A DNA stretch of 64,000 bases from Salinibacter grassmerensis (GTDB lineage Bacteria > Bacteroidota > Rhodothermia > Rhodothermales > Salinibacteraceae). Under the pieces are notes generated by a model that was given only the letters and a program-made list of their open reading frames with translations, was not told the DNA's origin and ran no database searches. The position numbers and the translations under genes are program-made. Location: contig NZ_CAMTTF010000003.1 of the NCBI RefSeq assembly GCF_947077765.1, forward strand, positions 558,001 through 622,000, written 5' to 3'. Shown in pieces: positions 1-64,000 of this stretch. Each line of letters opens with the position of its first letter. Positions within the stretch are counted from its first letter, which is position 1.

Positions 1-471
1 GAGGTCGCGAACCGTCCCCCCCTCGCGCAGCTTGAGGTAGGTGGTCTGCCCGCTCATCAGGTGGCCGGACCCCGAGATCAGCTGCACGGTCGTAATGCCA
101 CCGGCCCGGGCTCGGTTCATCGACGGGTGGCGCACGTTGATGGCATCGATGGTGCGGGCGTCCGGATGCATCGCCGCGGACCCGTCCCCGCCGCCTACCT
201 CCCCAATGTGAGAGTGCGTGTCCACGAGGCCGGGCATGATTTCCTTCCCCGCCACGTCGTGCTCCACCGCGTCGGTCGGCACGTCGACCGACCCAGCCGG
301 CCCGACGGCCTGAATCGTGCCCCCTTCCACCACCAAGACGCCCTGCTCGATGGGCTCGCCGCTAATCGGGTAGAGGGTGGCGTTTCGGAAGACGTGGGGC
401 TGATCCTGGGCCTGGGCGGGCGCGCAGAGGCACAGTCCCGCGAGGCTTAGGATGAGAAGGGCAGTCCGCAT
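1..471 (-). CDS. Secreted amidohydrolase, N-terminal part (runs off the window)
   Basis: Reading the minus strand from the ATG at 471 gives an open frame to the window edge (157 codons). It starts with a clean signal peptide (MRTALLILSLAGLCLCAPAQAQ), followed by a beta-rich composite-domain segment and the motif PGLVDTHSHIG, whose HxH pair is the usual first metal-ligand pair of the amidohydrolase superfamily. The remaining metal ligands and the C-terminus lie outside the window. The family hydrolyses amide, ester or C-N bonds, and signal-peptide members in Bacteroidota are usually imidazolonepropionase/prolidase-like periplasmic enzymes. The exact substrate cannot be told. The gene diverges from the polysaccharide locus across the 472-878 gap. 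The family is near certain and the substrate unknown. Confidence 0.85.
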   Translation of the reverse strand, partial: MRTALLILSLAGLCLCAPAQAQDQPHVFRNATLYPISGEPIEQGVLVVEGGTIQAVGPAGSVDVPTDAVEHDVAGKEIMPGLVDTHSHIGEVGGGDGSAAMHPDARTIDAINVRHPSMNRARAGGITTVQLISGSGHLMSGQTTYLKLREGGTVRDL

Positions 472-878
472 GGGAAGGAGAAGAAAATTCGGAAAGGGCA
501 AGTGGCACTGGCTCCATAGAACGTAGGATGTGCCCTTCACACTCGCAAACGATCCAAAGACCGCATGACACTCTGGGGAGAAGAGCACGGCTTGGCCCTT
601 CCTGCACCCTTTTTTGGCATCTTCTCGTGACAATGCCCCCAAAAAAAGCCTCGGGCGCTTGAGATGGATTTGGGGAAAGGGACTGCCAATAGTGACGATA
701 ACGGCCAGCCCCATTTCGCTTTCGTCCGGCATTCGTTTGTCCCGTGCTCACCTCGGCAGCATGGGTCGTGAGGAAGCACGTTGCACCTCGGGCTCGGTGT
801 GTTGCGTAGCGACCCTGCCCTGAAGCGTTGAATCCTGTGATCGATCGTTCCACCGATTCGGTGTCTCTCGCCTCTTCT
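472..878. other. Intergenic region between divergent genes
   Basis: No convincing gene lies here; the short frames have coding style unlike their neighbours. The region must hold the promoters of the amidohydrolase (leftward) and of the polysaccharide locus (rightward). At 608-649 there is an imperfect inverted repeat: a T6-GGCAT arm and an ATGCC-A7 arm around about 12 bases, with three extra C bases in the second arm. It could form an RNA hairpin in the leader of the export gene, but there is no following U tract, so it is not a normal terminator. A TTG at 828 and a GTG at 861 are alternative starts for the export gene. Confidence 0.5.
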
Positions 879-3644
879 ATGTTCTCGGTCCTCGGGTGGG
901 GGGGTCTAGTCGTTCTCCTCCTGGTGGCAGGCGTCGGGGGAACCCCCACGCACGCTCAGCAGCAAGAGGTTCCCGACTCCATCCGGAATGACCTGGAGGC
1001 CCGCAACCTGTCCCCCGACCAGGCGCGGCGGCGGGCGCAGCAACTCGGCCTCGACCTGTCCGCCCCTGCACAGGCCGCCGACGAGGCCCGACGCCGCGGC
1101 ATCCCCGAGGCCCGTGTCCGGGCGCTGCTGCGGGCGGCACGGGCGGCCTCCACGATGGACACCACCGCACGGTCGCTCTCTGCATCAGACGTGGCCGCGA
1201 CGGGCGCCGCTCCGCCCGACACCACACCGCCGGCCTCGAAGCCGCTCGCCCCGGACACCACGGCGGACGGCGACCAGCCCAGCGGCCTTTCCTATTTCGG
1301 CTACAACACCTTCGATAGTGTCCCGGACGCCTTCGCGCCCTCGCCCTCGGGCCCCGTCGACGACAGCTACGTGGTGGGCCCTGGGGACGAGTTGCGCCTC
1401 GTGGTGTGGGGCGCCCCGGAGTTTCAGTACGACCTTACCGTCGACCGCCAGGGACGCGTCTTCGTGCCGGACCACGGCCAGTTCACGGCCGCGGGCCAGA
1501 CGATCGAGGCGCTCCGGGCCGACATGAAACAGTGGCTCTCCCAGCAACACTCGGGGCTTACGGAAGACCCCCCGACGGTCTTCATGGACCTGTCGGTCAC
1601 GCGCCTGCGCCCCCTCAAAGTTTTCGTACTCGGCGAGGTGGCCCAGCCCGGCGGCTACACGGTCAGTGCCACGGCGACGGCCTTCAACGCCCTCTACAGC
1701 GTGGGCGGGCCGCTGCGGCGCGGGTCCCTGCGCCGGATTCAGGTCATTCGGGACGGATCGGTGGCCGACACGGTCGACCTGTACGACTATCTGGCCGAGG
1801 GGGGCCAGCCAACCCCTGTCAACCTGCAGGGCGGCGACTACATTCGGGTGCCGGTCCGCGGCAAGACCGTCGCGGTTACGGGGGCCGTCGGCCGCCCCGC
1901 CTACTACGAGATGGCCGATGGCGAGACCGTTCGGGATCTGATTGAGTACGCGGGGGGCGTGGAGCCGGACGCGTACGGGGCTGACTTTGAGGTGCGCCGG
2001 CTGATCCCCCCAGGCAAGCGCGAGGACCCGGGGGCATCGGTCCCCCGAAGGGACCTCAACTTCTCCCTCGACGCCGTGCTCAACGGCGACGCGACCGTCC
2101 CGCTGTCCGACGCCGACCGGGTCCGCATCCGGGCCGTGCCCACCCGCGACGACCCCGCCGCGGCAAGCAACGTGGCCTCCGCGGCCGTGGCCGGCGCCGT
2201 GTACCAGCCTGGCACCTACGCGCTCGGGGACAGCGTGCGCACCGTGCGCGACCTCCTCCGCGCTGCCAACGGGCCGACCGACGCCGCCTACCGACAACAA
2301 GCCTCTCTCATTCGCTTCGACGAGAACCTCGACGAGGCCGTCCGCTCCGTCAACATCGACAGCGTCCTGGCCGGGGTGCCCCGAGCCAACCTGCCGCTCG
2401 TGCCCGGCGACAGCCTCCACGTCCGCTCCGTCCAGTCGCTCGAAGCGACGCGCACGGTCCGCATTACCGGCCAGGTGCGCAATCCGGGGCCGTACCCCTA
2501 CCGGAGCAACATGACGGTCCAGGACCTGCTGTTGCGGGGCGGGGGCCTGGCGGACAGCACCTACCTCAGCAACGTGCTGCGCTCCCGGGCCGACCTCTAT
2601 CGGGAAAGCGACGACGGGCGTTCGGAACGGGTGCGTCCGTTCAACCTCGCCCGCGCCCTCCGCGGCAACGGCCTCGCGGACGAGCCCCTCCGGCCCGGCG
2701 ACCGGATTCGCGTCTATCCGTTGCGGGCGGAGGTGAACCCGGACAAGTTCGTGGAAATCAGCGGGGCGGTGAAGGAGCCCGGCCGCTACGACTACCAGGA
2801 AAACCTGTCGGTGAAGGACGTCATTCTCAAGGCAAACGGCTTTGAGGAGGACGTCTACCTGGACGAGCTTCAGATCGCCCGCCCGAAGGCGGGAGCCCCC
2901 GGGATGCGGACCCTGCGGGTATCCCTCGATCGATCGCCGGGCTCGTCGGGGGCCGTGCGCTTCGCGGCGGACGACACGACACACGCGCTGCAGGCGGCGG
3001 CGACCGTTCCGGTGCAGCACCGCGACCGCGTGCTCGTCCGCTCGGACCCGGCGTACAGCGATCGGGACTTCGTGACGCTGCGTGGCGAGGTGCGCTTCCC
3101 GGGGGAGTACGCCCTGGAAGAACAAGACGAGCCGTTGTCCTCGGTGCTGGAGCGCGCCGGGGGACTCACGCCCGACGGATACCCGGGGGGCGGGCAACTC
3201 GTGCGGGACGAGGAGCGGTTTGTCCTCGACCTCCAGCGGGTCCTCCGGGGCGACGAAGACCTTGGGCTGCGGAACGGGGACGAAATCGTCATCCCCACGA
3301 CGCCCAACAGCGTATCGGTGCGGGGCAACGTGGCACAGGAAGGACGCATCAAGTACCAGCAGGGCGAGGACGTGGACTACTACCTGGAGCGGGCGGGCGG
3401 CGTCCGCGACAGCACAAAGAACATCTACCTGACCCAGGCCACCGGCGAAACCCGGAAGGTAGAGTCCGGATGGTTTGCCCGCTCGCCCGCCGTGACCGAC
3501 GGGGCCGTGATCCGCGTCACCAAAGAGGCCCCGCCCCCGGACGACCAGGACGGCGTGGACATCGGCAAGACCATCCGGGACGTCACCGGCGTCCTCTCCG
3601 GCGCACTCACCATCATCGTGCTCGCCACGCGGGCGTTCGACTAG
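879..3644 (+). CDS. SLBB-repeat polysaccharide export protein (Wza-like outer-membrane channel)
   Basis: About 921 residues from the ATG at 879 (TTG 828 or GTG 861 would add 17 or 6). The N-terminus is a signal peptide ending THAQ. After a low-complexity Ala/Asp/Pro linker, a Poly_export domain begins near base 1363 (YVVGPGDELRLVVWG). It is followed by about seven SLBB-type repeats, each with a G-x-V-x-x-P-G/A-x-Y core and ending in a G-G or N-G turn, starting near bases 1624, 1867, 2185, 2458, 2755, 3067 and 3316. E. coli Wza has far fewer, so this is a long periplasmic channel variant. The C-terminus has a hydrophobic helix (GVLSGALTIIVLATRAF) that may act as the outer-membrane segment. It is followed within about 34 bp by the Wzz-like gene, so the two are probably co-transcribed. 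Function (export of capsule, exopolysaccharide or LPS-like glycan) is from family knowledge. Confidence 0.9.
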   Translation: MFSVLGWGGLVVLLLVAGVGGTPTHAQQQEVPDSIRNDLEARNLSPDQARRRAQQLGLDLSAPAQAADEARRRGIPEARVRALLRAARAASTMDTTARSLSASDVAATGAAPPDTTPPASKPLAPDTTADGDQPSGLSYFGYNTFDSVPDAFAPSPSGPVDDSYVVGPGDELRLVVWGAPEFQYDLTVDRQGRVFVPDHGQFTAAGQTIEALRADMKQWLSQQHSGLTEDPPTVFMDLSVTRLRPLKVFVLGEVAQPGGYTVSATATAFNALYSVGGPLRRGSLRRIQVIRDGSVADTVDLYDYLAEGGQPTPVNLQGGDYIRVPVRGKTVAVTGAVGRPAYYEMADGETVRDLIEYAGGVEPDAYGADFEVRRLIPPGKREDPGASVPRRDLNFSLDAVLNGDATVPLSDADRVRIRAVPTRDDPAAASNVASAAVAGAVYQPGTYALGDSVRTVRDLLRAANGPTDAAYRQQASLIRFDENLDEAVRSVNIDSVLAGVPRANLPLVPGDSLHVRSVQSLEATRTVRITGQVRNPGPYPYRSNMTVQDLLLRGGGLADSTYLSNVLRSRADLYRESDDGRSERVRPFNLARALRGNGLADEPLRPGDRIRVYPLRAEVNPDKFVEISGAVKEPGRYDYQENLSVKDVILKANGFEEDVYLDELQIARPKAGAPGMRTLRVSLDRSPGSSGAVRFAADDTTHALQAAATVPVQHRDRVLVRSDPAYSDRDFVTLRGEVRFPGEYALEEQDEPLSSVLERAGGLTPDGYPGGGQLVRDEERFVLDLQRVLRGDEDLGLRNGDEIVIPTTPNSVSVRGNVAQEGRIKYQQGEDVDYYLERAGGVRDSTKNIYLTQATGETRKVESGWFARSPAVTDGAVIRVTKEAPPPDDQDGVDIGKTIRDVTGVLSGALTIIVLATRAFD

Positions 3645-3677
3645 TCCCCGCGGTGGTTCACAGTGCTCTCGTTTCCC

Positions 3678-4937
3678 ATGGGCAGTCCTTCACCACCAGA
3701 GCCATCAGGCGACGGGTCCCCCGCTCGCCTTCCTGCGCCGGGACGCGAGGTCGCCCCCCTGGATGTTTTGGTGACATTGGTCCGTGAGCGGGGCCTTTTC
3801 GTCCTCGTGGCGGGAGCAGTCGTTCTGGGCGGTCTGACATACGCCGTCGCAAGCCCGAGCCAGTACACGGCGGAGTCGACGGTCGTGCGGGAGGCCGTGG
3901 ACAAAGATCAGACCCTTCCGGGCAGCCTGCCCTCTCTCCCCGGGCTGGACCTCAGCACGGGCGATGCCGGCGGTTCAGGGCCGCCTCCAAGCTCGTATCC
4001 AGATCTTCTCACGAGTCGCGAGGTGCGCCTCGCCGTCGCCCGCGATACGTTTTTCTTTCCGACGACTGGTCGCCACAGCACAGTTGTCGCACACGTCGAC
4101 CGCCCGGCCAGTCTTGGTCAGCGCCTCCTCAACTACACCGTGTGGTTGCCCTGGACGCTCAAGGAACGGGCCATGCAGGGTCTGGGGAGCGAGACTGTCT
4201 CCCCGATCGGTACGCCCGGAGACGAAAACGGACTTATTGTGCCGACGGAGGCGGAGCAGGAGGCCCTCGACATGCTCGCCGAAGCTGTGACCGCCGAGGC
4301 ACAGGGGGGCGGCTCGCTCGGGGAAACTCGGAGGCTCATGACCATATCCACGACGGCCCCCGGTCCAGGCCTCGCGGCGCGACTCAACGAGAGTTTCGTG
4401 GAGCACCTCCGGCGTCGCGTTCGGGCAATTCACGCCCAAAATACCCAGCAGGACCTTCGGTTTGTGCGGACCCGGCTTGCGGACGCCCGCCGCGAGCTGA
4501 AGCAGGCCGAAGACAGCCTGTCTCAGTTTCTGGAACAGAACCGGAGTGTTCTCGCCGATGGAGATGTCCCTGCTCTTTCGTTTCGACGCGACCGTCTCCG
4601 GCGCCAGGTTCGCTTCAAGGAACAGTTGTATAGCCAGTTGCAGGGGCGGCTCACGGAGACCCGCCTCCGGCTTCAGCGGCGGCAGCCTGTGGTGACGGTG
4701 GCTGAGCAGGCGGCCCCCCCACCCACTCCAAGTGCGCCCAACCGCCTCTTGATCGTGTTCATAAGCATCGGGATCGGGCTCGTCGCCGGGGCTGGGGCCG
4801 TCTACTTCCGGTCTCTGCGAACGTCCGTGGAGGAGGACGAGGATGGACAGGAAAAGCTGGCAAGAATCCGCCAGGGTCTCACCGTCGCGGGACTTGCTCA
4901 AGGCGTGCGCGACGAGATCGGGAAGAGGCGAAATTGA
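3678..4937 (+). CDS. Wzz-family polysaccharide chain-length determinant / co-polymerase
   Basis: About 419 residues. I chose the ATG at 3678; a GTG at 3663 is in frame. A Pro-rich cytoplasmic head is followed by a first membrane helix (GLFVLVAGAVVLGGLTYAVA, near residue 45 of the longer reading), a large periplasmic part with coiled-coil character (ARRELKQAEDSLSQFLEQNR) and a second helix close to the C-terminus (LLIVFISIGIGLVAGAGAVYF). That two-helix topology is the Wzz/polysaccharide co-polymerase pattern. A PNRLLI-type proline motif precedes helix 2. There is no fused tyrosine-kinase domain, so it is the Wzz-like or PCP-1-like class, not a full BY-kinase. It lies directly behind the SLBB export protein, its usual partner. 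Confidence 0.85.
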   Translation: MGSPSPPEPSGDGSPARLPAPGREVAPLDVLVTLVRERGLFVLVAGAVVLGGLTYAVASPSQYTAESTVVREAVDKDQTLPGSLPSLPGLDLSTGDAGGSGPPPSSYPDLLTSREVRLAVARDTFFFPTTGRHSTVVAHVDRPASLGQRLLNYTVWLPWTLKERAMQGLGSETVSPIGTPGDENGLIVPTEAEQEALDMLAEAVTAEAQGGGSLGETRRLMTISTTAPGPGLAARLNESFVEHLRRRVRAIHAQNTQQDLRFVRTRLADARRELKQAEDSLSQFLEQNRSVLADGDVPALSFRRDRLRRQVRFKEQLYSQLQGRLTETRLRLQRRQPVVTVAEQAAPPPTPSAPNRLLIVFISIGIGLVAGAGAVYFRSLRTSVEEDEDGQEKLARIRQGLTVAGLAQGVRDEIGKRRN

Positions 4938-5084
4938 TGGTCTCCGGGCGGCGACAACGACCGAGGACTTTTACAACGAGACCGCGCCGGCAATGCCGCA
5001 GGACGCCCTCGTTTACCCACAGACCAGAAGGTGCGTACGTATTGCTGGTTCTCTTTCACGATCTGGAGGCCTACTCTCTGTTCG

Positions 5085-5113
5085 TCCCTCCTCTAATCTA
5101 TCCCTCCTCTAAT
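5085..5113. repeat. Direct repeat, 13 bp x 2, in the 4938-5223 gap
   Basis: The sequence TCCCTCCTCTAAT occurs at 5085-5097 and again at 5101-5113, 16 bp apart. It sits in the 286-bp gap before the next glycosyltransferase gene. I see no gene in that gap. The repeat may be a protein-binding site or simply slippage; no function is claimed. Confidence 0.6.
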
Positions 5114-5223
5114 TTAAACGACGCAAGCATGTGTACAGCGCACCCGCGCTCGGAGACCTCAAGGGACAACAGTCTTCCAAGAATCAGTCATGATGTCGCC
5201 TCCTTCATTATTCGCCGTACGCG

Positions 5224-6462
5224 ATGAGTCAGTTGTTCATTGTCGGAAGCCGAGGCATTCCGGCGGCCTATGGAGGCTTCGAGACGTTCGCCGAGGAACT
5301 GTCCACACGCCTCGCTGCCCGTGACCGGACGGTGTACGTCACCTGCGAACAGGTGGTCGAGGACGCCGAGCCGCCCGCCACGTATCAGGGTGTCAAACTC
5401 CTCCACGTGACAACGCCCGACCACGCCCTCCGGCCAATCCTTGCCGACCTGATCGCGCTGTGGAAATGCTACCGCCGTGGAGAGCCCGGCGATGTCGTCT
5501 ATCTTCTAGGCTACGGGGTGGGCCCGTTTGCGTGGCCGCTGCTGAAGGGTCTCCGCGCACAGGGAATAACAATTTGGCTCAACCCAGACGGGGTTGAGTG
5601 GCGCCGCTCCCACTGGTCGTGGGGAGCAAAGCTTTACCTTCGCTTTTGTAGCTGGTTTCTGCCTCGTCAGGTCGATAGACTGATCTGTGATTCGGAGGCC
5701 ATCCAGGACCACCACTCCCAGAACAACGGTGTCGACCCCTCTCATACCGACATGATTGAGTACGGGGCGCCAGTCGTGCACCCGGACAATCTGACCGCGT
5801 CGGTGAAGGCACAGCGGGACCAGTACCTCCGCCAGTACGATCTCTCTCTGGACGAGTACTACATCCAGGTGGGACGACTCGTCCCCGAAAACAACCTCGA
5901 ACTCATGATCCGGGCCGTGTCCGACCCGCAGATTTCCCGACCGCTGTTAATTATTGCAAATCGCGACTCACACAACGGATATCATCAGAGGCTGCGAGCC
6001 CTGGCGGAGGAGCACGGTGCCTCTGGACAGATCGTTTTCGGAGGAACCGTCTACGATCAGCCCCTCCTGCGGGCCATCCGAATCGGTGCCCACGCCCATC
6101 TGCACGGCCACGAGGTGGGCGGCACCAACCCGGCTCTCGTCGAAGCAATGGGCCTCGGCTCCCTCATTCTCGCCCTCAATACCCGATTCAACAGAGAAGT
6201 GCTCGGTCGGGCCGGGCTGTATTTCGGAAAGAGCGTGAAGGACCTCGTCCGAATGCTCCATCTCGCGGACCGACTTTCTGATGCGACCATCCAGAAGCAT
6301 CAGCAGCGGGCCGTCGAGCGGGTCCGGTCGCATTACAACTGGCCCCGAATCGTCGACGCGTACGAACGCCGCATTTGGGACACCGCCACGCGCCCCGGCT
6401 CGGGAGCAGAATCGAAGCCGCCGCGGAATGCCGTTCGGCTCAACGGCCCGGATTGCCGTTGA
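5224..6462 (+). CDS. Glycosyltransferase with DUF1972 N-terminal domain (GT4 type)
   Basis: 412 residues. The N-terminus SRGIPAAYGGFETFAEEL is the hallmark of the DUF1972 domain found in rhamnosyltransferase-like GT-B enzymes of polysaccharide loci. The C-terminal half has the GT1/GT4-type donor-site segment (GGTNPALVEAMGLGS, with the usual E-x6/7-E spacing weakly kept). It is a cytosolic enzyme adding one sugar to a lipid-linked repeat unit. The donor sugar cannot be deduced. It lies within the polysaccharide locus, on the same strand as the export and chain-length genes. The start ATG at 5224 gives the normal family N-terminus at once. Confidence 0.9.
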   Translation: MSQLFIVGSRGIPAAYGGFETFAEELSTRLAARDRTVYVTCEQVVEDAEPPATYQGVKLLHVTTPDHALRPILADLIALWKCYRRGEPGDVVYLLGYGVGPFAWPLLKGLRAQGITIWLNPDGVEWRRSHWSWGAKLYLRFCSWFLPRQVDRLICDSEAIQDHHSQNNGVDPSHTDMIEYGAPVVHPDNLTASVKAQRDQYLRQYDLSLDEYYIQVGRLVPENNLELMIRAVSDPQISRPLLIIANRDSHNGYHQRLRALAEEHGASGQIVFGGTVYDQPLLRAIRIGAHAHLHGHEVGGTNPALVEAMGLGSLILALNTRFNREVLGRAGLYFGKSVKDLVRMLHLADRLSDATIQKHQQRAVERVRSHYNWPRIVDAYERRIWDTATRPGSGAESKPPRNAVRLNGPDCR

Positions 6463-6752
6463 CTCGGGAGGGCCCGTGGATTACGTTTGGAACACCAATT
6501 CATCGACGGAAACTGAGGGGTCTGTGGCTTTTGGAGGACGCCCCGGTTCCTGCGCCTCCGGGTAGCCCCTGTCCTGCTTTGCATTCTCTCACGGCATTCC
6601 GTCCTCCGCGAGTCCTCCCGTTAGGCTGTTTTTGGGCCTCTCACTTTGGGCCTCTCAAGGGCAGGCCATCGAACATCTTCGTCAATCTGCTTCGTGCGAT
6701 GCCCCAAGTCACTGCCGCTATCAGGCGACGATGTTTTGTCCCCTCCCCCCTG

Positions 6753-7787
6753 ATGCGTGTGCTCCTGCTCGGGGGGCTCGTGGCGACGATCGGACTCACC
6801 ACGGCCGGCAGTGCGTCGGCCCAAGTGCAGGCGGACACGACAGCCTCCTGTGCCGACCGGCTGGACACCGCGGAGCAGGCGTACCGCAACCGGAATTTTG
6901 GGGAAGCCCTCTCCCTGGCCTCTCAGTGCACCGATCAGGAGGAGGTGGGGGAGGAGACAGCCCTCCGGGCCTACCGGCTCATCACGCTCGCGTCCCTGCG
7001 GCAGGGCGCCCTGCTGCAGGCCCGCACCGCCGTCGAAAACATGCTCCAAATCGACCCCGGGTACACGGCCGACCCGGTGAACGACCCGCCCTCCTACGAC
7101 CTCTTCGTCTCGATGGTGCGGGAGGACACCTCCCCCGAGGCCACGGCGGACGCGCAGCCCGACACGACGAGGGCCGGGGGGAACGAGCCCCCCGAGCCCC
7201 CAGAGGCCCGGTCCGCGCCTCGCGCAGGCCGAGGGGTCTTTGTCAAGTTCGGGGGCGGGATTTCAGACTACACCGGCGACTACCCAGCGCAGAACGTGGG
7301 CCACCCCCTCGACCTCCAGGAGTTCATTACAGGATCGGGGGCTCCGCTGATGGCATCGGTCGAACTGGGATATCAGGTGTCGCCGGGCTGGGCCGTCGTA
7401 GCCGGCTTTCAGGTCGGCAACTACCCCATCGTGGGGTATAAAAAGCCCACGATTAACGACTCGCACCGCTACACGCCACAGCTTTTGATTCGTCACACAT
7501 TCCGAAACCCCGAGCGAACAGTACGCCCTTACATCGACGTCGGCGGAAACGTGACGTTCGGCGGCGAGCGGTTCACGAGCATGGGCGCCGGCCCGTCCGT
7601 GGGTGGGGGGATCAACATTTCACTGGGCCGCACCGCCTCATTTTACATTGAGTCCCGGCTCAACACCACATTCCCAGACGGTGCGATTGACGCCGCCGAG
7701 TTTAGCGATACCGGGGTTTGGGGCTCGTTTGATTCTTTGAATCAGCTTCTCGGGGTGGGAATACAGCTCCAATTGTGGGGATCTTGA
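6753..7787 (+). CDS. Outer-membrane beta-barrel protein with TPR-like N-terminus
   Basis: 344 residues from the ATG at 6753, chosen because it gives a clean signal peptide (MRVLLLGGLVATIGL..GSASAQ); an ATG at 6699 would put charged residues ahead of it. After the signal there is a helical, TPR-like segment (DTAEQAYRNRNFGEALSLA) and an acidic, Pro-rich linker. A C-terminal region of alternating amphipathic strands then follows (FVKFGGGISDYTGDY, ASVELGYQVSPGWAVVAGFQ, YIDVGGNVTFGG), ending in Leu-Trp-Gly-Ser as outer-membrane barrels often do. The function is unknown. Its place inside the polysaccharide locus suggests a role in surface display or secretion, which is inference. Confidence 0.75.
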   Translation: MRVLLLGGLVATIGLTTAGSASAQVQADTTASCADRLDTAEQAYRNRNFGEALSLASQCTDQEEVGEETALRAYRLITLASLRQGALLQARTAVENMLQIDPGYTADPVNDPPSYDLFVSMVREDTSPEATADAQPDTTRAGGNEPPEPPEARSAPRAGRGVFVKFGGGISDYTGDYPAQNVGHPLDLQEFITGSGAPLMASVELGYQVSPGWAVVAGFQVGNYPIVGYKKPTINDSHRYTPQLLIRHTFRNPERTVRPYIDVGGNVTFGGERFTSMGAGPSVGGGINISLGRTASFYIESRLNTTFPDGAIDAAEFSDTGVWGSFDSLNQLLGVGIQLQLWGS

Positions 7788-7812
7788 CCGTGATCGGTCC
7801 GGGTGAGCGGGG

Positions 7813-8925
7813 TCACGTGACACTGCTCAGAATGTCCAGATACTGTTCGGTTACTCGGTCCCGTTGGAACCGATTTAGCGCCGATCGCGGAGCCGGGTCA
7901 ATCTTTCCATCGAGGGCCTCCTCAACCCCCATTGCCAACGCGGATGGATCTTCGACCGGGACAAGCTTCCCATGTTTTCCCCCTTCGAGAATCTCGGCCG
8001 GGCCGCTCGGACAGTCTGTCGAAACCACCGGCGTACCGCAGGACATCGCTTCGATGAGCACATTTCCAAGTCCTTCGGATTTCGACGATAGCACAAAGAC
8101 GGACGCTTTCGACATGTATTTCAGCGGATTCGAGACAAACCCCGGCATCCAGACCTGATCGCTCACTCCGAGATGCTCCGCCTGCTGCTCAAGGGCTCGA
8201 CGTTCCGACCCTTCGCCGAAAATGACGAGGCGAGCGCGACGACTTTTTCTCACCTTAGCGAAGGCTTCGAGGAGGACCGAGAATCCCTTCTCCTCAACCA
8301 GCCGCCCTACACCAAGAACTACGGGAGTGCCTGAATTCTGAAACCAGGAGTGTTCGACATCCCGGTTAGCATGCCCGAGCGTTTCCATACTAACCACCGG
8401 GTTGTATACAACATCAAACTTCTCTCGTCGCATGTGGAGCCTTTCAGAAACCCTGTCAGCAACCCCCTCAGAGACAGCGACCGCCCGATCTGCAAGTAAA
8501 TAGGTCGCCTTTGTAATGTGTGTGAGCCCCCAATCCGGAAGCATGGACCTGGATCCAGCAATCGGGGAGACGTTGTGCTCGGATATCACAATCGGGGTGA
8601 ACCCTCCAGTGATCACTTTGGCGAGTAGAGCAACACGATTGGGATAGGGAGCAGCTGAAAGAAGGACAGAAGTATGATGATGCCGTAGGTACGTAGCGAG
8701 GGAGGGGACACTCTCGACGAGGCCATTCGCCCTCAAGTTGAAGACCCGACAATCAGAGGGAAGGCTGCCTAGCAACTCTCCCTTCTTCTTCAGAAGTACA
8801 ATGTCCGTATCTATTCCCCGGTTCAGAAATCCTTGGGCCAGGGCGACCATCACATGTTCTATACCACCGCCGACCAAGCTTCCCCAAAAGAGTGAAACTC
8901 GGGAGGGCCTTTCGCACATGATCAC
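7813..8925 (-). CDS. GT4 family glycosyltransferase (tandem paralogue 1)
   Basis: 370 residues (an internal ATG two codons in is equally possible). Features of a GT-B GT4 enzyme: a glycine-rich acceptor-side loop (FWGSLVGGGIEH), a start of the C-terminal Rossmann fold (VLGVGRLVEEKGF), a phosphate-binding segment (RLVIFGEGSERRALE) and the donor-site E-x7-E region (SEGLGNVLIEAMSCGTPVV). It is transcribed opposite to the flanking locus genes and is closely related to the next gene at 9048-10151 throughout its length, so the pair arose by duplication. The upstream half is somewhat poorer in GC than the neighbours. The sugar and acceptor are unknown. Confidence 0.9.
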   Translation of the reverse strand: MIMCERPSRVSLFWGSLVGGGIEHVMVALAQGFLNRGIDTDIVLLKKKGELLGSLPSDCRVFNLRANGLVESVPSLATYLRHHHTSVLLSAAPYPNRVALLAKVITGGFTPIVISEHNVSPIAGSRSMLPDWGLTHITKATYLLADRAVAVSEGVADRVSERLHMRREKFDVVYNPVVSMETLGHANRDVEHSWFQNSGTPVVLGVGRLVEEKGFSVLLEAFAKVRKSRRARLVIFGEGSERRALEQQAEHLGVSDQVWMPGFVSNPLKYMSKASVFVLSSKSEGLGNVLIEAMSCGTPVVSTDCPSGPAEILEGGKHGKLVPVEDPSALAMGVEEALDGKIDPAPRSALNRFQRDRVTEQYLDILSSVT

Positions 8926-9047
8926 CAGCCATTCTTGATACGAGGCTCAGTTAAAAACCGGAGCAGAGGCACTCTCCTTCCCCAACGAGTTCAATCCGGT
9001 TTAGCTCATCTGATAGGCCTTGAGAATCAAGACTCAGCTCACCAAAA

Positions 9048-10151
9048 CTACTCGACACTACTCAAAATATCGAGATACTGATCCGCCACCTGGTCTCTTC
9101 GAAACCGATCCAGCGCCGATTGGGGAGCGGGGTCAATGTCTCCGTCGAGGGCCTCCTCGATCGCCGCTGCCATCGCGTGTGGATCTTCGACCGGTACGAG
9201 CCGGCCGTGCTCTCCCCCTTCCAGGATTTCAGATGGACCGCTCAGGCAGTCCGTAGATACGACCGGTGTACCGCAGGCCATCGCTTCAACAAGCACATTG
9301 CCGAGTCCTTCCCACCGTGACGATAACACGAATACGGAGGCTCTAGACATGTACCTCAGTGGGTTCGATACAAATCCCGGCATCCAGACGTGATCGCTCA
9401 CACCGAGGGCATCGGCCCGTCGTTCAAGGACTGTCCGCTTTTTGCCTTCGCCAAGAATGACGAGTCGAGCCCGATGGGTTCTCACCACTTCGGCGAACGC
9501 TCGGAGAAGGGTGGAAAAATTCTTCTGTTCGGCGAGTCTCCCAACTCCGAGAATCAAGGGAATACCACCATCCGAGAACCAAGGATGTTCGACGGTCTCC
9601 TCCGCACGTTCGAAGGTGTCCGGCCCAATCACAGGATTGTAGACCACCTCGAACTCTTTTCTGTTGAACCCCAGTGACCGACAAATGTCCTCAGCAACCC
9701 CCTTCGACACCGCAATCATGCGGTCCGCAAGCGGGTAGGTCCACTTCGTGAGTTGGTCGATGACCCAGTCGGGAAGACTGGAATTGGAAGTGGAAACCGA
9801 CAGGGTGTTGCGTTCTGAAATCACGATCGGAGTGGAAGTCCGAGCGATCGTGCGTGCTAACACAGCAATCCGGTTCGTATAGCCTGCAGAAAGTAACACA
9901 GAGGGGCGTCGCTGGCGCAAGTATTGAGCCAATGCGGGTGGCCCCGTGATGATTTGTGAGGCTTCTAGGTCAAAAACTCGCGCTCCCGCCGGGACGTTGT
10001 TGACGAGTTCGCCCTTTTTTTCCATCAGGACGACATCCACTTCGATTCTACGTTCCAAAAATTCTTCGGTGAGGGCCAGCATCATATGCTCTATACCGCC
10101 ACCTCCGAGCGTCCCCCAAAATAATGCAACTCGAGAAAGCTTGCTGCTCAC
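9048..10151 (-). CDS. GT4 family glycosyltransferase (tandem paralogue 2)
   Basis: 367 residues with the same motif series as its neighbour: FWGTLGGGGIEHMM at the N-terminus, LGVGRLAEQKNFSTLL, RLVILGEGKKRTVLE and WEGLGNVLVEAMACGTPVV. The C-terminal 90 residues are especially similar in the two proteins (both end with Y-L-D-I-L-S-S-V plus one residue). The 122-bp gap between them and the shared strand fit one two-gene operon reading away from the polymerase gene. The 50 bp between this gene and the polymerase start must hold divergent promoters. Cytosolic transferase; specificity unknown. Confidence 0.9.
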   Translation of the reverse strand: MSSKLSRVALFWGTLGGGGIEHMMLALTEEFLERRIEVDVVLMEKKGELVNNVPAGARVFDLEASQIITGPPALAQYLRQRRPSVLLSAGYTNRIAVLARTIARTSTPIVISERNTLSVSTSNSSLPDWVIDQLTKWTYPLADRMIAVSKGVAEDICRSLGFNRKEFEVVYNPVIGPDTFERAEETVEHPWFSDGGIPLILGVGRLAEQKNFSTLLRAFAEVVRTHRARLVILGEGKKRTVLERRADALGVSDHVWMPGFVSNPLRYMSRASVFVLSSRWEGLGNVLVEAMACGTPVVSTDCLSGPSEILEGGEHGRLVPVEDPHAMAAAIEEALDGDIDPAPQSALDRFRRDQVADQYLDILSSVE

Positions 10152-10201
10152 AAAACTTTATGGTTGTCTAAGAAGGACTTCTCAGTTTAGACCTGAAGGA
10201 C

Positions 10202-11548
10202 ATGAGAAAGGTCGCACTACGGATCGTCTATTTTTTGACAGTATATCTCCCGCTAGAGGATTTTCTCCTCAAGTGGATCCCTGTTCCGTACCCGATTTAC
10301 CTGGGACTTCGACAGGCATCCGACGCCCTCGTCCTGATTCTTGCCGGGATGGTGCTTGGCATGCGGTTTCGAGCCACTCGTCGATTCCGGATCGTCGGAC
10401 GGGGAGCGGATTTTTGCCTCGTAGCCTTCGTTGGTCTGGCGTTGTGCACGGTGGCTTTACGCGAGGGGAATCTGCTGTACACCGTTTTAAATCTCAAAGC
10501 CCTCTTGCGATACGTCCTGCTGGTCTACGCGCTCTTGAATCTGAGTCTCCGTCGGGCCGAGGTTTACGTGCTACTTCGGCTTATGTACGTGTCTCTGGGA
10601 ATTCAATTCATCGTCTCGATGATCCAGATCGCTGGGCCTGTCAGTATAGACCAGTTTTTCTTTCCTAGAGTTCAGGGCACAGAAGTTGCCGGCGTGGAAC
10701 TCGGTTCCACAGCGTATCGGGAATCAGAAAAAGGGTATATCTCCGGCACGATGACCAACAACATTTCCTATGGGGGATTTCTCCTCGTTGGCCTGGCCAC
10801 ATACGTCACTCGCTACATCCGTGATCGACGAACGCTCCTCTACTGGGGAGCTGTGGCCGTTTTCCTGTTTCTTGCGTACATGTCTGGCTCCCGGGCCGTC
10901 ACGTTTGCGGTCGTCCTCCTGGTGGCTACCGATCACTATCTCAGTGGAGAGGCGGGTCAATTCCTGAAGGTGAGCACCCTCACATTTTTGCCCTTTGTGC
11001 CTCTGGTTCTTCTTATGGGAGTCAACCTTTCGGGCCTTCACATATTTGAGGTGTTCTCGGCAGAGTACCTCCGCGTTGCGATGGAACAGCGGCTAGGGAT
11101 TGTGCTGAATGTCCTCCCACAGTTTCTCACCGATTTGAGCGTCGCCGATGTTCTCTTCGGCTTAAGTCCCGACCGGACAATCCTTAGACGGTTCGTAGCC
11201 GATGTTACGGAACTTCCCGCAGTCCTCATCGGCAATGTAGCGGTGATCGAGGATGTCTACTGGGTGGCGCTCCCCGTGTACTACGGGCTCGCCGGTCTCG
11301 GGCTCTTTGTCGGATTCTTTGCCCTAGTCGCCCGTGAAGTCTACCGCATTGCCCAAAAGGGAAAAGAGCTACTAGAACGACGGCTGGCCCGCATTGCACT
11401 GTTGCTGCTCGTGGTGGCGGTGCCGCTGAATCTCATCGGGCAGTACTTTGAAACGCGTCAGTTTTCCTTCTACCTCTGGCTGTTCGTGGGCGTGAGCCTA
11501 TCCTACACCTACACGAGGATCGTGACGGATCAGCGGGCGTCTTCATGA
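10202..11548 (+). CDS. O-antigen polymerase / ligase-like membrane protein (Wzy-type)
   Basis: 448 residues, hydrophobic over most of the length, with about ten or more predicted membrane helices. There is a central extracytoplasmic stretch (VQGTEVAGVELGSTAYRESE) and the segment SGSRAVTFAVVLLVATDHYL, which resembles the Ser-Gly-Ser-Arg turn typical of Wzy/WaaL-family proteins. The role would be to join repeat units on the periplasmic face or to transfer a glycan to its acceptor. The family is divergent at sequence level, so the assignment rests on topology, this motif and its place among glycosyltransferases with Wzz- and Wza-like genes. The ATG at 10202 is the first start after the divergent glycosyltransferase. 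Confidence 0.75.
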   Translation: MRKVALRIVYFLTVYLPLEDFLLKWIPVPYPIYLGLRQASDALVLILAGMVLGMRFRATRRFRIVGRGADFCLVAFVGLALCTVALREGNLLYTVLNLKALLRYVLLVYALLNLSLRRAEVYVLLRLMYVSLGIQFIVSMIQIAGPVSIDQFFFPRVQGTEVAGVELGSTAYRESEKGYISGTMTNNISYGGFLLVGLATYVTRYIRDRRTLLYWGAVAVFLFLAYMSGSRAVTFAVVLLVATDHYLSGEAGQFLKVSTLTFLPFVPLVLLMGVNLSGLHIFEVFSAEYLRVAMEQRLGIVLNVLPQFLTDLSVADVLFGLSPDRTILRRFVADVTELPAVLIGNVAVIEDVYWVALPVYYGLAGLGLFVGFFALVAREVYRIAQKGKELLERRLARIALLLLVVAVPLNLIGQYFETRQFSFYLWLFVGVSLSYTYTRIVTDQRASS

Positions 11549-11594
11549 CTTTGCAAAGGGGTAGGCGTCGTCCTACTTCATGCTTATAAGCGCA

Positions 11595-12800
11595 ATGCGC
11601 ATTCTGAACGCCGGGCACCACCATCACGTCCAGGGCGGCTCGGATCGAGTGATGCTCCGGCTCGGCGAACTGCTGGAGGCGCAGGGGCACACGGTCGTCC
11701 CCTTCGCCTCGCAGCATCCGGAGAACCGCCCGTCGAGGTGGGAGGACTACTTCCCAAAGAGAGTCGATACGAAAGACCCGTCCCTGGGCGACGCGGCACG
11801 CTTCGTGTATTCGCCAGAGGCGAGACGACAGATGGCACGCCTCCTCGACGACGCCGGCCCGCTCGACCTCGCACACCTGCACATTTACTACGGACAGCTG
11901 ACCGCGTCTATCCTCAAGCCCCTCGTTGAGGCCGATGTCCCCATCGTGCAAACCCTGCACGAGTACAAGTTGACGTGTCCGGTCCACTCTCACCGGTCAC
12001 AGGGAGAGATTTGCGAGGCGTGTGCGGGCCACGCGTTCTGGCGGGCATTGCCCCGACGGTGCAACGAGGGGTCCCTGGCCCGCACGGCCCTGAGCGTGCT
12101 GGAGGCGTCGGTCTCTCGGGCGCTCGGAGATGCCCACCACGTCGACCACTTCATCGCGGTGAGTGATTTTCTGCGCGAGAAGATGATCGAGCACGACGTG
12201 GCCGCCCCGGAAACCATCACGACGGTCCACAACTTCGTCGATCCGGATCGCATCGAACCGTCGCGGGGGCGCGGCGAGCATATATTATACTTCGGGCGGA
12301 TTGCCCCAGAGAAGGGCCTCCGCACACTCATTGACGCGGCGGCGCCCCTCACCGACCTGCCGGTCCGGATTGCTGGGACGGGCAAGCAGCGGGAGGCGCT
12401 GGAGGCGGAGGTGGCCCGTCGCGGTCTCGACCACATTCAGTTCGTTGGGTTCCAGAACGGAGAAGAGCTGTGGGACTTGGTCCGGCGGAGCATCTGCACA
12501 GTGCTACCATCTGAGGTATACGACACTTGTCCCCTGACTGTACTAGAGTCCTTTGCATGTGGATGCCCGGCTATAGGGGCCGACATTGGAGGCATTCCAG
12601 AGCTGATCGACGATAGGGTGGACGGTCAGCTGTTTCCATCCGGCGACGAGGAGGCCCTTCGCGAGGCCCTCGTGTGGATGCAGACGCATCGCGGTAAAGC
12701 CGTGGAGATGGGGCGCCAGGGGCGGACAAAGGTCGAAGAACATTTTTCGCCGGAGCAGCACTACCGGCAGGTGCGCGAGGTGTACGCCGAGGTTTTGTGA
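11595..12800 (+). CDS. GT4 family glycosyltransferase
   Basis: About 401 residues from ATG 11595 (MRILNAGHHHHVQGGSDR); an ATG at 11580 adds five residues. The N-terminal motif with the His run and GGSDR is the acceptor-side loop of a capsular/EPS GT4 subgroup. The middle holds a Cys-rich stretch (cysteines in TCPV, ICEAC and RRC) that may bind metal or form a structural knuckle, as seen in similar glycosyltransferases. The C-terminal half has ILYFGRIAPEKGLRTLIDA, the hinge, and the donor-site loop TCPLTVLESFACGCPAIG. It lies 46 bp behind the polymerase gene and 22 bp ahead of a sulfotransferase, so it is probably in their operon. Confidence 0.9.
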   Translation: MRILNAGHHHHVQGGSDRVMLRLGELLEAQGHTVVPFASQHPENRPSRWEDYFPKRVDTKDPSLGDAARFVYSPEARRQMARLLDDAGPLDLAHLHIYYGQLTASILKPLVEADVPIVQTLHEYKLTCPVHSHRSQGEICEACAGHAFWRALPRRCNEGSLARTALSVLEASVSRALGDAHHVDHFIAVSDFLREKMIEHDVAAPETITTVHNFVDPDRIEPSRGRGEHILYFGRIAPEKGLRTLIDAAAPLTDLPVRIAGTGKQREALEAEVARRGLDHIQFVGFQNGEELWDLVRRSICTVLPSEVYDTCPLTVLESFACGCPAIGADIGGIPELIDDRVDGQLFPSGDEEALREALVWMQTHRGKAVEMGRQGRTKVEEHFSPEQHYRQVREVYAEVL

Positions 12801-12822
12801 ACGGCCGCTCATCGTCCCAGCT

Positions 12823-13818
12823 ATGATCGCTCAGCTTGACGCCGACTACGTTTGGGCCCGCCCGGCGAAAGCACTCTCGCGGCTCGTCAGCTACGCGCTG
12901 TTTGAGGGACGGCCGGTCACGACGCGGGGCCGGTGGATCAATCCCCTGGTGTTTGCCCAGCTCGCCGCGACTAAAAAGATCCCTCAGCTGAAATCGGTGC
13001 ATCAGCCCATCTTCATCGTCGGCACCGGGCGGAGCGGGACGACGATTCTCGGAAAGGTCCTTTCGCTGCACCGGGACGTCGGGTTTGTAAACGAGCCGAA
13101 GGCGCTCTGGCACGCCATCTATCCCCACGAGGACGTCATTGGAAACTATGATCGCGGACCAGCCACCTACCGGCTCGGCGTCCACGATGCCGATGAGGCG
13201 GTCGTCCGCCGGGCCCACCGGTTGTTTGGGGCGTACCTGACGGCCGTCGGGGCGTCGCGGGTGCTCGACAAGTATCCGGAGCTGATCTTTCGCATTCCGT
13301 TCGTGCGGTCGATCTTTCCGGACGCGCAGTTTCTCTTTGTCGTCCGAAACGGGTGGGACACGATTCGCTCTGTTGAGGCGTGGTCGGAGCGGCACGGGAC
13401 GCAGGGCGACGGGGAGCAGCACGACTGGTGGGGCGTTGACGACCGCAAGTGGCGCCTCCTCGTGGAGCAGGTGGCCCCGACCCATCCAGCCCTACAGGTT
13501 CGGCGGGAAGAACTGCTCGGCCTCGACCGTCACGTGGACCGGGCCGCGCTGGAGTGGGTCCTCGCGATGGACGAGGGGATGGTGTACGAAGAAAAATACC
13601 CCGACGCCGTCACGCGCGTTCGCTACGAGGACCTCGTGTCCACGCCCCGGGAGACCGTCCATCGAGTATTTGACCGCTGTCACCTTTCGGGAGACGACAC
13701 CGCCCTCTCGTATGCACAGCAAACGATACGCGCCACCTCGTCTAAAGAAGCTGTCGACCTAAATGGGCGTGTAGCCCCGGTCTTCCACAAGAAAATGGAG
13801 GCGCTCGGGTACGCGTGA
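12823..13818 (+). CDS. Sulfotransferase family protein (PAPS-dependent)
   Basis: 331 residues. Near residue 65 is the 5'-phosphosulfate-binding loop (FIVGTGRSGTTILGKVL). The 3'-phosphate-binding segment is at FLFVVRNGWDTIRSVEAWS, near residue 170. This pair is the signature of the PAPS-dependent sulfotransferase fold. The enzyme would move sulfate from PAPS to a hydroxyl or amino group, most likely of the glycan made by this locus (inference from position). It begins 22 bp after the glycosyltransferase and its stop TGA overlaps the GTG start of the next, broken sulfotransferase. PAPS-making genes are not in this window. Confidence 0.85.
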   Translation: MIAQLDADYVWARPAKALSRLVSYALFEGRPVTTRGRWINPLVFAQLAATKKIPQLKSVHQPIFIVGTGRSGTTILGKVLSLHRDVGFVNEPKALWHAIYPHEDVIGNYDRGPATYRLGVHDADEAVVRRAHRLFGAYLTAVGASRVLDKYPELIFRIPFVRSIFPDAQFLFVVRNGWDTIRSVEAWSERHGTQGDGEQHDWWGVDDRKWRLLVEQVAPTHPALQVRREELLGLDRHVDRAALEWVLAMDEGMVYEEKYPDAVTRVRYEDLVSTPRETVHRVFDRCHLSGDDTALSYAQQTIRATSSKEAVDLNGRVAPVFHKKMEALGYA

Positions 13819-14900
13819 CGGAGTTTTCTCTCTCCGATTCTTCTAGCAGAACCGTCCGGCATCGAATGTCTCATGGCCTCGCCGATCACCGCTGCACTTT
13901 TGTGGTTGGCAGTAGCCGCAGCGGCACCACGATGATGGGGCGCATTCTGGGACGGCACCCGGCGGTGTACACCTTTCACGAGCTCCACTTCTTCGAACAG
14001 ATGTGGAGTCCGGGTGCAGGGACGTTCACGGACCGGACGGAGGCGGTTGAGGTGGCGACAAGTCTACTCCACCTGTAACGCGATGCGGGCTACCTCCGTG
14101 ACGACAGTTCGGCGGCCTACCGGGCAGACGCAGAGGCACTAGTCGACGAGGGACCGCCCATCCGCGGAATGACACCACTCGACATCTACCGAATCTTTCT
14201 GTGTCGAGAGGCCGCGGCGAATGAGGCCCAGATTCCGTGCGAGCAAACGCCTCGCAACGCCTTCTATCTAGAGCACATTTTGAAGCAATTTCTTGGCGCG
14301 CGAGTGATCCATATGGTTCGGGATCCGCGCGACGTGGTACTCTCCCAAAAGCGGAAGTGGAAGCGACACTTCTTGGGAGCATCCAACATTCCACTCACGG
14401 AGGCCTTTCGGTCCTGGGTCAACTATCACCCTCTCACAATCAGCCAGCTTTGGCGGGCCTCCGCGAAAGCCGTAGCTCTGTACCGCGACCATCCCCGCGT
14501 CCGGACCGTGGCGTTTGAAGAGATGCTCGCCGCTCCGGAAGCGACCGTGCGCGGCATCTGCGAGTTCGTGGGGACCCGTTTCGAAGAGCAAATGCTTTCC
14601 GTCCGCCAGGTCGGGTCCTCACACGAGGAAGACCGTCCGGATCAGCGTGGCATCGATCCGTCTCGATCGGGAAACTGGGAAACAGGCGGTCTCTCGGACA
14701 CAGAAATCTTTCTGTGTGAGACGATCACCGCGAAGCCAATGGACGACCTCTACGATTACGCGACCAACGGCAATCGTCCCAATCCGCTGATGCTCATCCT
14801 GAGTGTCTTGCTCTTTCCGGTCAAACTCGGGGCCGCATTCTTCCTCAATCTCCCGCGCATGGACAGCGTCGGGGATGCTCTGCGTCGCCGTCTCCGGTGA
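13815..14900 (+). pseudogene. Second sulfotransferase, interrupted by an in-frame TAA
   Basis: One reading frame of about 361 codons runs from 13815 (GTG, or ATG 13866) to 14900 but is cut by a TAA at 14076-14078. Before the stop is the 5'-phosphosulfate loop (VVGSSRSGTTMMGRIL) and an E-L-H-F-F helix. After it, in the same frame, the protein goes on as RDAGYLRDDSSAAYRADAEA and holds the 3'-phosphate segment (VIHMVRDPRDVVLSQKRKW) and a C-terminal hydrophobic stretch. CAA to TAA, a single C-to-T change, would explain it (Gln lost). The rest of the frame is intact, so the break is recent, a sequencing error, or a site of readthrough. A fragment starting at ATG 14169 lacks the PAPS loop and would be inactive. 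Confidence 0.85.
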
Positions 14901-14933
14901 GCGCGAGTGCCCTTCCTCCTGCCGACGTCTGCC

Positions 14934-16112
14934 CTACGCTTCCCCCAGCGCCGCGGTCACCTCGTCGGCCGCCTCCTTTAGCAGGACCGCCGACCGCAGC
15001 GACAGGTCGCTCTCGTCGAGCAGGCGCTTGCCCTCCTCCGCGTTGGTGCCCTGCAGCCGGACGATCAGCGGCACGTCGATGTTGATGTTCTTGGCTGCCT
15101 CGATGACGCCCTGGGCCACACGGTCGCAGCGCACGATGCCCCCGAAGATGTTGAGGAGAAGGGCCTCCACGTTCGGGTCCTCCAGGATGATGCGGAAGCC
15201 CGCCTCCACCGTCTCGGCGCTCGCCGCCCCGCCCACGTCGAGGAAGTTCGCGGGCTCCCCCCCCGCCAGCTTGATGATGTCCATCGTCGCCATCGCGAGG
15301 CCGGCGCCGTTGACCATGCACCCCACGTTGCCGTCGAGCGTGATGTAGCTTAGGCCGTGCTCGCCGGCCTTTACCTCCGTCGGGTCTTCTTCGTGGAGGT
15401 CGCGCATCTCCTCCAGGTCCGGGTGGCGGAAGAGGGCGTTGTCGTCGAGGTTCACCTTTGCGTCGACGGCCTCGATGTCCCCATCGGGCGTCTGCACGAG
15501 CGGGTTGATCTCGGCGAGCGTGCAGTCGCTCTCTTCAAACGCCCGGTAAAGGCCCTGGATCGACGAGACGGCCTGCTTGAAGGCGTCGCCCTCTAGTCCC
15601 ATGGCGAAGGCGAGCTGGCGGGTCTGAAACGGCTGCAGGCCAAGCGACGGGTCCACCCACACCCGCTGAATCTTTTCGGGGGACTCCTCCGCGACCGTCT
15701 CGATGTCGACCCCGCCCTCGGTCGACACCATGATCGCGTTCATGCTCTTCTCCCGGTCCAGGGTGACGCCCAAATAGTACTCCTGGTCAATGTCGACGCC
15801 CTCGGTCACGAGAATCTTGCGCACCGTCTGGCCCTCCGGCCCGGTCTGGTGCGTCACCAGGTCCATGCCCAAAATGTTGTCGGCGTGCTCGCGGACCTCC
15901 TCGACGCTGTGGGCGAGCTTGACGCCGCCCCCCTTCCCGCGCCCGCCGGCGTGAATCTGCGCCTTCACGATAAACAGGGTGGCGTCGTTCTCGTCCTCCA
16001 GCCGACGCGCTGCGTCGACGGCCGCGTCGACCGTCTCGGCCACGATGCCGTCCGGAACCGATACGCCGTAGTCGCGAAAGAGACCTTTTGCTTGGTATTC
16101 GTGGAGCTTCAT
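14934..16112 (-). CDS. sucC: Succinyl-CoA synthetase (ADP-forming) beta subunit
   Basis: 392 residues, full family length. It starts MKLHEYQAKGLF, the standard SucC N-terminus. The ATP-grasp domain shows the Gly-rich loop GGRGKGGGVKLA and LVTEGVDIDQEYYLGVTLDR. The metal-binding region reads LAEINPLVQTPDGDIEAVDA, and the C-terminal CoA-ligase part contains GGAASAETVEAGF and NIFGGIVRCD. It makes succinate and ATP from succinyl-CoA in the TCA cycle together with the alpha subunit SucD. No sucD gene lies next to it or anywhere in the window, so the two subunits are encoded apart here, as in a number of Bacteroidota. It is convergent with the broken sulfotransferase (33-bp gap). Confidence 0.97.
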   Translation of the reverse strand: MKLHEYQAKGLFRDYGVSVPDGIVAETVDAAVDAARRLEDENDATLFIVKAQIHAGGRGKGGGVKLAHSVEEVREHADNILGMDLVTHQTGPEGQTVRKILVTEGVDIDQEYYLGVTLDREKSMNAIMVSTEGGVDIETVAEESPEKIQRVWVDPSLGLQPFQTRQLAFAMGLEGDAFKQAVSSIQGLYRAFEESDCTLAEINPLVQTPDGDIEAVDAKVNLDDNALFRHPDLEEMRDLHEEDPTEVKAGEHGLSYITLDGNVGCMVNGAGLAMATMDIIKLAGGEPANFLDVGGAASAETVEAGFRIILEDPNVEALLLNIFGGIVRCDRVAQGVIEAAKNINIDVPLIVRLQGTNAEEGKRLLDESDLSLRSAVLLKEAADEVTAALGEA

Positions 16113-16258
16113 GGAGTGGGGCGGATTGGATGAACGTCAATTTTGCTGGCAAGTAAACGGTCGGGGAGGACAAGGTCTAGCACGCTGTCCATTTTTGCGG
16201 GGTGTTCGCAGGCGGCCCCGTCCGCCCCCTCCTCTCCCCTCACGCACGACCCGCCGTC

Positions 16259-17344
16259 ATGTCGACCTTCGAACGGCACATCATCAAGCGGTTGTTGAAG
16301 GGCTTCGTTCTGTTCGTCGGGGCCCTCCTCGTCTTCTTCATCGTGCTGCACTGGGTCGAGTACAGCGACGACTTCCTCGACGGCGGGGCCACCATCTGGG
16401 AGGTGTTTACGGTCTTCTACCCCAACTACGTCCCGGAAATCATCCGGCTCACCTCCCCGCTGGCGCTGTTTCTGTCCTGCATCTACCTGACCGGCACCCT
16501 CGCGCAGGAGCTCCAACTCACTGCCCTTCAGACCTCCGGGGTCTCCCTCTACCAGCTCATGCGGCCGTACGTAGGGGTGGGCCTGCTTGTGACCGTCTTC
16601 ATGTTTGGATTCAACGGATGGGTGGTGCCCAAAACGAACGAGGTGGTGGTGCGCTACGAGAATGAGTACCTGCCCGGCAACCAGACGAGCGCCCAGACGA
16701 GCGAGATCCACCGCCGAAACGGCCCCAACAGCATCCTGTCGGTCGGCTACTACGACTCGGAGCGCAAGCGCGCCCACACCGTGTCGCTCCAGCAGATGGC
16801 GGGGGACGCCCGCCTGGCCCGCCGCGTCGACGCCAGTCGGATGGAATGGGACGACTCCCTCGAGGTGTGGACGCTGGACGACGTGACGCGCCGTACGTTC
16901 GTGAAGGGCGAGACGCAGCGCAAACAAACCGTTGCCTCGCTGGACACGACCCTTCAGATCTACCCCCGCGACCTCGCCCGCTCAAAAAATGACGTGGCGG
17001 CCATGACCATCCCGGCGGCCGCGGAGTACCTGGCGGCCCTGCGGCGGTCCGGGGTGGGGGGGCTCACGCGGCCGCTGGTCGCCTACTATAACAAGTTCGC
17101 GTATCCCTTCGCCAACCTTCTGCTCATTCTGATTGGGGTGCCCATCGCCTCCACCCGTCGCCGCGGCGGGCAGGCCGTCCGGTTCGCGATCGGGCTGCTC
17201 ACCGCCTTTGTTTACCTCTCCGTTCAGAAGCTCGCGGAGCCGCTCGGGTACGCCGGCACCCTCACCCCGGTCTGGACCGCCTGGCTTCCCCACCTCACGT
17301 TCGCCGTGGTGGCCCTGTTCGTCCTCTGGTGGGCCCGCAAGTAG
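16259..17344 (+). CDS. LptF/LptG family permease (YjgP/YjgQ)
   Basis: 361 residues from ATG 16259 (MSTFERHIIKRLLKGF); an upstream in-frame start at 16202 would add a non-membrane Pro/Arg tail and is unlikely. The layout is the LptF/G one: a helix at the N-terminus (GFVLFVGALLVFFIVLHWVEY), two further helices with LTSPLALFLSCIYLTG between them, a periplasmic beta-jellyroll domain of about 150 residues, then three C-terminal helices with the loop IGVPIASTRRRGGQAV. With an LptB2 ATPase it extracts lipopolysaccharide from the inner membrane. Only one paralogue is present here, and the sequence does not let me decide between LptF and LptG. Confidence 0.88.
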   Translation: MSTFERHIIKRLLKGFVLFVGALLVFFIVLHWVEYSDDFLDGGATIWEVFTVFYPNYVPEIIRLTSPLALFLSCIYLTGTLAQELQLTALQTSGVSLYQLMRPYVGVGLLVTVFMFGFNGWVVPKTNEVVVRYENEYLPGNQTSAQTSEIHRRNGPNSILSVGYYDSERKRAHTVSLQQMAGDARLARRVDASRMEWDDSLEVWTLDDVTRRTFVKGETQRKQTVASLDTTLQIYPRDLARSKNDVAAMTIPAAAEYLAALRRSGVGGLTRPLVAYYNKFAYPFANLLLILIGVPIASTRRRGGQAVRFAIGLLTAFVYLSVQKLAEPLGYAGTLTPVWTAWLPHLTFAVVALFVLWWARK

Positions 17345-17483
17345 CAGTGCGGCTTTGGGAATTTGCCGTCTGTCCCGAAACCGTTCCCCGTCATATTATT
17401 TTTACAGGTACCGGTGGAAGATCATCCACGAGTCTCTACGCACCCGGTTCTCGTACCCTGTCCACTCACCTGCTCCCCCTCCC

Positions 17484-18905
17484 ATGTGGCACGACAGCGT
17501 CCTCGGCACGATCGGCGACACGCCCCTCGTTCGGCTGAACGAAATTGGCAGTGACCTCCCCCCCACGATTCTCGCGAAGGTGGAGTTTTTCAATCCGGGG
17601 GGGTCGGTGAAGGATCGGATTGGGCGGGCGCTGATTGAGGAGGCCGAAGAGGAGGGCCGCATCGAGCCGGGGGGCACGATCATCGAGGGGACCAGCGGCA
17701 ACACGGGGGCGGGCCTCGCCATCACCGCCATCGCCAAGGGGTACCGGTGCATCTTCACCACCACGGACAAGCAGAGCCAGGAGAAGGTCGACGTGCTCCG
17801 GGGCCTGGGCGCAGAGGTGCTGGTCTGCCCCACCAACGTCGAGCCGGACGATCCCCGCAGCTACTACTCGGTCGCCCGCCGCCTGTCGGAGGAGATCCCC
17901 AATTCGATCTATCTGAACCAGTACGACAACCCCGCCAACGCGAAGGCCCACTACGAGACGACGGGGCCGGAGCTGTGGGAGCAGACGGAGGGCCAAATCA
18001 CCCACTTCGTCGCGGGGGCCGGAACGGGGGGGACCATCAGCGGAACGGCGAATTACCTCAAGGAGCAGGACGACGACCTCAACGTGATTGGGGTGGATCC
18101 CCGTGGGTCGGTCTTCCACAAGTACTTCCACGAGGGCGTCTTCGACGAGGACGAGATCTACCCCTACTTCACCGAGGGGGTGGGAGAGGACATCCTCCCC
18201 GACAACATGGACTTTGACATCATCGACGACTTCGTGGAGGTCAACGACAAGGCGTCCATGCAGATGACGCGCCGACTGGCGCGGGAGGAGGGCCTCTTCA
18301 TCGGACAGTCTTGCGGGCTGGCCGTCGCCGGCACCCTCAAGTGGGTGAAGGCCCACCGCGACGCCCTCTCGCCGGAGGACGTGGTGGTCGTGTTGCTTCC
18401 GGACTCGGGCTTCCGCTACCTGTCGAAGACCTACAACGACGACTGGATGCAAAACCACGGCTTCCTGGAGAAGAGCCCCGACGTGACGGCCGACAAGGTC
18501 CTTAACGTTCAGCAGGAAGAAACCGACGTCATCGCCGCCGCGCCGGATGACAATCTCGGCAACGTCATCGAAACCATGACCGACCAGGGCATCTCGCAGA
18601 TGCCGGTTCTGGACGAGGACCAGGAGGTTGTCGGCAGCATTACCGAAACCCGGGTTCTCAACGAGCTCATCGAGGATCCAGCGTCCCGCAAGGCCCCGGT
18701 ACGTGAGATCATGGGCACCCCGTTTCCGGTGGTCCCCGCCTCCCTGCATCTCGACCACCTCTCCGCCTACCTGGAGGAAGATGCGGGGGCCGTCCTAGTC
18801 GACCACAGCCCGGAGCACCGAGGCGGCTACTCGATCCTGACCAAGAGCGACCTGATCAGCGCGCTCGCCGATGTGGGACAGAGCAACGGCAACGGGGCCG
18901 CGTAG
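17484..18905 (+). CDS. Cystathionine beta-synthase with C-terminal CBS-domain pair
   Basis: 473 residues from ATG 17484. The catalytic fold-type II PLP domain opens at once with SVLGTIGDTPLVRLNEI, so the N-terminal haem-binding extension of animal enzymes is missing. The PLP lysine is in FFNPGGSVKDRIG (near residue 42), the substrate loop is EGTSGNTGAGLA and the phosphate loop GAGTGGTISGTANYL. After about residue 340 a linker leads to two CBS motifs (ISQMPVLDEDQEVVGSI and a second ending ILTKSDLISAL) that in this family bind adenosyl ligands and regulate activity. It condenses serine (or O-acetylserine) with homocysteine (or sulfide). The CBS pair favours cystathionine synthase over plain cysteine synthase. 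Confidence 0.92.
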   Translation: MWHDSVLGTIGDTPLVRLNEIGSDLPPTILAKVEFFNPGGSVKDRIGRALIEEAEEEGRIEPGGTIIEGTSGNTGAGLAITAIAKGYRCIFTTTDKQSQEKVDVLRGLGAEVLVCPTNVEPDDPRSYYSVARRLSEEIPNSIYLNQYDNPANAKAHYETTGPELWEQTEGQITHFVAGAGTGGTISGTANYLKEQDDDLNVIGVDPRGSVFHKYFHEGVFDEDEIYPYFTEGVGEDILPDNMDFDIIDDFVEVNDKASMQMTRRLAREEGLFIGQSCGLAVAGTLKWVKAHRDALSPEDVVVVLLPDSGFRYLSKTYNDDWMQNHGFLEKSPDVTADKVLNVQQEETDVIAAAPDDNLGNVIETMTDQGISQMPVLDEDQEVVGSITETRVLNELIEDPASRKAPVREIMGTPFPVVPASLHLDHLSAYLEEDAGAVLVDHSPEHRGGYSILTKSDLISALADVGQSNGNGAA

Positions 18906-18957
18906 CGACGCCCGAGTTCTTTCCCCCCTTCCTCTCCCGCAACGTCTTCTCTTCTCG

Positions 18958-20901
18958 ATGTCCGACATTGAGTCGCCGCCCCAGTCCTCCCGGGAGGTCG
19001 CAGAAGCGTTTTCCGCCCCTCTTCCCGAAGAGGCACCCGACCAGACGGTCCGTACGAACCGTCTGCGCATGCCGGATTTCGACGGCCTACGGGACGCCCC
19101 TGAGGAACTTCCCCTGGACGTGGACGAAGGGATGGCTGAGGGGACCTACGCAAATTCGGTCCTGGTCCGATCGTCCCCCGAGGAGGTCGTGGTGGACTTC
19201 GTTCGGGTCGTGCCCGGGACGATGCAGGCCCGCCTGAAGAGCCGGGTGATCGTGCCGCCCCAGAACGCCGAGCGCCTTCTCGACGCCCTCGAGGACCATC
19301 TCGACACGCCAGACCGGCCGGACGCGCTCGACTCCCCGTCCGCGGATCGTCCCGTAGCGGAGGGCGACCTCGACCTGGGTTCGGTGCCTTCGGGAAACGG
19401 ACATTCCTCGCCGACGGAGGATGGCTCCGATCCAGTTCCCACTGTGGAGCCCGAACTGCTCACGGCCACCTTTTCCCTTTCGGGCGACGCGCAATACTGC
19501 AACGACCCGTGGACCTCTGTTCTCGGCACCCCCGACCACCCGTGGGCCCGCCTGTCTGAGGAGGACCAGGAGGTGGCCGAGTCCGCGGTGCTTCGGGCCC
19601 GGAAGGGCGCCCTCGTCACCAATCGCCTCGTGTCCGCCCAGACGCATCACCGCGAAGAACCCCTCCCCGTCCTTCTCAACTTTATTCCCGTGCACGACGA
19701 CGCCTCCGGGGAGGACAGCCCCCGCGCCGTCACGGCGAGCGGGGAGGTGCTGGCCGAGCCGCCGTCCTGGATGCTCAGTCAGACCCAGCGGCACCGCATG
19801 GAAACCCTCGGCCGCATGACCATGGGCGTGGCCCACGACCTGAACAACCTGTTGAGCGGCCTGGTCGGCCACGTTGAGCTTCTCAAGGATCAGGTGGAGC
19901 GCGCCTCACTGACGGACTCGATCCGCCCCTCCATCGAGACGATCGAGACGACGGCGGAGGACGGCGCGGCCCTCATCGAGAAGCTTCAGCGCTATATCCG
20001 TCACGATACGCAGCAGCACTTCGAGCCCCTGAGCCTGACGGACCTGATCGAAGACTGCATCACCCTCACCGAGCCGTACTGGTACAACGAGCCCCGTCGC
20101 CAGGGCATCGAAATTTCGGTCGAGACCGACCTGAAGGACGTGCCGGACATTCTGGGGGCCGCGTCGGAGCTGCGCGAGGTGTTCGTCAACCTCGTCCTGA
20201 ACGCCGTCCAGGCCATGCCGGAGGGCGGCACGCTCCGCTTCGACACGCACACGGACCGGGCCGGGCAGGTCTGCGTCACCGTGGGCGATACGGGCATCGG
20301 CATGAGCGACGAGGTACAGCAGAACATCTTCGAGCCGCTGTTCACCACGAAGGGCGACGACGGCACGGGCATGGGCCTCGCGGCCAGCTACGGCATCGTG
20401 CAGGAGCACGAGGGCACCATCGACGTGTCGTCCGAGCCCGGCGAGGGCGCCCAGTTTACCCTGACCTTTCCTCCGGCCGAAGGCGACCTACCCCCCGTCG
20501 ATGAGAGCCCTGTGGAGGGCTCGTCGGACGAGCCGGCATCCTCCGAGGGAGCGTCCATCCTCGTGGTGGACGACGAAGAGATGGTCCGCTCGACCGTCAC
20601 ACGCCTCCTCACGCTCAGTGGGCACGAGGTCGACCGGGCTGCTTCGGGGGCGGAGGCACTGGAGGTCTTCTCCGCCGGCACACACGACATCGTGTTCACC
20701 GACTTCGGCATGCCCGAGATGACGGGGGCCGAGCTGGCGCACGCCCTCAAGGAGGAGGCCCCCGACCTGCCTGTTGTCCTGCTCACGGGCTACACCGAAA
20801 CCGAGTCCGCCCACGACGAGGTAGACGACATTCTTTCCAAGCCCTTTAAGCGCGACGAGCTCGACACCGCCATCCAGAAGCACGTCTTCTCGTCGTCCTA
20901 G
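18958..20901 (+). CDS. DUF3467-histidine kinase-receiver fusion protein
   Basis: 647 residues from ATG 18958, with no membrane segments, so a soluble kinase. Order: acidic head; a DUF3467-like domain at about residues 62-115 (YANSVLVRSSPEEVVVDF, then SRVIVPPQNAERLLDALE); a Pro/Asp-rich linker and a weak PAS-like segment; an H-box (MTMGVAHDLNNLLSGLVG, His near 292); and an HATPase domain with N-box (FVNLVLNAVQAMPEGG), G1 (GDTGIGM) and G2 (DGTGMGLAASYGIV). A C-terminal receiver domain follows (ILVVDDEEM; phospho-acceptor Asp in VFTDFGMPEM, near 581; Lys in LSKPFKRDE). The H-box type HDLNN is that of PleD/NtrB-like kinases. There is no output domain, so it should feed a phosphorelay. DUF3467 is normally a free-standing small protein, and its fusion to a kinase is unusual. 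Confidence 0.9.
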   Translation: MSDIESPPQSSREVAEAFSAPLPEEAPDQTVRTNRLRMPDFDGLRDAPEELPLDVDEGMAEGTYANSVLVRSSPEEVVVDFVRVVPGTMQARLKSRVIVPPQNAERLLDALEDHLDTPDRPDALDSPSADRPVAEGDLDLGSVPSGNGHSSPTEDGSDPVPTVEPELLTATFSLSGDAQYCNDPWTSVLGTPDHPWARLSEEDQEVAESAVLRARKGALVTNRLVSAQTHHREEPLPVLLNFIPVHDDASGEDSPRAVTASGEVLAEPPSWMLSQTQRHRMETLGRMTMGVAHDLNNLLSGLVGHVELLKDQVERASLTDSIRPSIETIETTAEDGAALIEKLQRYIRHDTQQHFEPLSLTDLIEDCITLTEPYWYNEPRRQGIEISVETDLKDVPDILGAASELREVFVNLVLNAVQAMPEGGTLRFDTHTDRAGQVCVTVGDTGIGMSDEVQQNIFEPLFTTKGDDGTGMGLAASYGIVQEHEGTIDVSSEPGEGAQFTLTFPPAEGDLPPVDESPVEGSSDEPASSEGASILVVDDEEMVRSTVTRLLTLSGHEVDRAASGAEALEVFSAGTHDIVFTDFGMPEMTGAELAHALKEEAPDLPVVLLTGYTETESAHDEVDDILSKPFKRDELDTAIQKHVFSSS

Positions 20902-21120
20902 CCGCGATCTCTCCCACTACTGAACGCGAGGCACGTGCCGGGCGGCCTGAACGAGCATTCCGGTTTGGTCAGAGGAGTAGTTCCTCTTTGGAGACATGGA
21001 CGGCGTGGTTGCGGTGAGCTGCCCCGAAGAGATGCGTCTTGCGTCGCCCCCCGACCGTTCAGTCCAGGCGGGGCGGGTGCGGGGTTGGATCGCCAAGAAG
21101 GAGCAGCGGGGCTGGTCCTC

Positions 21121-21363
21121 CTACGATTCAGGCTCGGAGTCCTGGCGCGGGGTTTCCTCGATCACTCGGGCCTCTTCGATGTTCGGATCAAGCTCACGAT
21201 CAAACGCCTTCTTGGACTCGGCGGCGATATCCGAGACCCGGTCGGCAGTCGCCTCGACCAGATTGGCCGTCAGGCGAAGCACGGTACCCCCGGCATGGAC
21301 CGTTTTCCCAAGCCAATTCAGATTGTGGGGTTCGCGGCGCTCCGAGGGACGCTCTTGGGACAT
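21121..21363 (-). CDS. Small conserved-looking hypothetical protein
   Basis: 80 residues from the ATG at 21363. No known motif. The centre is helical and amphipathic (GGTVLRLTANLVEATADRVS) and the tail is strongly acidic (DPNIEEARVIEETPRQDSEP), in keeping with the salt-adapted style of its neighbours. It lies 63 bp behind the next small gene on the same strand, and both are coded by frames with the expected composition, which supports a real two-gene operon. The overlapping plus-strand frames read as Arg/Pro-rich shadows. Function unknown; the helical, Ala-rich nature would fit a phasin-like or DNA-associated small protein, but that is a guess. Confidence 0.6.
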   Translation of the reverse strand: MSQERPSERREPHNLNWLGKTVHAGGTVLRLTANLVEATADRVSDIAAESKKAFDRELDPNIEEARVIEETPRQDSEPES

Positions 21364-21426
21364 GTGTCGGGACGAGTCGATGGAAAGGGGCGCCTGCGGG
21401 TACGGGCCCCGCGCCCGCAGTTGGGA

Positions 21427-21699
21427 TTACGCGTCGTCGGACGTTCTTCCTCCCTTCGGGGCCTGTCGCTGGGCCGTCTCCGGCTCCGCAGCGCCCGGCC
21501 CGGACGTCTGAGACGTACACGACGACCGATGCGGACGGCGAACAACATCCTGGAGCCCGTCGGCAAGCGCCTTTCCGGCCTGCTCAATGCCCCTTGCCAG
21601 GGCCGAGGCGGAGGCCTCAATGAGGAACTGAGCCTGCTGCTCTACCTCCAGCTCATCGAAGCGGCGGCGGGTCTGTTCGTACTCGTCATCAGTCGGCAT
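21427..21699 (-). CDS. Small hypothetical protein, first gene of a two-gene unit
   Basis: 90 residues from ATG 21699 (MPTDDEYEQTRRRFDELE); the frame is open further upstream but that part is not protein-like. The N-terminal 60 residues form a likely helical hairpin (EQQAQFLIEASASALARGIEQ, AGKALADGLQDVV). The tail is Ser/Gly/Pro-rich and disordered. No catalytic motif is visible. It is divergent from rsgA across 122 bp, and its partner at 21121-21363 follows it on the same strand. Function unknown. Confidence 0.6.
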   Translation of the reverse strand: MPTDDEYEQTRRRFDELEVEQQAQFLIEASASALARGIEQAGKALADGLQDVVRRPHRSSCTSQTSGPGAAEPETAQRQAPKGGRTSDDA

Positions 21700-21821
21700 G
21701 GAAACGAACTGTTTGGCGCAAGGCCTCGTTTGGAAAGCATCGATTACATAGCAAGTGCCCCTTGAGGGCACCACGCTGACGTGCAGCAGGAGCAGATGGT
21801 TTCTCGATCAGACGTTCAGGT

Positions 21822-22796
21822 ATGACCTCTTCTTCCCCAACGGACAAGTCCGACGGCCCTCTCCTCGAAGGGGTCGTGACCAGCTCGACCGGCAGCTGGT
21901 ACGACGTGCAGGTCGGGGACCGGACCATTCCCTCACGGATGCGTGGCAAGTTTCGGCTGACCCGACAGGACGTCACCAACCCGATTGCCGTCGGGGACCG
22001 GGTGACGCTCCGGGTGGCCGACGAGGACCAGACGGGGTTCATCACGGACATCCACGAGCGCACGAACAAGCTGAGTCGACGGGCGGCAGGGCCCCGGGAG
22101 GGACAGGAACACATCCTCGTGGCCAACGTCGACCGCATCTGGAGCGTGCAGGCCGTGCAGCGGCCCGCCCTCAACCCCCGGTTCCTCGACCGCCTGCTCG
22201 TCGGGGCGGCCGCGCAGGACGTCCCGGCGGGCCTGATCATTAACAAGATCGACCTCTTGGCGCAGGACGACCTGCCGGACGTGATGGACCTGCACCTCCG
22301 GTACGCCGACCTCGATTACCCAGTGCTTACAACGAGCGCCACGGAACAACTCGGGCTCGACCGGCTCCGCGATGCCTTCGACGGGCAGGTCAACGCCATC
22401 ACCGGTCCCTCCGGCGCCGGCAAGTCCACGCTCCTCAACGCCTTGGAGCCGGACCTGGACCTGCGGACCGCCTCCGTGAGCTCCACCACCGAGAAGGGCA
22501 CACACACCACAACCCACGCCGAGCTCCATGCCCTCTCGGACGATAGCTACGTGGTGGACACGCCCGGCGTAAGGGAATTCGGGGTGCGCAACGTGCACCC
22601 CAAGGACCTGGCCCACTACTTTCCCGACCTCGCTCCCTACGTCAACGCCTGTCAGTTTCCAGACTGCACGCACGACCACGAGCCCAACTGCGCCGTGAAG
22701 GCCGCCGTGGAACGGGGCGATGTCCACGCAGAACGGCACGCGAGTTACCTGGCCATCTTGGAGTCGCTTCGTGAAGAGCACACCCCAGAGTATTGA
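21822..22796 (+). CDS. rsgA: Ribosome small-subunit-dependent GTPase A
   Basis: 324 residues. An N-terminal OB fold (GVVTSSTGSWYDVQVGD) is followed by a circularly permuted GTPase domain: NKIDL (G4) comes before the P-loop TGPSGAGKSTLLNAL (G1) and DTPGVREFG (G3). The C-terminal zinc knuckle has C-x4-C-x-H-x5-C (CQFPDCTHDHEPNC). These three parts in this order define RsgA/YjeQ, which checks late 30S subunit assembly. The ATG at 21822 gives the normal length. It stands alone, convergent with topA across 71 bp. Confidence 0.97.
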   Translation: MTSSSPTDKSDGPLLEGVVTSSTGSWYDVQVGDRTIPSRMRGKFRLTRQDVTNPIAVGDRVTLRVADEDQTGFITDIHERTNKLSRRAAGPREGQEHILVANVDRIWSVQAVQRPALNPRFLDRLLVGAAAQDVPAGLIINKIDLLAQDDLPDVMDLHLRYADLDYPVLTTSATEQLGLDRLRDAFDGQVNAITGPSGAGKSTLLNALEPDLDLRTASVSSTTEKGTHTTTHAELHALSDDSYVVDTPGVREFGVRNVHPKDLAHYFPDLAPYVNACQFPDCTHDHEPNCAVKAAVERGDVHAERHASYLAILESLREEHTPEY

Positions 22797-22867
22797 CGCA
22801 GAGGTCGCGACGTACAACCGTGTCGGCTCGCGCCCTACGCTACACGGATCAGAAGTGGCTAGGCCTT

Positions 22868-25456
22868 CTACTCCCGCACCTTCTGGGTCGCCGCGTCCCC
22901 CTTCTCCACCAGTAGGTCAAGGGCATCGTCCATCGTCACGTCGTCGATCGACTGGTCGTCCTTAAGGGACGCGTTGGTGCCGTCGTGCTTCACGTAGGGC
23001 CCGTAGCGCCCATTCCATACCTCCACCGGCTCGTCGGACTCGGGGTGCGGGCCGAGGACCCGATCCGGCTCGTTGCGCGACTCCTTGCGCCGGATCAGTT
23101 CCAGGGCGCGCTCCAGCTCCACCTTCAGCACGTCGTCGCCCTTCTGCAGCGACGCGAAGGTGCCCTCATGCCGCACGTATGGGCCGTAGCGACCAATATC
23201 GGCCTCGATTTCCTTTCCGGTATCCGGGTGCTCGCCGAGGGTGCGGGGCAGGTCGATGATTTGGACGCCAAGGTCAAAATCCACGTCTTCGGGCTCCACG
23301 TCCGGCGGGAGCGATACGCGCTTCGGGTCGTCTTCCTCTTCGTCGTCGCCGAGCTGGATGTACGGGCCGTAAGGGCCGGACTTGAGAAGAACCGGGAGGC
23401 TGGCCTCCGGGTGAATGCCAAGCACGCGGTCGCCCCGGTTGGCCTCCTCCAAAATCTCGCGCAGGCGCTCCTCCGTCGTGTCGCCGGGCGCCAGGTCGTC
23501 GGGAATCGAGGCCGTGACAGTGGATCCGTCCATCTCGCCCTCGACGTAGGCTCCGTACTTGCCCACGCGCACCACATACTCGCCCCACTGGTCGGGGAAT
23601 GACATCTCGCTGATCTGCTTGGGGTCGATGTCGTCGAGCCCCTGCTCTACGCGCGTTTCGACCCCCTCCTCCCCCTTGTAGAAGTCTCTCAGATACGGCG
23701 TCGGGTCCTTGCTCCCCCGGGCAATGTCGTCGAGCACGTCCTCCATCTCGGCCGTGAAGTGGACGTCCACCAGCGGCTCGAACTGGGTCTCCATCAGATT
23801 ATTCGTGGCGAAGGCCGTAAAGGTGGGCACGAGCGCACTGCCTTTCATCCGTGCGTAGCCGCGCTGCTGAATGGTGCCGATGATAGAGGCGTACGTGGAG
23901 GGGCGGCCGATGCCCTCCTCCTCAAGGGTCTCAACCAGGGAGGCCTCTGTGTAGCGGGACGGCGGCTTCGTCTCGTGCCCGAGCGGCTCCACCGACCGGA
24001 CCTGAAACCCAGAATCGTCGGCCGCCTGCGCCGCGGTCTCTCCCACCTCGAGTGGCGGCAAGGGACGCTCCTGGTCCCGCAGGGCCGCCTCTGGATCCTC
24101 GCTTCCTTCCACCAGCACGCGGAAGAAACCGGGAAAGTCGAGCCGCTTGCCGGAGGCCCGGAAGCGGGCCACGTCGCCGTCCACCTCGGCGTCAAAATAC
24201 ACGTTCGTGTAGCGGACCTTGGCGTCCGCCGTCTGGGTGGCCAGCATTCGCTTCCAGATTAGGTCGTAGAGCGCCGCCTCGATGCCACTGAGGCCAAGCT
24301 CGTCCTTGGTTTGCATCTCCGACCCGGCGGGCCGGATGGCCTCATGCGCCTCCTGGGCGCTGTCTGAAGAGCTGTACTGGCGCACCCCGTCGCTCAAGTA
24401 CTCGTCGCCGTACCGCTGGGCGACGGTGCGCCGGGCCCCTTCCACCGCCTCGGACGACAGGTTCGTCGAGTCGGTACGCATGTAGGTGATGTAGCCGTTC
24501 TCGTAGAGCGACTGCGCGACGCTCATCGTCCGGCTCGACGAAAGGTTGAGCTTCCGGTTGGCCTGCTGCTGAAGGGTGGATGTGATAAACGGTGGGAACG
24601 GGGACTTCGTGCGCGTCCGCTCCTTGATGTCATCGATGCGCCACGTCGTCTCCGGGAGTTGCTCGGCGAGGGCGGTGGCCTGCTCCTCGTCGAGCAGCAC
24701 CACGTCTTCCCCTTCGGTGAGGGACTCCTTAAGCCGCCCGGTGTCCTCGTTGAAGTCCTTCCCGGACGCGAGCCGCACTTCGTTCAGGTGCGTCATCTCA
24801 GCCTCCACCCCGATGCCCTGCTTGGCCAACTGGGCGTCGAGGTCCCAGTAGGTTGCCGGCACGAACGTGATGCGCTCCCGCTCCTTCTGCACCAGCAGCC
24901 GCACCGCCACGCTCTGTACGCGCCCCGCCGAGAGCTTCGGCTTGATCTTACGCCACAGCAGCGGCGAGATCGAATACCCCACGAGCCGATCTAGGATGCG
25001 GCGCGTCTGTTGTGCCTCCACGAGGTGTTGATCGATGGTGCGCGTGTCGTCCAGGGCCCGCTGAATTGCGTCCTCCGTAATCTCGTGGAAGACCATCCGC
25101 TCGACCGGCACGTCGGGGTCCAGGGTGTGGATAAGGTGCCATCCGATCGACTCCCCCTCCCGATCTTCATCCGTCGCGATGTAGAGCCGGTCCGCGTCCG
25201 ACACGGCCTGTTTCAGGTCCCGCACGACCTCCTTCTTGTCCGGCGGCACCACGTACAGCGGCTCAAACCCATTGGTCACCTTCACCCCGAGCCGGGACCA
25301 GTCTTCGTCCTTGTACTCCGATGGAATCTGATCCGCCGACGCGGGAAGATCCCGAATGTGCCCCATGCTCGCCTCGACGCGATACCCGCTCTCCGGCAGA
25401 AATTCTCGGATGGTTCGGGCCTTGGTCGGGGACTCAACGACAACCAAACGCTTCAT
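22868..25456 (-). CDS. topA: DNA topoisomerase I (type IA)
   Basis: 862 residues. The TOPRIM domain opens at residue 1 (MKRLVVVESPTKARTIREFL) and contains the acidic DxDxE-type motif ATDEDREGESIGWH. The catalytic Tyr is in NGYITYMRTDSTN near residue 324. After about residue 590 there are no Cys4 zinc fingers; three repeats with a G-P-Y or R-Y-G-P-Y core follow (GPYGPYIQLGDD, IGRYGPYVRHEGT, NGRYGPYVKHDGT), which is the zinc-free C-terminus common in Bacteroidota and alphaproteobacteria. It relaxes negative supercoils. The promoter should be in 25457-25660. Length and motifs are all in order. Confidence 0.97.
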   Translation of the reverse strand: MKRLVVVESPTKARTIREFLPESGYRVEASMGHIRDLPASADQIPSEYKDEDWSRLGVKVTNGFEPLYVVPPDKKEVVRDLKQAVSDADRLYIATDEDREGESIGWHLIHTLDPDVPVERMVFHEITEDAIQRALDDTRTIDQHLVEAQQTRRILDRLVGYSISPLLWRKIKPKLSAGRVQSVAVRLLVQKERERITFVPATYWDLDAQLAKQGIGVEAEMTHLNEVRLASGKDFNEDTGRLKESLTEGEDVVLLDEEQATALAEQLPETTWRIDDIKERTRTKSPFPPFITSTLQQQANRKLNLSSSRTMSVAQSLYENGYITYMRTDSTNLSSEAVEGARRTVAQRYGDEYLSDGVRQYSSSDSAQEAHEAIRPAGSEMQTKDELGLSGIEAALYDLIWKRMLATQTADAKVRYTNVYFDAEVDGDVARFRASGKRLDFPGFFRVLVEGSEDPEAALRDQERPLPPLEVGETAAQAADDSGFQVRSVEPLGHETKPPSRYTEASLVETLEEEGIGRPSTYASIIGTIQQRGYARMKGSALVPTFTAFATNNLMETQFEPLVDVHFTAEMEDVLDDIARGSKDPTPYLRDFYKGEEGVETRVEQGLDDIDPKQISEMSFPDQWGEYVVRVGKYGAYVEGEMDGSTVTASIPDDLAPGDTTEERLREILEEANRGDRVLGIHPEASLPVLLKSGPYGPYIQLGDDEEEDDPKRVSLPPDVEPEDVDFDLGVQIIDLPRTLGEHPDTGKEIEADIGRYGPYVRHEGTFASLQKGDDVLKVELERALELIRRKESRNEPDRVLGPHPESDEPVEVWNGRYGPYVKHDGTNASLKDDQSIDDVTMDDALDLLVEKGDAATQKVRE

Positions 25457-25668
25457 AAAACTAAAATAGTCGGAGGTGACAAAGAGACAGCCGGGCGATG
25501 GCAGAAAGACACGACGACCCGTCGGGAAAAGAAGGCCGATAGATCACGCTCGCTACGGGACGGTCGTTCCGAGAAGGTTTGTGATCGATGTGTTTTGAAT
25601 CGGGCACGGCGACCTGCGCGACGCTCCTCAACCGGGCCCTGCGTGCAGAAGTGGACGCATCGTGCATG

Positions 25669-25704
25669 CAAAAAGCCCGGCACCGGACAGACCGGCACCG
25701 GGCT
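25669..25704 (-). terminator. Rho-independent terminator behind dps
   Basis: The arms AGCCCGG (25674-25680) and CCGGGCT (25698-25704) pair perfectly. An inner CCGG/CCGG stem is separated from them by an unpaired CA on each side, with the loop ACAGA. Read leftward, the stem is followed by a U5 tract (complement of the A run at 25670-25674). It lies about 45 bp beyond the dps stop codon, as expected for a terminator of that gene. Confidence 0.85.
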
Positions 25705-25749
25705 CTTGCGTGTGCTTATTCCCGAGAATGCGGGAGCATTCGGGGTAGG

Positions 25750-26331
25750 TTAGGCGGTCTCGCCATTCGAGCGCCCGTACTCCAGGCTGTCCTCGCCCAG
25801 GAAGTGATCGAGGTGGTGGGCACGATCTTCAACCTTGGTCAGCGCCTTCTTGAGCGTGCGCTCAGTACCCGGATCCCCAAGGTCCTGTGCCTCCGTGATG
25901 ACCTCTCGGAGGGTCTCGGCGAGGGTGCGCTCCGCATCCAGGTCGTGCTGGAGCATCTGCCGGATGCGATAGGTGCCCTCCGGCTCGTGCTCCACGTGGG
26001 AGAGCTCTGCCTGCGCGTCCGGCGCACTGGTCGGGATGCCCCCCAGGGCCGTGATGCGCTCGGCCACGCGGTCGAGGTACTTGTGGACCTCCTCGTAGTT
26101 TTCTTCGAGGAAGAGGTGGAGGTCGTTGAACTGCGGTCCCTCGACGAGCCAGTGGTGCTTCTGGTACTGGTGATACAGGGTCCAGAACGTGCACTGGATC
26201 TCATCGAGCTTCGGAATCAACTGCTCGACGACCTCCTCGTCCAGTCCGATCGGGTTGTCCTCGATCATCTGCTGCGGGCGCCAGGGCTCGCCGTGTGCAG
26301 TGTCGGTCGTTTGTGTCTTGGTCGTAGGCAT
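25750..26331 (-). CDS. dps: Dps family ferritin-like DNA-protection protein
   Basis: 193 residues, four-helix ferritin-like fold. Helix A carries YHQYQKHHWLVEGPQFNDLH, which matches the Dps inter-subunit ferroxidase signature (His-Trp, then Phe-x-x-Leu-His), and helix B continues with EENYEEVHKYLDRVAERI. The N-terminal tail is short and contains only a few basic residues, so DNA binding by that tail is uncertain. It oxidises and stores iron with peroxide and protects DNA under oxidative stress. The protein is very acidic, as expected in a salt-in halophile. It stands alone between its terminator and an empty 243-bp upstream gap. Confidence 0.93.
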   Translation of the reverse strand: MPTTKTQTTDTAHGEPWRPQQMIEDNPIGLDEEVVEQLIPKLDEIQCTFWTLYHQYQKHHWLVEGPQFNDLHLFLEENYEEVHKYLDRVAERITALGGIPTSAPDAQAELSHVEHEPEGTYRIRQMLQHDLDAERTLAETLREVITEAQDLGDPGTERTLKKALTKVEDRAHHLDHFLGEDSLEYGRSNGETA

Positions 26332-26574
26332 ACAGGTCGGAATATTGGTTTATTCAGCGGATGCGGTGTCGGTGTGTCGTGCCGCGGGCGTCAGTCCATC
26401 GCAATCTCTAGTGACAGACTGACGGCTTCTCTCGTCGAAGGGGTCAAACTCGGCCTTTCCGTAGCACCATAACAATGTACAAATCCGGTGCCACACCAGG
26501 CCATCCCGTCGTCTGTTGCGTCGTTGTAACGGGCCCATCGGCGTCGGCGTTCGTCGTCCGGGCGGGCCGCATTC

Positions 26575-27822
26575 TCACGTGAAGGCATTCAGCCCCGTCA
26601 CGTCCTCCCCCACGATGAGCGTGTGCACCTCGTGGGTGCCCTCGTAGGTGATCACGCTCTCCAGGTTGTTCATGTGGCGCATCACCGGATACATGCTCGT
26701 GACCCCGTTTCCCCCCAGCACCTGCCGGGCCGACCGGGCGACCTCCAGGGCGGTCTGGCAGTTGTTGCGCTTGGCGAGAGAGACCTGCTGCGGGCGCATG
26801 GCGCCGGTCTCCTTGAGGGTGCCCAGGCGCCAGTTCAGCAGCTGCGCCTTCGTGATCTCCTGAACCATGTCGACGAGACGCTCCTGCATGAGCTGGAAGC
26901 GGCCGATGGGGCCCCCAAATTGTTCACGGTTCCGGGCATGCTGCCGGGCCGCGTCGTAGCAGGCCATGGCTGCCCCAATGGTGCCCCAGCAGATGCCGTA
27001 CCGCGCCTGGGTCAGGCACGAGAGGGGACCTTTCAGCCCCGACACCTCCGGAAGACGCGCCGTATCCGGGACGCGCACGCCATCGAGCACCACTTCACTC
27101 GTCACCGCCGCTCGCAACGACCACGAATCGTCGATGGGCGGCGTCTCGACCCCGTCGCGGTCCGTCTCTACCAGAAAGCCCCGAACCGTATCGTCCTCGT
27201 CCTTCGCCCAGATCACGGCCACATCGGCCATAGTGGCATTCGTGGACCACCGCTTGTGCCCGTCGAGCACCCAGCCGTCCCCGTCGCGACGGGCCCGGGT
27301 CTTCATCTCGGCGGGATTCGAACCGACGTCGGGTTCTGTAAGCCCGAAGCAGCCAATGGCCTCGCCGTTGGCCAGGGCGGGCAGCCAGCGCTCCTTCTGC
27401 GCGTCACTGCCGTACTGCCAGATGGGATACATCACCAGGGCGCCCGTGACCGAACAAAATGACCGGAGCCCGGAGTCTCCCCGCTCGAGCTCCTGCATGA
27501 TGAGGCCGTAGGCGATGTTGCTGTGCCCCTCGCCGCCGTACTCGGGCGGGAGCGTAGAGCCCAGCAGGTCGTGCTCGGCAAATGCCGAAATCAGATGGCG
27601 GGGAAACTCGCCGCGCTGGGCATACTTCTCGATAATGGGAACCACGTCCTCCGTCACGAAGGCTCGCACTCCTTGGCGAATGTCCTTCGCCTCGTCGGAT
27701 AGAAGCGCTTCGAGGTCATAAAAGTCGGGCGGATCGAAGGCCGTTGGGTCCCACGTCTCGGGGACGGACGAGTCGGAGGAAGCCGGAGCCGTCTTGGGGT
27801 CGGGAGGAGCGGGCTGAGACAT
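26575..27822 (-). CDS. Acyl-CoA dehydrogenase, glutaryl-CoA dehydrogenase-like
   Basis: 415 residues from ATG 27822; the longer frame to 27882 adds a non-conserved leader. The three-part acyl-CoA dehydrogenase fold is visible: the helical N-domain ending LPPEYGGEGHSNIAYG, the FAD/substrate beta domain (GCFGLTEPDVGSNPAEMKT; GHKRWSTNATMADVAVIWA) and the C-terminal helical domain with REQFGGPIGRFQLMQERL. The catalytic Glu is in ITYEGTHEVHTLIVG near the end, the position used by glutaryl-CoA and isovaleryl-CoA type enzymes. The motif style (GLTEPDxGSNPxxMKTRA) is closest to glutaryl-CoA dehydrogenase, which makes crotonyl-CoA in lysine and tryptophan breakdown. Substrate is inferred, the family is certain. 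Confidence 0.9.
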   Translation of the reverse strand: MSQPAPPDPKTAPASSDSSVPETWDPTAFDPPDFYDLEALLSDEAKDIRQGVRAFVTEDVVPIIEKYAQRGEFPRHLISAFAEHDLLGSTLPPEYGGEGHSNIAYGLIMQELERGDSGLRSFCSVTGALVMYPIWQYGSDAQKERWLPALANGEAIGCFGLTEPDVGSNPAEMKTRARRDGDGWVLDGHKRWSTNATMADVAVIWAKDEDDTVRGFLVETDRDGVETPPIDDSWSLRAAVTSEVVLDGVRVPDTARLPEVSGLKGPLSCLTQARYGICWGTIGAAMACYDAARQHARNREQFGGPIGRFQLMQERLVDMVQEITKAQLLNWRLGTLKETGAMRPQQVSLAKRNNCQTALEVARSARQVLGGNGVTSMYPVMRHMNNLESVITYEGTHEVHTLIVGEDVTGLNAFT

Positions 27823-28029
27823 GACTGTCGCGTCGAAAGATGAGAGAAAGGCGAATACACGTGGGGAAAGGGCGGCACGCACCCGGCCGGACGCCGTTCC
27901 TATTGATCATCGCCTCACGGACGCGTACGTTCCGAGAGGCAGTCGATGGATTATCGGCGGCCTCTTTTCCTTCGGACTAGTACGTGCTACGACGCGCCCT
28001 TCTCCTTGATTCTACACGCTCGTTCTCCT

Positions 28030-28533
28030 ATGCGACGCCTCTCGTGTCTCCTGCTCTTTCTTGGGCTCACGCTCTCTCTGGCCCCCGCACAGGCCCAAGA
28101 CGACGGCCCGTCCCGCTTCGGACTTGGCATCCAGATGCTGGGAAGTACGGCCAGCGGCAACGTGGGGCCCGGCCTCCACTTTCGGGCGTCCACGCCCCTG
28201 AACTCCGACGTATCACTGGCGCTGGGATCCGGCCTGACCGGCTTTATCTTTCGGGGGCGCGACCAGGCGGCCTTTGCCCTCGATCCACAGGTGTCGGCCA
28301 TTGTGTCGTTTTCGACTGCTCGCGCCCAGAACATGTACGTGCATGCCGGTGCGGGCGCCTACGTCCCCTTCGGCGACACAAATACCGAGAGCGGCCCGAC
28401 CTTCAACCTGGGCATCGGCCAGGCATGGCGGCTCGATGAAAGCTCGCTGTTCGTCGAGTTTAACCCTGGATTTCTCATCGGCCAGGAGTCCACCACCCTG
28501 GTACTCCCAATTCGGGTCGGTGTCATCCTCTGA
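28030..28533 (+). CDS. Small outer-membrane beta-barrel protein
   Basis: 167 residues from ATG 28030, which places a standard signal peptide (MRRLSCLLLFLGLTLSLAPAQAQ) at the start. The mature part alternates polar and hydrophobic residues in short strands (FGLGIQMLGSTASGNVGPGLH, DVSLALGSGLTGFIF, MYVHAGAGAYVPFG, FVEFNPGFLIG), in line with an eight-stranded OmpA/OmpW-like barrel. It ends with a hydrophobic strand (LVLPIRVGVIL) as barrels do. It is divergent from the acyl-CoA dehydrogenase gene and convergent with the next gene. No specific function can be given. Confidence 0.75.
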   Translation: MRRLSCLLLFLGLTLSLAPAQAQDDGPSRFGLGIQMLGSTASGNVGPGLHFRASTPLNSDVSLALGSGLTGFIFRGRDQAAFALDPQVSAIVSFSTARAQNMYVHAGAGAYVPFGDTNTESGPTFNLGIGQAWRLDESSLFVEFNPGFLIGQESTTLVLPIRVGVIL

Positions 28534-28579
28534 CTTGCGCGCCTGGTCCCCGGCTCCGTCTGCCGCCCGAGCCCTGCTC

Positions 28580-28990
28580 TCACTCTCCCGATCGGGAGTT
28601 GGGGTCGCGGGACGCTTCGGGGCCGTCTTCCGGCGCCGGGCGGGCGTCGTTTGCCTCCCCCTGCCTCAGCGCCTGCTCTTCGATCCCGTCTGCGGCCTCG
28701 TTCAGAAGGTGATCAAGCGATCGCAGGTCGCCCGCCGGCCCTTCGGCCTCGGCCTCGTCTCTCAGCGCGCCGTACAGGTGGATCCACCGCTCAAATCGGT
28801 CGCCGAGCTTCATCACGCCGTAGAGCGTGGAGCTTCCGAAGACGAAGTCGAGAACAGCCGCGCCGAACGACAGCGGCATCAGGGCAACATCCTTGAACCC
28901 TTCAAGCCATAGCTTGGCCTGAAAGATCACTACGTCCCGAACGACGTCAGTGCGGGACGGCTTGTCCGACGGGGTGGAAGATTCGGACAT
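28580..28990 (-). CDS. Hypothetical protein with one amphipathic hydrophobic segment
   Basis: 136 residues from ATG 28990. A Ser/Thr-rich head, a helical segment (VRDVVIFQAKLWLEGFKDVA), a hydrophobic patch (LMPLSFGAAVLDFVFGSS) and a helix ending in an acidic disordered tail (EANDARPAPEDGPEASRD). The order suggests a membrane-surface-associated protein, perhaps partly embedded. It follows the HAS-barrel gene by 90 bp on the same strand, so it may be the last gene of a mazG-HAS-hypothetical operon. I do not recognise a family. Coding style fits the neighbours, so I believe it is real. Confidence 0.65.
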   Translation of the reverse strand: MSESSTPSDKPSRTDVVRDVVIFQAKLWLEGFKDVALMPLSFGAAVLDFVFGSSTLYGVMKLGDRFERWIHLYGALRDEAEAEGPAGDLRSLDHLLNEAADGIEEQALRQGEANDARPAPEDGPEASRDPNSRSGE

Positions 28991-29080
28991 GAGACGTGCG
29001 GAACGAATGCGATAGGTCTTCGGGATTGCGCGGCAACGGCCTTCCCCCAAAGAAGTTACGATTCCGCAATCCGAGGGAGA

Positions 29081-29683
29081 CTACAGCACCCTCCGGAGGA
29101 TGGACTGCAGGCGCTCATGGTCGTCGTCAAGGAGTCGGCTCAGGGCACGACCGGCCCGCACGAGCGGCTCGCGGCCCCCACGCTCCCCTCCGTGAGCCGC
29201 GTGGATGCCACGGAGGACGGCCACGAGAAGGTCGTCGACGGGCACATCCGGGTCCGGATGCTCGACCAGGGTGCGGAGGAAGTCGTAGGGCGCCGCGAAG
29301 GCTCGCACCTCCTGGTCGGTGCAGGGCGCAACGAAGTCGTGGATGTTCGGGGGCTGCGGCGGAAGGGTCTGCCGGATGTCCCCGTCGGGCCCCCGGCACG
29401 CCAGCATCTGCGCACGGACGGTGGTGCGGAGGAGTTCATCGACCATCGGCATCTCTTGTGCCCGCTCCTCAGACGAGAGGCCCAACGCGACGGCCTGCCG
29501 ATTCGTGTCGTAGCTCCCCGTCTCCACATGGCTCACCAGCCCGTAGAGCGTCGGCGCCCCGTCCGGCTCCACCCGCACCCAAGCGCCAAAGTCGGGCGCG
29601 TCGGCCTCTTCGTACACCTCGGCCACAAATTGTCGAGTGGTAGCCTCGATCACTTCCCCCACCGCGGCGGTTTCGTCGGCCAT
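29081..29683 (-). CDS. HAS-barrel domain protein of the stand-alone cyanobacterial type
   Basis: 200 residues from ATG 29683. The N-terminal half (VGEVIEATTRQFVAEVYE, FGAWVRVE, LYGLVSHVETGSYDTNR, ALGLS) follows the HAS-barrel pattern known from the N-termini of HerA helicases. The remainder (LPPQPPNIHDFVAPC, FLRTLVEHPDPDVPVDDLLVA) follows the free-standing family found mainly in cyanobacteria. The family's role is not established; a HAS barrel usually serves as a platform for oligomer contacts. It sits 95 bp behind mazG, on the same strand. No nuclease or ATPase motif is present. The assignment rests on my recall of the family layout and should be tested. Confidence 0.65.
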   Translation of the reverse strand: MADETAAVGEVIEATTRQFVAEVYEEADAPDFGAWVRVEPDGAPTLYGLVSHVETGSYDTNRQAVALGLSSEERAQEMPMVDELLRTTVRAQMLACRGPDGDIRQTLPPQPPNIHDFVAPCTDQEVRAFAAPYDFLRTLVEHPDPDVPVDDLLVAVLRGIHAAHGGERGGREPLVRAGRALSRLLDDDHERLQSILRRVL

Positions 29684-29778
29684 CGTTTGCGTACGTTCAT
29701 TTCGAAAACCAGAAGCGCTTGCGTCTCGGACAGATGTGTCTTCCAGGGCAGAGTTGCTGCGGCCCGCCCCCGCACGAT

Positions 29779-30624
29779 TCACCCCTCTCTCGCCTTCGCG
29801 TCCCGCCAGAGCCGACGCACCTCCGAAAGGTCCGCCTCGTCGATGGACGTTCCCTGCCCCGACAGGCGTGACTCCACGTCCTGAAAGCGGCCTGTGAACC
29901 GGTCGGTGGTTTCCCGCAGGGCGTTTTCCGGGGTCACGTCTACGTACCGCGCGTAGTTTACCAGGGCGAACAGCAGGTCGCCAAACTCTTCCTGCCGCCG
30001 TTCTGAAGACCGGTCCCCCTCCACGGTATCCCGGAACTCCCCCAGCTCCTCCTGGACCTTGTCCCAGGCCTCGGCTCGATCCGGAAACTCGAAGCCCACG
30101 CCCGCCGCCTTCTCCTGCGTGCGCTGGGCCCGCAGCAGGGCCGGCAGTTGGGCCGGCACCCCGTCGAGCACCGAGGCCTCCTCCGGCCCGCCGTCCTTCT
30201 CCTGCTGCTTGATCTCTTCCCAGGAGGCCGCCACCGCGTCCGCATCGCCCGTCGCCGCGTCCCCGAAGACGTGGGGGTGGCGCCGGACGAGCTTGTCCGT
30301 TTCCGCCTCAATCACGTCCGCAAGCGTGAACCGCCCTTCCTCCTCCGCAATGACGGCGTGGAAGAGCACGTGCAGAAGCACGTCGCCCAACTCCTCCGCC
30401 AGTTCGTCCCAGTCCCTATGGTCGATGGCCGCGACCACCTCGTAGGCCTCTTCAATGAGGAGGTGCTTCACCGACTCGTGGGTCTGCTCCCGATCCCACG
30501 GGCAATCACGCCGGAGCTGCTTGACGATGGCCGACAGGTCCGCGTACGCCTCCAGCCGCTCGGCGGGCTCGGCGAATTGGGACTCGTAGATCTTGTCGGC
30601 AGAGGACGCGTCGGGGTCGGGCAT
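29779..30624 (-). CDS. mazG: MazG nucleoside triphosphate pyrophosphohydrolase
   Basis: 281 residues from ATG 30624; the longer frame upstream has no protein-like features. The first MazG domain shows CPWDREQTHESVKHLLIEE with EEAYEVVAAID and the second metal site ELAEELGDVLLHVLFHAVIAE, giving the E-x-x-E and E-x-x-D sets that bind Mg2+. The second MazG copy is at DKVQEELGEFRDTVEGD with EEFGDLLFALVNYARY near residues 195-240. It hydrolyses (d)NTPs, including damaged ones, to monophosphates, and in E. coli lowers ppGpp through MazE/F control. It is the first gene of a likely three-gene minus-strand group. Confidence 0.95.
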   Translation of the reverse strand: MPDPDASSADKIYESQFAEPAERLEAYADLSAIVKQLRRDCPWDREQTHESVKHLLIEEAYEVVAAIDHRDWDELAEELGDVLLHVLFHAVIAEEEGRFTLADVIEAETDKLVRRHPHVFGDAATGDADAVAASWEEIKQQEKDGGPEEASVLDGVPAQLPALLRAQRTQEKAAGVGFEFPDRAEAWDKVQEELGEFRDTVEGDRSSERRQEEFGDLLFALVNYARYVDVTPENALRETTDRFTGRFQDVESRLSGQGTSIDEADLSEVRRLWRDAKAREG

Positions 30625-30826
30625 GGATTCGGAGAGCGACGGGGGACTGCTGTGGTGAATACTATCCCATACAGGTCTACAGCCAGAGGCGTCGCGTGTT
30701 TGTGTGTGACAGGCGTGTCGGGCCCCTCGCCCACGGGAACATCGCAGGGAATGTGGCGTCAAAACAGATGCGCAAAGATATATTCTGGGGCACTTAGATT
30801 ATCTAGCGCACCGCTCTTTCACGTAT

Positions 30827-31192
30827 GGGGATGACACGGCTTCGACGTGTAGTAAGCGTGCAGCAGACTGACCTGCCGAGCAGCCTGATTCGCTTCGTAA
30901 AACCTGTCAGGAACTGTAACTGCGGACGATTATTCGTACGCGATGGCGGCGTAACAGCCCCCATCTGTCTCACGTCGCTCCTGGCCCTTGGGGAGCGTGA
31001 GACATCGACAAAAAGGGTGTAGCCGCCGCGTTCTCCGACTGCGGATGCGCCGGTGAAATTTAATCAGTCTCAGCGCCGCCCTGGCCTCGTGGATGGGCAG
31101 ACGAGCGACGTGAACCGCTAATGCATCCACTATGCAGGTAGAGGTTTGCCTGTGCGGCTACACGGACCCGGGTTCGACTCCCGGCATCTCCA
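30827..31192 (+). ncRNA. ssrA: Transfer-messenger RNA (tmRNA)
   Basis: The 5' end GGGGATGACACGGCTTCGAC at 30827 is the conserved tmRNA start. The 3' end has a T-arm-like GGTTCGACTCCCGGCATCTCC. The first seven bases (GGGGAUG) pair with CAUCUCC at 31185-31191 to make the acceptor stem, followed by the discriminator A at 31192. The CCA is not fully encoded and must be added. The tag frame begins at a GCG resume codon at 30922 and reads ADDYSYAMAA, then TAA at 30952-30954. It rescues stalled ribosomes with SmpB. The gene stands alone and has its own terminator 17 bp after the end. Confidence 0.97.
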
Positions 31193-31208
31193 CAACGCTT
31201 TTCCCCTG

Positions 31209-31246
31209 AACCCCGTAGGCCCAACGGCTTACGGGGTTTTCTTTTT
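31209..31246 (+). terminator. Rho-independent terminator of ssrA
   Basis: The arms AACCCCGTA (31209-31217) and TACGGGGTT (31230-31238) pair perfectly around the 12-base loop GGCCCAACGGCT, followed by TTCTTTTT. It starts 17 bp beyond the mature 3' end of the tmRNA, as expected. Confidence 0.93.
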
Positions 31247-32140
31247 GGCCCGAGTGTATTGTTGGGTGCATTCGCCCAAAATCCCGGCTAGGTCCGAAGA
31301 CGGCCCTTCATGCAGGGTTTCATGCTGGCGACCGGACAAGGGATTACCCTGAACGATAAATGACTTGAACAATGGCGGCCTGAACGTACGGATCCGCACT
31401 GGTCCCCGGCCGCTGCATTTCCCTCTTCCCCTCGGCGCTTCAGATCCAGACTTCCAGATTCCAGAGGTCTCTCTCCATCGACGAGACTGATGAGAACGGA
31501 ACGACGTACTACCGTGTTCGTCACCACCGCCGCCGAGGACGATGGAGAAACCACTGAAAGCGACACGTCAAATGAAGTAGAGACGGCATCCTTCTCCAAT
31601 CCGCCGGACCGGCCGTAAGACTGACACTCACTCTTGATGTCTCGCCTTTTTGATTTGCTGACACCTTTAGAAACGGTAGTTTTTGAAGTAAGAAGCATCC
31701 ACCGCCTCCTCCATGGAGCGAGGTTCAGGGCAAATGAGGTGTTTCAGAAGTTGTCATGGTGGTGTGGCCTTATGGGTAGCTGTTATCCGCTCAGAACGGC
31801 TTTTCGATCGGGGAGTCCCGCTGAGACAAGCACGAACCAGGACAAGTACGCAGTACGCTATCCATTCCACTGACTTGCCAGATTGCCTCATGGCGGCGTG
31901 TGCACTGTGGAAAGAGGCAACTACGGCAGAAAAGGGCCCGCTGTCACCTTTCCTTTGAATTTTCGGTCGTGACGTAGCCTCGGGTCCGCGCCAATAAGGT
32001 CATGAGGACTGTATCTGTCCTCCATGTCCGCCATGTTCTGGATGATCATCTGCCGTACAACCAATTTTGCGTTCTCAGCGCTGAAGGCCGATTTCCCCTA
32101 TTCTGCATCAACTGATACCACTCTCGGTTGCCGACACGAT

Positions 32141-32600
32141 CTACGCTTCTGAGGCACGTGCTGGAAGGGGAGCCTGAGAACGATCGGTGCGCTGCCCAGT
32201 CGGCTGATTTCTCCCTTGACCGGTTGGAAAAGCTACACCCGCTTCATCGGCGAAGCTCCGCCCCTGAGTCTCGATGCCTCCACTCCAGGCCACAGTTCCA
32301 GCTCCCGCGCAGACGATGCCAATCAGCGGGGCTCCCTTCCAAACCATTGTGGTCTCCACCGGGGCGAGCCCGAGCCCCAGGGCGATTTCCTCGCCAACCA
32401 CCACGAAGAACCCGAACGCCTCGGAAAGCCCCACAGGCGCGAAGGAAAACGCTTCTTGAAGGGCAACATCAAGCACGAAAAGAAGCAGTCCGGCCGCACC
32501 CCAGGAGCGCCGGAACGACCGCTGCAGGCGGCGCTACCGGCCTGAGTCGGCAAGCACGTAGCCGACGAGTCGAAGCGCCAGGGGTAACACTCTGGGGGCT
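32141..32600 (-). pseudogene. Remnant of a polytopic membrane protein
   Basis: A minus-strand frame reads LPLALRLVGYVLADSGR, a TAG, and continues in the same frame with GAAGLLLFVLDVALQEAFSF and GFFVVVGEEIALGLGLAP, then PLIGIVCAGAGTVAW, before turning into Gly/Thr/Arg-rich noise. These are several membrane-helix-like stretches in a row, unlike the shadows in other frames. No full-length reading frame remains. The family cannot be named; an ion or metal transporter is possible. Edges are approximate. Confidence 0.4.
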
Positions 32601-33286
32601 CGTCTCCGCGCTCCTGAAAAAACAGGCCCGGTCCCGGGGCCCCGAAATCAACGGCTTTGCCGGGAAGACCAGCGATCGCGTCGGCAAGCAGGCCTGGGCC
32701 CCGGGAGACGAGACAGAACCGGATAGCGTGACCCGCTGGCAGACTCGCCGCCGGCGGAGGCGTCTTCTACAGGTGGTTCTTCCGCGGTAGAGGGCATGTG
32801 GTTGCTGGAAAAAGCGCTCTCAGGAACGCGTCGCTCCCCGGACAGACGCGCCATCCCTTCGGTGCCCGCAGGTGTTCACAAGCACATGGCGCGCGGACTC
32901 ATAGCGCAAAGAACGTCGCGCTTCAAGGCGTTATTGCACCGGCGTCGGTCATACCGGTAATGGCCGACGCAGGGCGTATGTAGGACAGAATCGCGGTGAT
33001 TGACTTGTGCGCTTCGCCGGTTCTTCGGAGCGAGTTTTCTTTCGTCGAAGGACCGATGGCGGATCGTGTCGTACGATGCTTACGTCGCGATTCCCGATGT
33101 CAGACCTTCCGACCTATTGAATTCTATCGGGGCGGCAGATGATTAAACGCACGGTGCGCCTCCTCCAGATCTTCTGTCTCAGCTAAAGGGCCCGCTCGTT
33201 TGATGCACCTTCCCGACCACGCGTCCATGCGGCCCGACCACGTCAGTCCGATTCCGATGCTAGATTCCAAGCGGGAGGCGGAGATG

Positions 33287-33553
33287 CTATGTCTGCTCCT
33301 CGACGCAGGACTGCACCCATGTCTCCAGGAAGGTTCCGATCAGGAAGGCCTCGATGAGAAAGGCACCGACGAGGATCGTGAGCAGGGCTCCGGTCTGAAC
33401 CCCGAATGAGAAGCTACGTCATCGACCTGTCCCTGGCGACCGAGCGAAACCATCGAGGCAGCACTCACCACGCCCGATTTCAGCGGCGAAAGCGGCGTTG
33501 CCGAGACAAGCGCCGAAGATCTCGCTGAGAATCTCCGCGGCGGAAAGGCCCAT
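33287..33553 (-). pseudogene. Membrane-protein remnant with an internal TGA
   Basis: From an ATG at 33553 the minus strand reads GLSAAEILSEIFGACLGNAA, goes on to a TGA near 33421, and then, in the same frame, gives FSFGVQTGALLTILVGAFLI followed by IGTFLETWVQSCVEEQT and a TAG at 33287-33289. The second part is a good membrane helix pair. It slightly recalls the last helices of ACR3-type arsenite permeases (FGVxSGAALATVVG..E), but the match is from memory and weak. No complete gene remains. Confidence 0.4.
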
Positions 33554-33577
33554 CGCCGTTGGGAGGTGGACAATCAC

Positions 33578-34420
33578 CTACGCGACCGAGCAGACCGTTG
33601 TCTTCTCCGCCATAGCAATGGTCCGACGCGGACTCATTGGGAGCGGCGGGGCCCAGTCTGTCTGGGAGACAAAAAGCGCAACCTTCGCCGCGATGCGCGC
33701 CTCCCCCACGTAGTCGGTCGTCTTCCCGAGCTTGGGCACCGACTCCTTTCTGAGCTCTTCGTCGTCCACCTTGACCGTGTCTTCCGTGTCGACCTTCCTC
33801 GTTTCGGAAACCTCCCTCATCGCGGCCTCGATTCCGCTCACCAAGCTACCCTGCCCCAGGGCAACCGTGAGGGTTCTGCACGCGAGGTCTTCCCTCGCAA
33901 TGACGCCAATGAGCATCGGTGGGCCGTTCCTGGCGTTGTCCGTCCCCGTATCATCCAGGTACAAGAAGAGTCCCCGGTTCTGGCCGTCGGTCCCTTTTCC
34001 CAGGAAGACAAATGGGCACCAGGCCCCAAGATCAAACGTCTCCGGGCGAAGGCGACGTGGGGGAGACACCTCTGAGGTGATCTTCTCGACTGGCGTTGAG
34101 GGCCGATCGGAGAGGTCTAGAACGTACCGGTCGGGTCGCCACGCCGCAATGGCGGCGATGCGATGGATGTCTTCGAATGCCCTGCCCGCCCCGACCGTCT
34201 CCGGGGCCTCGGCGTGACGATTGCTTGCGATCGTTGCGGCAATCTCGCCGGCCGCAAAGCACCACTCGGCCCAGTCGGCGTGGCCTTCGGCTCCTCTGTT
34301 TCTGATCCTCCGGTCGTAGGTACCTACGAGACGGGGATATCGGGCAGTAAGCCTAGCGTGAAGTTGCTTTGGAATCCTACGGCAAGGGGCATCAGGGCGT
34401 TCTGGGCTTGATCCAGACAC
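33578..34420 (-). CDS. Hypothetical protein, unknown family
   Basis: 280 residues as an uninterrupted frame, by far the longest in this decayed region. The N-terminal part is rich in His, Arg and Trp (ARYPRLVGTYDRRIRNRGAE). The middle has hydrophobic strands (WCPFVFLGKGTDG, GLFLYLDDTGTD, PPMLIGVIAREDLA) compatible with an alpha/beta domain. The C-terminal part is helical and charged (TRKVDTEDTVKVDDEELRKE). No motif is recognised and no signal peptide is present. The true start could be downstream of 34420. The acidic middle and C-terminal parts fit local proteins, so I think it is expressed, but I cannot name it. Confidence 0.45.
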   Translation of the reverse strand: MSGSSPERPDAPCRRIPKQLHARLTARYPRLVGTYDRRIRNRGAEGHADWAEWCFAAGEIAATIASNRHAEAPETVGAGRAFEDIHRIAAIAAWRPDRYVLDLSDRPSTPVEKITSEVSPPRRLRPETFDLGAWCPFVFLGKGTDGQNRGLFLYLDDTGTDNARNGPPMLIGVIAREDLACRTLTVALGQGSLVSGIEAAMREVSETRKVDTEDTVKVDDEELRKESVPKLGKTTDYVGEARIAAKVALFVSQTDWAPPLPMSPRRTIAMAEKTTVCSVA

Positions 34421-34497
34421 GGGACTCGGGATCTGCAGGATCTATCGTGACATGACTGGTTGCCGCGCGCAGTGCGGTGCTACAGCGCGGCGAGTTG

Positions 34498-34911
34498 CTA
34501 CGACGTGGCGGGTGCCGTGGTTGTCTCCTCTGTGCTAGCCTCCATCCGGTAGTACTGATGGTACATCGTGTAGGATGTGGCCACCAGCACAAACGCCACG
34601 ACCGGGAGGATGAGCGCCGACGTAGGATCGCCCGAGGCCGTGTGCGCGATCACCGCCGAGACGACGCTGATCGTGAAGCCGGCGTAGGTCCACTCTTTTA
34701 CCGAGCGGGAGAGCACTGAGCGAGGGAGGGGCGTCACGAGAGCCACGGCCCCTAGGAGCTTCGCAATGCCAAGCTCAATCCGAAAGTAGTCTGGGAAGCC
34801 AAGTTGAGCGAACTTGCTGGCCATGTTCTCGGACACGAAGTACATCGTGCCGGAGCCGGCCATCATGAGAGCGAAAAGGACAGTCGATCCCCAGTAGACG
34901 TATTTTTTCAT
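34498..34911 (-). CDS. DoxX-like family small membrane protein
   Basis: 137 residues with four predicted membrane helices (VYWGSTVLFALMMAGSGTMYF; ELGIAKLLGAVALVTPLP; YAGFTISVVSAVIAHTA; LILPVVAFVLVATSYTMYHQY). The motif G-F-P-D-Y-F-R-I-E-L-G-I-A-K-L-L-G is typical of DoxX-like (DUF6766/DoxX_2-type) proteins. Members are thought to take part in redox or oxidative-stress related membrane complexes, but roles are mostly unknown. It stands alone, with gaps of about 80 bp (left) and 285 bp (right). Confidence 0.8.
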   Translation of the reverse strand: MKKYVYWGSTVLFALMMAGSGTMYFVSENMASKFAQLGFPDYFRIELGIAKLLGAVALVTPLPRSVLSRSVKEWTYAGFTISVVSAVIAHTASGDPTSALILPVVAFVLVATSYTMYHQYYRMEASTEETTTAPATS

Positions 34912-35196
34912 CAGGAGGGCGGCGAGTGTAGAAATAAGAGATCGTTTGGCCCGTCAATGGGCGTTCTGTTTGCTGTGCTCTGGTCCATCCGTGTCGTTTG
35001 TAAAGCCTTGGGGTACGAAAATCAAAATCAGATAGGGAGGTCTGATCCACTCTTCTGAAGGAGGCGGGGTTTGTATCAGACACTGGGCTGTGTAATCATT
35101 TGCGTGACCCCCTGTACCCGCCGCTGCCGCAATCCACCAGTTGTCCCCGTCTTTTGGGTGTCCAGAATTTAGCTGTTTTAGATCTAGTTGGGATGG

Positions 35197-35853
35197 TCAC
35201 TGTTCATCGGCCCGGAGGATTTGTTCAATCTCGTCGGTAATGGCGTCAATCTCGGACTGCGCTTCCTTGTCGCCGGTCTCGTGGACGCTGCTCCCCTCGC
35301 CGAGAGCTCGGGCGTACGCAACGCGCTGGTTCGTTCCGGCATCCAGCCGGCCGAAGGGCGCCTCGTTGACGATCTGCTGGATCTGCTCGCCCATCTTCGA
35401 AGAGCCAGTCGCCCTGGAGATGACGAAGCGAGCATCGGGCCTTCCTTTCGTTAGATCTTGGTGGGCCTTGATGTCATCAACAACCTGCCCGATCCCCTTC
35501 GGGTCCGCCGCTGAAGGTCGCACGGGCACCAGAGTAAGGTCACTGGCCTTGATGGCCGAGACGGTCATCTCCTTCAGCTTTCCAACCGCATCGATGATTG
35601 CAATGTCGAATCCCTCGATGGATGAAAGTTTTTCGTGGACTGCAGGTTGATCTACGCCAATCGTCTCGGGCGCTTGGGACCCACTTTTGGCTGACCAGTC
35701 TCGTACAGTGCCCTGCTGGGGGTCTTGTGGGCCCGCATCCACCAGGAGCGGGCTGTAGCCTCTGTCCTGTAGCGTGACTGCAAGATTGGTAGCGATTGTA
35801 GTCTTTCCAACGTCGTCCTTCCGCTGAACGAGACCAATGGTGGTCATACCCAT
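35197..35853 (-). CDS. ParA-like ATPase with an altered P-loop
   Basis: 218 residues (start at 35853, or two codons later at 35847). The N-terminus GLVQRKDDVGKTTIATNLAV is a ParA/MinD P-loop in which the usual K-G-G-x-G-K-T-T is K-D-D-V-G-K-T-T. The signature Lys and the GKTT part are kept, while the two glycines are replaced by aspartates. Further motifs follow: LLVDAGPQDPQ in place of the usual D-A-D-P-Q, and FDIAIIDAVG as the switch-II strand. It would be a membrane- or DNA-partitioning ATPase. There is no ParB gene or parS-like repeat nearby, so it is an orphan in the region between the tmRNA island and the metal operon. Nucleotide binding may be weakened. Confidence 0.85.
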   Translation of the reverse strand: MGMTTIGLVQRKDDVGKTTIATNLAVTLQDRGYSPLLVDAGPQDPQQGTVRDWSAKSGSQAPETIGVDQPAVHEKLSSIEGFDIAIIDAVGKLKEMTVSAIKASDLTLVPVRPSAADPKGIGQVVDDIKAHQDLTKGRPDARFVISRATGSSKMGEQIQQIVNEAPFGRLDAGTNQRVAYARALGEGSSVHETGDKEAQSEIDAITDEIEQILRADEQ

Positions 35854-36310
35854 ATGGAGGCGTAAAATTTATGATTGTATGCCGACTGGAGGCCGGAGAC
35901 CATGCCACTGCGGGCAGTGTGCTGGGAAGCACTCAGTGGTTTTCTCGGTATGCATTTGTAGCGATACAGGCACTTAACGTACGCTCATTTAATTCCAGCT
36001 GTTCGTTGTCGGAAAACATCGGGGGTCGGGACTAATCCTCGGCTGCCACGAAGTAGCGAAGCACCGGCGCCGGGCTGGACAGAACGGCCCTGCGCAGCGC
36101 CGCGTAAGACTCCTTCCAGCATCGGGAAAACGCCAGTCTACTGCCGCTGAAACCGACGGCAACCGCACCGTTTTGCGAAGATCCAAGAATTGCCTTCCGT
36201 CCGCGCACCTGGCTCCGAGACGAAAGCAAGGGGGTCTCTCGTGCTCCAACTGTGCCGAAGGCGAGGTCCCCGCGAGAGAAAGACTTCCCTCAACAGGATA
36301 GCGTAAGAGC
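35854..36310. other. Intergenic region with one doubtful small ORF
   Basis: 457 bp without a firm gene. The best candidate is a minus-strand frame, 36229-36032, whose last part reads AFSRCWKESYAALRRAVLSS and then PAPVLRYFVAAED. That tail is protein-like, but the start is not, so it may be the end of a decayed gene. The parA-side part (35854-35990) is AT-richer and probably carries its promoter. Confidence 0.4.
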
Positions 36311-36517
36311 ATGACCATTGGTTTGATTGTCGCCCTGTCAGGCACGGTGATTGTTTTCTTCCTCATTGCGCAGGTTGCCACCTATAGCCGACCGCAAGGC
36401 TCCCGTAGCCGGGACGAGGGCATCCTCCGGGAGGTAATGGTGGGGTTTGTCGTCGGCGCTTCGGTGCCTGCGATCGTCATTCTGTCTGTCTTTTTGCTCT
36501 TCGGCCAACTGAGTTGA
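36311..36517 (+). CDS. Small membrane protein, two helices
   Basis: 68 residues. Two hydrophobic helices (IGLIVALSGTVIVFFLIAQV and VMVGFVVGASVPAIVILSVF) are separated by a charged loop (YSRPQGSRSRDEGILR). An ATG at 36311 precedes the first helix directly. No family is recognised. It could be a holin-like or regulatory small protein. It lies in a gene-poor region, so it is less certain than genes elsewhere. Confidence 0.5.
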   Translation: MTIGLIVALSGTVIVFFLIAQVATYSRPQGSRSRDEGILREVMVGFVVGASVPAIVILSVFLLFGQLS

Positions 36518-36791
36518 TCCGACAGAGCCGCTGCCAGCAGCTCGTCGCGATCGGACAGCCAAGTCCCAACGGCCGAGCCGATGGCTGGGCTTCTCTGCCC
36601 ATTCCGGCATGAGTACAGCGTTTGCGGCCCGGAGGACTGCTTCTGTGGAGGGAGGATTCTACTGGGGAAGGGCTCCTTCCCCGATAAAAATGCTTCTTCG
36701 GGTGGACATAGATTTTCTCCTGTGAGGCAATTCCGTTTGCCGCCTACGTTTTGGTCCAGTAACCGACTGCCTCAACCAACCGTTCTCCAGC

Positions 36792-37025
36792 ATGTCTTCC
36801 AGTTCCAGCGGGCGCGACCAGGAGGAAAGCCAGGATTCAGAGGCAGAAAGCAGCCCTGCCGAAGCTAGAGGCGCGATCAGAGACTTCCTCCGGGATCCTA
36901 TGGGCACCGATCTCTTCAGCACCAACGGCAAGGGGTTCCCTATCGGAATGGTTCTTTTCATCCTGAACCTCATTGCTTTGATCGTCGTGATCGCACTTTC
37001 GTTGATCTTTCCGGGCCTGTTCTGA
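36792..37025 (+). CDS. Small membrane protein with acidic head
   Basis: 77 residues. The N-terminal half is a Ser/Glu-rich acidic tail (GRDQEESQDSEAESSPAEAR). It is followed by GAIRDFLRDPMGTDLF and one membrane helix (MVLFILNLIALIVVIALSL) at the C-terminus. The composition is typical of halophile proteins and favours a real gene. The function is unknown. It precedes the 435-bp gap before the end of the efflux operon, on the opposite strand. Confidence 0.6.
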   Translation: MSSSSSGRDQEESQDSEAESSPAEARGAIRDFLRDPMGTDLFSTNGKGFPIGMVLFILNLIALIVVIALSLIFPGLF

Positions 37026-37460
37026 GTGGACCGGTTCTGGTTTCCTCGGCCAGGAAAAATACCCCTTTGCTCCGCGCTTTAGTGTTTTTGGTCTTCATTT
37101 CAGCTTTCGACAACCACCTGTCATCGGTTGTTGTAATCTGAGCCACAGCCTCCCTCCCCAGCGGACCGGGTAAGGTGGAGTTATCCCCCAGGAGCGTGCC
37201 AGGCGACCGTCGCCTCGAACGTCCCGCGTGCAGGGCCCTTGGCGCCGAGGCCAGCGTGCCCCTCGGCAAGTCAGAGGCCACCGGCACCTCCAGCCCATTC
37301 TCCTCAATCGGTGACGCCGGTAGCAAGACAGTTTCACGCGCATGCCCCGTCCCGCGGACCCGGACGGACCGGTGTGAATGGTTCCACGAAGGGGACCTCC
37401 AACTCGCCGGGCACTGTTGCCATCTCAAAGACGGAAGGGCGACCAGATCTGTCAGGAGAT
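37026..37460. other. Intergenic region at the end of the metal-efflux operon
   Basis: 435 bp between the small membrane protein and the stop of the CusA-like gene. A minus-strand frame here (about 37400-37080) reads LLPASPIEENGLEVPVAS and RGTLASAPRALHAG, which is somewhat protein-like, but no matching start or family is visible. I see no clear terminator stem with a U tract. It is most likely decayed coding DNA. Confidence 0.35.
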
Positions 37461-40400
37461 CTAACGTTCGACAGGAGTGGACACGGAATCCTCGTAAGGG
37501 GGGTCGGCCTCCCCTGACCATTCGTTGCCGAACCATGCCCGATTTACAAACACGTAGGCTGCGGGGAGAACCACCAGCGTAAGCAGCGTGGCGCTGAAGA
37601 GCCCACCGACCATCGGTGTGGCGAGCCGCTTCATCACCTGCGCGCCAGTGCCGGTCGAAAACATGAGCGGAAGAAGCCCGAAGAACGTGGTGAAGACCGT
37701 CATAAGCAACGGCCGTACGCGCATCACGGCGCCCTCCTCCAGTGCTGACCGAAGGGCACTGAGGGACGTTAGCCTCCCTTCCTCACGGTACCGCTCGATG
37801 GCCTCGTCGAGGTAGACGAGCATCACGACCCCGGTTTCGGCGGCCAGGCCCGCCACGGCGATCACGCCCACGCCCACAGCGATGCTCATGTTGAACTTCA
37901 GCCCCCACAGAAGCCACGCCGCCCCCACGAGACAAAACGGCAGCAGACCCAGCAAGAGGGCCGCCTTGGCCGCACTGCGAAAGTGCAGGAGTAGCAGCAG
38001 AAAAATGATGGCGAGGGTAATCGGCACCAGCAGTTGGAGGCGCTCATTGGCCCGTTCCATGTACTGGTACTGCCCGCTCCACGTCAGCGAATATCCGGCC
38101 GGGAGGTCCACCTCCTCGCGCACCACCTGCCTGGCCCTTTGTACGAACGAACCGATGTCTGTCGTCTCCGTGAGGTCCACGAACACCCAGGCATTGGGGC
38201 GCGCCTGCTCGCTTTTGATCATCGGCGGGCCCTCCACACGTTCCAGTGCTGCCAGTTGGCCGAGGGGCACCTGTCCACCCGTCGGCAACGGCACGCGCAC
38301 ACTGCGGAGGGCCGGCAGGTTGTCGCGCAGGCCGCGCGGGTAGCGTACGTTCACCGAATAGCGCTCCAGGCCCTCCACGGTTGTAGTCACGGGCATCCCT
38401 CCCACCGCCGTCTGGATGATGTCCTGCACGTCCCCAGTGGTGAGGCCGTAGCGGGACGCCGCGGACCGGTTCACGCTGATGTCGAGGAAGGTGCCCCCCA
38501 TGACCCGCTCGGCGTAGACCGACTGTGTCCCGTCCAGCGGCGACAACGCCCCCTCCACCCGCTCCCCGATCTGCTCTAGCGTAGATAGGTCTGCCCCGGC
38601 AATCTTAATGCCCACCGGCGTCTTGATCCCCGTGGCCAGCATGTCGGTCCGCGCCTCAATGGGCTGGGTCCACGCGTTGGTGAGTCCTGGAATCTGCAGC
38701 GACTGATCCAGCTTGCTAATCAGCTTCTCCTTCGTCATCCCCTCTCGCCACTTGCTTTTTGGCTTCAGAATGATCGTCGTCTCCAACATCGACAGGGGTG
38801 CCGGGTCGGTGGCGGTCTCTGCCCGCCCCGCTTTGCCGAACACCGACTCTACCTCCGGAAAACTCTCGATAATGCGGTCGGTCTGCTGCAGGAGTTCTTT
38901 CGCCTTCTGCGGGGACACGCCCGGCAGGGTGGTGGGCATGTAGAGCAGGTCGCCCTCGTTCAGCGGCGGCATAAATTCCGATCCGATCTGGGGGAACGGC
39001 ACCACCGGCTCCCCCAACGTCATGCGCTGCAGGGGCAGAACGGTGACCCCCAGAATCAGCACGGCCCCCACCAGCACGGTTCCGGGAAACCGCAGCACCC
39101 GCCGAATGACGGGCCGGTAGACACGGATAAAGAACCGGGCGATTGGGTTGTCCGCCTCCCGCCGGATCCGGCCTTTGACGAACGTCACCATGAGGGCAGG
39201 CACCAGCGTCACCGCCAGCAGCGACGCCGCGGCCATCGCAAAGGTTTTCGTGAACGCCAGCGGCCGAAACAGCCGCCCCTCTACCTGCTGCAGGGTAAAG
39301 ACCGGCAGAAAGCTCACCGTCACGATCAACAGCGAAAAGAAGAGACTCGGCCCCACCTCTTTCGCCGCGGCCACCACCGCCTCCACCCGCGTTTCGTTGT
39401 CGAGTTGCGAATGTCGACCTCCGAGCTCTGATGGCTCAGAAATCCCCGGAATCCAGCTGAGCACCCTCCGCACCCCACTCACCTCCCCGTCTTCGGTCTG
39501 CCCATCCTCAATCTGATCATCCTCAATCTGCCCATCTTCTTCTCGCAGCCGCTCGATGTGTTTGTGCGCATTCTCTACCATCACGAGCGACGCGTCCACC
39601 ATTACGCCAATCGCAATCGCAATGCCGCCCAGGCTCATCACGTTCGCATTGATCCCGAGCAGGTACATCACCAGTAGGGACACGACGATGCCCACCGGCA
39701 CCGTCACCAGTGCCACGAACGCGCTTCGCACGTGCAACAGGAACAACATCACGACAACGGCCACCACCAGCATCTCCTCCGCCAGTTGCGTCGTCAGCGT
39801 GCTAATCGCCCGTTCGATGAGGGGCCGCCGGTTGTACTCCGGCTCAATGTAGACGCCCTCCGGAAGGCTCGCCCGGAGCTCCGTAATTCGGTCCTCCACC
39901 CGCTGAATGACCTCCATCGCGTTCTCTCCGGACCGCATCACCACGATGCCGCCCACGGCTTCCCCCTCCCCGTTCACATCCGCGATGCCGCGCCGCAGCT
40001 CCGGCCCCGCCCGCACCTGCGCCACGTCGCCAACCGTGAGCGGCGTTCCCTGATCGGACCGGAGCCCGACGGCTCGGATGTCGCCCATTCCCTCCAGGTA
40101 TCCCTGCCCTCGCACCACAAACTCCCGCTCTCCCATCTCCATGATCCGCCCTCCCACGTCCTGATTGGACCGCTTGAGCGCCCGCCGCACATCCTTGATC
40201 GTCGCGTTGTAGGCCGATAGCTTTTGCGGGTCCACCACCACCTGATACTGCTTCTCGAAGCCGCCGACCGACGCGATCTCGGAGACGCCCTGCACGCCCT
40301 GCAGCTCATAGCGCAAGAAGAAGTCCTGTATCGACCGGAGCTCTGCTAGGTCGTGCCGCCCGGTGGTGTCGCGGACGGTGTACTGGTAGACCCACCCTAC

Positions 40401-40805
40401 ACCGCTCGCGTCGGGCCCCAGCGCTGCCGAGGCCGCTTCCGGCAATTCCTCCTCTACCGTACTCAGCGACTCCAGGACCCGGCTCCGCGCCCAGTAGAGG
40501 TCGGTCCCGTCCTCGAAAATCACGTACACGAACGAGGTCCCAAACATCGAGTAGCCACGCACCGTCTTGGCGTACGGCACCGACATGAGGGAAGTCGTCA
40601 GCGGATAGGTGACCTGCTCCTCCACTACCTTCGGTCCCTGCCCCGCATACTCCGTCTTGATGATCACCTGCGTCGGGGACAGGTCCGGAAACGCGTCTAC
40701 CGGCATGTTAACGGTTGCCCAGGTCCCCCCTGCCGCCAGCAACAGCGTCACCAGCGCCACTAGCAGCCGGTTGTGGGCACTCCATTCGATAATCGATTTC
40801 AGCAC
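37461..40805 (-). CDS. cusA: CusA/CzcA-family heavy-metal efflux RND pump
   Basis: 1114 residues, a full-length HME-RND proton antiporter. Twelve helices are in the usual two blocks. The first helix is followed by the periplasmic head and by the helix-4 GxxxD motif (GIAIAIGVMVDASLVMVENA), with a matching GVGVIAVAGLAAETGVVMLVYLDE in the second half. The three Met residues used by CusA to bind Cu(I)/Ag(I) appear to be kept in LLYMPTTLPG, LSMLETTI and RTDMLATGI, which suggests monovalent metal. A cytoplasmic loop after residue 430 holds a hydrophilic insertion built of five-codon repeats (see 39483-39542). It forms a tripartite pump with the adaptor upstream and the TolC-like protein. Confidence 0.95.
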   Translation of the reverse strand: MLKSIIEWSAHNRLLVALVTLLLAAGGTWATVNMPVDAFPDLSPTQVIIKTEYAGQGPKVVEEQVTYPLTTSLMSVPYAKTVRGYSMFGTSFVYVIFEDGTDLYWARSRVLESLSTVEEELPEAASAALGPDASGVGWVYQYTVRDTTGRHDLAELRSIQDFFLRYELQGVQGVSEIASVGGFEKQYQVVVDPQKLSAYNATIKDVRRALKRSNQDVGGRIMEMGEREFVVRGQGYLEGMGDIRAVGLRSDQGTPLTVGDVAQVRAGPELRRGIADVNGEGEAVGGIVVMRSGENAMEVIQRVEDRITELRASLPEGVYIEPEYNRRPLIERAISTLTTQLAEEMLVVAVVVMLFLLHVRSAFVALVTVPVGIVVSLLVMYLLGINANVMSLGGIAIAIGVMVDASLVMVENAHKHIERLREEDGQIEDDQIEDGQTEDGEVSGVRRVLSWIPGISEPSELGGRHSQLDNETRVEAVVAAAKEVGPSLFFSLLIVTVSFLPVFTLQQVEGRLFRPLAFTKTFAMAAASLLAVTLVPALMVTFVKGRIRREADNPIARFFIRVYRPVIRRVLRFPGTVLVGAVLILGVTVLPLQRMTLGEPVVPFPQIGSEFMPPLNEGDLLYMPTTLPGVSPQKAKELLQQTDRIIESFPEVESVFGKAGRAETATDPAPLSMLETTIILKPKSKWREGMTKEKLISKLDQSLQIPGLTNAWTQPIEARTDMLATGIKTPVGIKIAGADLSTLEQIGERVEGALSPLDGTQSVYAERVMGGTFLDISVNRSAASRYGLTTGDVQDIIQTAVGGMPVTTTVEGLERYSVNVRYPRGLRDNLPALRSVRVPLPTGGQVPLGQLAALERVEGPPMIKSEQARPNAWVFVDLTETTDIGSFVQRARQVVREEVDLPAGYSLTWSGQYQYMERANERLQLLVPITLAIIFLLLLLHFRSAAKAALLLGLLPFCLVGAAWLLWGLKFNMSIAVGVGVIAVAGLAAETGVVMLVYLDEAIERYREEGRLTSLSALRSALEEGAVMRVRPLLMTVFTTFFGLLPLMFSTGTGAQVMKRLATPMVGGLFSATLLTLVVLPAAYVFVNRAWFGNEWSGEADPPYEDSVSTPVER
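39483..39542. repeat. 15-bp tandem repeat inside cusA
   Basis: Four units of 15 bp, imperfect, with CTGCCCATCCTCAAT at 39498, CTGATCATCCTCAAT at 39513 and CTGCCCATCTTCTTC at 39528; the first unit (39483) is more diverged. On the minus strand they encode EDGQI, EDDQI, EDGQT and EDGEV, an acidic insert in a cytoplasmic loop of the pump that is much shorter in E. coli CusA. Confidence 0.85.
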
Positions 40806-40853
40806 AATAAATGACCAGTTGCGTCAACGAGTCAACGACCAGTGGACCTGTTG

Positions 40854-42293
40854 CTAGTGTTGGTGGCCGGCACCCTGCATCGACGTGCTATCGTCCATCG
40901 CCGCCAGTGCGCCGCTTAGCCGCGCCTCCGAATCAATGAGGAACTGCGCGCTCGTTACCACCCGCTCGCCCCCGTCCAGTCCATGGAGCACCTGCGTGCG
41001 TCCGTCCGCCGAGCGTCCCGTATGCACCGGCACCGGCCGGAAGCGCCCGTCCCCGAGCGCCCGAATCACAATCTCCCGCTCGCCGCTGCTTACGATGGCC
41101 GAGGACGGGACGACCGGGCGGGGCGTCGCCTCGCCTCCCGACAGCCGGACTGTCGCGTACATCCCCGGTTTCAGTATCCGATTCGGATTCGGCACCGCAA
41201 TGCGGGCCCGCACCGTGCGAGTGTCAGTGTCCACCTCGTCGTAGATGTACTCGACCCGCCCGGTCACCGTCCGCCCCGGACTGTAAGGCAACTCCACCTG
41301 CGCCCGGCTACCTACGTCGATCCAGGACAGGTCTTGCTCGTAGACGTCCACCATGAGCCAGAGCGGACTCAGGCCGGTGATGTGAAAGAGCGTCTGCCCC
41401 GGCGAAAGCTTTTCTCCCTCCGTGATTTTCTTCGTCGTCACGGTGCCGGTGGACGGGGCAGTAAACGTGAGCGTCCGCATCGGCGTCCGCGTCTCTTCCA
41501 GGCGCTTGATTTGATCCTCGGAGATGTCCCAGTAGCTGAGCCGACGCCGGGCCGCGTCCACCAGTCGCTGGGCGCCGTCGTCCGAGCCAAGCCGGTCGGC
41601 CGTCCGCAACGCGGCCAAGTACTCCTCCTGCGTCGCCACCAACTGCGGACTGTAAAGGTCAAACAAGGGCTCGCCTTTCTGCACCCGCGCCCCCTCGTAG
41701 TCTACGTGCAGCGTCTCCACCCAGCCCCCTACCTTCGGCGCTACCGCCGTCGCAAGGCGCTCGTTGGCCTCGAACCGCCCGGTCGTGCGCACCGTGCGGG
41801 CCAGCGGCTCCACCGCAACGGTCTGTGACCGCACGCCAATGTTCTGCATTGTCGCTGGCGAGACCTTAACCGTGCCCCCCTCCTGCTCGCCTACCGGGGT
41901 CCGGGTCAAATCCATGCCGCAGATGGGGCACTGCCCAGCCTCGTCGCGGACGATGTCTGGGTGCATCCCCCCTTGGTAAACGTACCCGTCCCCATCGGTG
42001 TCGTACGTCGCCAAACCGGCCGCCTGTCCGCTTGAGGATCTGGCCCGGCCCGTGGAGTCGTCCTCCATGGTCATCTCACCGGTGGAGTCGGCCCCCGTGC
42101 CCATCTCGCTGGAGCCATCCATGCTCGCCATGTCGTCGTGGGACGAGTGCGCCGCCGGCTCCACAACGTATGGCCCGCCGTACCACACCACAGCCCCGCC
42201 CCCAACAACGAGGCCGACGAGCAATGCAAGGCCGGCAATCACACCCGTGCTGCTAGCAACTGATCGAACGCTTAACATCATGTCACTTCGCAT
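40854..42293 (-). CDS. cusB: CusB-type efflux periplasmic adaptor with heavy-metal-binding domain
   Basis: 479 residues from ATG 42293 (ATGs at 42281 and 42278 are also in frame). The N-terminal membrane anchor is VIAGLALLVGLVVGGGAVVWY, followed by an acidic, Met/Ser-rich linker. Then comes a heavy-metal-binding domain (YVYQGGMHPDIVRDEAGQCP, ICGMDLTRTP; the M-H-P and C-P-I-C-G-M ligands). After it is the HlyD-like core: barrel-sandwich (RFEANERLATAVAPKVGG), a helical hairpin, and a beta-barrel (GTVTTKKITEGEKLSPGQT). It links the CusA pump to the TolC-like channel and hands metal on. The stop lies 48 bp before cusA. Confidence 0.93.
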   Translation of the reverse strand: MRSDMMLSVRSVASSTGVIAGLALLVGLVVGGGAVVWYGGPYVVEPAAHSSHDDMASMDGSSEMGTGADSTGEMTMEDDSTGRARSSSGQAAGLATYDTDGDGYVYQGGMHPDIVRDEAGQCPICGMDLTRTPVGEQEGGTVKVSPATMQNIGVRSQTVAVEPLARTVRTTGRFEANERLATAVAPKVGGWVETLHVDYEGARVQKGEPLFDLYSPQLVATQEEYLAALRTADRLGSDDGAQRLVDAARRRLSYWDISEDQIKRLEETRTPMRTLTFTAPSTGTVTTKKITEGEKLSPGQTLFHITGLSPLWLMVDVYEQDLSWIDVGSRAQVELPYSPGRTVTGRVEYIYDEVDTDTRTVRARIAVPNPNRILKPGMYATVRLSGGEATPRPVVPSSAIVSSGEREIVIRALGDGRFRPVPVHTGRSADGRTQVLHGLDGGERVVTSAQFLIDSEARLSGALAAMDDSTSMQGAGHQH

Positions 42294-42452
42294 GCGGTAG
42301 AAGTATGCGGTAAAAGAAGTCTCGGAGGGCGGTGTGGGAAGACGCTGGGGGAGCACACATGGGCTTTTTCCGCCCCCTTCGGATTTCCCGCCCTTGATTG
42401 GGCCCGCCTGTAATCGAGCCCGCCTATAACGAAGAACCGCTCAAGTTAGAGC

Positions 42453-43802
42453 TTACTCGGCCGCGCCGGTGAGGTCCACCCGTCCTGCCGCCCGCTCCCA
42501 CTTCGCTTCGGTTTTGAGAAGGCGCGTGTGGACGGACGCCCGCTGAAGCCGGAGCTGAAACAGTGTCCGCTCCGCGTCGAGCAGGTCCAAAAAGTCGCTC
42601 TGCCCAGTCTGGTAGCCGCTGAGGGTCGTTTCGAGGGCGGTTTCGGCCTTCGGAAGCAGCGTCTCATCCAGCAGCGTCAGCTGCTGCTCCCGCCGCTCCA
42701 TCTGCTGTTGAAGGTCGGACAGCCGCGTGCGCAGCTCTAGCCGGAACGAGGCCAGTTCCGTCCTGGCCCGCTGCCGCTCGATCTCCGCTTCCTGGATCGC
42801 TGCCGTCTGTTTACTGCGCCAGAGCGGCACCTTTATGCCGACGCTCAAGGCCAGCGCGTCGCGGCCGTTCATCGCAGGGGTCAGGTCGGCCGGCGCGATG
42901 TCGAAGTACTGCACGCCGACAGTAACGTCCGGCCATTGCTCCTTCTTCGCGAGCTCGGTTTCACGCTCGGACCGCTCGATGCGGCGCTGAATCTTCGTTG
43001 CTTCCGGGCGCCGGTCGAGGGCCCGGGCGGGCTCGACGGGGTCCGTCTCGGGCCGGGTGCCGATCTCGGCCACGGGATCGCGCCGCGCAAGGCCCTCTTG
43101 CCCCGTTAGCCGAGACAGCGTCTGCAGCGCCGACTGCCGGTCGGCCGCTAGCCCTTCGAGGCGCGTCTCCAAACGCTGACGCTCGATCTGGGCCTTTAAG
43201 ATGGCCGATTGTCCCTCTTCTCCGACCTCGTACTGCGAGGTCGCTGCTTGCTCGAACTGCTTCAGATCGGCCTGAAAGCGACGGATGGAGCGCTCATGAG
43301 CCTGCACCCGGACGAGGGTGTAGTAGGCCCGCCGGATGCGAAGGGCAAGGTCCTGCTCAAGGGCGTCCGCATTTGCCGCGGCGACGTCAGCCCCGAGGTC
43401 TGCCACTGTCCGGCGAAGGGAGCGCTTACCGGGAAACGGAATTGCCTGTTGGACGCGCCACTGCGTACGCTGCTCGCCCCGCGCCGTCACAATTGGAAAG
43501 GAGAAGACCGTGCCTCCGACGGTAGGGTGGGGGAGCGCTCCCACCTGATCTCCTCGTTTCTCACGGGCGTCGCTGCGGAGCCGGGCCGCCCGTAGGGATG
43601 GGTTTCCCTGAGCGGCAGCGTGAAACAAAGAATCCAGGCGTAGCGGGGGCGTTGCCGAGGCGTCGGCAGTCGTAGAATCGAGCGGTGTGGGGTCGAGCAG
43701 GGCCGGGGGGACAGTGTTGGGCTGAGGCTGGGCAGCAACGGCCTGTACCAGCAAGAACCCCCACAGGCCTACGGCCCCCATCCAAAATGGGCGACGTGAC
43801 AT
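42453..43802 (-). CDS. TolC/CusC-family outer-membrane efflux channel
   Basis: 449 residues from ATG 43802, which gives a signal peptide (MGAVGLWGFLLVQAVAAQPQ). The longer frame to 43841 is not needed. Two TolC repeats are visible: LDSLFHAAAQGNPSLRAARL with long coiled coils (RRFQADLKQFEQAATSQYEV), and the second half with KEQWPDVTVGVQYF followed by ALSVGIKVPLW. The C-terminal coiled coil ends TLSGYQTGQSDFLDLLDAER. No lipobox Cys is seen, so it is not acylated like CusC. It is the outer-membrane exit of the metal pump; the gap to the adaptor gene is about 160 bp on the same strand. Confidence 0.93.
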   Translation of the reverse strand: MSRRPFWMGAVGLWGFLLVQAVAAQPQPNTVPPALLDPTPLDSTTADASATPPLRLDSLFHAAAQGNPSLRAARLRSDAREKRGDQVGALPHPTVGGTVFSFPIVTARGEQRTQWRVQQAIPFPGKRSLRRTVADLGADVAAANADALEQDLALRIRRAYYTLVRVQAHERSIRRFQADLKQFEQAATSQYEVGEEGQSAILKAQIERQRLETRLEGLAADRQSALQTLSRLTGQEGLARRDPVAEIGTRPETDPVEPARALDRRPEATKIQRRIERSERETELAKKEQWPDVTVGVQYFDIAPADLTPAMNGRDALALSVGIKVPLWRSKQTAAIQEAEIERQRARTELASFRLELRTRLSDLQQQMERREQQLTLLDETLLPKAETALETTLSGYQTGQSDFLDLLDAERTLFQLRLQRASVHTRLLKTEAKWERAAGRVDLTGAAE

Positions 43803-43910
43803 CAATCGGGAATGGCATCGGAACGGGTAGACGAAAACCACACGGAGCCGACGGCGTCCGTGTCTAGTTCCCGGATCGCCGGTGTCAGCTCCGGGAAACC
43901 GATGCCAATG

Positions 43911-44372
43911 CTAACACTGAAAGGTAGCCGTCCAGACGTGAAGGCGGACGGCCATTGAAGAGAGAGGCCCGACCTCAATGTCCCAGACGTTCTCCTCATC
44001 TTCGGGCGCCGGAAGGGACACGGACCCGGCCGAACGGAGGTGCTCAGTACCGACGGTCGCGGGTTGGACCGGCAGGCGAAGGTCGACAATGTCGGTCAGC
44101 GCAGAAGGCGACTCGCAGCACAGAACGTCCGCACAGTCGGTCGTACAGTCCGTCGCATGTCCGTTCGCATGGCCATGACCAGAGGCATGCGCATCACGAT
44201 GTGAGGCGTGCGCGCTGTGATGCATCGGCCTCGCCTCCGCTTGAAGGGCAGGCGGCGACGCGGGCGTCTCCTCCGCGCACAACTGCTGTATCCCCGGAAG
44301 TACAGACCCGGCGAGAAGGGCCACACTGAGCAGCACAGCCCCGATTCGATAAGCAGAGGAGTGTGATTGCAT
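43911..44372 (-). CDS. His-rich secreted metal-binding protein
   Basis: 153 residues, start at ATG 44372, with a signal peptide (IGAVLLSVALLAGSVLPG). The mature part has a dense His patch (MHHSAHASHRDAHASGHGHA) and a Cys set (DCTTDCADVLCCESP) that look like Cu/Ag ligands. The C-terminal part is beta-like (GSVSLPAPEDEENVWDIEV). No enzyme motif is present. It is the first gene of the efflux operon, 108 bp ahead of the TolC-like gene, so it probably buffers or delivers metal in the periplasm, like the unrelated CusF. The role is inferred from composition and position. Confidence 0.75.
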   Translation of the reverse strand: MQSHSSAYRIGAVLLSVALLAGSVLPGIQQLCAEETPASPPALQAEARPMHHSAHASHRDAHASGHGHANGHATDCTTDCADVLCCESPSALTDIVDLRLPVQPATVGTEHLRSAGSVSLPAPEDEENVWDIEVGPLSSMAVRLHVWTATFQC

Positions 44373-44440
44373 AGGTAAGTAAGACGCTCAACCCTCCGCT
44401 GATTGTTTCCTGCAGGACCGCGGAACGAATCTTTTTTCCC

Positions 44441-44482
44441 ACTTGTGGTTCTCCATTTGTCGTTCTCCACTGCCGATTCCCT
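44441..44482. repeat. 14-bp (2x7) tandem repeat before the efflux operon
   Basis: Three units of 14 bp: ACTTGTGGTTCTCC (44441), ATTTGTCGTTCTCC (44455) and ACTGCCGATTCCCT (44469). Each splits into two heptads. The array begins about 70 bp upstream of the His-rich protein start codon (44372), in the probable promoter or leader. Confidence 0.7.
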
Positions 44483-45018
44483 GTGCCGCTGCCACCGCTA
44501 GTGGGGTCACTCGAAGGACTCGAAGAACGGCCCACCAGGGAGGCCCTGCAGCCCGTCTCATCCGTAGAAGGTGAGTCGGAACTGGATATTCCCACAGGAA
44601 GCCGCTCGCGAGAGGCCAATAATCAGCCGGTCGACTGGCAAGCGGCGGTCGGCCGCGCGCGAACCTCACACCACGGGTTCGGTGACACGGGTCCGCGGAG
44701 CAGGCAAATTTCTGGCATCGCATAACCCGGTTTGATGCCATCAAGGGGTGGCTTCGGGCCGTGGCTCCAGACAACTCTGCCTTCCCAAAAGCCGATGCGG
44801 GTAGTACGCCCCGCCGTGCAGCCAGCTCCTGCGAGGGGATCGAGACTACTGCTTACACACTGAATTGAGTAGGGCAGGTGCTCCATCAGGCGGGCCCCGA
44901 AGACACGCGGAGCCCCCGATTGGGTCCGTCTACGCAGCTGCGGCTTTCTCGTCCAGTGAAGACACGCCGGTGACGACACATCCCCCCAAGGACTCTTCTC
45001 CTGCAGGATCGCACCGTT

Positions 45019-45066
45019 GCAATGGAGCATGTTTGCAGTGGCGCATGTTCGGAGTGGCGCAGATCC
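45019..45066. repeat. 16-bp imperfect tandem repeat
   Basis: Units GCAATGGAGCATGTTT (45019), GCAGTGGCGCATGTTC (45035) and GGAGTGGCGCAGATCC (45051). They lie between the efflux operon and the receiver gene. No function is known. Confidence 0.65.
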
Positions 45067-45159
45067 TATCCTGGCCTTCCTCGTCGTTGGTTCCCCCTAT
45101 TGCTCAGGTCCTTCTTCACCACTAGCGACTTCTTTCTGCGGAGGCTTCCTCGCTCCCTA

Positions 45160-45624
45160 CTACTGCAGACCTGTCCTGCAGGCATCTGCAGGCCGAAGGG
45201 CGCGCCGGAGCGCCCCCACCAGTTCCTCCCGGCGGAATGGCTTACTCACATGCCCATCGAACCCCTCCGCGAGAAGTGCTCTCCGTTCTTCCCGACGCGC
45301 GTAGGTCGTAAGTGCCACCGCCGGGGCCGACTCGGCCAGCCCGAAGTCTTGAAGTAGGTGGAGCAATTCCACTCCATCTCGCCCACCGGGGAGCCGGATG
45401 TCCAGCAGAAACAGGTCCGGCTGACTGTCGCAAAACACCGGCTCCCTGTTCCCGGACTCCCGCTCCCCATCACCAGGCTCCTCGTTCCCGAGAACGGCCA
45501 GCGCCTCCCCCGCACTTCCGGCGGAGACGACCTCAAAAGTCCCCTCCAGCGTCTTCTCCAACAGGAATCTCACCTCTCGGTCGTCGTCGACAAACAGAAT
45601 GGAGGGCAGGTCGGTCGAGCTCAT
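45160..45624 (-). CDS. Single-domain response regulator with an inserted loop
   Basis: 154 residues from ATG 45624 (the frame runs open to 45747 but the receiver starts here). The fold is a CheY receiver: ILFVDDDREVRFLLEKTLEG, the phospho-acceptor Asp in DLFLLDIRLPGG, Thr in VALTTYARREE and Lys in HVSKPFRREE. Between alpha-2 and beta-3 there is an extra loop (NEEPGDGERESGNREPVF) encoded by heptad repeats. There is no output domain. It follows the giant kinase gene by 287 bp on the same strand and is the probable partner. A GGGCTC/GAGCCC hairpin lies at 45645-45664, just ahead of the start. Confidence 0.9.
   Translation of the reverse strand: MSSTDLPSILFVDDDREVRFLLEKTLEGTFEVVSAGSAGEALAVLGNEEPGDGERESGNREPVFCDSQPDLFLLDIRLPGGRDGVELLHLLQDFGLAESAPAVALTTYARREERRALLAEGFDGHVSKPFRREELVGALRRALRPADACRTGLQ
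45440..45490. repeat. Heptad repeats inside the receiver gene
   Basis: The plus strand here reads as a run of about seven imperfect heptads of the type xxTTCCC or xxCTCCC (for example CTGTTCCC, GGACTCC, CGCTCCC, AGGCTCC). The period of 7 is not a multiple of 3, so the encoded loop is not a simple peptide repeat, unlike the 15-bp arrays. The receiver fold around it is intact. Confidence 0.7.
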
Positions 45625-45911
45625 ACGGATGGACGTGCGTGAATGGGCTCGTGTAGGTGAGCCCGTGTGGGTGGGATGTTCGGATGAGCGTACTCCAACA
45701 GGTTCACTCAGCGGCCGCCTGTCGCTTTGACCGAAGGTACCCTTCAAAAGCCTCGTTTAAAAGTCACTTTTCAAACGCGCCAATAGCAGATCCCAATGGC
45801 AAGTGCAACAGCAGAACGCTCGGCACAGCAGCAGGCGGGCAGGGGGGCGAGAACAAAAAAGACGAACGAAGCGCAGGGAGTGCCTCGCAGCCCAAGGTGC
45901 CCTTCAGGAGC

Positions 45912-48900
45912 TCAGGCCGTCTCGGCCTGCCTGGCCAGCGGAAGCCGGACGGTCACCCGCGTCCCTTCCCCTTCCGCGGTGTCCACCTCGATCGTGCCGC
46001 CCATCTGCTGGGCCGCCTCCCGGGTCACCGCCAGGCCAATGCCGGTGCCCTCGTACTCCCGGCTCCAGCCCTCCGACGCCTGCCGGAACGGCTCGAACAG
46101 GCTCTCCGCCGCCTCCGGGTCCATCCCGATGCCGGTATCCTCCACCTCCAACACCGCCGCCGCCGCTCCCGTGGTCGCTTCCATGGCCGCCTGGCCCTTC
46201 TCCTGGCCGTTCTCCTCTTGGCCCTCCTCCTTTCGGCTCTCCTCCTGGCCGTTTTCCCGGTAGGTCCCCTCCTGGTAGGTCCGCACCCGAACGGTCCCCT
46301 CCTCGGTGTACTTGATCGCGTTGGACAGGAGGTTGCGAAGCACGATCTGCACGCCCCCCTCGTCGGCCTCGGCGGTGGCTGCGGGGCTGGTCTTCAGTTC
46401 CAGACCAACGCCTTTCTCCTCCGCCCTCGCTCGAAGTTCATCGGCGGCCCGGCAGGCCTGATCTTCCAGAGAAACCGGCCTGGACTCCATCTCCATCTGC
46501 CCGGCCTCCAGCTTGGACAAGTTCAAGACCCCCTCCAGGGTCTTCAGTAGGCGCTTCCCGCCCTGCTCGATCAAGTCTGCATACTTCGGGAGGGGACTGC
46601 CTCCCGGAAGCTCCAACTCGGCGAACTCGGTGCCGATCGCCTCCGCGAAGCCGATGATCGAGGTCAGCGGCGTGCGGATCTCGTGGCTCATGTTCGCGAG
46701 CATCGAAGATTTAAGCCGGGCGGCCTCCTCCGCCTCTTGTCTTGCCTCTTCAGCTCTGTCTTTTGCCACGAGAAGCTCGTCCTCTCGCTCGAGACGGTCC
46801 AGCACGAGGGCGGCGTAGCCCGCCAATACCTCCAGCAGGCGCAAGTCGAACGCCTCGACTCCCCCAGCCTCGAAGCTCCCGACCGAGATGAGGCCCCGTC
46901 CGCCCATCGGCACGTACGCTGTCGCCCGAATGTCCCCACGGTCCATTGCCTCCAACTCGGCAGAAAGATCCTCGAAGGCCCGCGTCTCTCCGGATCGGTA
47001 CGCCTCGGCCGCAGGCGTGTCCCCGTCGGTGTCGTAGGAGGGGCGCTCGGGCATTCGCTCCTTCACGACACCTGGCACGTGGGTAGGCACGAGCTCACCG
47101 CCCCTGGCGAGGCGGACGGTCGTGGCCTGGTAGCCAAGCGCCTGGCGGACAAGGCCTGCCAGCCGGGCACTCAAGTCCTCCGGGTCTTCGGCCTGAAGCA
47201 AGTGGTTGGTGGCTTCGTAGAGGCCCCCAAGCTTTTCCTGCCGCTCTTGGAGGGCCTCTTCTCGCTCTTTCCGTTCGGTGATTTCGATCCCAAAAGCAGC
47301 CACGCTTTCAACTTCGCCATCAAGGCCGGTCACGGGACTGTGCACGCGGAGGTAATGGGTTTGCCCTTCTTCAGTCTCTATTCGCTCCTCTAGCTCGGCG
47401 ACCTGTTTTTCCCGAGCAGCCGCCCGAATCGCCCGGTCCCGGCGCTTCCCGAGTTCTGGGTCCAGGGTTCCTCGCTCCCGGCAGTACTCCTCGTTGGTGC
47501 GCCCGAGAATCCACTCTCGAACCTCCGGGTCCTGCACGGACTGAGAGTTCACGTACTCAAATTCTGCCTCGGGGCTAAAGACGGCTAGATCGATCGGCGT
47601 TTGCTCTAGGATCTGCTCGTAGAAGTTTTTGGTGCTTCGAAGCTCCTCTTGCGTATCGCGGAGGGCCTGTTCTCGCTCCTTCCGCCCGGTGATGTCCTGA
47701 ATCGTCCCTCGGACCCTGGCGACTTTGCCCTCCTCGTCTTCGCCTTCCCACTGTGGCTTGCCCCGGGTGCGAACCCACCGTTCCTCGCCTGTCTCGGTCA
47801 CCAGACGAGCCTCGATATCGTAGGGCTCTCCGTCCTCGACCGCCGCAGCCAGTGCCTCTCGAAGCACCGGGCGATCGTCGGGGTGGTATGCCTCGATCGC
47901 ATCCTCCGCCGACTGGTCCGGGCCACTCGGATCCCCGTACCCGTAAATCCGGTGCACCTCGTCGGTCCACGTCACCTCACCGGACGCGACGTCGTACTCC
48001 CAGGCGCCGACGCTGGCAATCTCTTGGGCCCGCTCGAACAGGTCGTTCTGCCGCTCTAGCTCCTCCTTCCGGCGCTTCTGATCGGTGATGTCTTGGGAAA
48101 ACACAATCCCTGAGGTTACTGTCCCGTCCTCCCCCCGCACCGGAAGGGTCTGGACGCGGTAGTGGCGGCCCTTGTATTCCTGCTCAAATTCCGCCCGCTC
48201 CCCCTCCAGCGCCCGGCGGTAATGCCGCTCTTGCTCGCGGGCGAGCTTTTCGGGCAGGATGTCGCGAGGCCCGGCCCCGATGATGTCCTCCGGATCGCCC
48301 AGCACGCCGATCTTTTCCCCTCCGGCGAGCATGTAGCGGAGGTCTCGGCCGAAGAGGTAGGCCCCCCCATCCGGAAAATGCTCGATCAAGGTCTGATACC
48401 TTCTCTTCGCCCTGCGGAGAGACTTCTCCCGCTCTTTCCGCTCGGTCGTTACCTCGAAGTAGATAGCGAGCCCCCCGCCCTCGTTTGGGTACACCTGTTC
48501 GGCAAACCACTCGCCCAGGCCCGCATAGTATTCTTCAACTTCCGCCGGTTCCCTAGACTGCATCACCTCCCGGTAGGCCTCCTCAAATTCGGTTCCTTCC
48601 AGCCCCCCGAACACCTCCCAGACGCTTTTCCCGAGCATCTCCTCCTCACCCATTCCGTAGATCTTCTCGGCCTGGTCGTTGACCAGCGTGACCCGCCACT
48701 CCTCGTCCACTTCAATGATGCCGTCGGTAACCCGCCGGATGACCTCCTGCCGGCGGCGCTCCTCCTCCTTCCGCCCGGTGATGTCCTGGAGGGCACCGGC
48801 CACCTCCGTGACCTCTTCGCCCTTCATCTCGGCGCCGTTCGTTTCAACGCCGTTCGTCTCGGCTGGGGCACCGACGGAACGGACCCACCGCCGGTTTCCC

Positions 48901-51626
48901 TCCGCAGTCTCGATCTGAAGCTCCAGGTCGTAAGCCTCCCCCTCCTCAGTCAGCGCTTCTGTTGCTTCTGTTATTTTCTCCTTTGACTCCGGCGTGTAGA
49001 ACTCAAGGCCCGCCTCCAGGCTCACCTCCGCGGAGGGGTCCATCTCGTAAATCTCGTAGATCTTCTCCGACCAGGACACCTCTCCGGTCTGGAGATTCGC
49101 CTCCCACGCCCCGGCCAACCGCTGGGTCTGCTCCAAGAGGCTCTTCTGGCGGCGGAGCTCGCGTTTGCGCCGCCGCTCTTCGGTCACGTCTCGGGTCGTC
49201 CCGACGATCTGGCGCACCTCCCCCTCCACGATCACCGGCGCGATGCAGGTCGTCCAGTAGGTCATTGTCCCCTCCAGGGGCACCTCCTCTTCGTAGGTGA
49301 GCGGCTCTCGCTCGCGGGCGCACTTTCGGTATTTCTCCTCGATCTCCGCCCCGATCTCTTCCCCGAACACGTCCTGAGGGGACCGCCCGCAGAGATCCCC
49401 GCTACTGAGCCCGGTCTTTTTCTCGAAGGCAGGATTGATGCGCCGGACGGAGAATTCTTGGGTCTTCTCTTCACCTGAAAACTCTTCACTTACGGCTTCC
49501 CCGCCTGCAGCCTCCTTGCCCGCAGTCTCTGCGCCTGCGGCATCTGCGCTGTCTGTCACGTCTTCAGGCTCCACGTCGATGAGAAAGAGCGCGTCCTGCG
49601 CGTTTTGAAACAGCGTCTCGGCCTGCTGGAGGCGCCGCTCCCGCCGCTTCTGGCCGGTGATGTCGGTGTAGATGGAGAAGATCTCCGGCGGACCCTCCGC
49701 TGGCTGCCGCCCGGCTACCTGTAGCCGAAAGTCTCTGATCTCCCCACTGGCCGTCCTCCTGCGGACCTGGTGCTCGGACGGCTCCTCCTCTAGGGCTCGC
49801 CGGTCGATCTCGGCGGCCGCCTCCCGCCGGCCCGGCGGCACCAGGAGATCGTTCAGGTCCTGACCCTCTAGGTCCTTCCCTTCCAGATGTTTTCCCTCCA
49901 GGTCCCTTTCCTCTGAGTCCTGGCCTTCTGCTTCTTCCTGGCCGGCGCCGAAGGTCTTGACGAAAGCAGGGTTGGCCTCCTCAACGGTGGCCTTCCCGCC
50001 TTCCGCCCGGCACCGCACGATCGGGGACGGAAGGCTCTCGAAGAGCGTCTCCAGCCGGTCTCGCTCCCGCCGGAGCTTCCGCTCTGCTTCCTTTCGCTCG
50101 GTGACGTCCAGAAGCAGGCCCCGGAACAGGAGGGCCAGGTTCCCCTCATCCGCCTTTGAGGATTCGCCTGCCTCTAAGATCTCCGGCTGCGCAGACCCAA
50201 GAATCCACATCCGCTCTCCTCCCGACCGCTCGAACGGAAACTCCTGCTTCCACTCCGACCGGCCTTCTACCGACTCCTGCACTGACGTCAGGAACGCCTC
50301 CCTGTGACCCTCCGGGATGCGGCCTACGAACCGCTCGTATGACTGGCCGGGCCCGGAGGAAAGGCCGAGAAACGACTCGGCCCTCGCGCCTACGAACTCG
50401 ATGGAGCGTTCCCCGCCCGGGCCCGCCCGGAGCTCGAACGTCACGCCCGGCATGCTGTCGGAGATCGATTCCAAGCGGGAGGCCTGCTCCCGGCGCCGCA
50501 GCTCCTGCTCGGTCACGTCCTGTAGCGTCACGAGCCGACTGGCCGACGAGCGGCCAGCCGACAGGCGGTCTTCGCCCCGGCGGGCCACCGTTTCTACCGG
50601 CCGAACGTACCGGGCCTCTCCCTCGGTGCCGGTTACCTCCAGCACGTCTCCCTCCGGCACATTTCCTCCTGCTTTGCCCTCCCCTATTTCTTCCTTCCCC
50701 GGAAGATCTCTGTTCTCCTCCGCCCCCCTGCCCAGCGCCTCCGACAGCTCCGGCAGCGCCTCCTCCAGTAGCGTTCCTTCCAGGCGCCCCCCCTCCAGGT
50801 GCCTCTGGGCCGCTTTCTCTTGAAGGGCTGGAAAAAGCCGGGCCGCCGCCTGATTGTAGTTCCGAATCCGTCCGCCCCCTGACAGTAGCAGGCTCGGCCG
50901 CTCCGCCCGCCCGGCCTGGCTGGTCTCCTCTAGCTGCCCATCCCTCAGGGCCAGGGCCCCGAGGGCAAACGCCGCCACCCCCACCGGCTCGTGGCTGAGG
51001 TCCAGTAGGTACCCTCCCCCGGCGTACCCGATTGCATTGGCCCCGAGCGGCAGGGCCGTCAGCGCGAACAGGCCCGCCAGCTTCCGTCCCCCCACCCTTG
51101 CCTGCCGCAGCGGCTCGGACAGCATGAAAAAACCCACCGCCGCCAGGGCATAGGAAAGCCCCGCAGTTCCCCAGTAGATCCCGTGGTGGTCCACCGCAAG
51201 ATGACGGAACGGACTCGCCCCCCATTCGACCGAAAAGTACAGGCCGTGCCACCGGTTGGTCAGCTTCGCCAGCGTGACAACCGTAAAGACAGCAGCCCCG
51301 GCCCAGCGGGCGCCTCGGCTCCGGTGCAGCGAGCGGCCGCTGTAGGCGGAGCAGAGCCAAAGCCAGGTAAAGACCGTCCCGAAGCCAATGGTCAGGCCCG
51401 CCTCGTAGAAGGCCGTCTTCAGGCCGAGCCCTGGGGAGAGAAGCACCCCAACGTGGCAAAGGGCCCACAGACCGCTGGTCACAAGTAGACCGATCAGTCC
51501 CCGGCGCACGCCAGGAAGGGACACGCCCCGGGCCCGGAAGGCACTGGCCAGGCAGCCGGCCGCCGCGGCCGCGAAGACGAGCAGGTATAGCGGATATGCC
51601 GGGCCTCCGAAAAACAATGCGTCCAT
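45912..51626 (-). CDS. Giant 7TM-nine PAS-GAF sensor histidine kinase
   Basis: 1904 residues from ATG 51626. The first 230 residues are a 7-helix membrane sensor (AYPLYLLVFAAAAAGCLASA and following helices), resembling the HisKA-7TM region common in haloarchaea. Then come about nine PAS/PAC units, counted by PAC ends such as DVTERKEAERK, DITGQKRRERR, DVTEERRRKRE, DITGRKEEERR, VTTERKEREKS, DITDQKRRKEE, DITGRKEREQA and EITERKEREEA. A GAF domain (YEATNHLLQAEDPEDLSARL on) spans about residues 1465-1610. The HisKA H-box is MLANMSHEIRTPLTSIIGF (His near 1648), and the HATPase has NLLSNAIKYTEEG, DTGIGMDPEA and YEGTGIGLAVTREA. It should signal through the receiver at 45160. Low-complexity inserts (three arrays, listed apart) interrupt PAS units and the ATPase lid. 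Confidence 0.93.
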   Translation of the reverse strand: MDALFFGGPAYPLYLLVFAAAAAGCLASAFRARGVSLPGVRRGLIGLLVTSGLWALCHVGVLLSPGLGLKTAFYEAGLTIGFGTVFTWLWLCSAYSGRSLHRSRGARWAGAAVFTVVTLAKLTNRWHGLYFSVEWGASPFRHLAVDHHGIYWGTAGLSYALAAVGFFMLSEPLRQARVGGRKLAGLFALTALPLGANAIGYAGGGYLLDLSHEPVGVAAFALGALALRDGQLEETSQAGRAERPSLLLSGGGRIRNYNQAAARLFPALQEKAAQRHLEGGRLEGTLLEEALPELSEALGRGAEENRDLPGKEEIGEGKAGGNVPEGDVLEVTGTEGEARYVRPVETVARRGEDRLSAGRSSASRLVTLQDVTEQELRRREQASRLESISDSMPGVTFELRAGPGGERSIEFVGARAESFLGLSSGPGQSYERFVGRIPEGHREAFLTSVQESVEGRSEWKQEFPFERSGGERMWILGSAQPEILEAGESSKADEGNLALLFRGLLLDVTERKEAERKLRRERDRLETLFESLPSPIVRCRAEGGKATVEEANPAFVKTFGAGQEEAEGQDSEERDLEGKHLEGKDLEGQDLNDLLVPPGRREAAAEIDRRALEEEPSEHQVRRRTASGEIRDFRLQVAGRQPAEGPPEIFSIYTDITGQKRRERRLQQAETLFQNAQDALFLIDVEPEDVTDSADAAGAETAGKEAAGGEAVSEEFSGEEKTQEFSVRRINPAFEKKTGLSSGDLCGRSPQDVFGEEIGAEIEEKYRKCAREREPLTYEEEVPLEGTMTYWTTCIAPVIVEGEVRQIVGTTRDVTEERRRKRELRRQKSLLEQTQRLAGAWEANLQTGEVSWSEKIYEIYEMDPSAEVSLEAGLEFYTPESKEKITEATEALTEEGEAYDLELQIETAEGNRRWVRSVGAPAETNGVETNGAEMKGEEVTEVAGALQDITGRKEEERRRQEVIRRVTDGIIEVDEEWRVTLVNDQAEKIYGMGEEEMLGKSVWEVFGGLEGTEFEEAYREVMQSREPAEVEEYYAGLGEWFAEQVYPNEGGGLAIYFEVTTERKEREKSLRRAKRRYQTLIEHFPDGGAYLFGRDLRYMLAGGEKIGVLGDPEDIIGAGPRDILPEKLAREQERHYRRALEGERAEFEQEYKGRHYRVQTLPVRGEDGTVTSGIVFSQDITDQKRRKEELERQNDLFERAQEIASVGAWEYDVASGEVTWTDEVHRIYGYGDPSGPDQSAEDAIEAYHPDDRPVLREALAAAVEDGEPYDIEARLVTETGEERWVRTRGKPQWEGEDEEGKVARVRGTIQDITGRKEREQALRDTQEELRSTKNFYEQILEQTPIDLAVFSPEAEFEYVNSQSVQDPEVREWILGRTNEEYCRERGTLDPELGKRRDRAIRAAAREKQVAELEERIETEEGQTHYLRVHSPVTGLDGEVESVAAFGIEITERKEREEALQERQEKLGGLYEATNHLLQAEDPEDLSARLAGLVRQALGYQATTVRLARGGELVPTHVPGVVKERMPERPSYDTDGDTPAAEAYRSGETRAFEDLSAELEAMDRGDIRATAYVPMGGRGLISVGSFEAGGVEAFDLRLLEVLAGYAALVLDRLEREDELLVAKDRAEEARQEAEEAARLKSSMLANMSHEIRTPLTSIIGFAEAIGTEFAELELPGGSPLPKYADLIEQGGKRLLKTLEGVLNLSKLEAGQMEMESRPVSLEDQACRAADELRARAEEKGVGLELKTSPAATAEADEGGVQIVLRNLLSNAIKYTEEGTVRVRTYQEGTYRENGQEESRKEEGQEENGQEKGQAAMEATTGAAAAVLEVEDTGIGMDPEAAESLFEPFRQASEGWSREYEGTGIGLAVTREAAQQMGGTIEVDTAEGEGTRVTVRLPLARQAETA
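46185..46290. repeat. Repeat-built insert in the giant kinase ATPase domain
   Basis: Imperfect Gly/Glu/Gln-rich codons repeat between the N-box and G1 box of the kinase. The encoded stretch reads TYQEGTYRENGQEESRKEEG, then QEENGQEKGQAAMEATTG, before the fold resumes at VLEVEDTGIGM. Typical kinases have only a few residues here. The insert is in frame. Confidence 0.75.
49501..49560. repeat. 15-bp tandem repeat in a PAS unit of the giant kinase
   Basis: Four units of about 15 bp on the plus strand, among them GCCTGCAGCCTCCTT, GCCCGCAGTCTCTGC and GCCTGCGGCATCTGC. On the minus strand they encode a five-residue period (ADAAG, AETAG, KEAAG, GEAVS). The stretch is inserted in a PAS loop near residue 700 of the protein. 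Confidence 0.8.
49855..49915. repeat. 15-bp tandem repeat in an earlier PAS unit of the giant kinase
   Basis: Units of 15 bp that encode DLEGK, HLEGK, DLEGQ and related five-residue steps near residue 585. It is a hydrophilic insert in a PAS loop that other PAS units of the same protein lack. Confidence 0.8.
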
Positions 51627-51680
51627 TGAAGCGGAAGCGGGTTTGTTCTACGATGGAGCCGCCCACAGCGGAGTCTTTGT

Positions 51681-51750
51681 GCAGTCGACCACTGAGGGCA
51701 GTCGAGTGCTGAGGGCAGTTGCGTATCGGTGAGCAGTCGGTTACCAGTGA
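51681..51750. repeat. 17-18-bp degenerate tandem repeat before the giant kinase gene
   Basis: Four units starting with GCAGT: at 51681 and 51698 (17 bp each) and at 51715 and 51733 (18 bp each). The first two share GCAGTCGA and end in CTGAGG; the last two end in GTGA. The array starts 55 bp upstream of the kinase start codon, so it lies in the promoter or leader. Confidence 0.65.
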
Positions 51751-51856
51751 CCAGACAGTTCCCGGCAGAAAGTTGGCTCGCCGATAGGCATTTATTTATC
51801 GGCAGCCACCCGGAGGTCTGTAATCTAACCTGGAGGCCTCTGCCAACGGACGTCGA

Positions 51857-51936
51857 GCTGCCACTTGTCAGTGCTGCCACCTGTCGGGGCTATCACTTGG
51901 CAGTGCCATCGCCTGGTGGGGATGTCATCTTGGAAG
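51857..51936. repeat. 16-bp degenerate tandem repeat, five units
   Basis: Units GCTGCCACTTGTCAGT (51857), GCTGCCACCTGTCGGG (51873), GCTATCACTTGGCAGT (51889), GCCATCGCCTGGTGGG (51905) and GATGTCATCTTGGAAG (51921). They follow one another with no spacers and become weaker to the right. They sit between the giant kinase promoter and the recombinase remnant. Confidence 0.8.
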
Positions 51937-51957
51937 GGCTCTCGGCTGCCAGAACCT

Positions 51958-52203
51958 TCATTTTAGCCCACTGCCTGCGAGACGAGTTGTTTTAGTCCCC
52001 CGGTGCCTCCCCACTGCTGCCTTTTCGCCCACCGCCTCCTCGCTCATCGCCTCTTGGAGGGCTTCTTCCGCTCTAGGCCGCTTCGGCTCGTAGTAGCGCT
52101 GGGTCGTCTCCAGGGCCCTCGTGGCCGAGAAACTGCGGGAGGAACTCCCCTCCCGCATCTCGCTTTCCAGGGCGATTGCCGTCATGCCTGATATACTGAC
52201 CGT
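51958..52203 (-). pseudogene. C-terminal remnant of a tyrosine recombinase
   Basis: On the minus strand one frame reads RALETTQRYYEPKRPRAEEA, the end of a phage-type integrase with the catalytic Tyr. Just upstream the neighbouring frame reads DAGGEFLPQFLGHEGP, which is the conserved L-G-H box that belongs directly before it. The two halves are therefore joined by frameshifts. No earlier catalytic Arg box and no full-length gene are visible. It is a decayed integrase and marks a former mobile element in this region. Confidence 0.75.
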
Positions 52204-52316
52204 GTGCGGCAGGGACTTAGGGGAGACTCGCTACCGCCTGCACCAGTCTCGGGGCCCTGGCCGTGTCTCTCAGCCGGACGGAGACGATCTCGTCCTGTGC
52301 CCCGATCCAGCTTCAG

Positions 52317-52907
52317 TCACTCAGACTGGCCACTGGACCGGCGACCCGAGAGATGCGCACTCAACATCTCCAGAAGGCCGGTCGAATCCTCGGCCGCAAT
52401 GATGCCCGTGACCGTTCCTTCCGGTCCGACGAGGGTCAAGTTGGGGAGTCCCCGCACCTCCGTTGAGGCAGACTCGCTGGGCATGCGGGCGAACTTGCCG
52501 CCAAATTCCCCCATGAGTCCTCCGCTTGCGTATGCGTGGCTCCCCGGCATCTTCCGCTCCTCCAAAAACGCCATTGCCTCCGACTTGGGCCGGTCGAACG
52601 AGACGTTCAGGATGGCGAGCCTTTCCGAAGAGTAGCGCTGCCGCGCCTCCTGGAGGTCGGGAATTTTTTTGATGCAGGGCGCGCACCACGAGGCCCAGAG
52701 GTTCATCAGCACGTAGCGGCCCTCGAAGCTGGAAGGAGTGACGGCACGCCCCGAGTCCCGGAGCGCCTCGATCTGGAAGCCGGGCACCGGCTCTCCAACC
52801 TCGGCGGGCTCCGGTTGTGCTCGTGCTTCCAGTGGCGATAGGGCGAGTAGCGACGCGGCCGAAAGGACTAGAACCAAAGCCGGTGCTCTCAAGCAGTAGT
52901 GATGCAT
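52317..52907 (-). CDS. TlpA/ResA-like thioredoxin-family protein, secreted
   Basis: 196 residues. A signal peptide (LVLVLSAASLLALSPLEARA) is followed by the AhpC/TSA-like fold start PGFQIEALRDSGRAV and the redox motif YVLMNLWASWCAPCIKKIPDL (Cys-x-x-Cys). The insert FLEERKMPGSHAYASGGLMG and the cis-Pro region VRGLPNLTLVGPEG are typical of ResA/TlpA. It reduces disulfides outside the cytoplasm, possibly for cytochrome c maturation or for oxidative-stress repair. No ccd or ccm genes are near. The start at 52907 gives the signal peptide directly. Confidence 0.9.
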   Translation of the reverse strand: MHHYCLRAPALVLVLSAASLLALSPLEARAQPEPAEVGEPVPGFQIEALRDSGRAVTPSSFEGRYVLMNLWASWCAPCIKKIPDLQEARQRYSSERLAILNVSFDRPKSEAMAFLEERKMPGSHAYASGGLMGEFGGKFARMPSESASTEVRGLPNLTLVGPEGTVTGIIAAEDSTGLLEMLSAHLSGRRSSGQSE

Positions 52908-53457
52908 CGGTGGTTTGCGCGTGCTGTCAGGAAGCGCTCAAAGAAAGGACTTGAAAGCTTGCAGGAAAAGAATCTCTACCGAGATGTCCATTAAGCCACG
53001 GCCACGGAACCATGAGGAGGCCATGGCCGCCCAGGGCAGATCGTTCCTTTTTGCGTGCCGGCTTGCGGGGATACGGCGAGTCTCGCAGAGGTCAACGGCC
53101 TCTCCGTCGTCTTCCGCTCGGGTCAAGGGTTCCCCAGCCGGCAACTTCGCCTCTACGGAGATCCAGAGCGGCTCTACCCACGTTTGTGCTCGTGTAACGA
53201 GGACCTCAAATTGGATAGATACTCCCTGGTATTGTAGAGTTAGGATTCGTTTTCAGTGTCTTGGCGCGCAAGAACTGCGCGCTTCGCCGACAGAATCGGC
53301 AATATCGGCCCGGTCACCGGCCCGTTTCGCACTTCACTTTCGCTCTACGGGCGACAGGGGAAACTGTATATTGTCCCTGGTATTGCACTCAGTCTTGGGA
53401 AGAATGCAGCCGCCCTCCCCCAGGTCCCCCTCGGCCAGAACCCACCCTGCCTTCGAT
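52908..53457. other. Intergenic region
   Basis: 550 bp without a supportable gene. The frames are Arg/Ser-rich and short. The 11-mer CCCTGGTATTG occurs twice (near 53222 and 53377), inside similar contexts, and could be a small direct repeat. No terminator with a U tract is seen for the lipoprotein gene that ends at 53458. Confidence 0.45.
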
Positions 53458-53925
53458 CTACTCCAGGTCGAGGTCACCGGCCTCGAGGGTGTCTGCCTCC
53501 GGAGGACCCTCCGGGACGGGTCGCGCCGGAGCTCTCCCCTGACCCGACGGCCGCCGGGGCGGACGGATCATCTTCGGGTCAATACTGCCAGGAACAGGGA
53601 CGTTCACGATCTTTGGGTCTACGGTCGTATCTGGCCTGATAACCATCCTCCGGTCGACGGGTGGTTTTGGGCGTACTGCCTCCTCCATTGTCGTGTCTAC
53701 CGCTGCCGTGTCTACCGCTGCCGTGTCCACGGCCGAAGCACCTGGGGATACCAGCGGCGCCTCTGAAACCAGATCGTCCTCTGAATCGGTCGCGCCGTTG
53801 GCATTGGCAGCGCCGTTGGGATTGGGCGTGGGCCTAATTAGCTCTTGCGGAGAGCACCCCAGGGAGAAGCCCCCCAGAAAAACCCAAAGCACCAGCAGGC
53901 ACGGTAGGTGCCGACTTACGTTCAC
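53458..53925 (-). CDS. Lipoprotein of unknown function with five-residue repeats
   Basis: About 155 residues. The lipobox is LWVFLGGFSLGC, preceded by hydrophobic residues (PCLLVLWVFL). I chose the GTG at 53925 because it gives a normal-length signal; the frame is open to 54048. The mature part is Pro/Asp/Ala-rich and likely disordered: NPNGAANANGATDSEDD, then AVDTA, AVDTA, AVDTT from three 15-bp repeats, then Pro/Arg-rich segments with repeated D-P-K-I/M-x-x-P. It is probably anchored in the outer membrane or periplasmic face. No domain is recognised. Confidence 0.65.
   Translation of the reverse strand: MNVSRHLPCLLVLWVFLGGFSLGCSPQELIRPTPNPNGAANANGATDSEDDLVSEAPLVSPGASAVDTAAVDTAAVDTTMEEAVRPKPPVDRRMVIRPDTTVDPKIVNVPVPGSIDPKMIRPPRRPSGQGRAPARPVPEGPPEADTLEAGDLDLE
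53693..53737. repeat. 15-bp tandem repeat in the lipoprotein gene
   Basis: GTGTCTACCGCTGCC occurs perfectly twice (53693-53707, 53708-53722) and a third copy is imperfect (GTGTCCACGGCCGAA, 53723-53737). It encodes the AVDTx steps of the lipoprotein. Confidence 0.9.
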
Positions 53926-54420
53926 CCTGCCAGCTTTCGCCTCTGCGGTTTTCTCCTCACTGACGTTCGTCTCGCTAATTTCTATTTTGCTGATTCTGTC
54001 TTGATGGACGTGCTGGCGCAGGTTGACGCTCTGAGCGGTGTGTCTCAATCGCTGGGGGAAGGCTCCCGGAGAAAAAGATTCTCAAGGCGGGGGACCCTGC
54101 CTCGATCAGGGCCTGTGCCACATGGATCTGTGCGACGTGGACAGGTTTCTTTGAGAATCGTACTTGACTAACGAAGTCCACGCTCAGATATTGCCACCCT
54201 AAGACGCTACAGACCAGCAAGACGCCATAGGCCAGTCAGTCCCGTGACTCAGTCCTGTGGCGGCCGGTTGGCTGAACGCCAGCTGTCAGCGAACGCTAAA
54301 CATTGGCGCTCGTCAGCAGACCAGTCCATCCGGCGATTCAGGTTTCAAACTTTTGCGGGCACAGTGGACGCGTTCTGGGCGTGAGCCCGGCATGAGAGAT
54401 CTCTGCCAGTCAAGGCAACG

Positions 54421-54597
54421 ATGAGACATGTCCATCGAACCGGATTCGCCTTATGGGAAAAGGACGCAACTGGAATTGCCGGAGCACAGATAGAATTAGA
54501 GCGGTTTGGCGACCGGAATTCCCTCAAGGGAGAAGCTATCGGTGCAGCTGTGGGAGCGGCCATTGGAGACGCCACAAATACTGCAGCGACGTGCTAG
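54421..54597 (+). CDS. Possible small Gly/Ala-zipper peptide
   Basis: 58 residues from ATG 54421 to TAG 54595. The middle is charged and polar (WEKDATGIAGAQIELERFGD) and the end is a glycine-zipper-like stretch (GEAIGAAVGAAIGDATNTAA) followed by a Cys. Such a sequence could insert in a membrane, as some small toxins, bacteriocins or Lys-M-less surface proteins do. It may also be the end of a decayed larger protein. There is no visible immunity or export gene beside it. Overlap with the opposite-strand pilin-like frame is 4 bp. Confidence 0.3.
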   Translation: MRHVHRTGFALWEKDATGIAGAQIELERFGDRNSLKGEAIGAAVGAAIGDATNTAATC

Positions 54598-54791
54598 CGG
54601 AACCTCCGTCCAAATTCAGAAGACATCTTGTGGGCCGCGAGGATGTCGGTGCCGATCGAAACGGTTCTCTGGGCAAGTGCATCTTGAGTAGCTTGCCGCC
54701 GGCCCTCGCCGAATGCCTCGACCCCAGCTACGACAGCGAGGCTACCGATCAGCGCAGAAAGCGCGAGCAGGAGACGTTGCTGCTGGCCCAT
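54594..54791 (-). pseudogene. Truncated pilin-like small protein
   Basis: 65 residues starting MGQQQRLLLALSALIGSLAV, with a hydrophobic helix right after the first residues and the continuation QATQDALAQRTVSIGTDILA. This layout, with G-Q-Q-Q-L/R-L-L-L at the very start and a helix of the type that packs in a filament, recalls a small conserved family in Rhodothermota and other Bacteroidota. Those proteins are longer (I recall about 130-150 residues), and here the frame stops soon after the helix. It is therefore likely a truncated remnant. From memory, not from a search. Confidence 0.45.
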
Positions 54792-55411
54792 GCCTGTGAG
54801 AACATGTGCTTAGAAGAATGTGGAGTCGGGGGAAGCGCGCAAGGCTTTTGCAGATTGCTTTCACGGGAATGTGTGCATGTGTTAAAGACACTTCGGGCTA
54901 CTGGGCGACGTTCGGTTCTCGCCCATGGTTTTTCATGTTTGGGACACCTGAGCCGCCCCGCCGCAGCTCAGGGCCCACTCAAAACTTCCAGCGCGGATTT
55001 TGCCCCTGGGTCCAAGGGCAACTGCCCCCTGTACCTGAGTCTTGAACGGGCGCGTCTCCTCTGGCTGGCTCCCTGGTCGGCCAGCGTCTCCCGGGTCAAC
55101 GCCTCTCGTGGTCACCTCTGGGAGCAACCGCAGGGCATCTCGCCTGAGGGAGCGGCCCAGTAGATGCTGCCGCTGCCTTCGGAGATCGCATTGGCAATCC
55201 AGATAGCAGCATAGATCGAACGGCTCCGGTCCCCTTTAACATGCCGAACGAGTCCGCTCTGAACGGCCAACTGCCCAGCTCTGGCACTTGCCCCCGAGGA
55301 CCCGGTCCCAGAAATTCGCCAACACAGTTGCTCCCGTCACCCTCGGAGCACCCGTGGCTCTTTTTGTTCGTGTCGGAGACAACGAGACTCCCCCGAAAAA
55401 ATGGGGCTTAA

Positions 55412-55963
55412 TTGGCCTCAAACCGTATCCACCAATCTGCCCGAATTGGTCTCGTTGCCCTGCACACGCGCCGCATCACATTCGTTCTGGTCGGGCTCCT
55501 GCTTTCTGCACCGGGCAGCTACGCCCCGGTCAAGCCGGGGGTCGTTCAGTGCGCGCGTCATCGAGGTCACCGACGGCAACCCCCACGACGTCCGGCACTC
55601 CGGATGCGGAGGGAGAACGGTCCGCCTCCACAGCGTCCATGCCTCGGAGGCCGCCCAGCCGTTTGGAGGGGCCGCCACCATGACTGCACGCCGGTACGTT
55701 GGGGGGAAAGAAGGTCGCGTCATCGTCGACACATCAGCCGCGACGGCCGAGCTGTGGCCTCTGTGCACGTACAAGGCGGCGACCTGTAGGCCATGCTTAC
55801 CCGAGACCGGTTGGTCTGGCACTACGAGCAGTATGCTCCAAACGAGGTGGAGCATGCGCGTCTCCACCTCCACGTCTTGCCAGGCGACTTCTGTGCGGAG
55901 AGTACGCCTCCCTCGATGGGCGGAGGTTCACGCCCGACACGAGACGGTGGAGAGTGGTTGTGA
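55412..55963 (+). pseudogene. Frameshifted secreted staphylococcal-nuclease-like gene
   Basis: The frame from ATG 55412 begins with a signal-like stretch (ITFVLVGLLLSAPGSYA). The adjacent frame then takes over with FSARVIEVTDGNPHDVR and RTVRLHSVHASEAAQPFGGA, which are the SNase core. The first frame resumes with AVASVHVQGGDL, is stopped by a TAG at 55787, and continues in frame as MLTRDRLVWHYEQYAPNEVE, the SNase C-terminal helix motif. It ends at TGA 55961. At least two frameshifts and one stop are needed to restore the protein, and the catalytic Asp/Glu segment (normally G-I-D-A-P-E) is V-H-A-S-E. It is clearly a dead nuclease gene. Confidence 0.85.
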
Positions 55964-56113
55964 ACCTTTCTGGCTCCCGTTCTTTTCCTCCTTGTCTCTG
56001 AGGCTGCCTCGCAGGAGAACCACGACGTCCTCTGTTCCGAAGCACAGCGCGTTTCGGAGATTGATAGGCCCGATCTTCTGTCTACCCTCCACCCACGTTA
56101 TCCCATTTCTTCT

Positions 56114-56629
56114 ATGGCACGCAAGCGCCGCCCCCTCTCTCCCGACGAAAAGCAGCGCCTCGACGCCATGCTCGACGAGGTCATGGACACGACTGTACAC
56201 CACTACGGCGCCGAGCCGCGGTCGGCCGTCCGCTACGACAAGCGGGAAGAGATGTACGGCGGCTCCGGCACCACGTACTTGTTGCAGATGTTCGAGGACG
56301 GAGAGCTCGTCAACAACCGAATCGGGGCCTACATGGTGCTTCCCAACGAGGGAGACAGCGCCGGCTTCCATACGCACGGCGACCGCAACGAGCAGGAGCT
56401 CTACGTTGTGATGAGGGGCGAGGGGACCTACCTCGAAAAGGATCACGGCGGGGCCGAGGCGCGCAGCGTTCCCATCGAGGAGGGCACGATCACAACGGTG
56501 CGAGGAGACGCGCTCCATGCGGTCCGCAACACCGGCCCGGAGCCCCTAATTGTCTTTGTGATCACGACCTTCGAGCCACAAAAGCACCCCAGCCGTGACC
56601 AAGCGCAACCCGCGTCCGAACGATCCTAA
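56114..56629 (+). CDS. Cupin domain protein
   Basis: 171 residues. The cupin motif 1 is G-F-H-T-H-G-D-R-N-E-Q-E-L-Y-V-V-M-R-G-E-G with the two His and a Glu as metal ligands. Motif 2 is at TTVRGDALHAVRNTGPEPL with the third His. A charged helical head (DEKQRLDAMLDEVMDTTVHH) precedes it. Small one-cupin proteins bind a metal and may be isomerases, dioxygenases or regulators; no more can be said. It stands alone on the plus strand, and the C-terminal tail is Gln/Arg-rich. The frame is clean and the composition local. Confidence 0.85.
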   Translation: MARKRRPLSPDEKQRLDAMLDEVMDTTVHHYGAEPRSAVRYDKREEMYGGSGTTYLLQMFEDGELVNNRIGAYMVLPNEGDSAGFHTHGDRNEQELYVVMRGEGTYLEKDHGGAEARSVPIEEGTITTVRGDALHAVRNTGPEPLIVFVITTFEPQKHPSRDQAQPASERS

Positions 56630-56717
56630 CAAGCCGCGGTCGCTCGGACGGGCGAGGTATGCCCCCCCACTCCGGCACCTCGGAACACCGCCCGGGCGAG
56701 GCATCCTCGGGAGATGC

Positions 56718-57140
56718 TCAGGACGCCGCAAAGCCAATTTCCCCGCCTCCTCCGCTGTCGTCCCTGAGCCGGTCAAGGAGCTGGTGCCCCTTCATCGTAA
56801 GGACGTGGACGTCGTGGCTATCGGGACTCTCGAGGGCCGGCAGGGCCTCGTAGAAGTCCTCCTGGCTGGTGAAGCACTCGGCATCCACCAGCAGACCGAC
56901 GTGGTGATAGACAGTCTGGAGCTCTCGGTGTCGCACCTCTTCCTCCGGGGAATCCGACTCAGACTCGTCTGCACGGTCTTTTGCGACTTGATCGGCAGGC
57001 CTCAGTTGCTCCGATGCCACGGCAGCCCCGCTCTCGTCAACGAGAACGCCGGGGGCCGCCGGAAAATCAAGAGCGTCGTGGTGGTCGAACCCCTCGTAGG
57101 CTTCGAGAAGGTCGGCGAGCAGGTCTAGATCAACTTCCAT
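56718..57140 (-). CDS. DUF2513-like hypothetical protein
   Basis: 140 residues. The N-terminal half is helical and acidic (DLDLLADLLEAYEGFDHHDA, then ADESESDSPEEEVRHREL). The C-terminal part is VYHHVGLLVDAECF and VHVLTMKGHQLLDRLRDD. The last motif, with Thr-x-x-G-H-x-x-L-D-x-x-R-D-D, is what I remember as the winged-helix tail of DUF2513 proteins, which are common in prophages and accessory loci. No function is established for DUF2513. It follows the PIN-like gene by 96 bp on the same strand, so the two probably form one transcript. Confidence 0.6.
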   Translation of the reverse strand: MEVDLDLLADLLEAYEGFDHHDALDFPAAPGVLVDESGAAVASEQLRPADQVAKDRADESESDSPEEEVRHRELQTVYHHVGLLVDAECFTSQEDFYEALPALESPDSHDVHVLTMKGHQLLDRLRDDSGGGGEIGFAAS

Positions 57141-57236
57141 GAGTTGGGGACTTTAGGGTTGGATGGCATGATGGTTCAAGCTCGTCTTCGGGCGCTTCCT
57201 GTATCCAGTTCCGTCAGGCACCGTCTCGACGGGCGG

Positions 57237-58487
57237 CTACTGCTCTTCTGTAGATTCCTCCTCCGCGGCCTCCTTCTCCTGCCGCTCAAACGCTCGGGCC
57301 ACCCGGCCGTCGGCGCCTCGGGTCACGTCTAGTCCAGCGTCTCGGGCAAGCTGTGCAACCGCGTCTGCCTCGTCTTCCCGCACCCGCAAACTAGTCGCCC
57401 GTCGGGTGCCAAGGCGCCCGCCCCCGATCGACCGGGCGTCGTGTGCGCTGGTGGCCACAGTGGCCACGGTCCGAACCCGCTCGGCCGGTCCCACGACCTC
57501 AATGGTTTCCGTCGAGGGCGCCTCACCGACGGCCTCCCGAACCCGCTGTACGTGGGCGGCCTCGACGTCCATTTTTTGGAGCAGGCCCGGCAGCGTCAGC
57601 ATCCCGAACGATCGGCCGCCGGTCTGCTGGTCAAACTCGTGAATCAGCTCCGTCCGGGGGTAGAGGGCAGTGCCTTTGCCGCCTTGATGCCACCAGTCGG
57701 ACTTCCGGTCCTGTGTCACCAACACCGCGTCCCGGTCGCGGCGGGAGGCAACTTCCAGAAGGGTGTTCCAGATCAGCAAGTCCCCGGCGGCGTTCTGGTC
57801 CTTGCCGCTGTCGAGGTAGCCGGGGGGACGGCTGATGTCGTCCCGACGCTGGACCTCCGCCGTCACGTCCCGAACGGTGGCATCCAGGTCCTGAACCGCC
57901 TCGTCCTCGAAAAGTGTGCTGTAGGCCTCACTGATGAAGTCGTCGCCCGCCCAGGCCTCGAGGTCCCCCATGAGCTGCCGGGCTTCATGGTGGTATGCTT
58001 CCGTTAGCTTAGCAATCTGCCGACGAAGTTCATCGAGCCGGTCTGCGTACCCGAGGCTCTCGACGAGCGCTCGGTTCGAGAGCTCTCCCGATCGTTTCGG
58101 CATGGCCGAGGGGCTCACCTGCCGGGATAGGTCGTCGTAGAGATCCGTGATTTTGTAGGAGCGCACGACGGCGTACTCTCGGGCCGCGTGCCCGGGCACA
58201 ATCAGCCGATTTTCCTCCCGCAGTTGACCAAATGCCTCGAGGGCCGCCCGGGCCGCCGCCTCGGTCGCGTCGTACAGAAGAAGGAGGGCCGAAGTATCCA
58301 GAAACACCAGTGCCGAGGACGACGCTGCCTCAGGCGGACTCAGGTCAAGCCCAAACGCAGACTGGGCGTCGGGAAACCGCTCCTCGTACGCGAAGGATCG
58401 GGGGGACGTCGCGTCCTCAGGTTCGCGGTCTCCCGTGATCTCTTCGGACGAACCGGGCGAGGACTCTTCAGGAGAAGAACGTGGCAC
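57237..58487 (-). CDS. PIN-like domain protein (DUF4935/PIN_8 type)
   Basis: 416 residues. After an acidic head there is the PIN start ALVFLDTSALLLLYDATEAA (first Asp). A helical segment follows (RLIVPGHAAREYAVVRSYKI), and then a second metal-ligand stretch (PGYLDSGKDQNAAGDLLIWN) and DAVLVTQDRKSDWWHQGGK. The P-G-Y-x-D, G-D-L-x-I-W and V-T-x-D-x-K-x-D-W-W set is that of the large PIN-like family with DUF4935. PIN domains are Mg2+-dependent RNases or nucleases and such long versions turn up in defence or toxin contexts. The C-terminal 120 residues are helical with Arg-rich motifs and no known fold. It heads the pair with the DUF2513-like gene. Confidence 0.8.
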   Translation of the reverse strand: MPRSSPEESSPGSSEEITGDREPEDATSPRSFAYEERFPDAQSAFGLDLSPPEAASSSALVFLDTSALLLLYDATEAAARAALEAFGQLREENRLIVPGHAAREYAVVRSYKITDLYDDLSRQVSPSAMPKRSGELSNRALVESLGYADRLDELRRQIAKLTEAYHHEARQLMGDLEAWAGDDFISEAYSTLFEDEAVQDLDATVRDVTAEVQRRDDISRPPGYLDSGKDQNAAGDLLIWNTLLEVASRRDRDAVLVTQDRKSDWWHQGGKGTALYPRTELIHEFDQQTGGRSFGMLTLPGLLQKMDVEAAHVQRVREAVGEAPSTETIEVVGPAERVRTVATVATSAHDARSIGGGRLGTRRATSLRVREDEADAVAQLARDAGLDVTRGADGRVARAFERQEKEAAEEESTEEQ

Positions 58488-58903
58488 TAAAACCTTGGCG
58501 GAAGTGGTGGAAAGGTTCGGACAGGTACCGTGAACAAAGTTGCAGAACGCGGGATTCGGGCGACTTGTGCAAATTTAGTACTGCAAGGCCAAAGAGGATT
58601 GGGACCGGGCGAAAGTGGGGGCCCGCAACTCTTCCTCATCGGCTTTGGGCTCCACTCCGGCCATGCTCAAGCCGTGTGTTTTCGAGGTCCCATTCCGGTC
58701 TGGAGCGTCCGCCCCGACTCGATATCAGAGAAATTGACTTTTTTCGCTTGATTTGCATAAATTCAAACTGAAGAGATTTCGGTGTGGGACCCGGTTGCGC
58801 TCTCGGCACGGACGCGCCGAAGGGGAGGAACGACCCGAGGGCCCACCATCGGTTGTGATCATCGGAGCGAATCAGTGCTGAGCGAGTCCACGAGCAAGTT
58901 TCG
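58488..58903. other. Intergenic region, partly AT-rich
   Basis: 416 bp between divergent genes. No gene is visible. The stretch 58735-58785 is clearly AT-richer than the surroundings and contains a TTTGCAT-type word. It probably contains promoters of the PIN-like gene (leftward) and of the secreted protein (rightward). Confidence 0.45.
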
Positions 58904-59932
58904 ATGATGTCAGTCAGGTCTGGTGGGACTCCGTCGGTCGTTCTCTTCGTGTCCCTGATCTTTCTGCCGCTCCCACATCAACAGGGGGAGCCCCTCACAG
59001 CCCAATGCCAGCCGCCGCGCAATGCAGAGGGGCCGGACCACCGCTCCTCAATCTGTCACGGGCGGCGCGGCACCCCGGGTCAACCAGGACCGGGTCCCAC
59101 GCAGAAGGGCAGGAAAGACCCCGCCGAAAAGGCCCCCTTCGGCGCAGAGGAATCAAAGAAATTGGAGATTAAGGTCGTCACGTTTAATCAAGGCAGATTC
59201 GATCCGCCGATTCTTGAGCCGGTCCGCTTTTGGCCCAAGGGTCATACGGCAGTGATCATTGACGGGGAGGTCCACAGTTTTGAGGCCGACTGGCAATGTG
59301 GCGAGACGAAGGCGGAATACAAGCAAGACAACGAGTGGCGGGGCGCGTGGGTGCAGGTCCTCGACGTCCCAAAATCAGATGCCAAACAGATCCAGAAAGA
59401 CTTTGACCGGTCGTGCGGGACCGGGGCGTTTTTGCTGACGGGCGTCTGTACGAGCAGCGCGAGCCGACTTCTTCAGAACGTACTGACCGACCTGAAGATC
59501 ACGTGGGCGCCGATGCGCCTGCGAGGGCAGCTGGTCAAAGGTGGCCACGTGGATCGCACGTATCGGTGGCACCGTGAGGTCTGGGCGGACAATGTTGCCC
59601 AGTGCTTGGGAGGAGAAAACGAGAGGGCCCGACACCACCCTGAAGGTGCCTCCCCTTCAAAAGGCACCCTCGAGAGAGCCCACGACAAATGCCTGAAACT
59701 ACTGGGGCTGAGCAAGGAGGACGTCCCCCTCCCACTCGGGTCCTCCGTGGATGCGGTTGAGCCTGTCCCCCTGGAGCCTTCCCACTACAATCAGGGCAAG
59801 TCTGATCGGCCGAAAAGCACGGCGACACCACGAGGTCGAGAGCATCCCCCGAGCGATAACACCTCCACTGGAGGGGACGTACAGTCGAGCCGTGGACGGC
59901 GCGCAAGATTGGCTGTAGGAGGGCGGACTTGA
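58904..59932 (+). CDS. Secreted protein, possible permuted papain-like (NlpC/P60-type) domain
   Basis: 342 residues. A signal-like helix (SVVLFVSLIFLPLPHQQG) is followed by a Pro/Arg/Gly-rich linker. The core runs from about residue 90 to 200 with PKGHTAVIIDGEVHSFEADW and GAFLLTGVCTSSASRLLQNV. The His-then-Cys order with hydrophobic strands recalls permuted NlpC/P60 or LRAT-like enzymes, in which the catalytic His precedes the Cys. This is an inference from spacing only. The C-terminal 100 residues are disordered and charged. It is flanked by an AT-rich promoter gap and by the hybrid kinase on the opposite strand. Its codon use at the ends is less like the local style, so the boundaries may be off. 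Confidence 0.5.
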   Translation: MMSVRSGGTPSVVLFVSLIFLPLPHQQGEPLTAQCQPPRNAEGPDHRSSICHGRRGTPGQPGPGPTQKGRKDPAEKAPFGAEESKKLEIKVVTFNQGRFDPPILEPVRFWPKGHTAVIIDGEVHSFEADWQCGETKAEYKQDNEWRGAWVQVLDVPKSDAKQIQKDFDRSCGTGAFLLTGVCTSSASRLLQNVLTDLKITWAPMRLRGQLVKGGHVDRTYRWHREVWADNVAQCLGGENERARHHPEGASPSKGTLERAHDKCLKLLGLSKEDVPLPLGSSVDAVEPVPLEPSHYNQGKSDRPKSTATPRGREHPPSDNTSTGGDVQSSRGRRARLAVGGRT

Positions 59933-60082
59933 GATAGAGCCGGCTTAACTGCTCCGCGTGGGCGCTCGGCGTTGCGAAAAACACCCGGCCGGCCGGACGA
60001 GTCTGATCGTTCTTCCACCGCTGTCGAGTCTCCTCCATACACCGATCAACGCAGGCGTCGTCGAGCGCAGATGGACAAAAGG

Positions 60083-62437
60083 TCATGTGGTTAGCTTCTC
60101 CGAAACGGGCTGCCTCCCGGGATTTTCCTCTTCGGCCGCGCACAGTCGCACCGTGAACCGGCTTCCTACCCCCTCTTCCGTTTCGACCTCGATGGCGCCC
60201 CCCATTCGGTCCAGCACCTCTTTGGTGACGGTCAGGCCCAGGCCAGTGCCCTCGTACTCTCGTCCTACCCCGTCGGAGGCCTGCTTAAATGCCTCAAAAA
60301 GCCCATCTGTGGTTTCTGGGTCCATCCCGATCCCCGTGTCCTCCACCTCTAGAATTGCCGCCCCCTCTTCCGATCGAACACGGACCCACACCTCGCCCCC
60401 TTCCTCGGTATACTTCACCGCGTTGGACAACAGGTTGCGGACGACGATCTGCAGTCCACTCGCATCCGCCCACGCCCGGACGGGATTGTCGTCCTCCTGT
60501 AGCCGGAGGTCAACGCCGGCGCTTTTTGCCTGCGGGGCAAACTGGTCGGCCGTCTCTCGGGCCTCGGTAGCAAGGTCGACCGGTCCGGGACTAAGATTCA
60601 TTTCCCCGGCCTGTAGCTTCGAGAGGTTCAGCACGCCGGTGAGCGTGTTCATGAGGCGCTGCCCGCTCCGTTCGATGAGCGACGAAAACTCTGCAAGTGT
60701 CGAAAGGTCGACGTCGCTGACGTTCTGGGAGGGGTCGACCTCCCGCCCGATGGTTTCCGCAAAGCCAAGGATGGAGGTCAGCGGTGTGCGGATCTCGTGG
60801 CTCATGTTCGCGAGAAAGGCGCTCTTGAGCCGGTTCATGCGTTCGGCCTCCTCCTTCGCATCGACGAGCTCGCGCTCACGCTCCTTCCGTTCAGTAATGT
60901 CGAGCCCGAAGGCTACGACCTGAGTGACCTCCCCATCCAAGTCGGTGACGGGACTGTGCACCCGAAGGTAATGATGGGTTCCCCCATCGGTCTCGATGGC
61001 TTCCTCGAACTGCACGGTCTCATTGTCCTCAGCCGCCCGCCGGATTGCTTGGTCACGCCGTCGGCCCAACTCTGGATCCAGGCCTCGCTCTCGGCAGTAG
61101 TCCTCGTTGGTGCGTCCAAGCATCCACGCCCGCACGCCGGGGTCCCCGACGCTCTCGGGATTGACATACTGGAATTCGGCGTCGAGATTGAAGACCGCGA
61201 GGTCGATTGGGGCCTCGTCAAGGATCTGCTCATAGAAGTTTTTCGTGTTGCGGAGCTCCTCTTGACGCTGCCGCTCTTCGGTGACGTCTCGTTGCACGGA
61301 GACCCAGTGCTCGATCGATCCCCTGTCGTTCCGGACCGGCGATACGTTCCACTGAACCTGGTAAGGGTCCCCGTTCTTGGAGTAGTTGACCGTTTCCCCA
61401 GTCCACGCCTCTCCGGCCTCCAAGGCCTCCCGCAGCGAGTCGAGCGCGTCCCGATCAGTCTCTGGGCCCTGCAGGATGCGGGGCGTCTTTCCGATCATCT
61501 CCGCCTCGGAGTAACCCGTCATCTCTTCGTAGGCGGAGTTGACGTACTCGACCCGGGGCCCAGGCTCGTCTAGGGGCCTCGCTTCCGTAATCAGGACCGA
61601 CTCCGCCGCCTGGTCGACCGCCTCCGACAGCATGCGGAGCTTCTTCTTCCGACGAGCCCGTTCGGTAATGTCGGTTACGACCCCGTCGTAGTAAATGACC
61701 TTTCCACTTTCGTCATAGGCGGCCGTTGCACTGAGGAGGCCAACGAACACCGAGCCGTCCTGCCCTTCAAACTCAATCTCCACATCACTGGCCCCCTCTT
61801 CCACCAACATTTGGCCCCTCTTCAGCGGGTCAGTGCAGAACGTCGTGAGGTCCAGACCAGTGAGCTCCTCCACCTGTCCGGCCCCGAGCATGTCGGCGAG
61901 CGCCTCGTTGGCGTAGTCAATCCGCCCGGTCGGGCCAGCCCGGAAGACCCCCGCCGAGAGCCCCTCCGTAATCGACCGGATCCAGGCGTCTCGTTGCTGG
62001 AGCTTGGCCTGCATGCCCCGGCGCTGCACGGACCACCGCAAGGTCCGCCCCACTAAGGCCGGCGTAAGCTCTTCTTTCTGGAGATACTCCGTAGCCCCGG
62101 CCTCCTGCGCCTTCAGGGCCGCCTGCAAATCGTTTTGCCCAGTTAGCACGACGATCGGGACCCCTGCGGCGGCACCGGCGGTGGCCCGTACCGTTTCGGT
62201 CCCCTGGCTGTCTGGAAGCCCCAGGTCGACCACAACCACGTCGGGGCGGGACGCACTGAGGGCCTGAAGGCCAGCCTGCAGGGTGCTCTCGTGGTGCAGG
62301 ACGGCGTCCGTGGTGCTTTCGTCCAGGTATTCCTCAAAAAGGCGAGCATCCCCTGGGTTGTCCTCCACCAGAAGGACCTGGAGGGCCTCGGCGTCGAAGC
62401 GGTGGGCGTTCGTCGAAGGCGGGCGTGAGGCAGGCAT
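60083..62437 (-). CDS. Hybrid sensor kinase: receiver, three PAS units, kinase core
   Basis: 784 residues from ATG 62437 (the frame is open to 62587, but this start precedes the receiver fold by a normal 18 residues). Order: receiver domain (QVLLVEDNPGDARLFEEYL; Asp in VVVVDLGLPDS; LTGQNDL with Thr; Lys in YLQKEELTP) at about 19-135; PAS 1 (ITEGLSAGVFRAGPTGRIDY); PAS 2 (PRVEYVNSAYEEMTGYSEAE); PAS 3 (KNFYEQILDEAPIDLAVFNL); H-box AFLANMSHEIRTPLTSILGF (His near 546); N-box VRNLLSNAVKYTEEGG; G1 DTGIGMDPET; G2 YEGTGLGLTVTKE. No membrane helix, so it is soluble. The last PAS unit and core closely match those of the giant kinase. It is 116 bp behind the receiver gene. Confidence 0.93.
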   Translation of the reverse strand: MPASRPPSTNAHRFDAEALQVLLVEDNPGDARLFEEYLDESTTDAVLHHESTLQAGLQALSASRPDVVVVDLGLPDSQGTETVRATAGAAAGVPIVVLTGQNDLQAALKAQEAGATEYLQKEELTPALVGRTLRWSVQRRGMQAKLQQRDAWIRSITEGLSAGVFRAGPTGRIDYANEALADMLGAGQVEELTGLDLTTFCTDPLKRGQMLVEEGASDVEIEFEGQDGSVFVGLLSATAAYDESGKVIYYDGVVTDITERARRKKKLRMLSEAVDQAAESVLITEARPLDEPGPRVEYVNSAYEEMTGYSEAEMIGKTPRILQGPETDRDALDSLREALEAGEAWTGETVNYSKNGDPYQVQWNVSPVRNDRGSIEHWVSVQRDVTEERQRQEELRNTKNFYEQILDEAPIDLAVFNLDAEFQYVNPESVGDPGVRAWMLGRTNEDYCRERGLDPELGRRRDQAIRRAAEDNETVQFEEAIETDGGTHHYLRVHSPVTDLDGEVTQVVAFGLDITERKERERELVDAKEEAERMNRLKSAFLANMSHEIRTPLTSILGFAETIGREVDPSQNVSDVDLSTLAEFSSLIERSGQRLMNTLTGVLNLSKLQAGEMNLSPGPVDLATEARETADQFAPQAKSAGVDLRLQEDDNPVRAWADASGLQIVVRNLLSNAVKYTEEGGEVWVRVRSEEGAAILEVEDTGIGMDPETTDGLFEAFKQASDGVGREYEGTGLGLTVTKEVLDRMGGAIEVETEEGVGSRFTVRLCAAEEENPGRQPVSEKLTT

Positions 62438-62553
62438 GTGATGCGCGACGTACCAGTGCCTAAAATGCTGTTCTGTGGAGACGTCCGCGTTGGGCGTCCC
62501 CAAATCGGTCGTCCCTCGGGCGCTACAGGGGGCGGCTTGCGGGCAGGCTCTTT

Positions 62554-63039
62554 CTACTTCCCTGGCAAACGGACCACCTGAAACCAAAACTCGTCGATCG
62601 ACTGCACGATCGTCGTAATCTCGCCCAAGTCGACCGGCTTCGTGACGTAAGCATTTGCGTGCTCGTCGTAGCTCTTCACGACGTCCTCCTCCGCCTCCGA
62701 ACTAGAGAGTATGACAACTGGAATCCGGCGCAGCGTAGGATGGGACTTCATCTCTTTCAGAAGATCGTGGCCGCTTTTCACCGGAAGGTTCAAATCCAGA
62801 AGCATTAGGTCGGGCCGGGGGCCTGGCTCTTCCGCCATGGCGTCCTCGTCGGGGAGCCCGAGAATGTCCTCCGCCTCCTCGGCGGTGTGCGCCACCAGGA
62901 GATCATTTCGGACCTTCGACTCCCGCAGCATCTCGTGGGTGAGACGAACATCGGCCGGGTTGTCCTCAACTAGAAGGATGCGGATGGGTCGTTCGTCTTC
63001 GGGGCTCGACGATGGAAATTCACCGAGGGAGTCGCTCAT
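62554..63039 (-). CDS. Rcp1-like single-domain response regulator
   Basis: 161 residues from ATG 63039. The receiver fold reads IRILLVEDNPADVRLTHEML, phospho-acceptor Asp in DLMLLDLNLPVKSGHDLL, Ser in VVILSSSEAEEDVV and Lys in AYVTKPVDLGEI. The P-V-D-L-G-E end and the E-D-N-P-A-D-V-R-L start match the Rcp1 group that often pairs with PAS/phytochrome kinases. Its ATG overlaps the TGA of the upstream kinase (63036-64000) by four bases (ATGA), which implies translational coupling. The two are surely partners. No DNA-binding domain is present. Confidence 0.93.
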   Translation of the reverse strand: MSDSLGEFPSSSPEDERPIRILLVEDNPADVRLTHEMLRESKVRNDLLVAHTAEEAEDILGLPDEDAMAEEPGPRPDLMLLDLNLPVKSGHDLLKEMKSHPTLRRIPVVILSSSEAEEDVVKSYDEHANAYVTKPVDLGEITTIVQSIDEFWFQVVRLPGK

Positions 63040-64000
63040 GTGTGGATGGGCGGAGACAAGTGGAGGGTAACGTGGAAGGCAGAGCCCTCTCCCGGATCCG
63101 ACTCGACCCAAATCTGGCCGTCGTGCCGGTTAGCGATTTTTTTGCAGAGGGCAAGTCCCATGCCGGAACCCTCTCGCCCTGTGCCGTGCGGATCGAGCTG
63201 CTTGAAGATCTGAAAAATCTTTTCTTTCCCCTCCGACGGAATTCCAGGCCCCTCATCACGAACCACAAGGTGCACGCCTTCCCCCGATTCGATCTCGGAG
63301 ACGGCGATCGAGGGCGGGTCCTCCCCGTGGTAGGTCAGGGCATTTTCGATCAGATTCTGGAGAAGCCGTCTGAGCTGATCGCGGTTGCCATAGACCCGAG
63401 GCAGGGAGTCTCGCTCGACCGTCGCGCCAAGCTCTTGGACCCGGCGCCCCAGGTCGCTCAGGATCTCATCGAGCACCTCTTCGAGATCCACCTCCTCAAA
63501 TTTTCCCTCCTTGCGCCCGACGCGGGAATACTGCAGTAGGCCGTTGATCAGGGCCTTCATGCGCTCGGCGCCGTCGACGGCATAGTCGATAAACTCTTGG
63601 GCGGTCTCGTCGAGGTCCTCTTCGTAGCGCCGGTCCAGCAGCTGCAGGTAGCTCGAAACCATGCGAAGCGGTTCTTGCAGGTCGTGGGAGGCCGCATACG
63701 CAAACTGCTCAAGGTCTTCGTTCGACCGCCTCAGCTCGCGGGCCCGCTGGCGGAGCGTCTCTTCGAGCGTTCGTTGCTCGGTGATGTCGTTGATGGCCAG
63801 AAGGATCCGCTCCGACGTCTTCTCATTGGCGTCCAAAAGGCGTCCATTGACCTGAAAGACCCGGCGCCCTCGCTCCGCAGACGCATCCTCCAGCTCGACC
63901 TGCTCAAACGGCTCGCGCTCATCGAGCAACGTTTCGAGCGCGTCCCGAAGGGCCGGATGGTCGAAGTGTCCCTCCCCAAGGTCAGAGAGCGGCCGGCCGA
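63036..64000 (-). CDS. PAS-sensor histidine kinase, C-terminal part (runs off the window)
   Basis: The minus-strand frame is open to 64000 (the window starts inside a PAS-like unit, GRPLSDLGEGHFDHPALRD), so the gene begins outside. That opening phrase is what CheB-CheR-PAS hybrid proteins show in the PAS part, so the missing part may contain such domains (inference). Within the window: PAC end LLAINDITEQRTLEETLR; H-box EQFAYAASHDLQEPLRMVSS, of the HWE-neighbour/phytochrome-like type; N-box LLQNLIENALTYHG; G1 VRDEGPGIPSEGKEKIFQIF; G2 GREGSGMGLALCKKIANRH. It overlaps the receiver gene start by 4 bp. Confidence 0.92.
   Translation of the reverse strand, partial: GRPLSDLGEGHFDHPALRDALETLLDEREPFEQVELEDASAERGRRVFQVNGRLLDANEKTSERILLAINDITEQRTLEETLRQRARELRRSNEDLEQFAYAASHDLQEPLRMVSSYLQLLDRRYEEDLDETAQEFIDYAVDGAERMKALINGLLQYSRVGRKEGKFEEVDLEEVLDEILSDLGRRVQELGATVERDSLPRVYGNRDQLRRLLQNLIENALTYHGEDPPSIAVSEIESGEGVHLVVRDEGPGIPSEGKEKIFQIFKQLDPHGTGREGSGMGLALCKKIANRHDGQIWVESDPGEGSAFHVTLHLSPPIHT

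Follow-up and report, generated by a model that had tools for sequence, protein, structure and literature searches.

The window, the whole stretch of 64,000 nt analysed here, carries at 45912-51626 on the minus strand a sensor histidine kinase gene of 1904 aa, whose domain order runs from a 7TM N-terminus through several PAS domains and a GAF domain to HisKA and HATPase_c. The source genome (3.78 Mb in 19 contigs, labelled G000) belongs to the Salinibacter/Salinivenus group, with Salinivenus lutea as its nearest named relative. It has more than 20 histidine-kinase paralogues with HisKA/HATPase DNA similarity to the kinase gene, which form a large, expanded family. An RND-type efflux operon (37461-43841, minus strand) lies downstream of the kinase and a response regulator; it comprises an AcrB-like pump, a CusB-like fusion protein with a heavy-metal binding domain and an outer-membrane channel. 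Four regions of the kinase, all on the minus strand, carry inserts with short repeats:

46161-46268, minus strand: insert 1, residues 1787-1822, a repeat-built extension of the predicted N box-G1 box beta-hairpin (TYQEGTYRENGQEESRKEEGQEENGQEKGQ...)
49854-49916, minus strand: insert 2 (loop A), in a PAS domain, additional copies of native EGKDL (RDLEGKHLEGKDLEGQDL); about 20 aa not found in orthologues
49479-49559, minus strand: insert 3 (loop B), in a PAS domain, AGAETAGKEAAGGEA, of borderline periodicity; about 26 aa not found in the Salinivenus lutea orthologue
48813-48860, minus strand: insert 4, in a PAS domain, ETNGVETNGAEMKGEE, with ETNGVETNG; about 10 aa not found in orthologues; marginal

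A sequence-only reading of this DNA had listed three arrays with five-residue or similar periods, and these stand up to different degrees. Array 1 (46185-46290) is a significant DNA repeat, but one of mixed period and not a clean 15-mer: TRF returns overlapping arrays with periods of 12, 15, 27 and 42 and scores up to 97, and its lag-15 DNA score is 17.5, where 30 codon shuffles of the ORF reach 14 at most. Loop A, listed at 49855-49915, is real at the protein level only. There, the lag-5 score of 49854-49901 (LEGKHLEGKDLEGQDL) is 7.8, and none of 200 local shuffles goes above 6.4, while its DNA repetition is at chance (best score 10, against a per-ORF null maximum averaging 11). Loop A is also absent from the TRF output at score 30, owing to divergence at silent positions: units 3 to 5 show 3 to 5 third-position differences between one another and 0 second-position differences; amino acids that are kept while silent sites drift hint at protein-level constraint, in the loop A array only. 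Loop B, listed at 49501-49560, is weak, since its protein score of 5.2 (49494-49538) lies near the 95th percentile of the null and its DNA repetition is not significant in a lag-15 scan against the codon-shuffled ORF; its repeat may be chance. A fourth region, insert 4, had been overlooked, and its DNA score of 13 at lag 15 marks the second-best place in the ORF, for a null in which the per-ORF maximum averages 11 and goes no higher than 14. Together, the three arrays and insert 4 are the top four short-period repeat regions of the entire protein. Chance repetition in low-complexity, GC-rich coding sequence would be in keeping with loops A and B, neither of which is significant as DNA, and with the borderline protein score of loop B. 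It is already refuted for insert 1 as DNA and for loop A as protein, both above all shuffles, and with inserted residues that orthologues lack and a genome-wide excess of arrays (below) we regard it as a very unlikely source of the inserts.

Insert 1 had been assigned to the ATPase lid region, and this assignment does not survive structural comparison. The spacing between N box and G1 box is 56 aa in the kinase versus 22-24 aa in 19 of 21 relatives and paralogues; of the exceptions, one has 29 aa, and the orthologue in genome G005, which we take to be Salinibacter ruber DSM 13855, has 40 aa. The alignment of the solved kinase 7z8n to the query domain stops at residue 168 and picks up again at 205, and AlphaFold2 gives the insert a pLDDT of about 50 between confident strands at 158-167 and 204-211 (query domain numbering). 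Because of this alignment gap and the predicted strands that flank it, insert 1 is placed in the beta-hairpin ahead of the G1 box, flanked by the pair of strands that lead there from the N box; by the same alignment and model, the ATP lid comes later and has no insert. The insert is acidic and predicted to be disordered. With it in place, the H, N, G1, F and G2 motifs are intact, their columns being invariant in an alignment with 20 relatives, and by sequence the protein would remain a member of the HisKA/HATPase sensor kinases. For the other two arrays listed, a location in PAS loops was right.

In orthologues, the kinase inserts are either missing or the same loops hold other repeats. Where orthologues have a single EAEG(K/Q)DLN, the kinase has a string of E-G-K-D-L units before the final DLN, which makes loop A a series of copies of the segment native to it. 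In S. ruber M8, the orthologue is encoded on plasmid pSR84; its loop A is without an extra copy, its ATPase hairpin has a different repeat (EDGDQEDGDQKDRDQEDG) and its loop B has GGASDGGASG. Adjoining it is a second plasmid-borne kinase with repeat-built inserts, SRM_RS17650 (pSR84, NC_014157, 18510-21791, minus strand), with AGRFEG several times, GREPN and GNETGG, as well as another long ATPase hairpin. Since orthologues have lengthened the same loops with different units, the growth was independent.

One possible explanation is that selection built the arrays, with longer acidic, hydrophilic loops being favored in a salt-in halophile and repeats offering the easiest route to them. The composition of the inserts, rich in E, G, Q and K, speaks for it, as does the fact that the pSR84 orthologue and SRM_RS17650 have the same loops extended with other repeats, and that loop A retains its amino acids while silent sites diverge. 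However, for most relatives 22-24 aa between N box and G1 box suffice, and intergenic DNA (below) contains arrays of the same size class, denser and with no frame preference, so that protein selection is unnecessary for making arrays. We consider this explanation quite improbable. The selection for hydrophilic, disordered loops proposed earlier is neither shown nor needed; the native segments that were copied are themselves hydrophilic and insert lengths vary freely among orthologues.

Repeat arrays reach well beyond the kinase. In a sample of 1.2 of the 3.78 Mb of the source genome, with codon-order shuffles over the whole ORF and in 25-codon blocks as controls, we count 10 arrays of period 15 against shuffled means of 2.0 and 2.4 (maximum 4) and 41 arrays of period 13-20 against means of 10.1 and 10.4 (maximum 16), an excess of 4-5-fold for both classes. 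The sequence-only reading had staked its repeat-generating process on an excess of 15-bp arrays over a shuffled control with the same codon use, and this excess is present in the 1.2 Mb sample and supports such a process. The excess is modest in the source genome, though: its 0.34 arrays per 10 kb fall inside the outgroup range of 0.1-1.3, and away from the window arrays are sparse in absolute terms. The window itself has 7 arrays of period 13-20 versus 0.3-0.4 expected, and 5 of the 7 fall at 43.9-54.4 kb, an interval picked after the data had been seen. Individual arrays in the window are:

44439-44471, no strand assigned: array with a 14-bp unit, 2.4 copies
45019-45061, no strand assigned: array with a 16-bp unit, 2.7 copies
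51681-51719, no strand assigned: array with a 17-bp unit, 2.3 copies, intergenic
51857-51906, no strand assigned: array with a 16-bp unit, 3.1 copies, intergenic
53692-53727, minus strand: exact 15-bp array, 2.4 copies, reading DTAAVDTAAVDT, in a probable lipoprotein ORF (53458-54048), with an exact DTAAV repeat

The array excess is far larger in S. ruber than in the source genome. Together, plasmids pSR35, pSR56, pSR61 and pSR84 (220 kb) hold 126 arrays with units of 13-20 bp, and 78 more lie at 234-356 kb of the chromosome (122 kb, around a known hypervariable island); array density in plasmids and island reaches 6 per 10 kb. This chromosomal region contains the kinase orthologue of DSM 13855, at about 260.7-264.3 kb. 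It matches metagenomic island 1 (249037-358080), which is described as having low coding density and many pseudogenes (PMC2800850); a text search of that paper does not find the word ‘tandem’. On pSR84 (NC_014157), the intergenic stretches 22164-23097 and 29139-31787 consist almost entirely of adjoining minisatellites, each with an unrelated 14-19-bp unit. DNA sets of 50-160 kb taken for comparison (from other genomes, a Rhodothermus plasmid, a Halobacterium plasmid and Salinibacter phages) contain 0-4 arrays each; the exception is G031, a distant relative in the order, where 100 kb hold 13 arrays of 13-20 bp and 16 of other periods. Given G031, repeat-rich genomes may have arisen more than once. 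G006, which is assigned to the same genus, is nearly array-free. Phages were weighed as carriers of arrays and set aside, with 3 arrays of 13-20 bp in 140 kb of Salinibacter phage DNA; tight coding or short residence could account for the low number, which is therefore not decisive for the mechanism.

Array units span 13-20 bp with a mode of 15, and exact complete duplications number 5 at 12 bp, 4 at 13, 13 at 14, 40 at 15, 7 at 16, 12 at 17, 7 at 18 and 2 at 19, where chance predicts none at lengths of at least 12 bp. The mode stays at 15 when the count is limited to annotated intergenic DNA (17 of 46 exact duplications), and the codon is therefore not its cause. The units are largely unrelated: 224 of 232 are distinct, 63 pairs have a 9-mer in common against a shuffled mean of 49 and maximum of 69, and no junction motif is evident. 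These features bear on a further explanation, in which the arrays stem from a dispersed mobile repeat family or from target-site duplications left by transposons or a Cas1-like integrase. Arrays do cluster in the island and the plasmids, which carry transposases, and some units recur side by side in G005. There, the 15-bp unit TGAACCTGTCGGTTC has a perfect inverted repeat (GAACC-TGTC-GGTTC) and occurs in 2-4 tandem copies at several nearby places (G005:C1:283505, 291318, 296057 and 299899), having probably spread by way of a duplicated element. Against a mobile origin stand the distinctness of the units, 9-mer sharing within chance, the missing junction motif, a unit length that spans 13-20 bp and a Cas1 gene found in neither G000 nor G005, and we hold this explanation to be most improbable. 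The first two of these features also dismiss a common unit family of the REP, MITE or CRISPR-like kind.

Junctions of the two-copy duplications (n = 72) carry homology of 0 bp in 34 cases, 1 bp in 8, 2 bp in 7 and 3 bp in 8, for chance values of 38, 21, 8 and 3. Microhomology is not required for these duplications; there is a small excess of 6-8 bp matches, and some events may use homology. Between G004 and its close relative G005, copy number shifts by whole units of 13-22 bp at loci other than the kinase (about 105 kb aligned). Ordinary slipped-strand mispairing between short prior repeats, as in common bacterial VNTRs, would make a special duplication step superfluous. Once an array exists, slippage fits the arrays of 3-7 copies and the whole-unit indels, and the tail of 6-8 bp junction matches also agrees with it, but the commonest two-copy duplications lack junction homology at close to the chance rate, and slippage alone does not predict the sharp onset at 14-15 bp. 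As a full explanation it appears unlikely to us.

Reading frame separates coding from non-coding arrays. The period is a multiple of 3 in 23 of 25 coding arrays versus 35 of 97 intergenic arrays (Fisher p = 5e-7). The basis of this contrast is the S. ruber plasmids, which have an annotated but incomplete gene table, since the automatic ORF calls for G000 and G005 are rough. The arrays in the kinase had been described as always in frame, which is due to a filter and not to the mechanism, as intergenic units of 13-20 bp have no preference for multiples of three.

We consider it probable that the kinase inserts are survivors of a lineage-wide, sequence-independent process that duplicates about 15 bp in tandem, with frame and fold as the filter. 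Against it speak the modest excess in the source genome, the near absence of arrays from G006 of the same genus beside their presence in distant G031, the lack of DNA-level significance for loops A and B, and the few 6-8 bp junction matches. Such a process in the Salinibacter/Salinivenus lineage would make tandem copies of random segments some 15 bp long (range 13-20), with no need for a specific sequence or prior short homology, and slippage would afterwards gain or lose whole units, so that the arrays act as minisatellites. Islands, plasmids and intergenic DNA would retain units of any length within 13-20 bp, and in genes only units that are a multiple of 3 would survive, in places where the fold tolerates them, such as PAS loops and the N box-G1 box beta-hairpin. 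The data show the excess, the size range, the independence from sequence and microhomology, the copy-number differences between relatives, the coding/non-coding contrast and the independent growth of loops; we infer the order, duplication first and slippage second, as well as the physical step. The latter would most likely be a break or paired nick with ends offset by about 15 nt, followed by fill-in and rejoining without Ku.

Several known activities were considered for this step and rejected. Ku-dependent end joining is out, as Ku occurs in 0 of 13 genomes of the genus, and so are Piwi/Argonaute proteins, whose guide lengths resemble the unit sizes but of which the genus has none. Integration by a Cas1 integrase or casposase, with its target-site duplication, falls with the absence of Cas1 from G000 and G005. 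Y-family polymerases occur in the array-rich genomes but also in array-poor G006, and hence do not distinguish them; the one on the second contig of G005 corresponds in place to that of plasmid pSR35, in line with our reading of G005 as S. ruber DSM 13855. In mammalian cells, fill-in at offset breaks yields small tandem duplications of the segment between the breaks, and microhomology is not needed in the main pathway; this pathway requires Ku80 and CST/Pol alpha-primase, and the overhangs studied were 43 bp and more (PMC8355091). The Salinibacter duplications resemble its products in being direct tandem copies with no requirement for microhomology, whereas their units are about 15 bp and the genus is without Ku. 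With Ku and Piwi missing from the genus and Cas1 from two array-bearing genomes, a fill-in step must use other enzymes. A more far-reaching possibility, which we regard as rather doubtful, is an undescribed activity independent of Ku, Piwi and Cas1 that nicks or cuts the strands about 15 bp apart, fills in and rejoins, with homology-free duplications as a major class of spontaneous mutation that diversifies islands, plasmids and sensor-kinase loops.

By TRF and lag scans, the arrays consist of head-to-tail units within the range of about 10-60 bp that characterizes minisatellites and VNTRs. They share with bacterial VNTRs their head-to-tail units of 10-20 bp, a copy number that varies between relatives and in-frame coding arrays, and differ in having hundreds of unrelated units of one narrow length class (mode 15, onset 13-14) in one lineage. 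Among open-licence papers we found no earlier description of tandem duplications in Salinibacter, which is weak evidence of novelty. A paper on spontaneous mutants of Rhodothermus marinus reports single-base duplications and deletions between 7-bp repeats.

If the lineage does make homology-free duplications of near-fixed length, the birth of minisatellites, usually seen afterwards, could be watched in a culturable organism. In the process, the reported decay of genes in S. ruber islands would also have a source, and part of the corruption described for island 1 could come from it. The arrays would serve as strain-level markers in a model of microdiversity, and would show by natural experiment which signalling-protein loops can be extended. 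That a single kinase has several repeat-built inserts would then need no appeal to selection.
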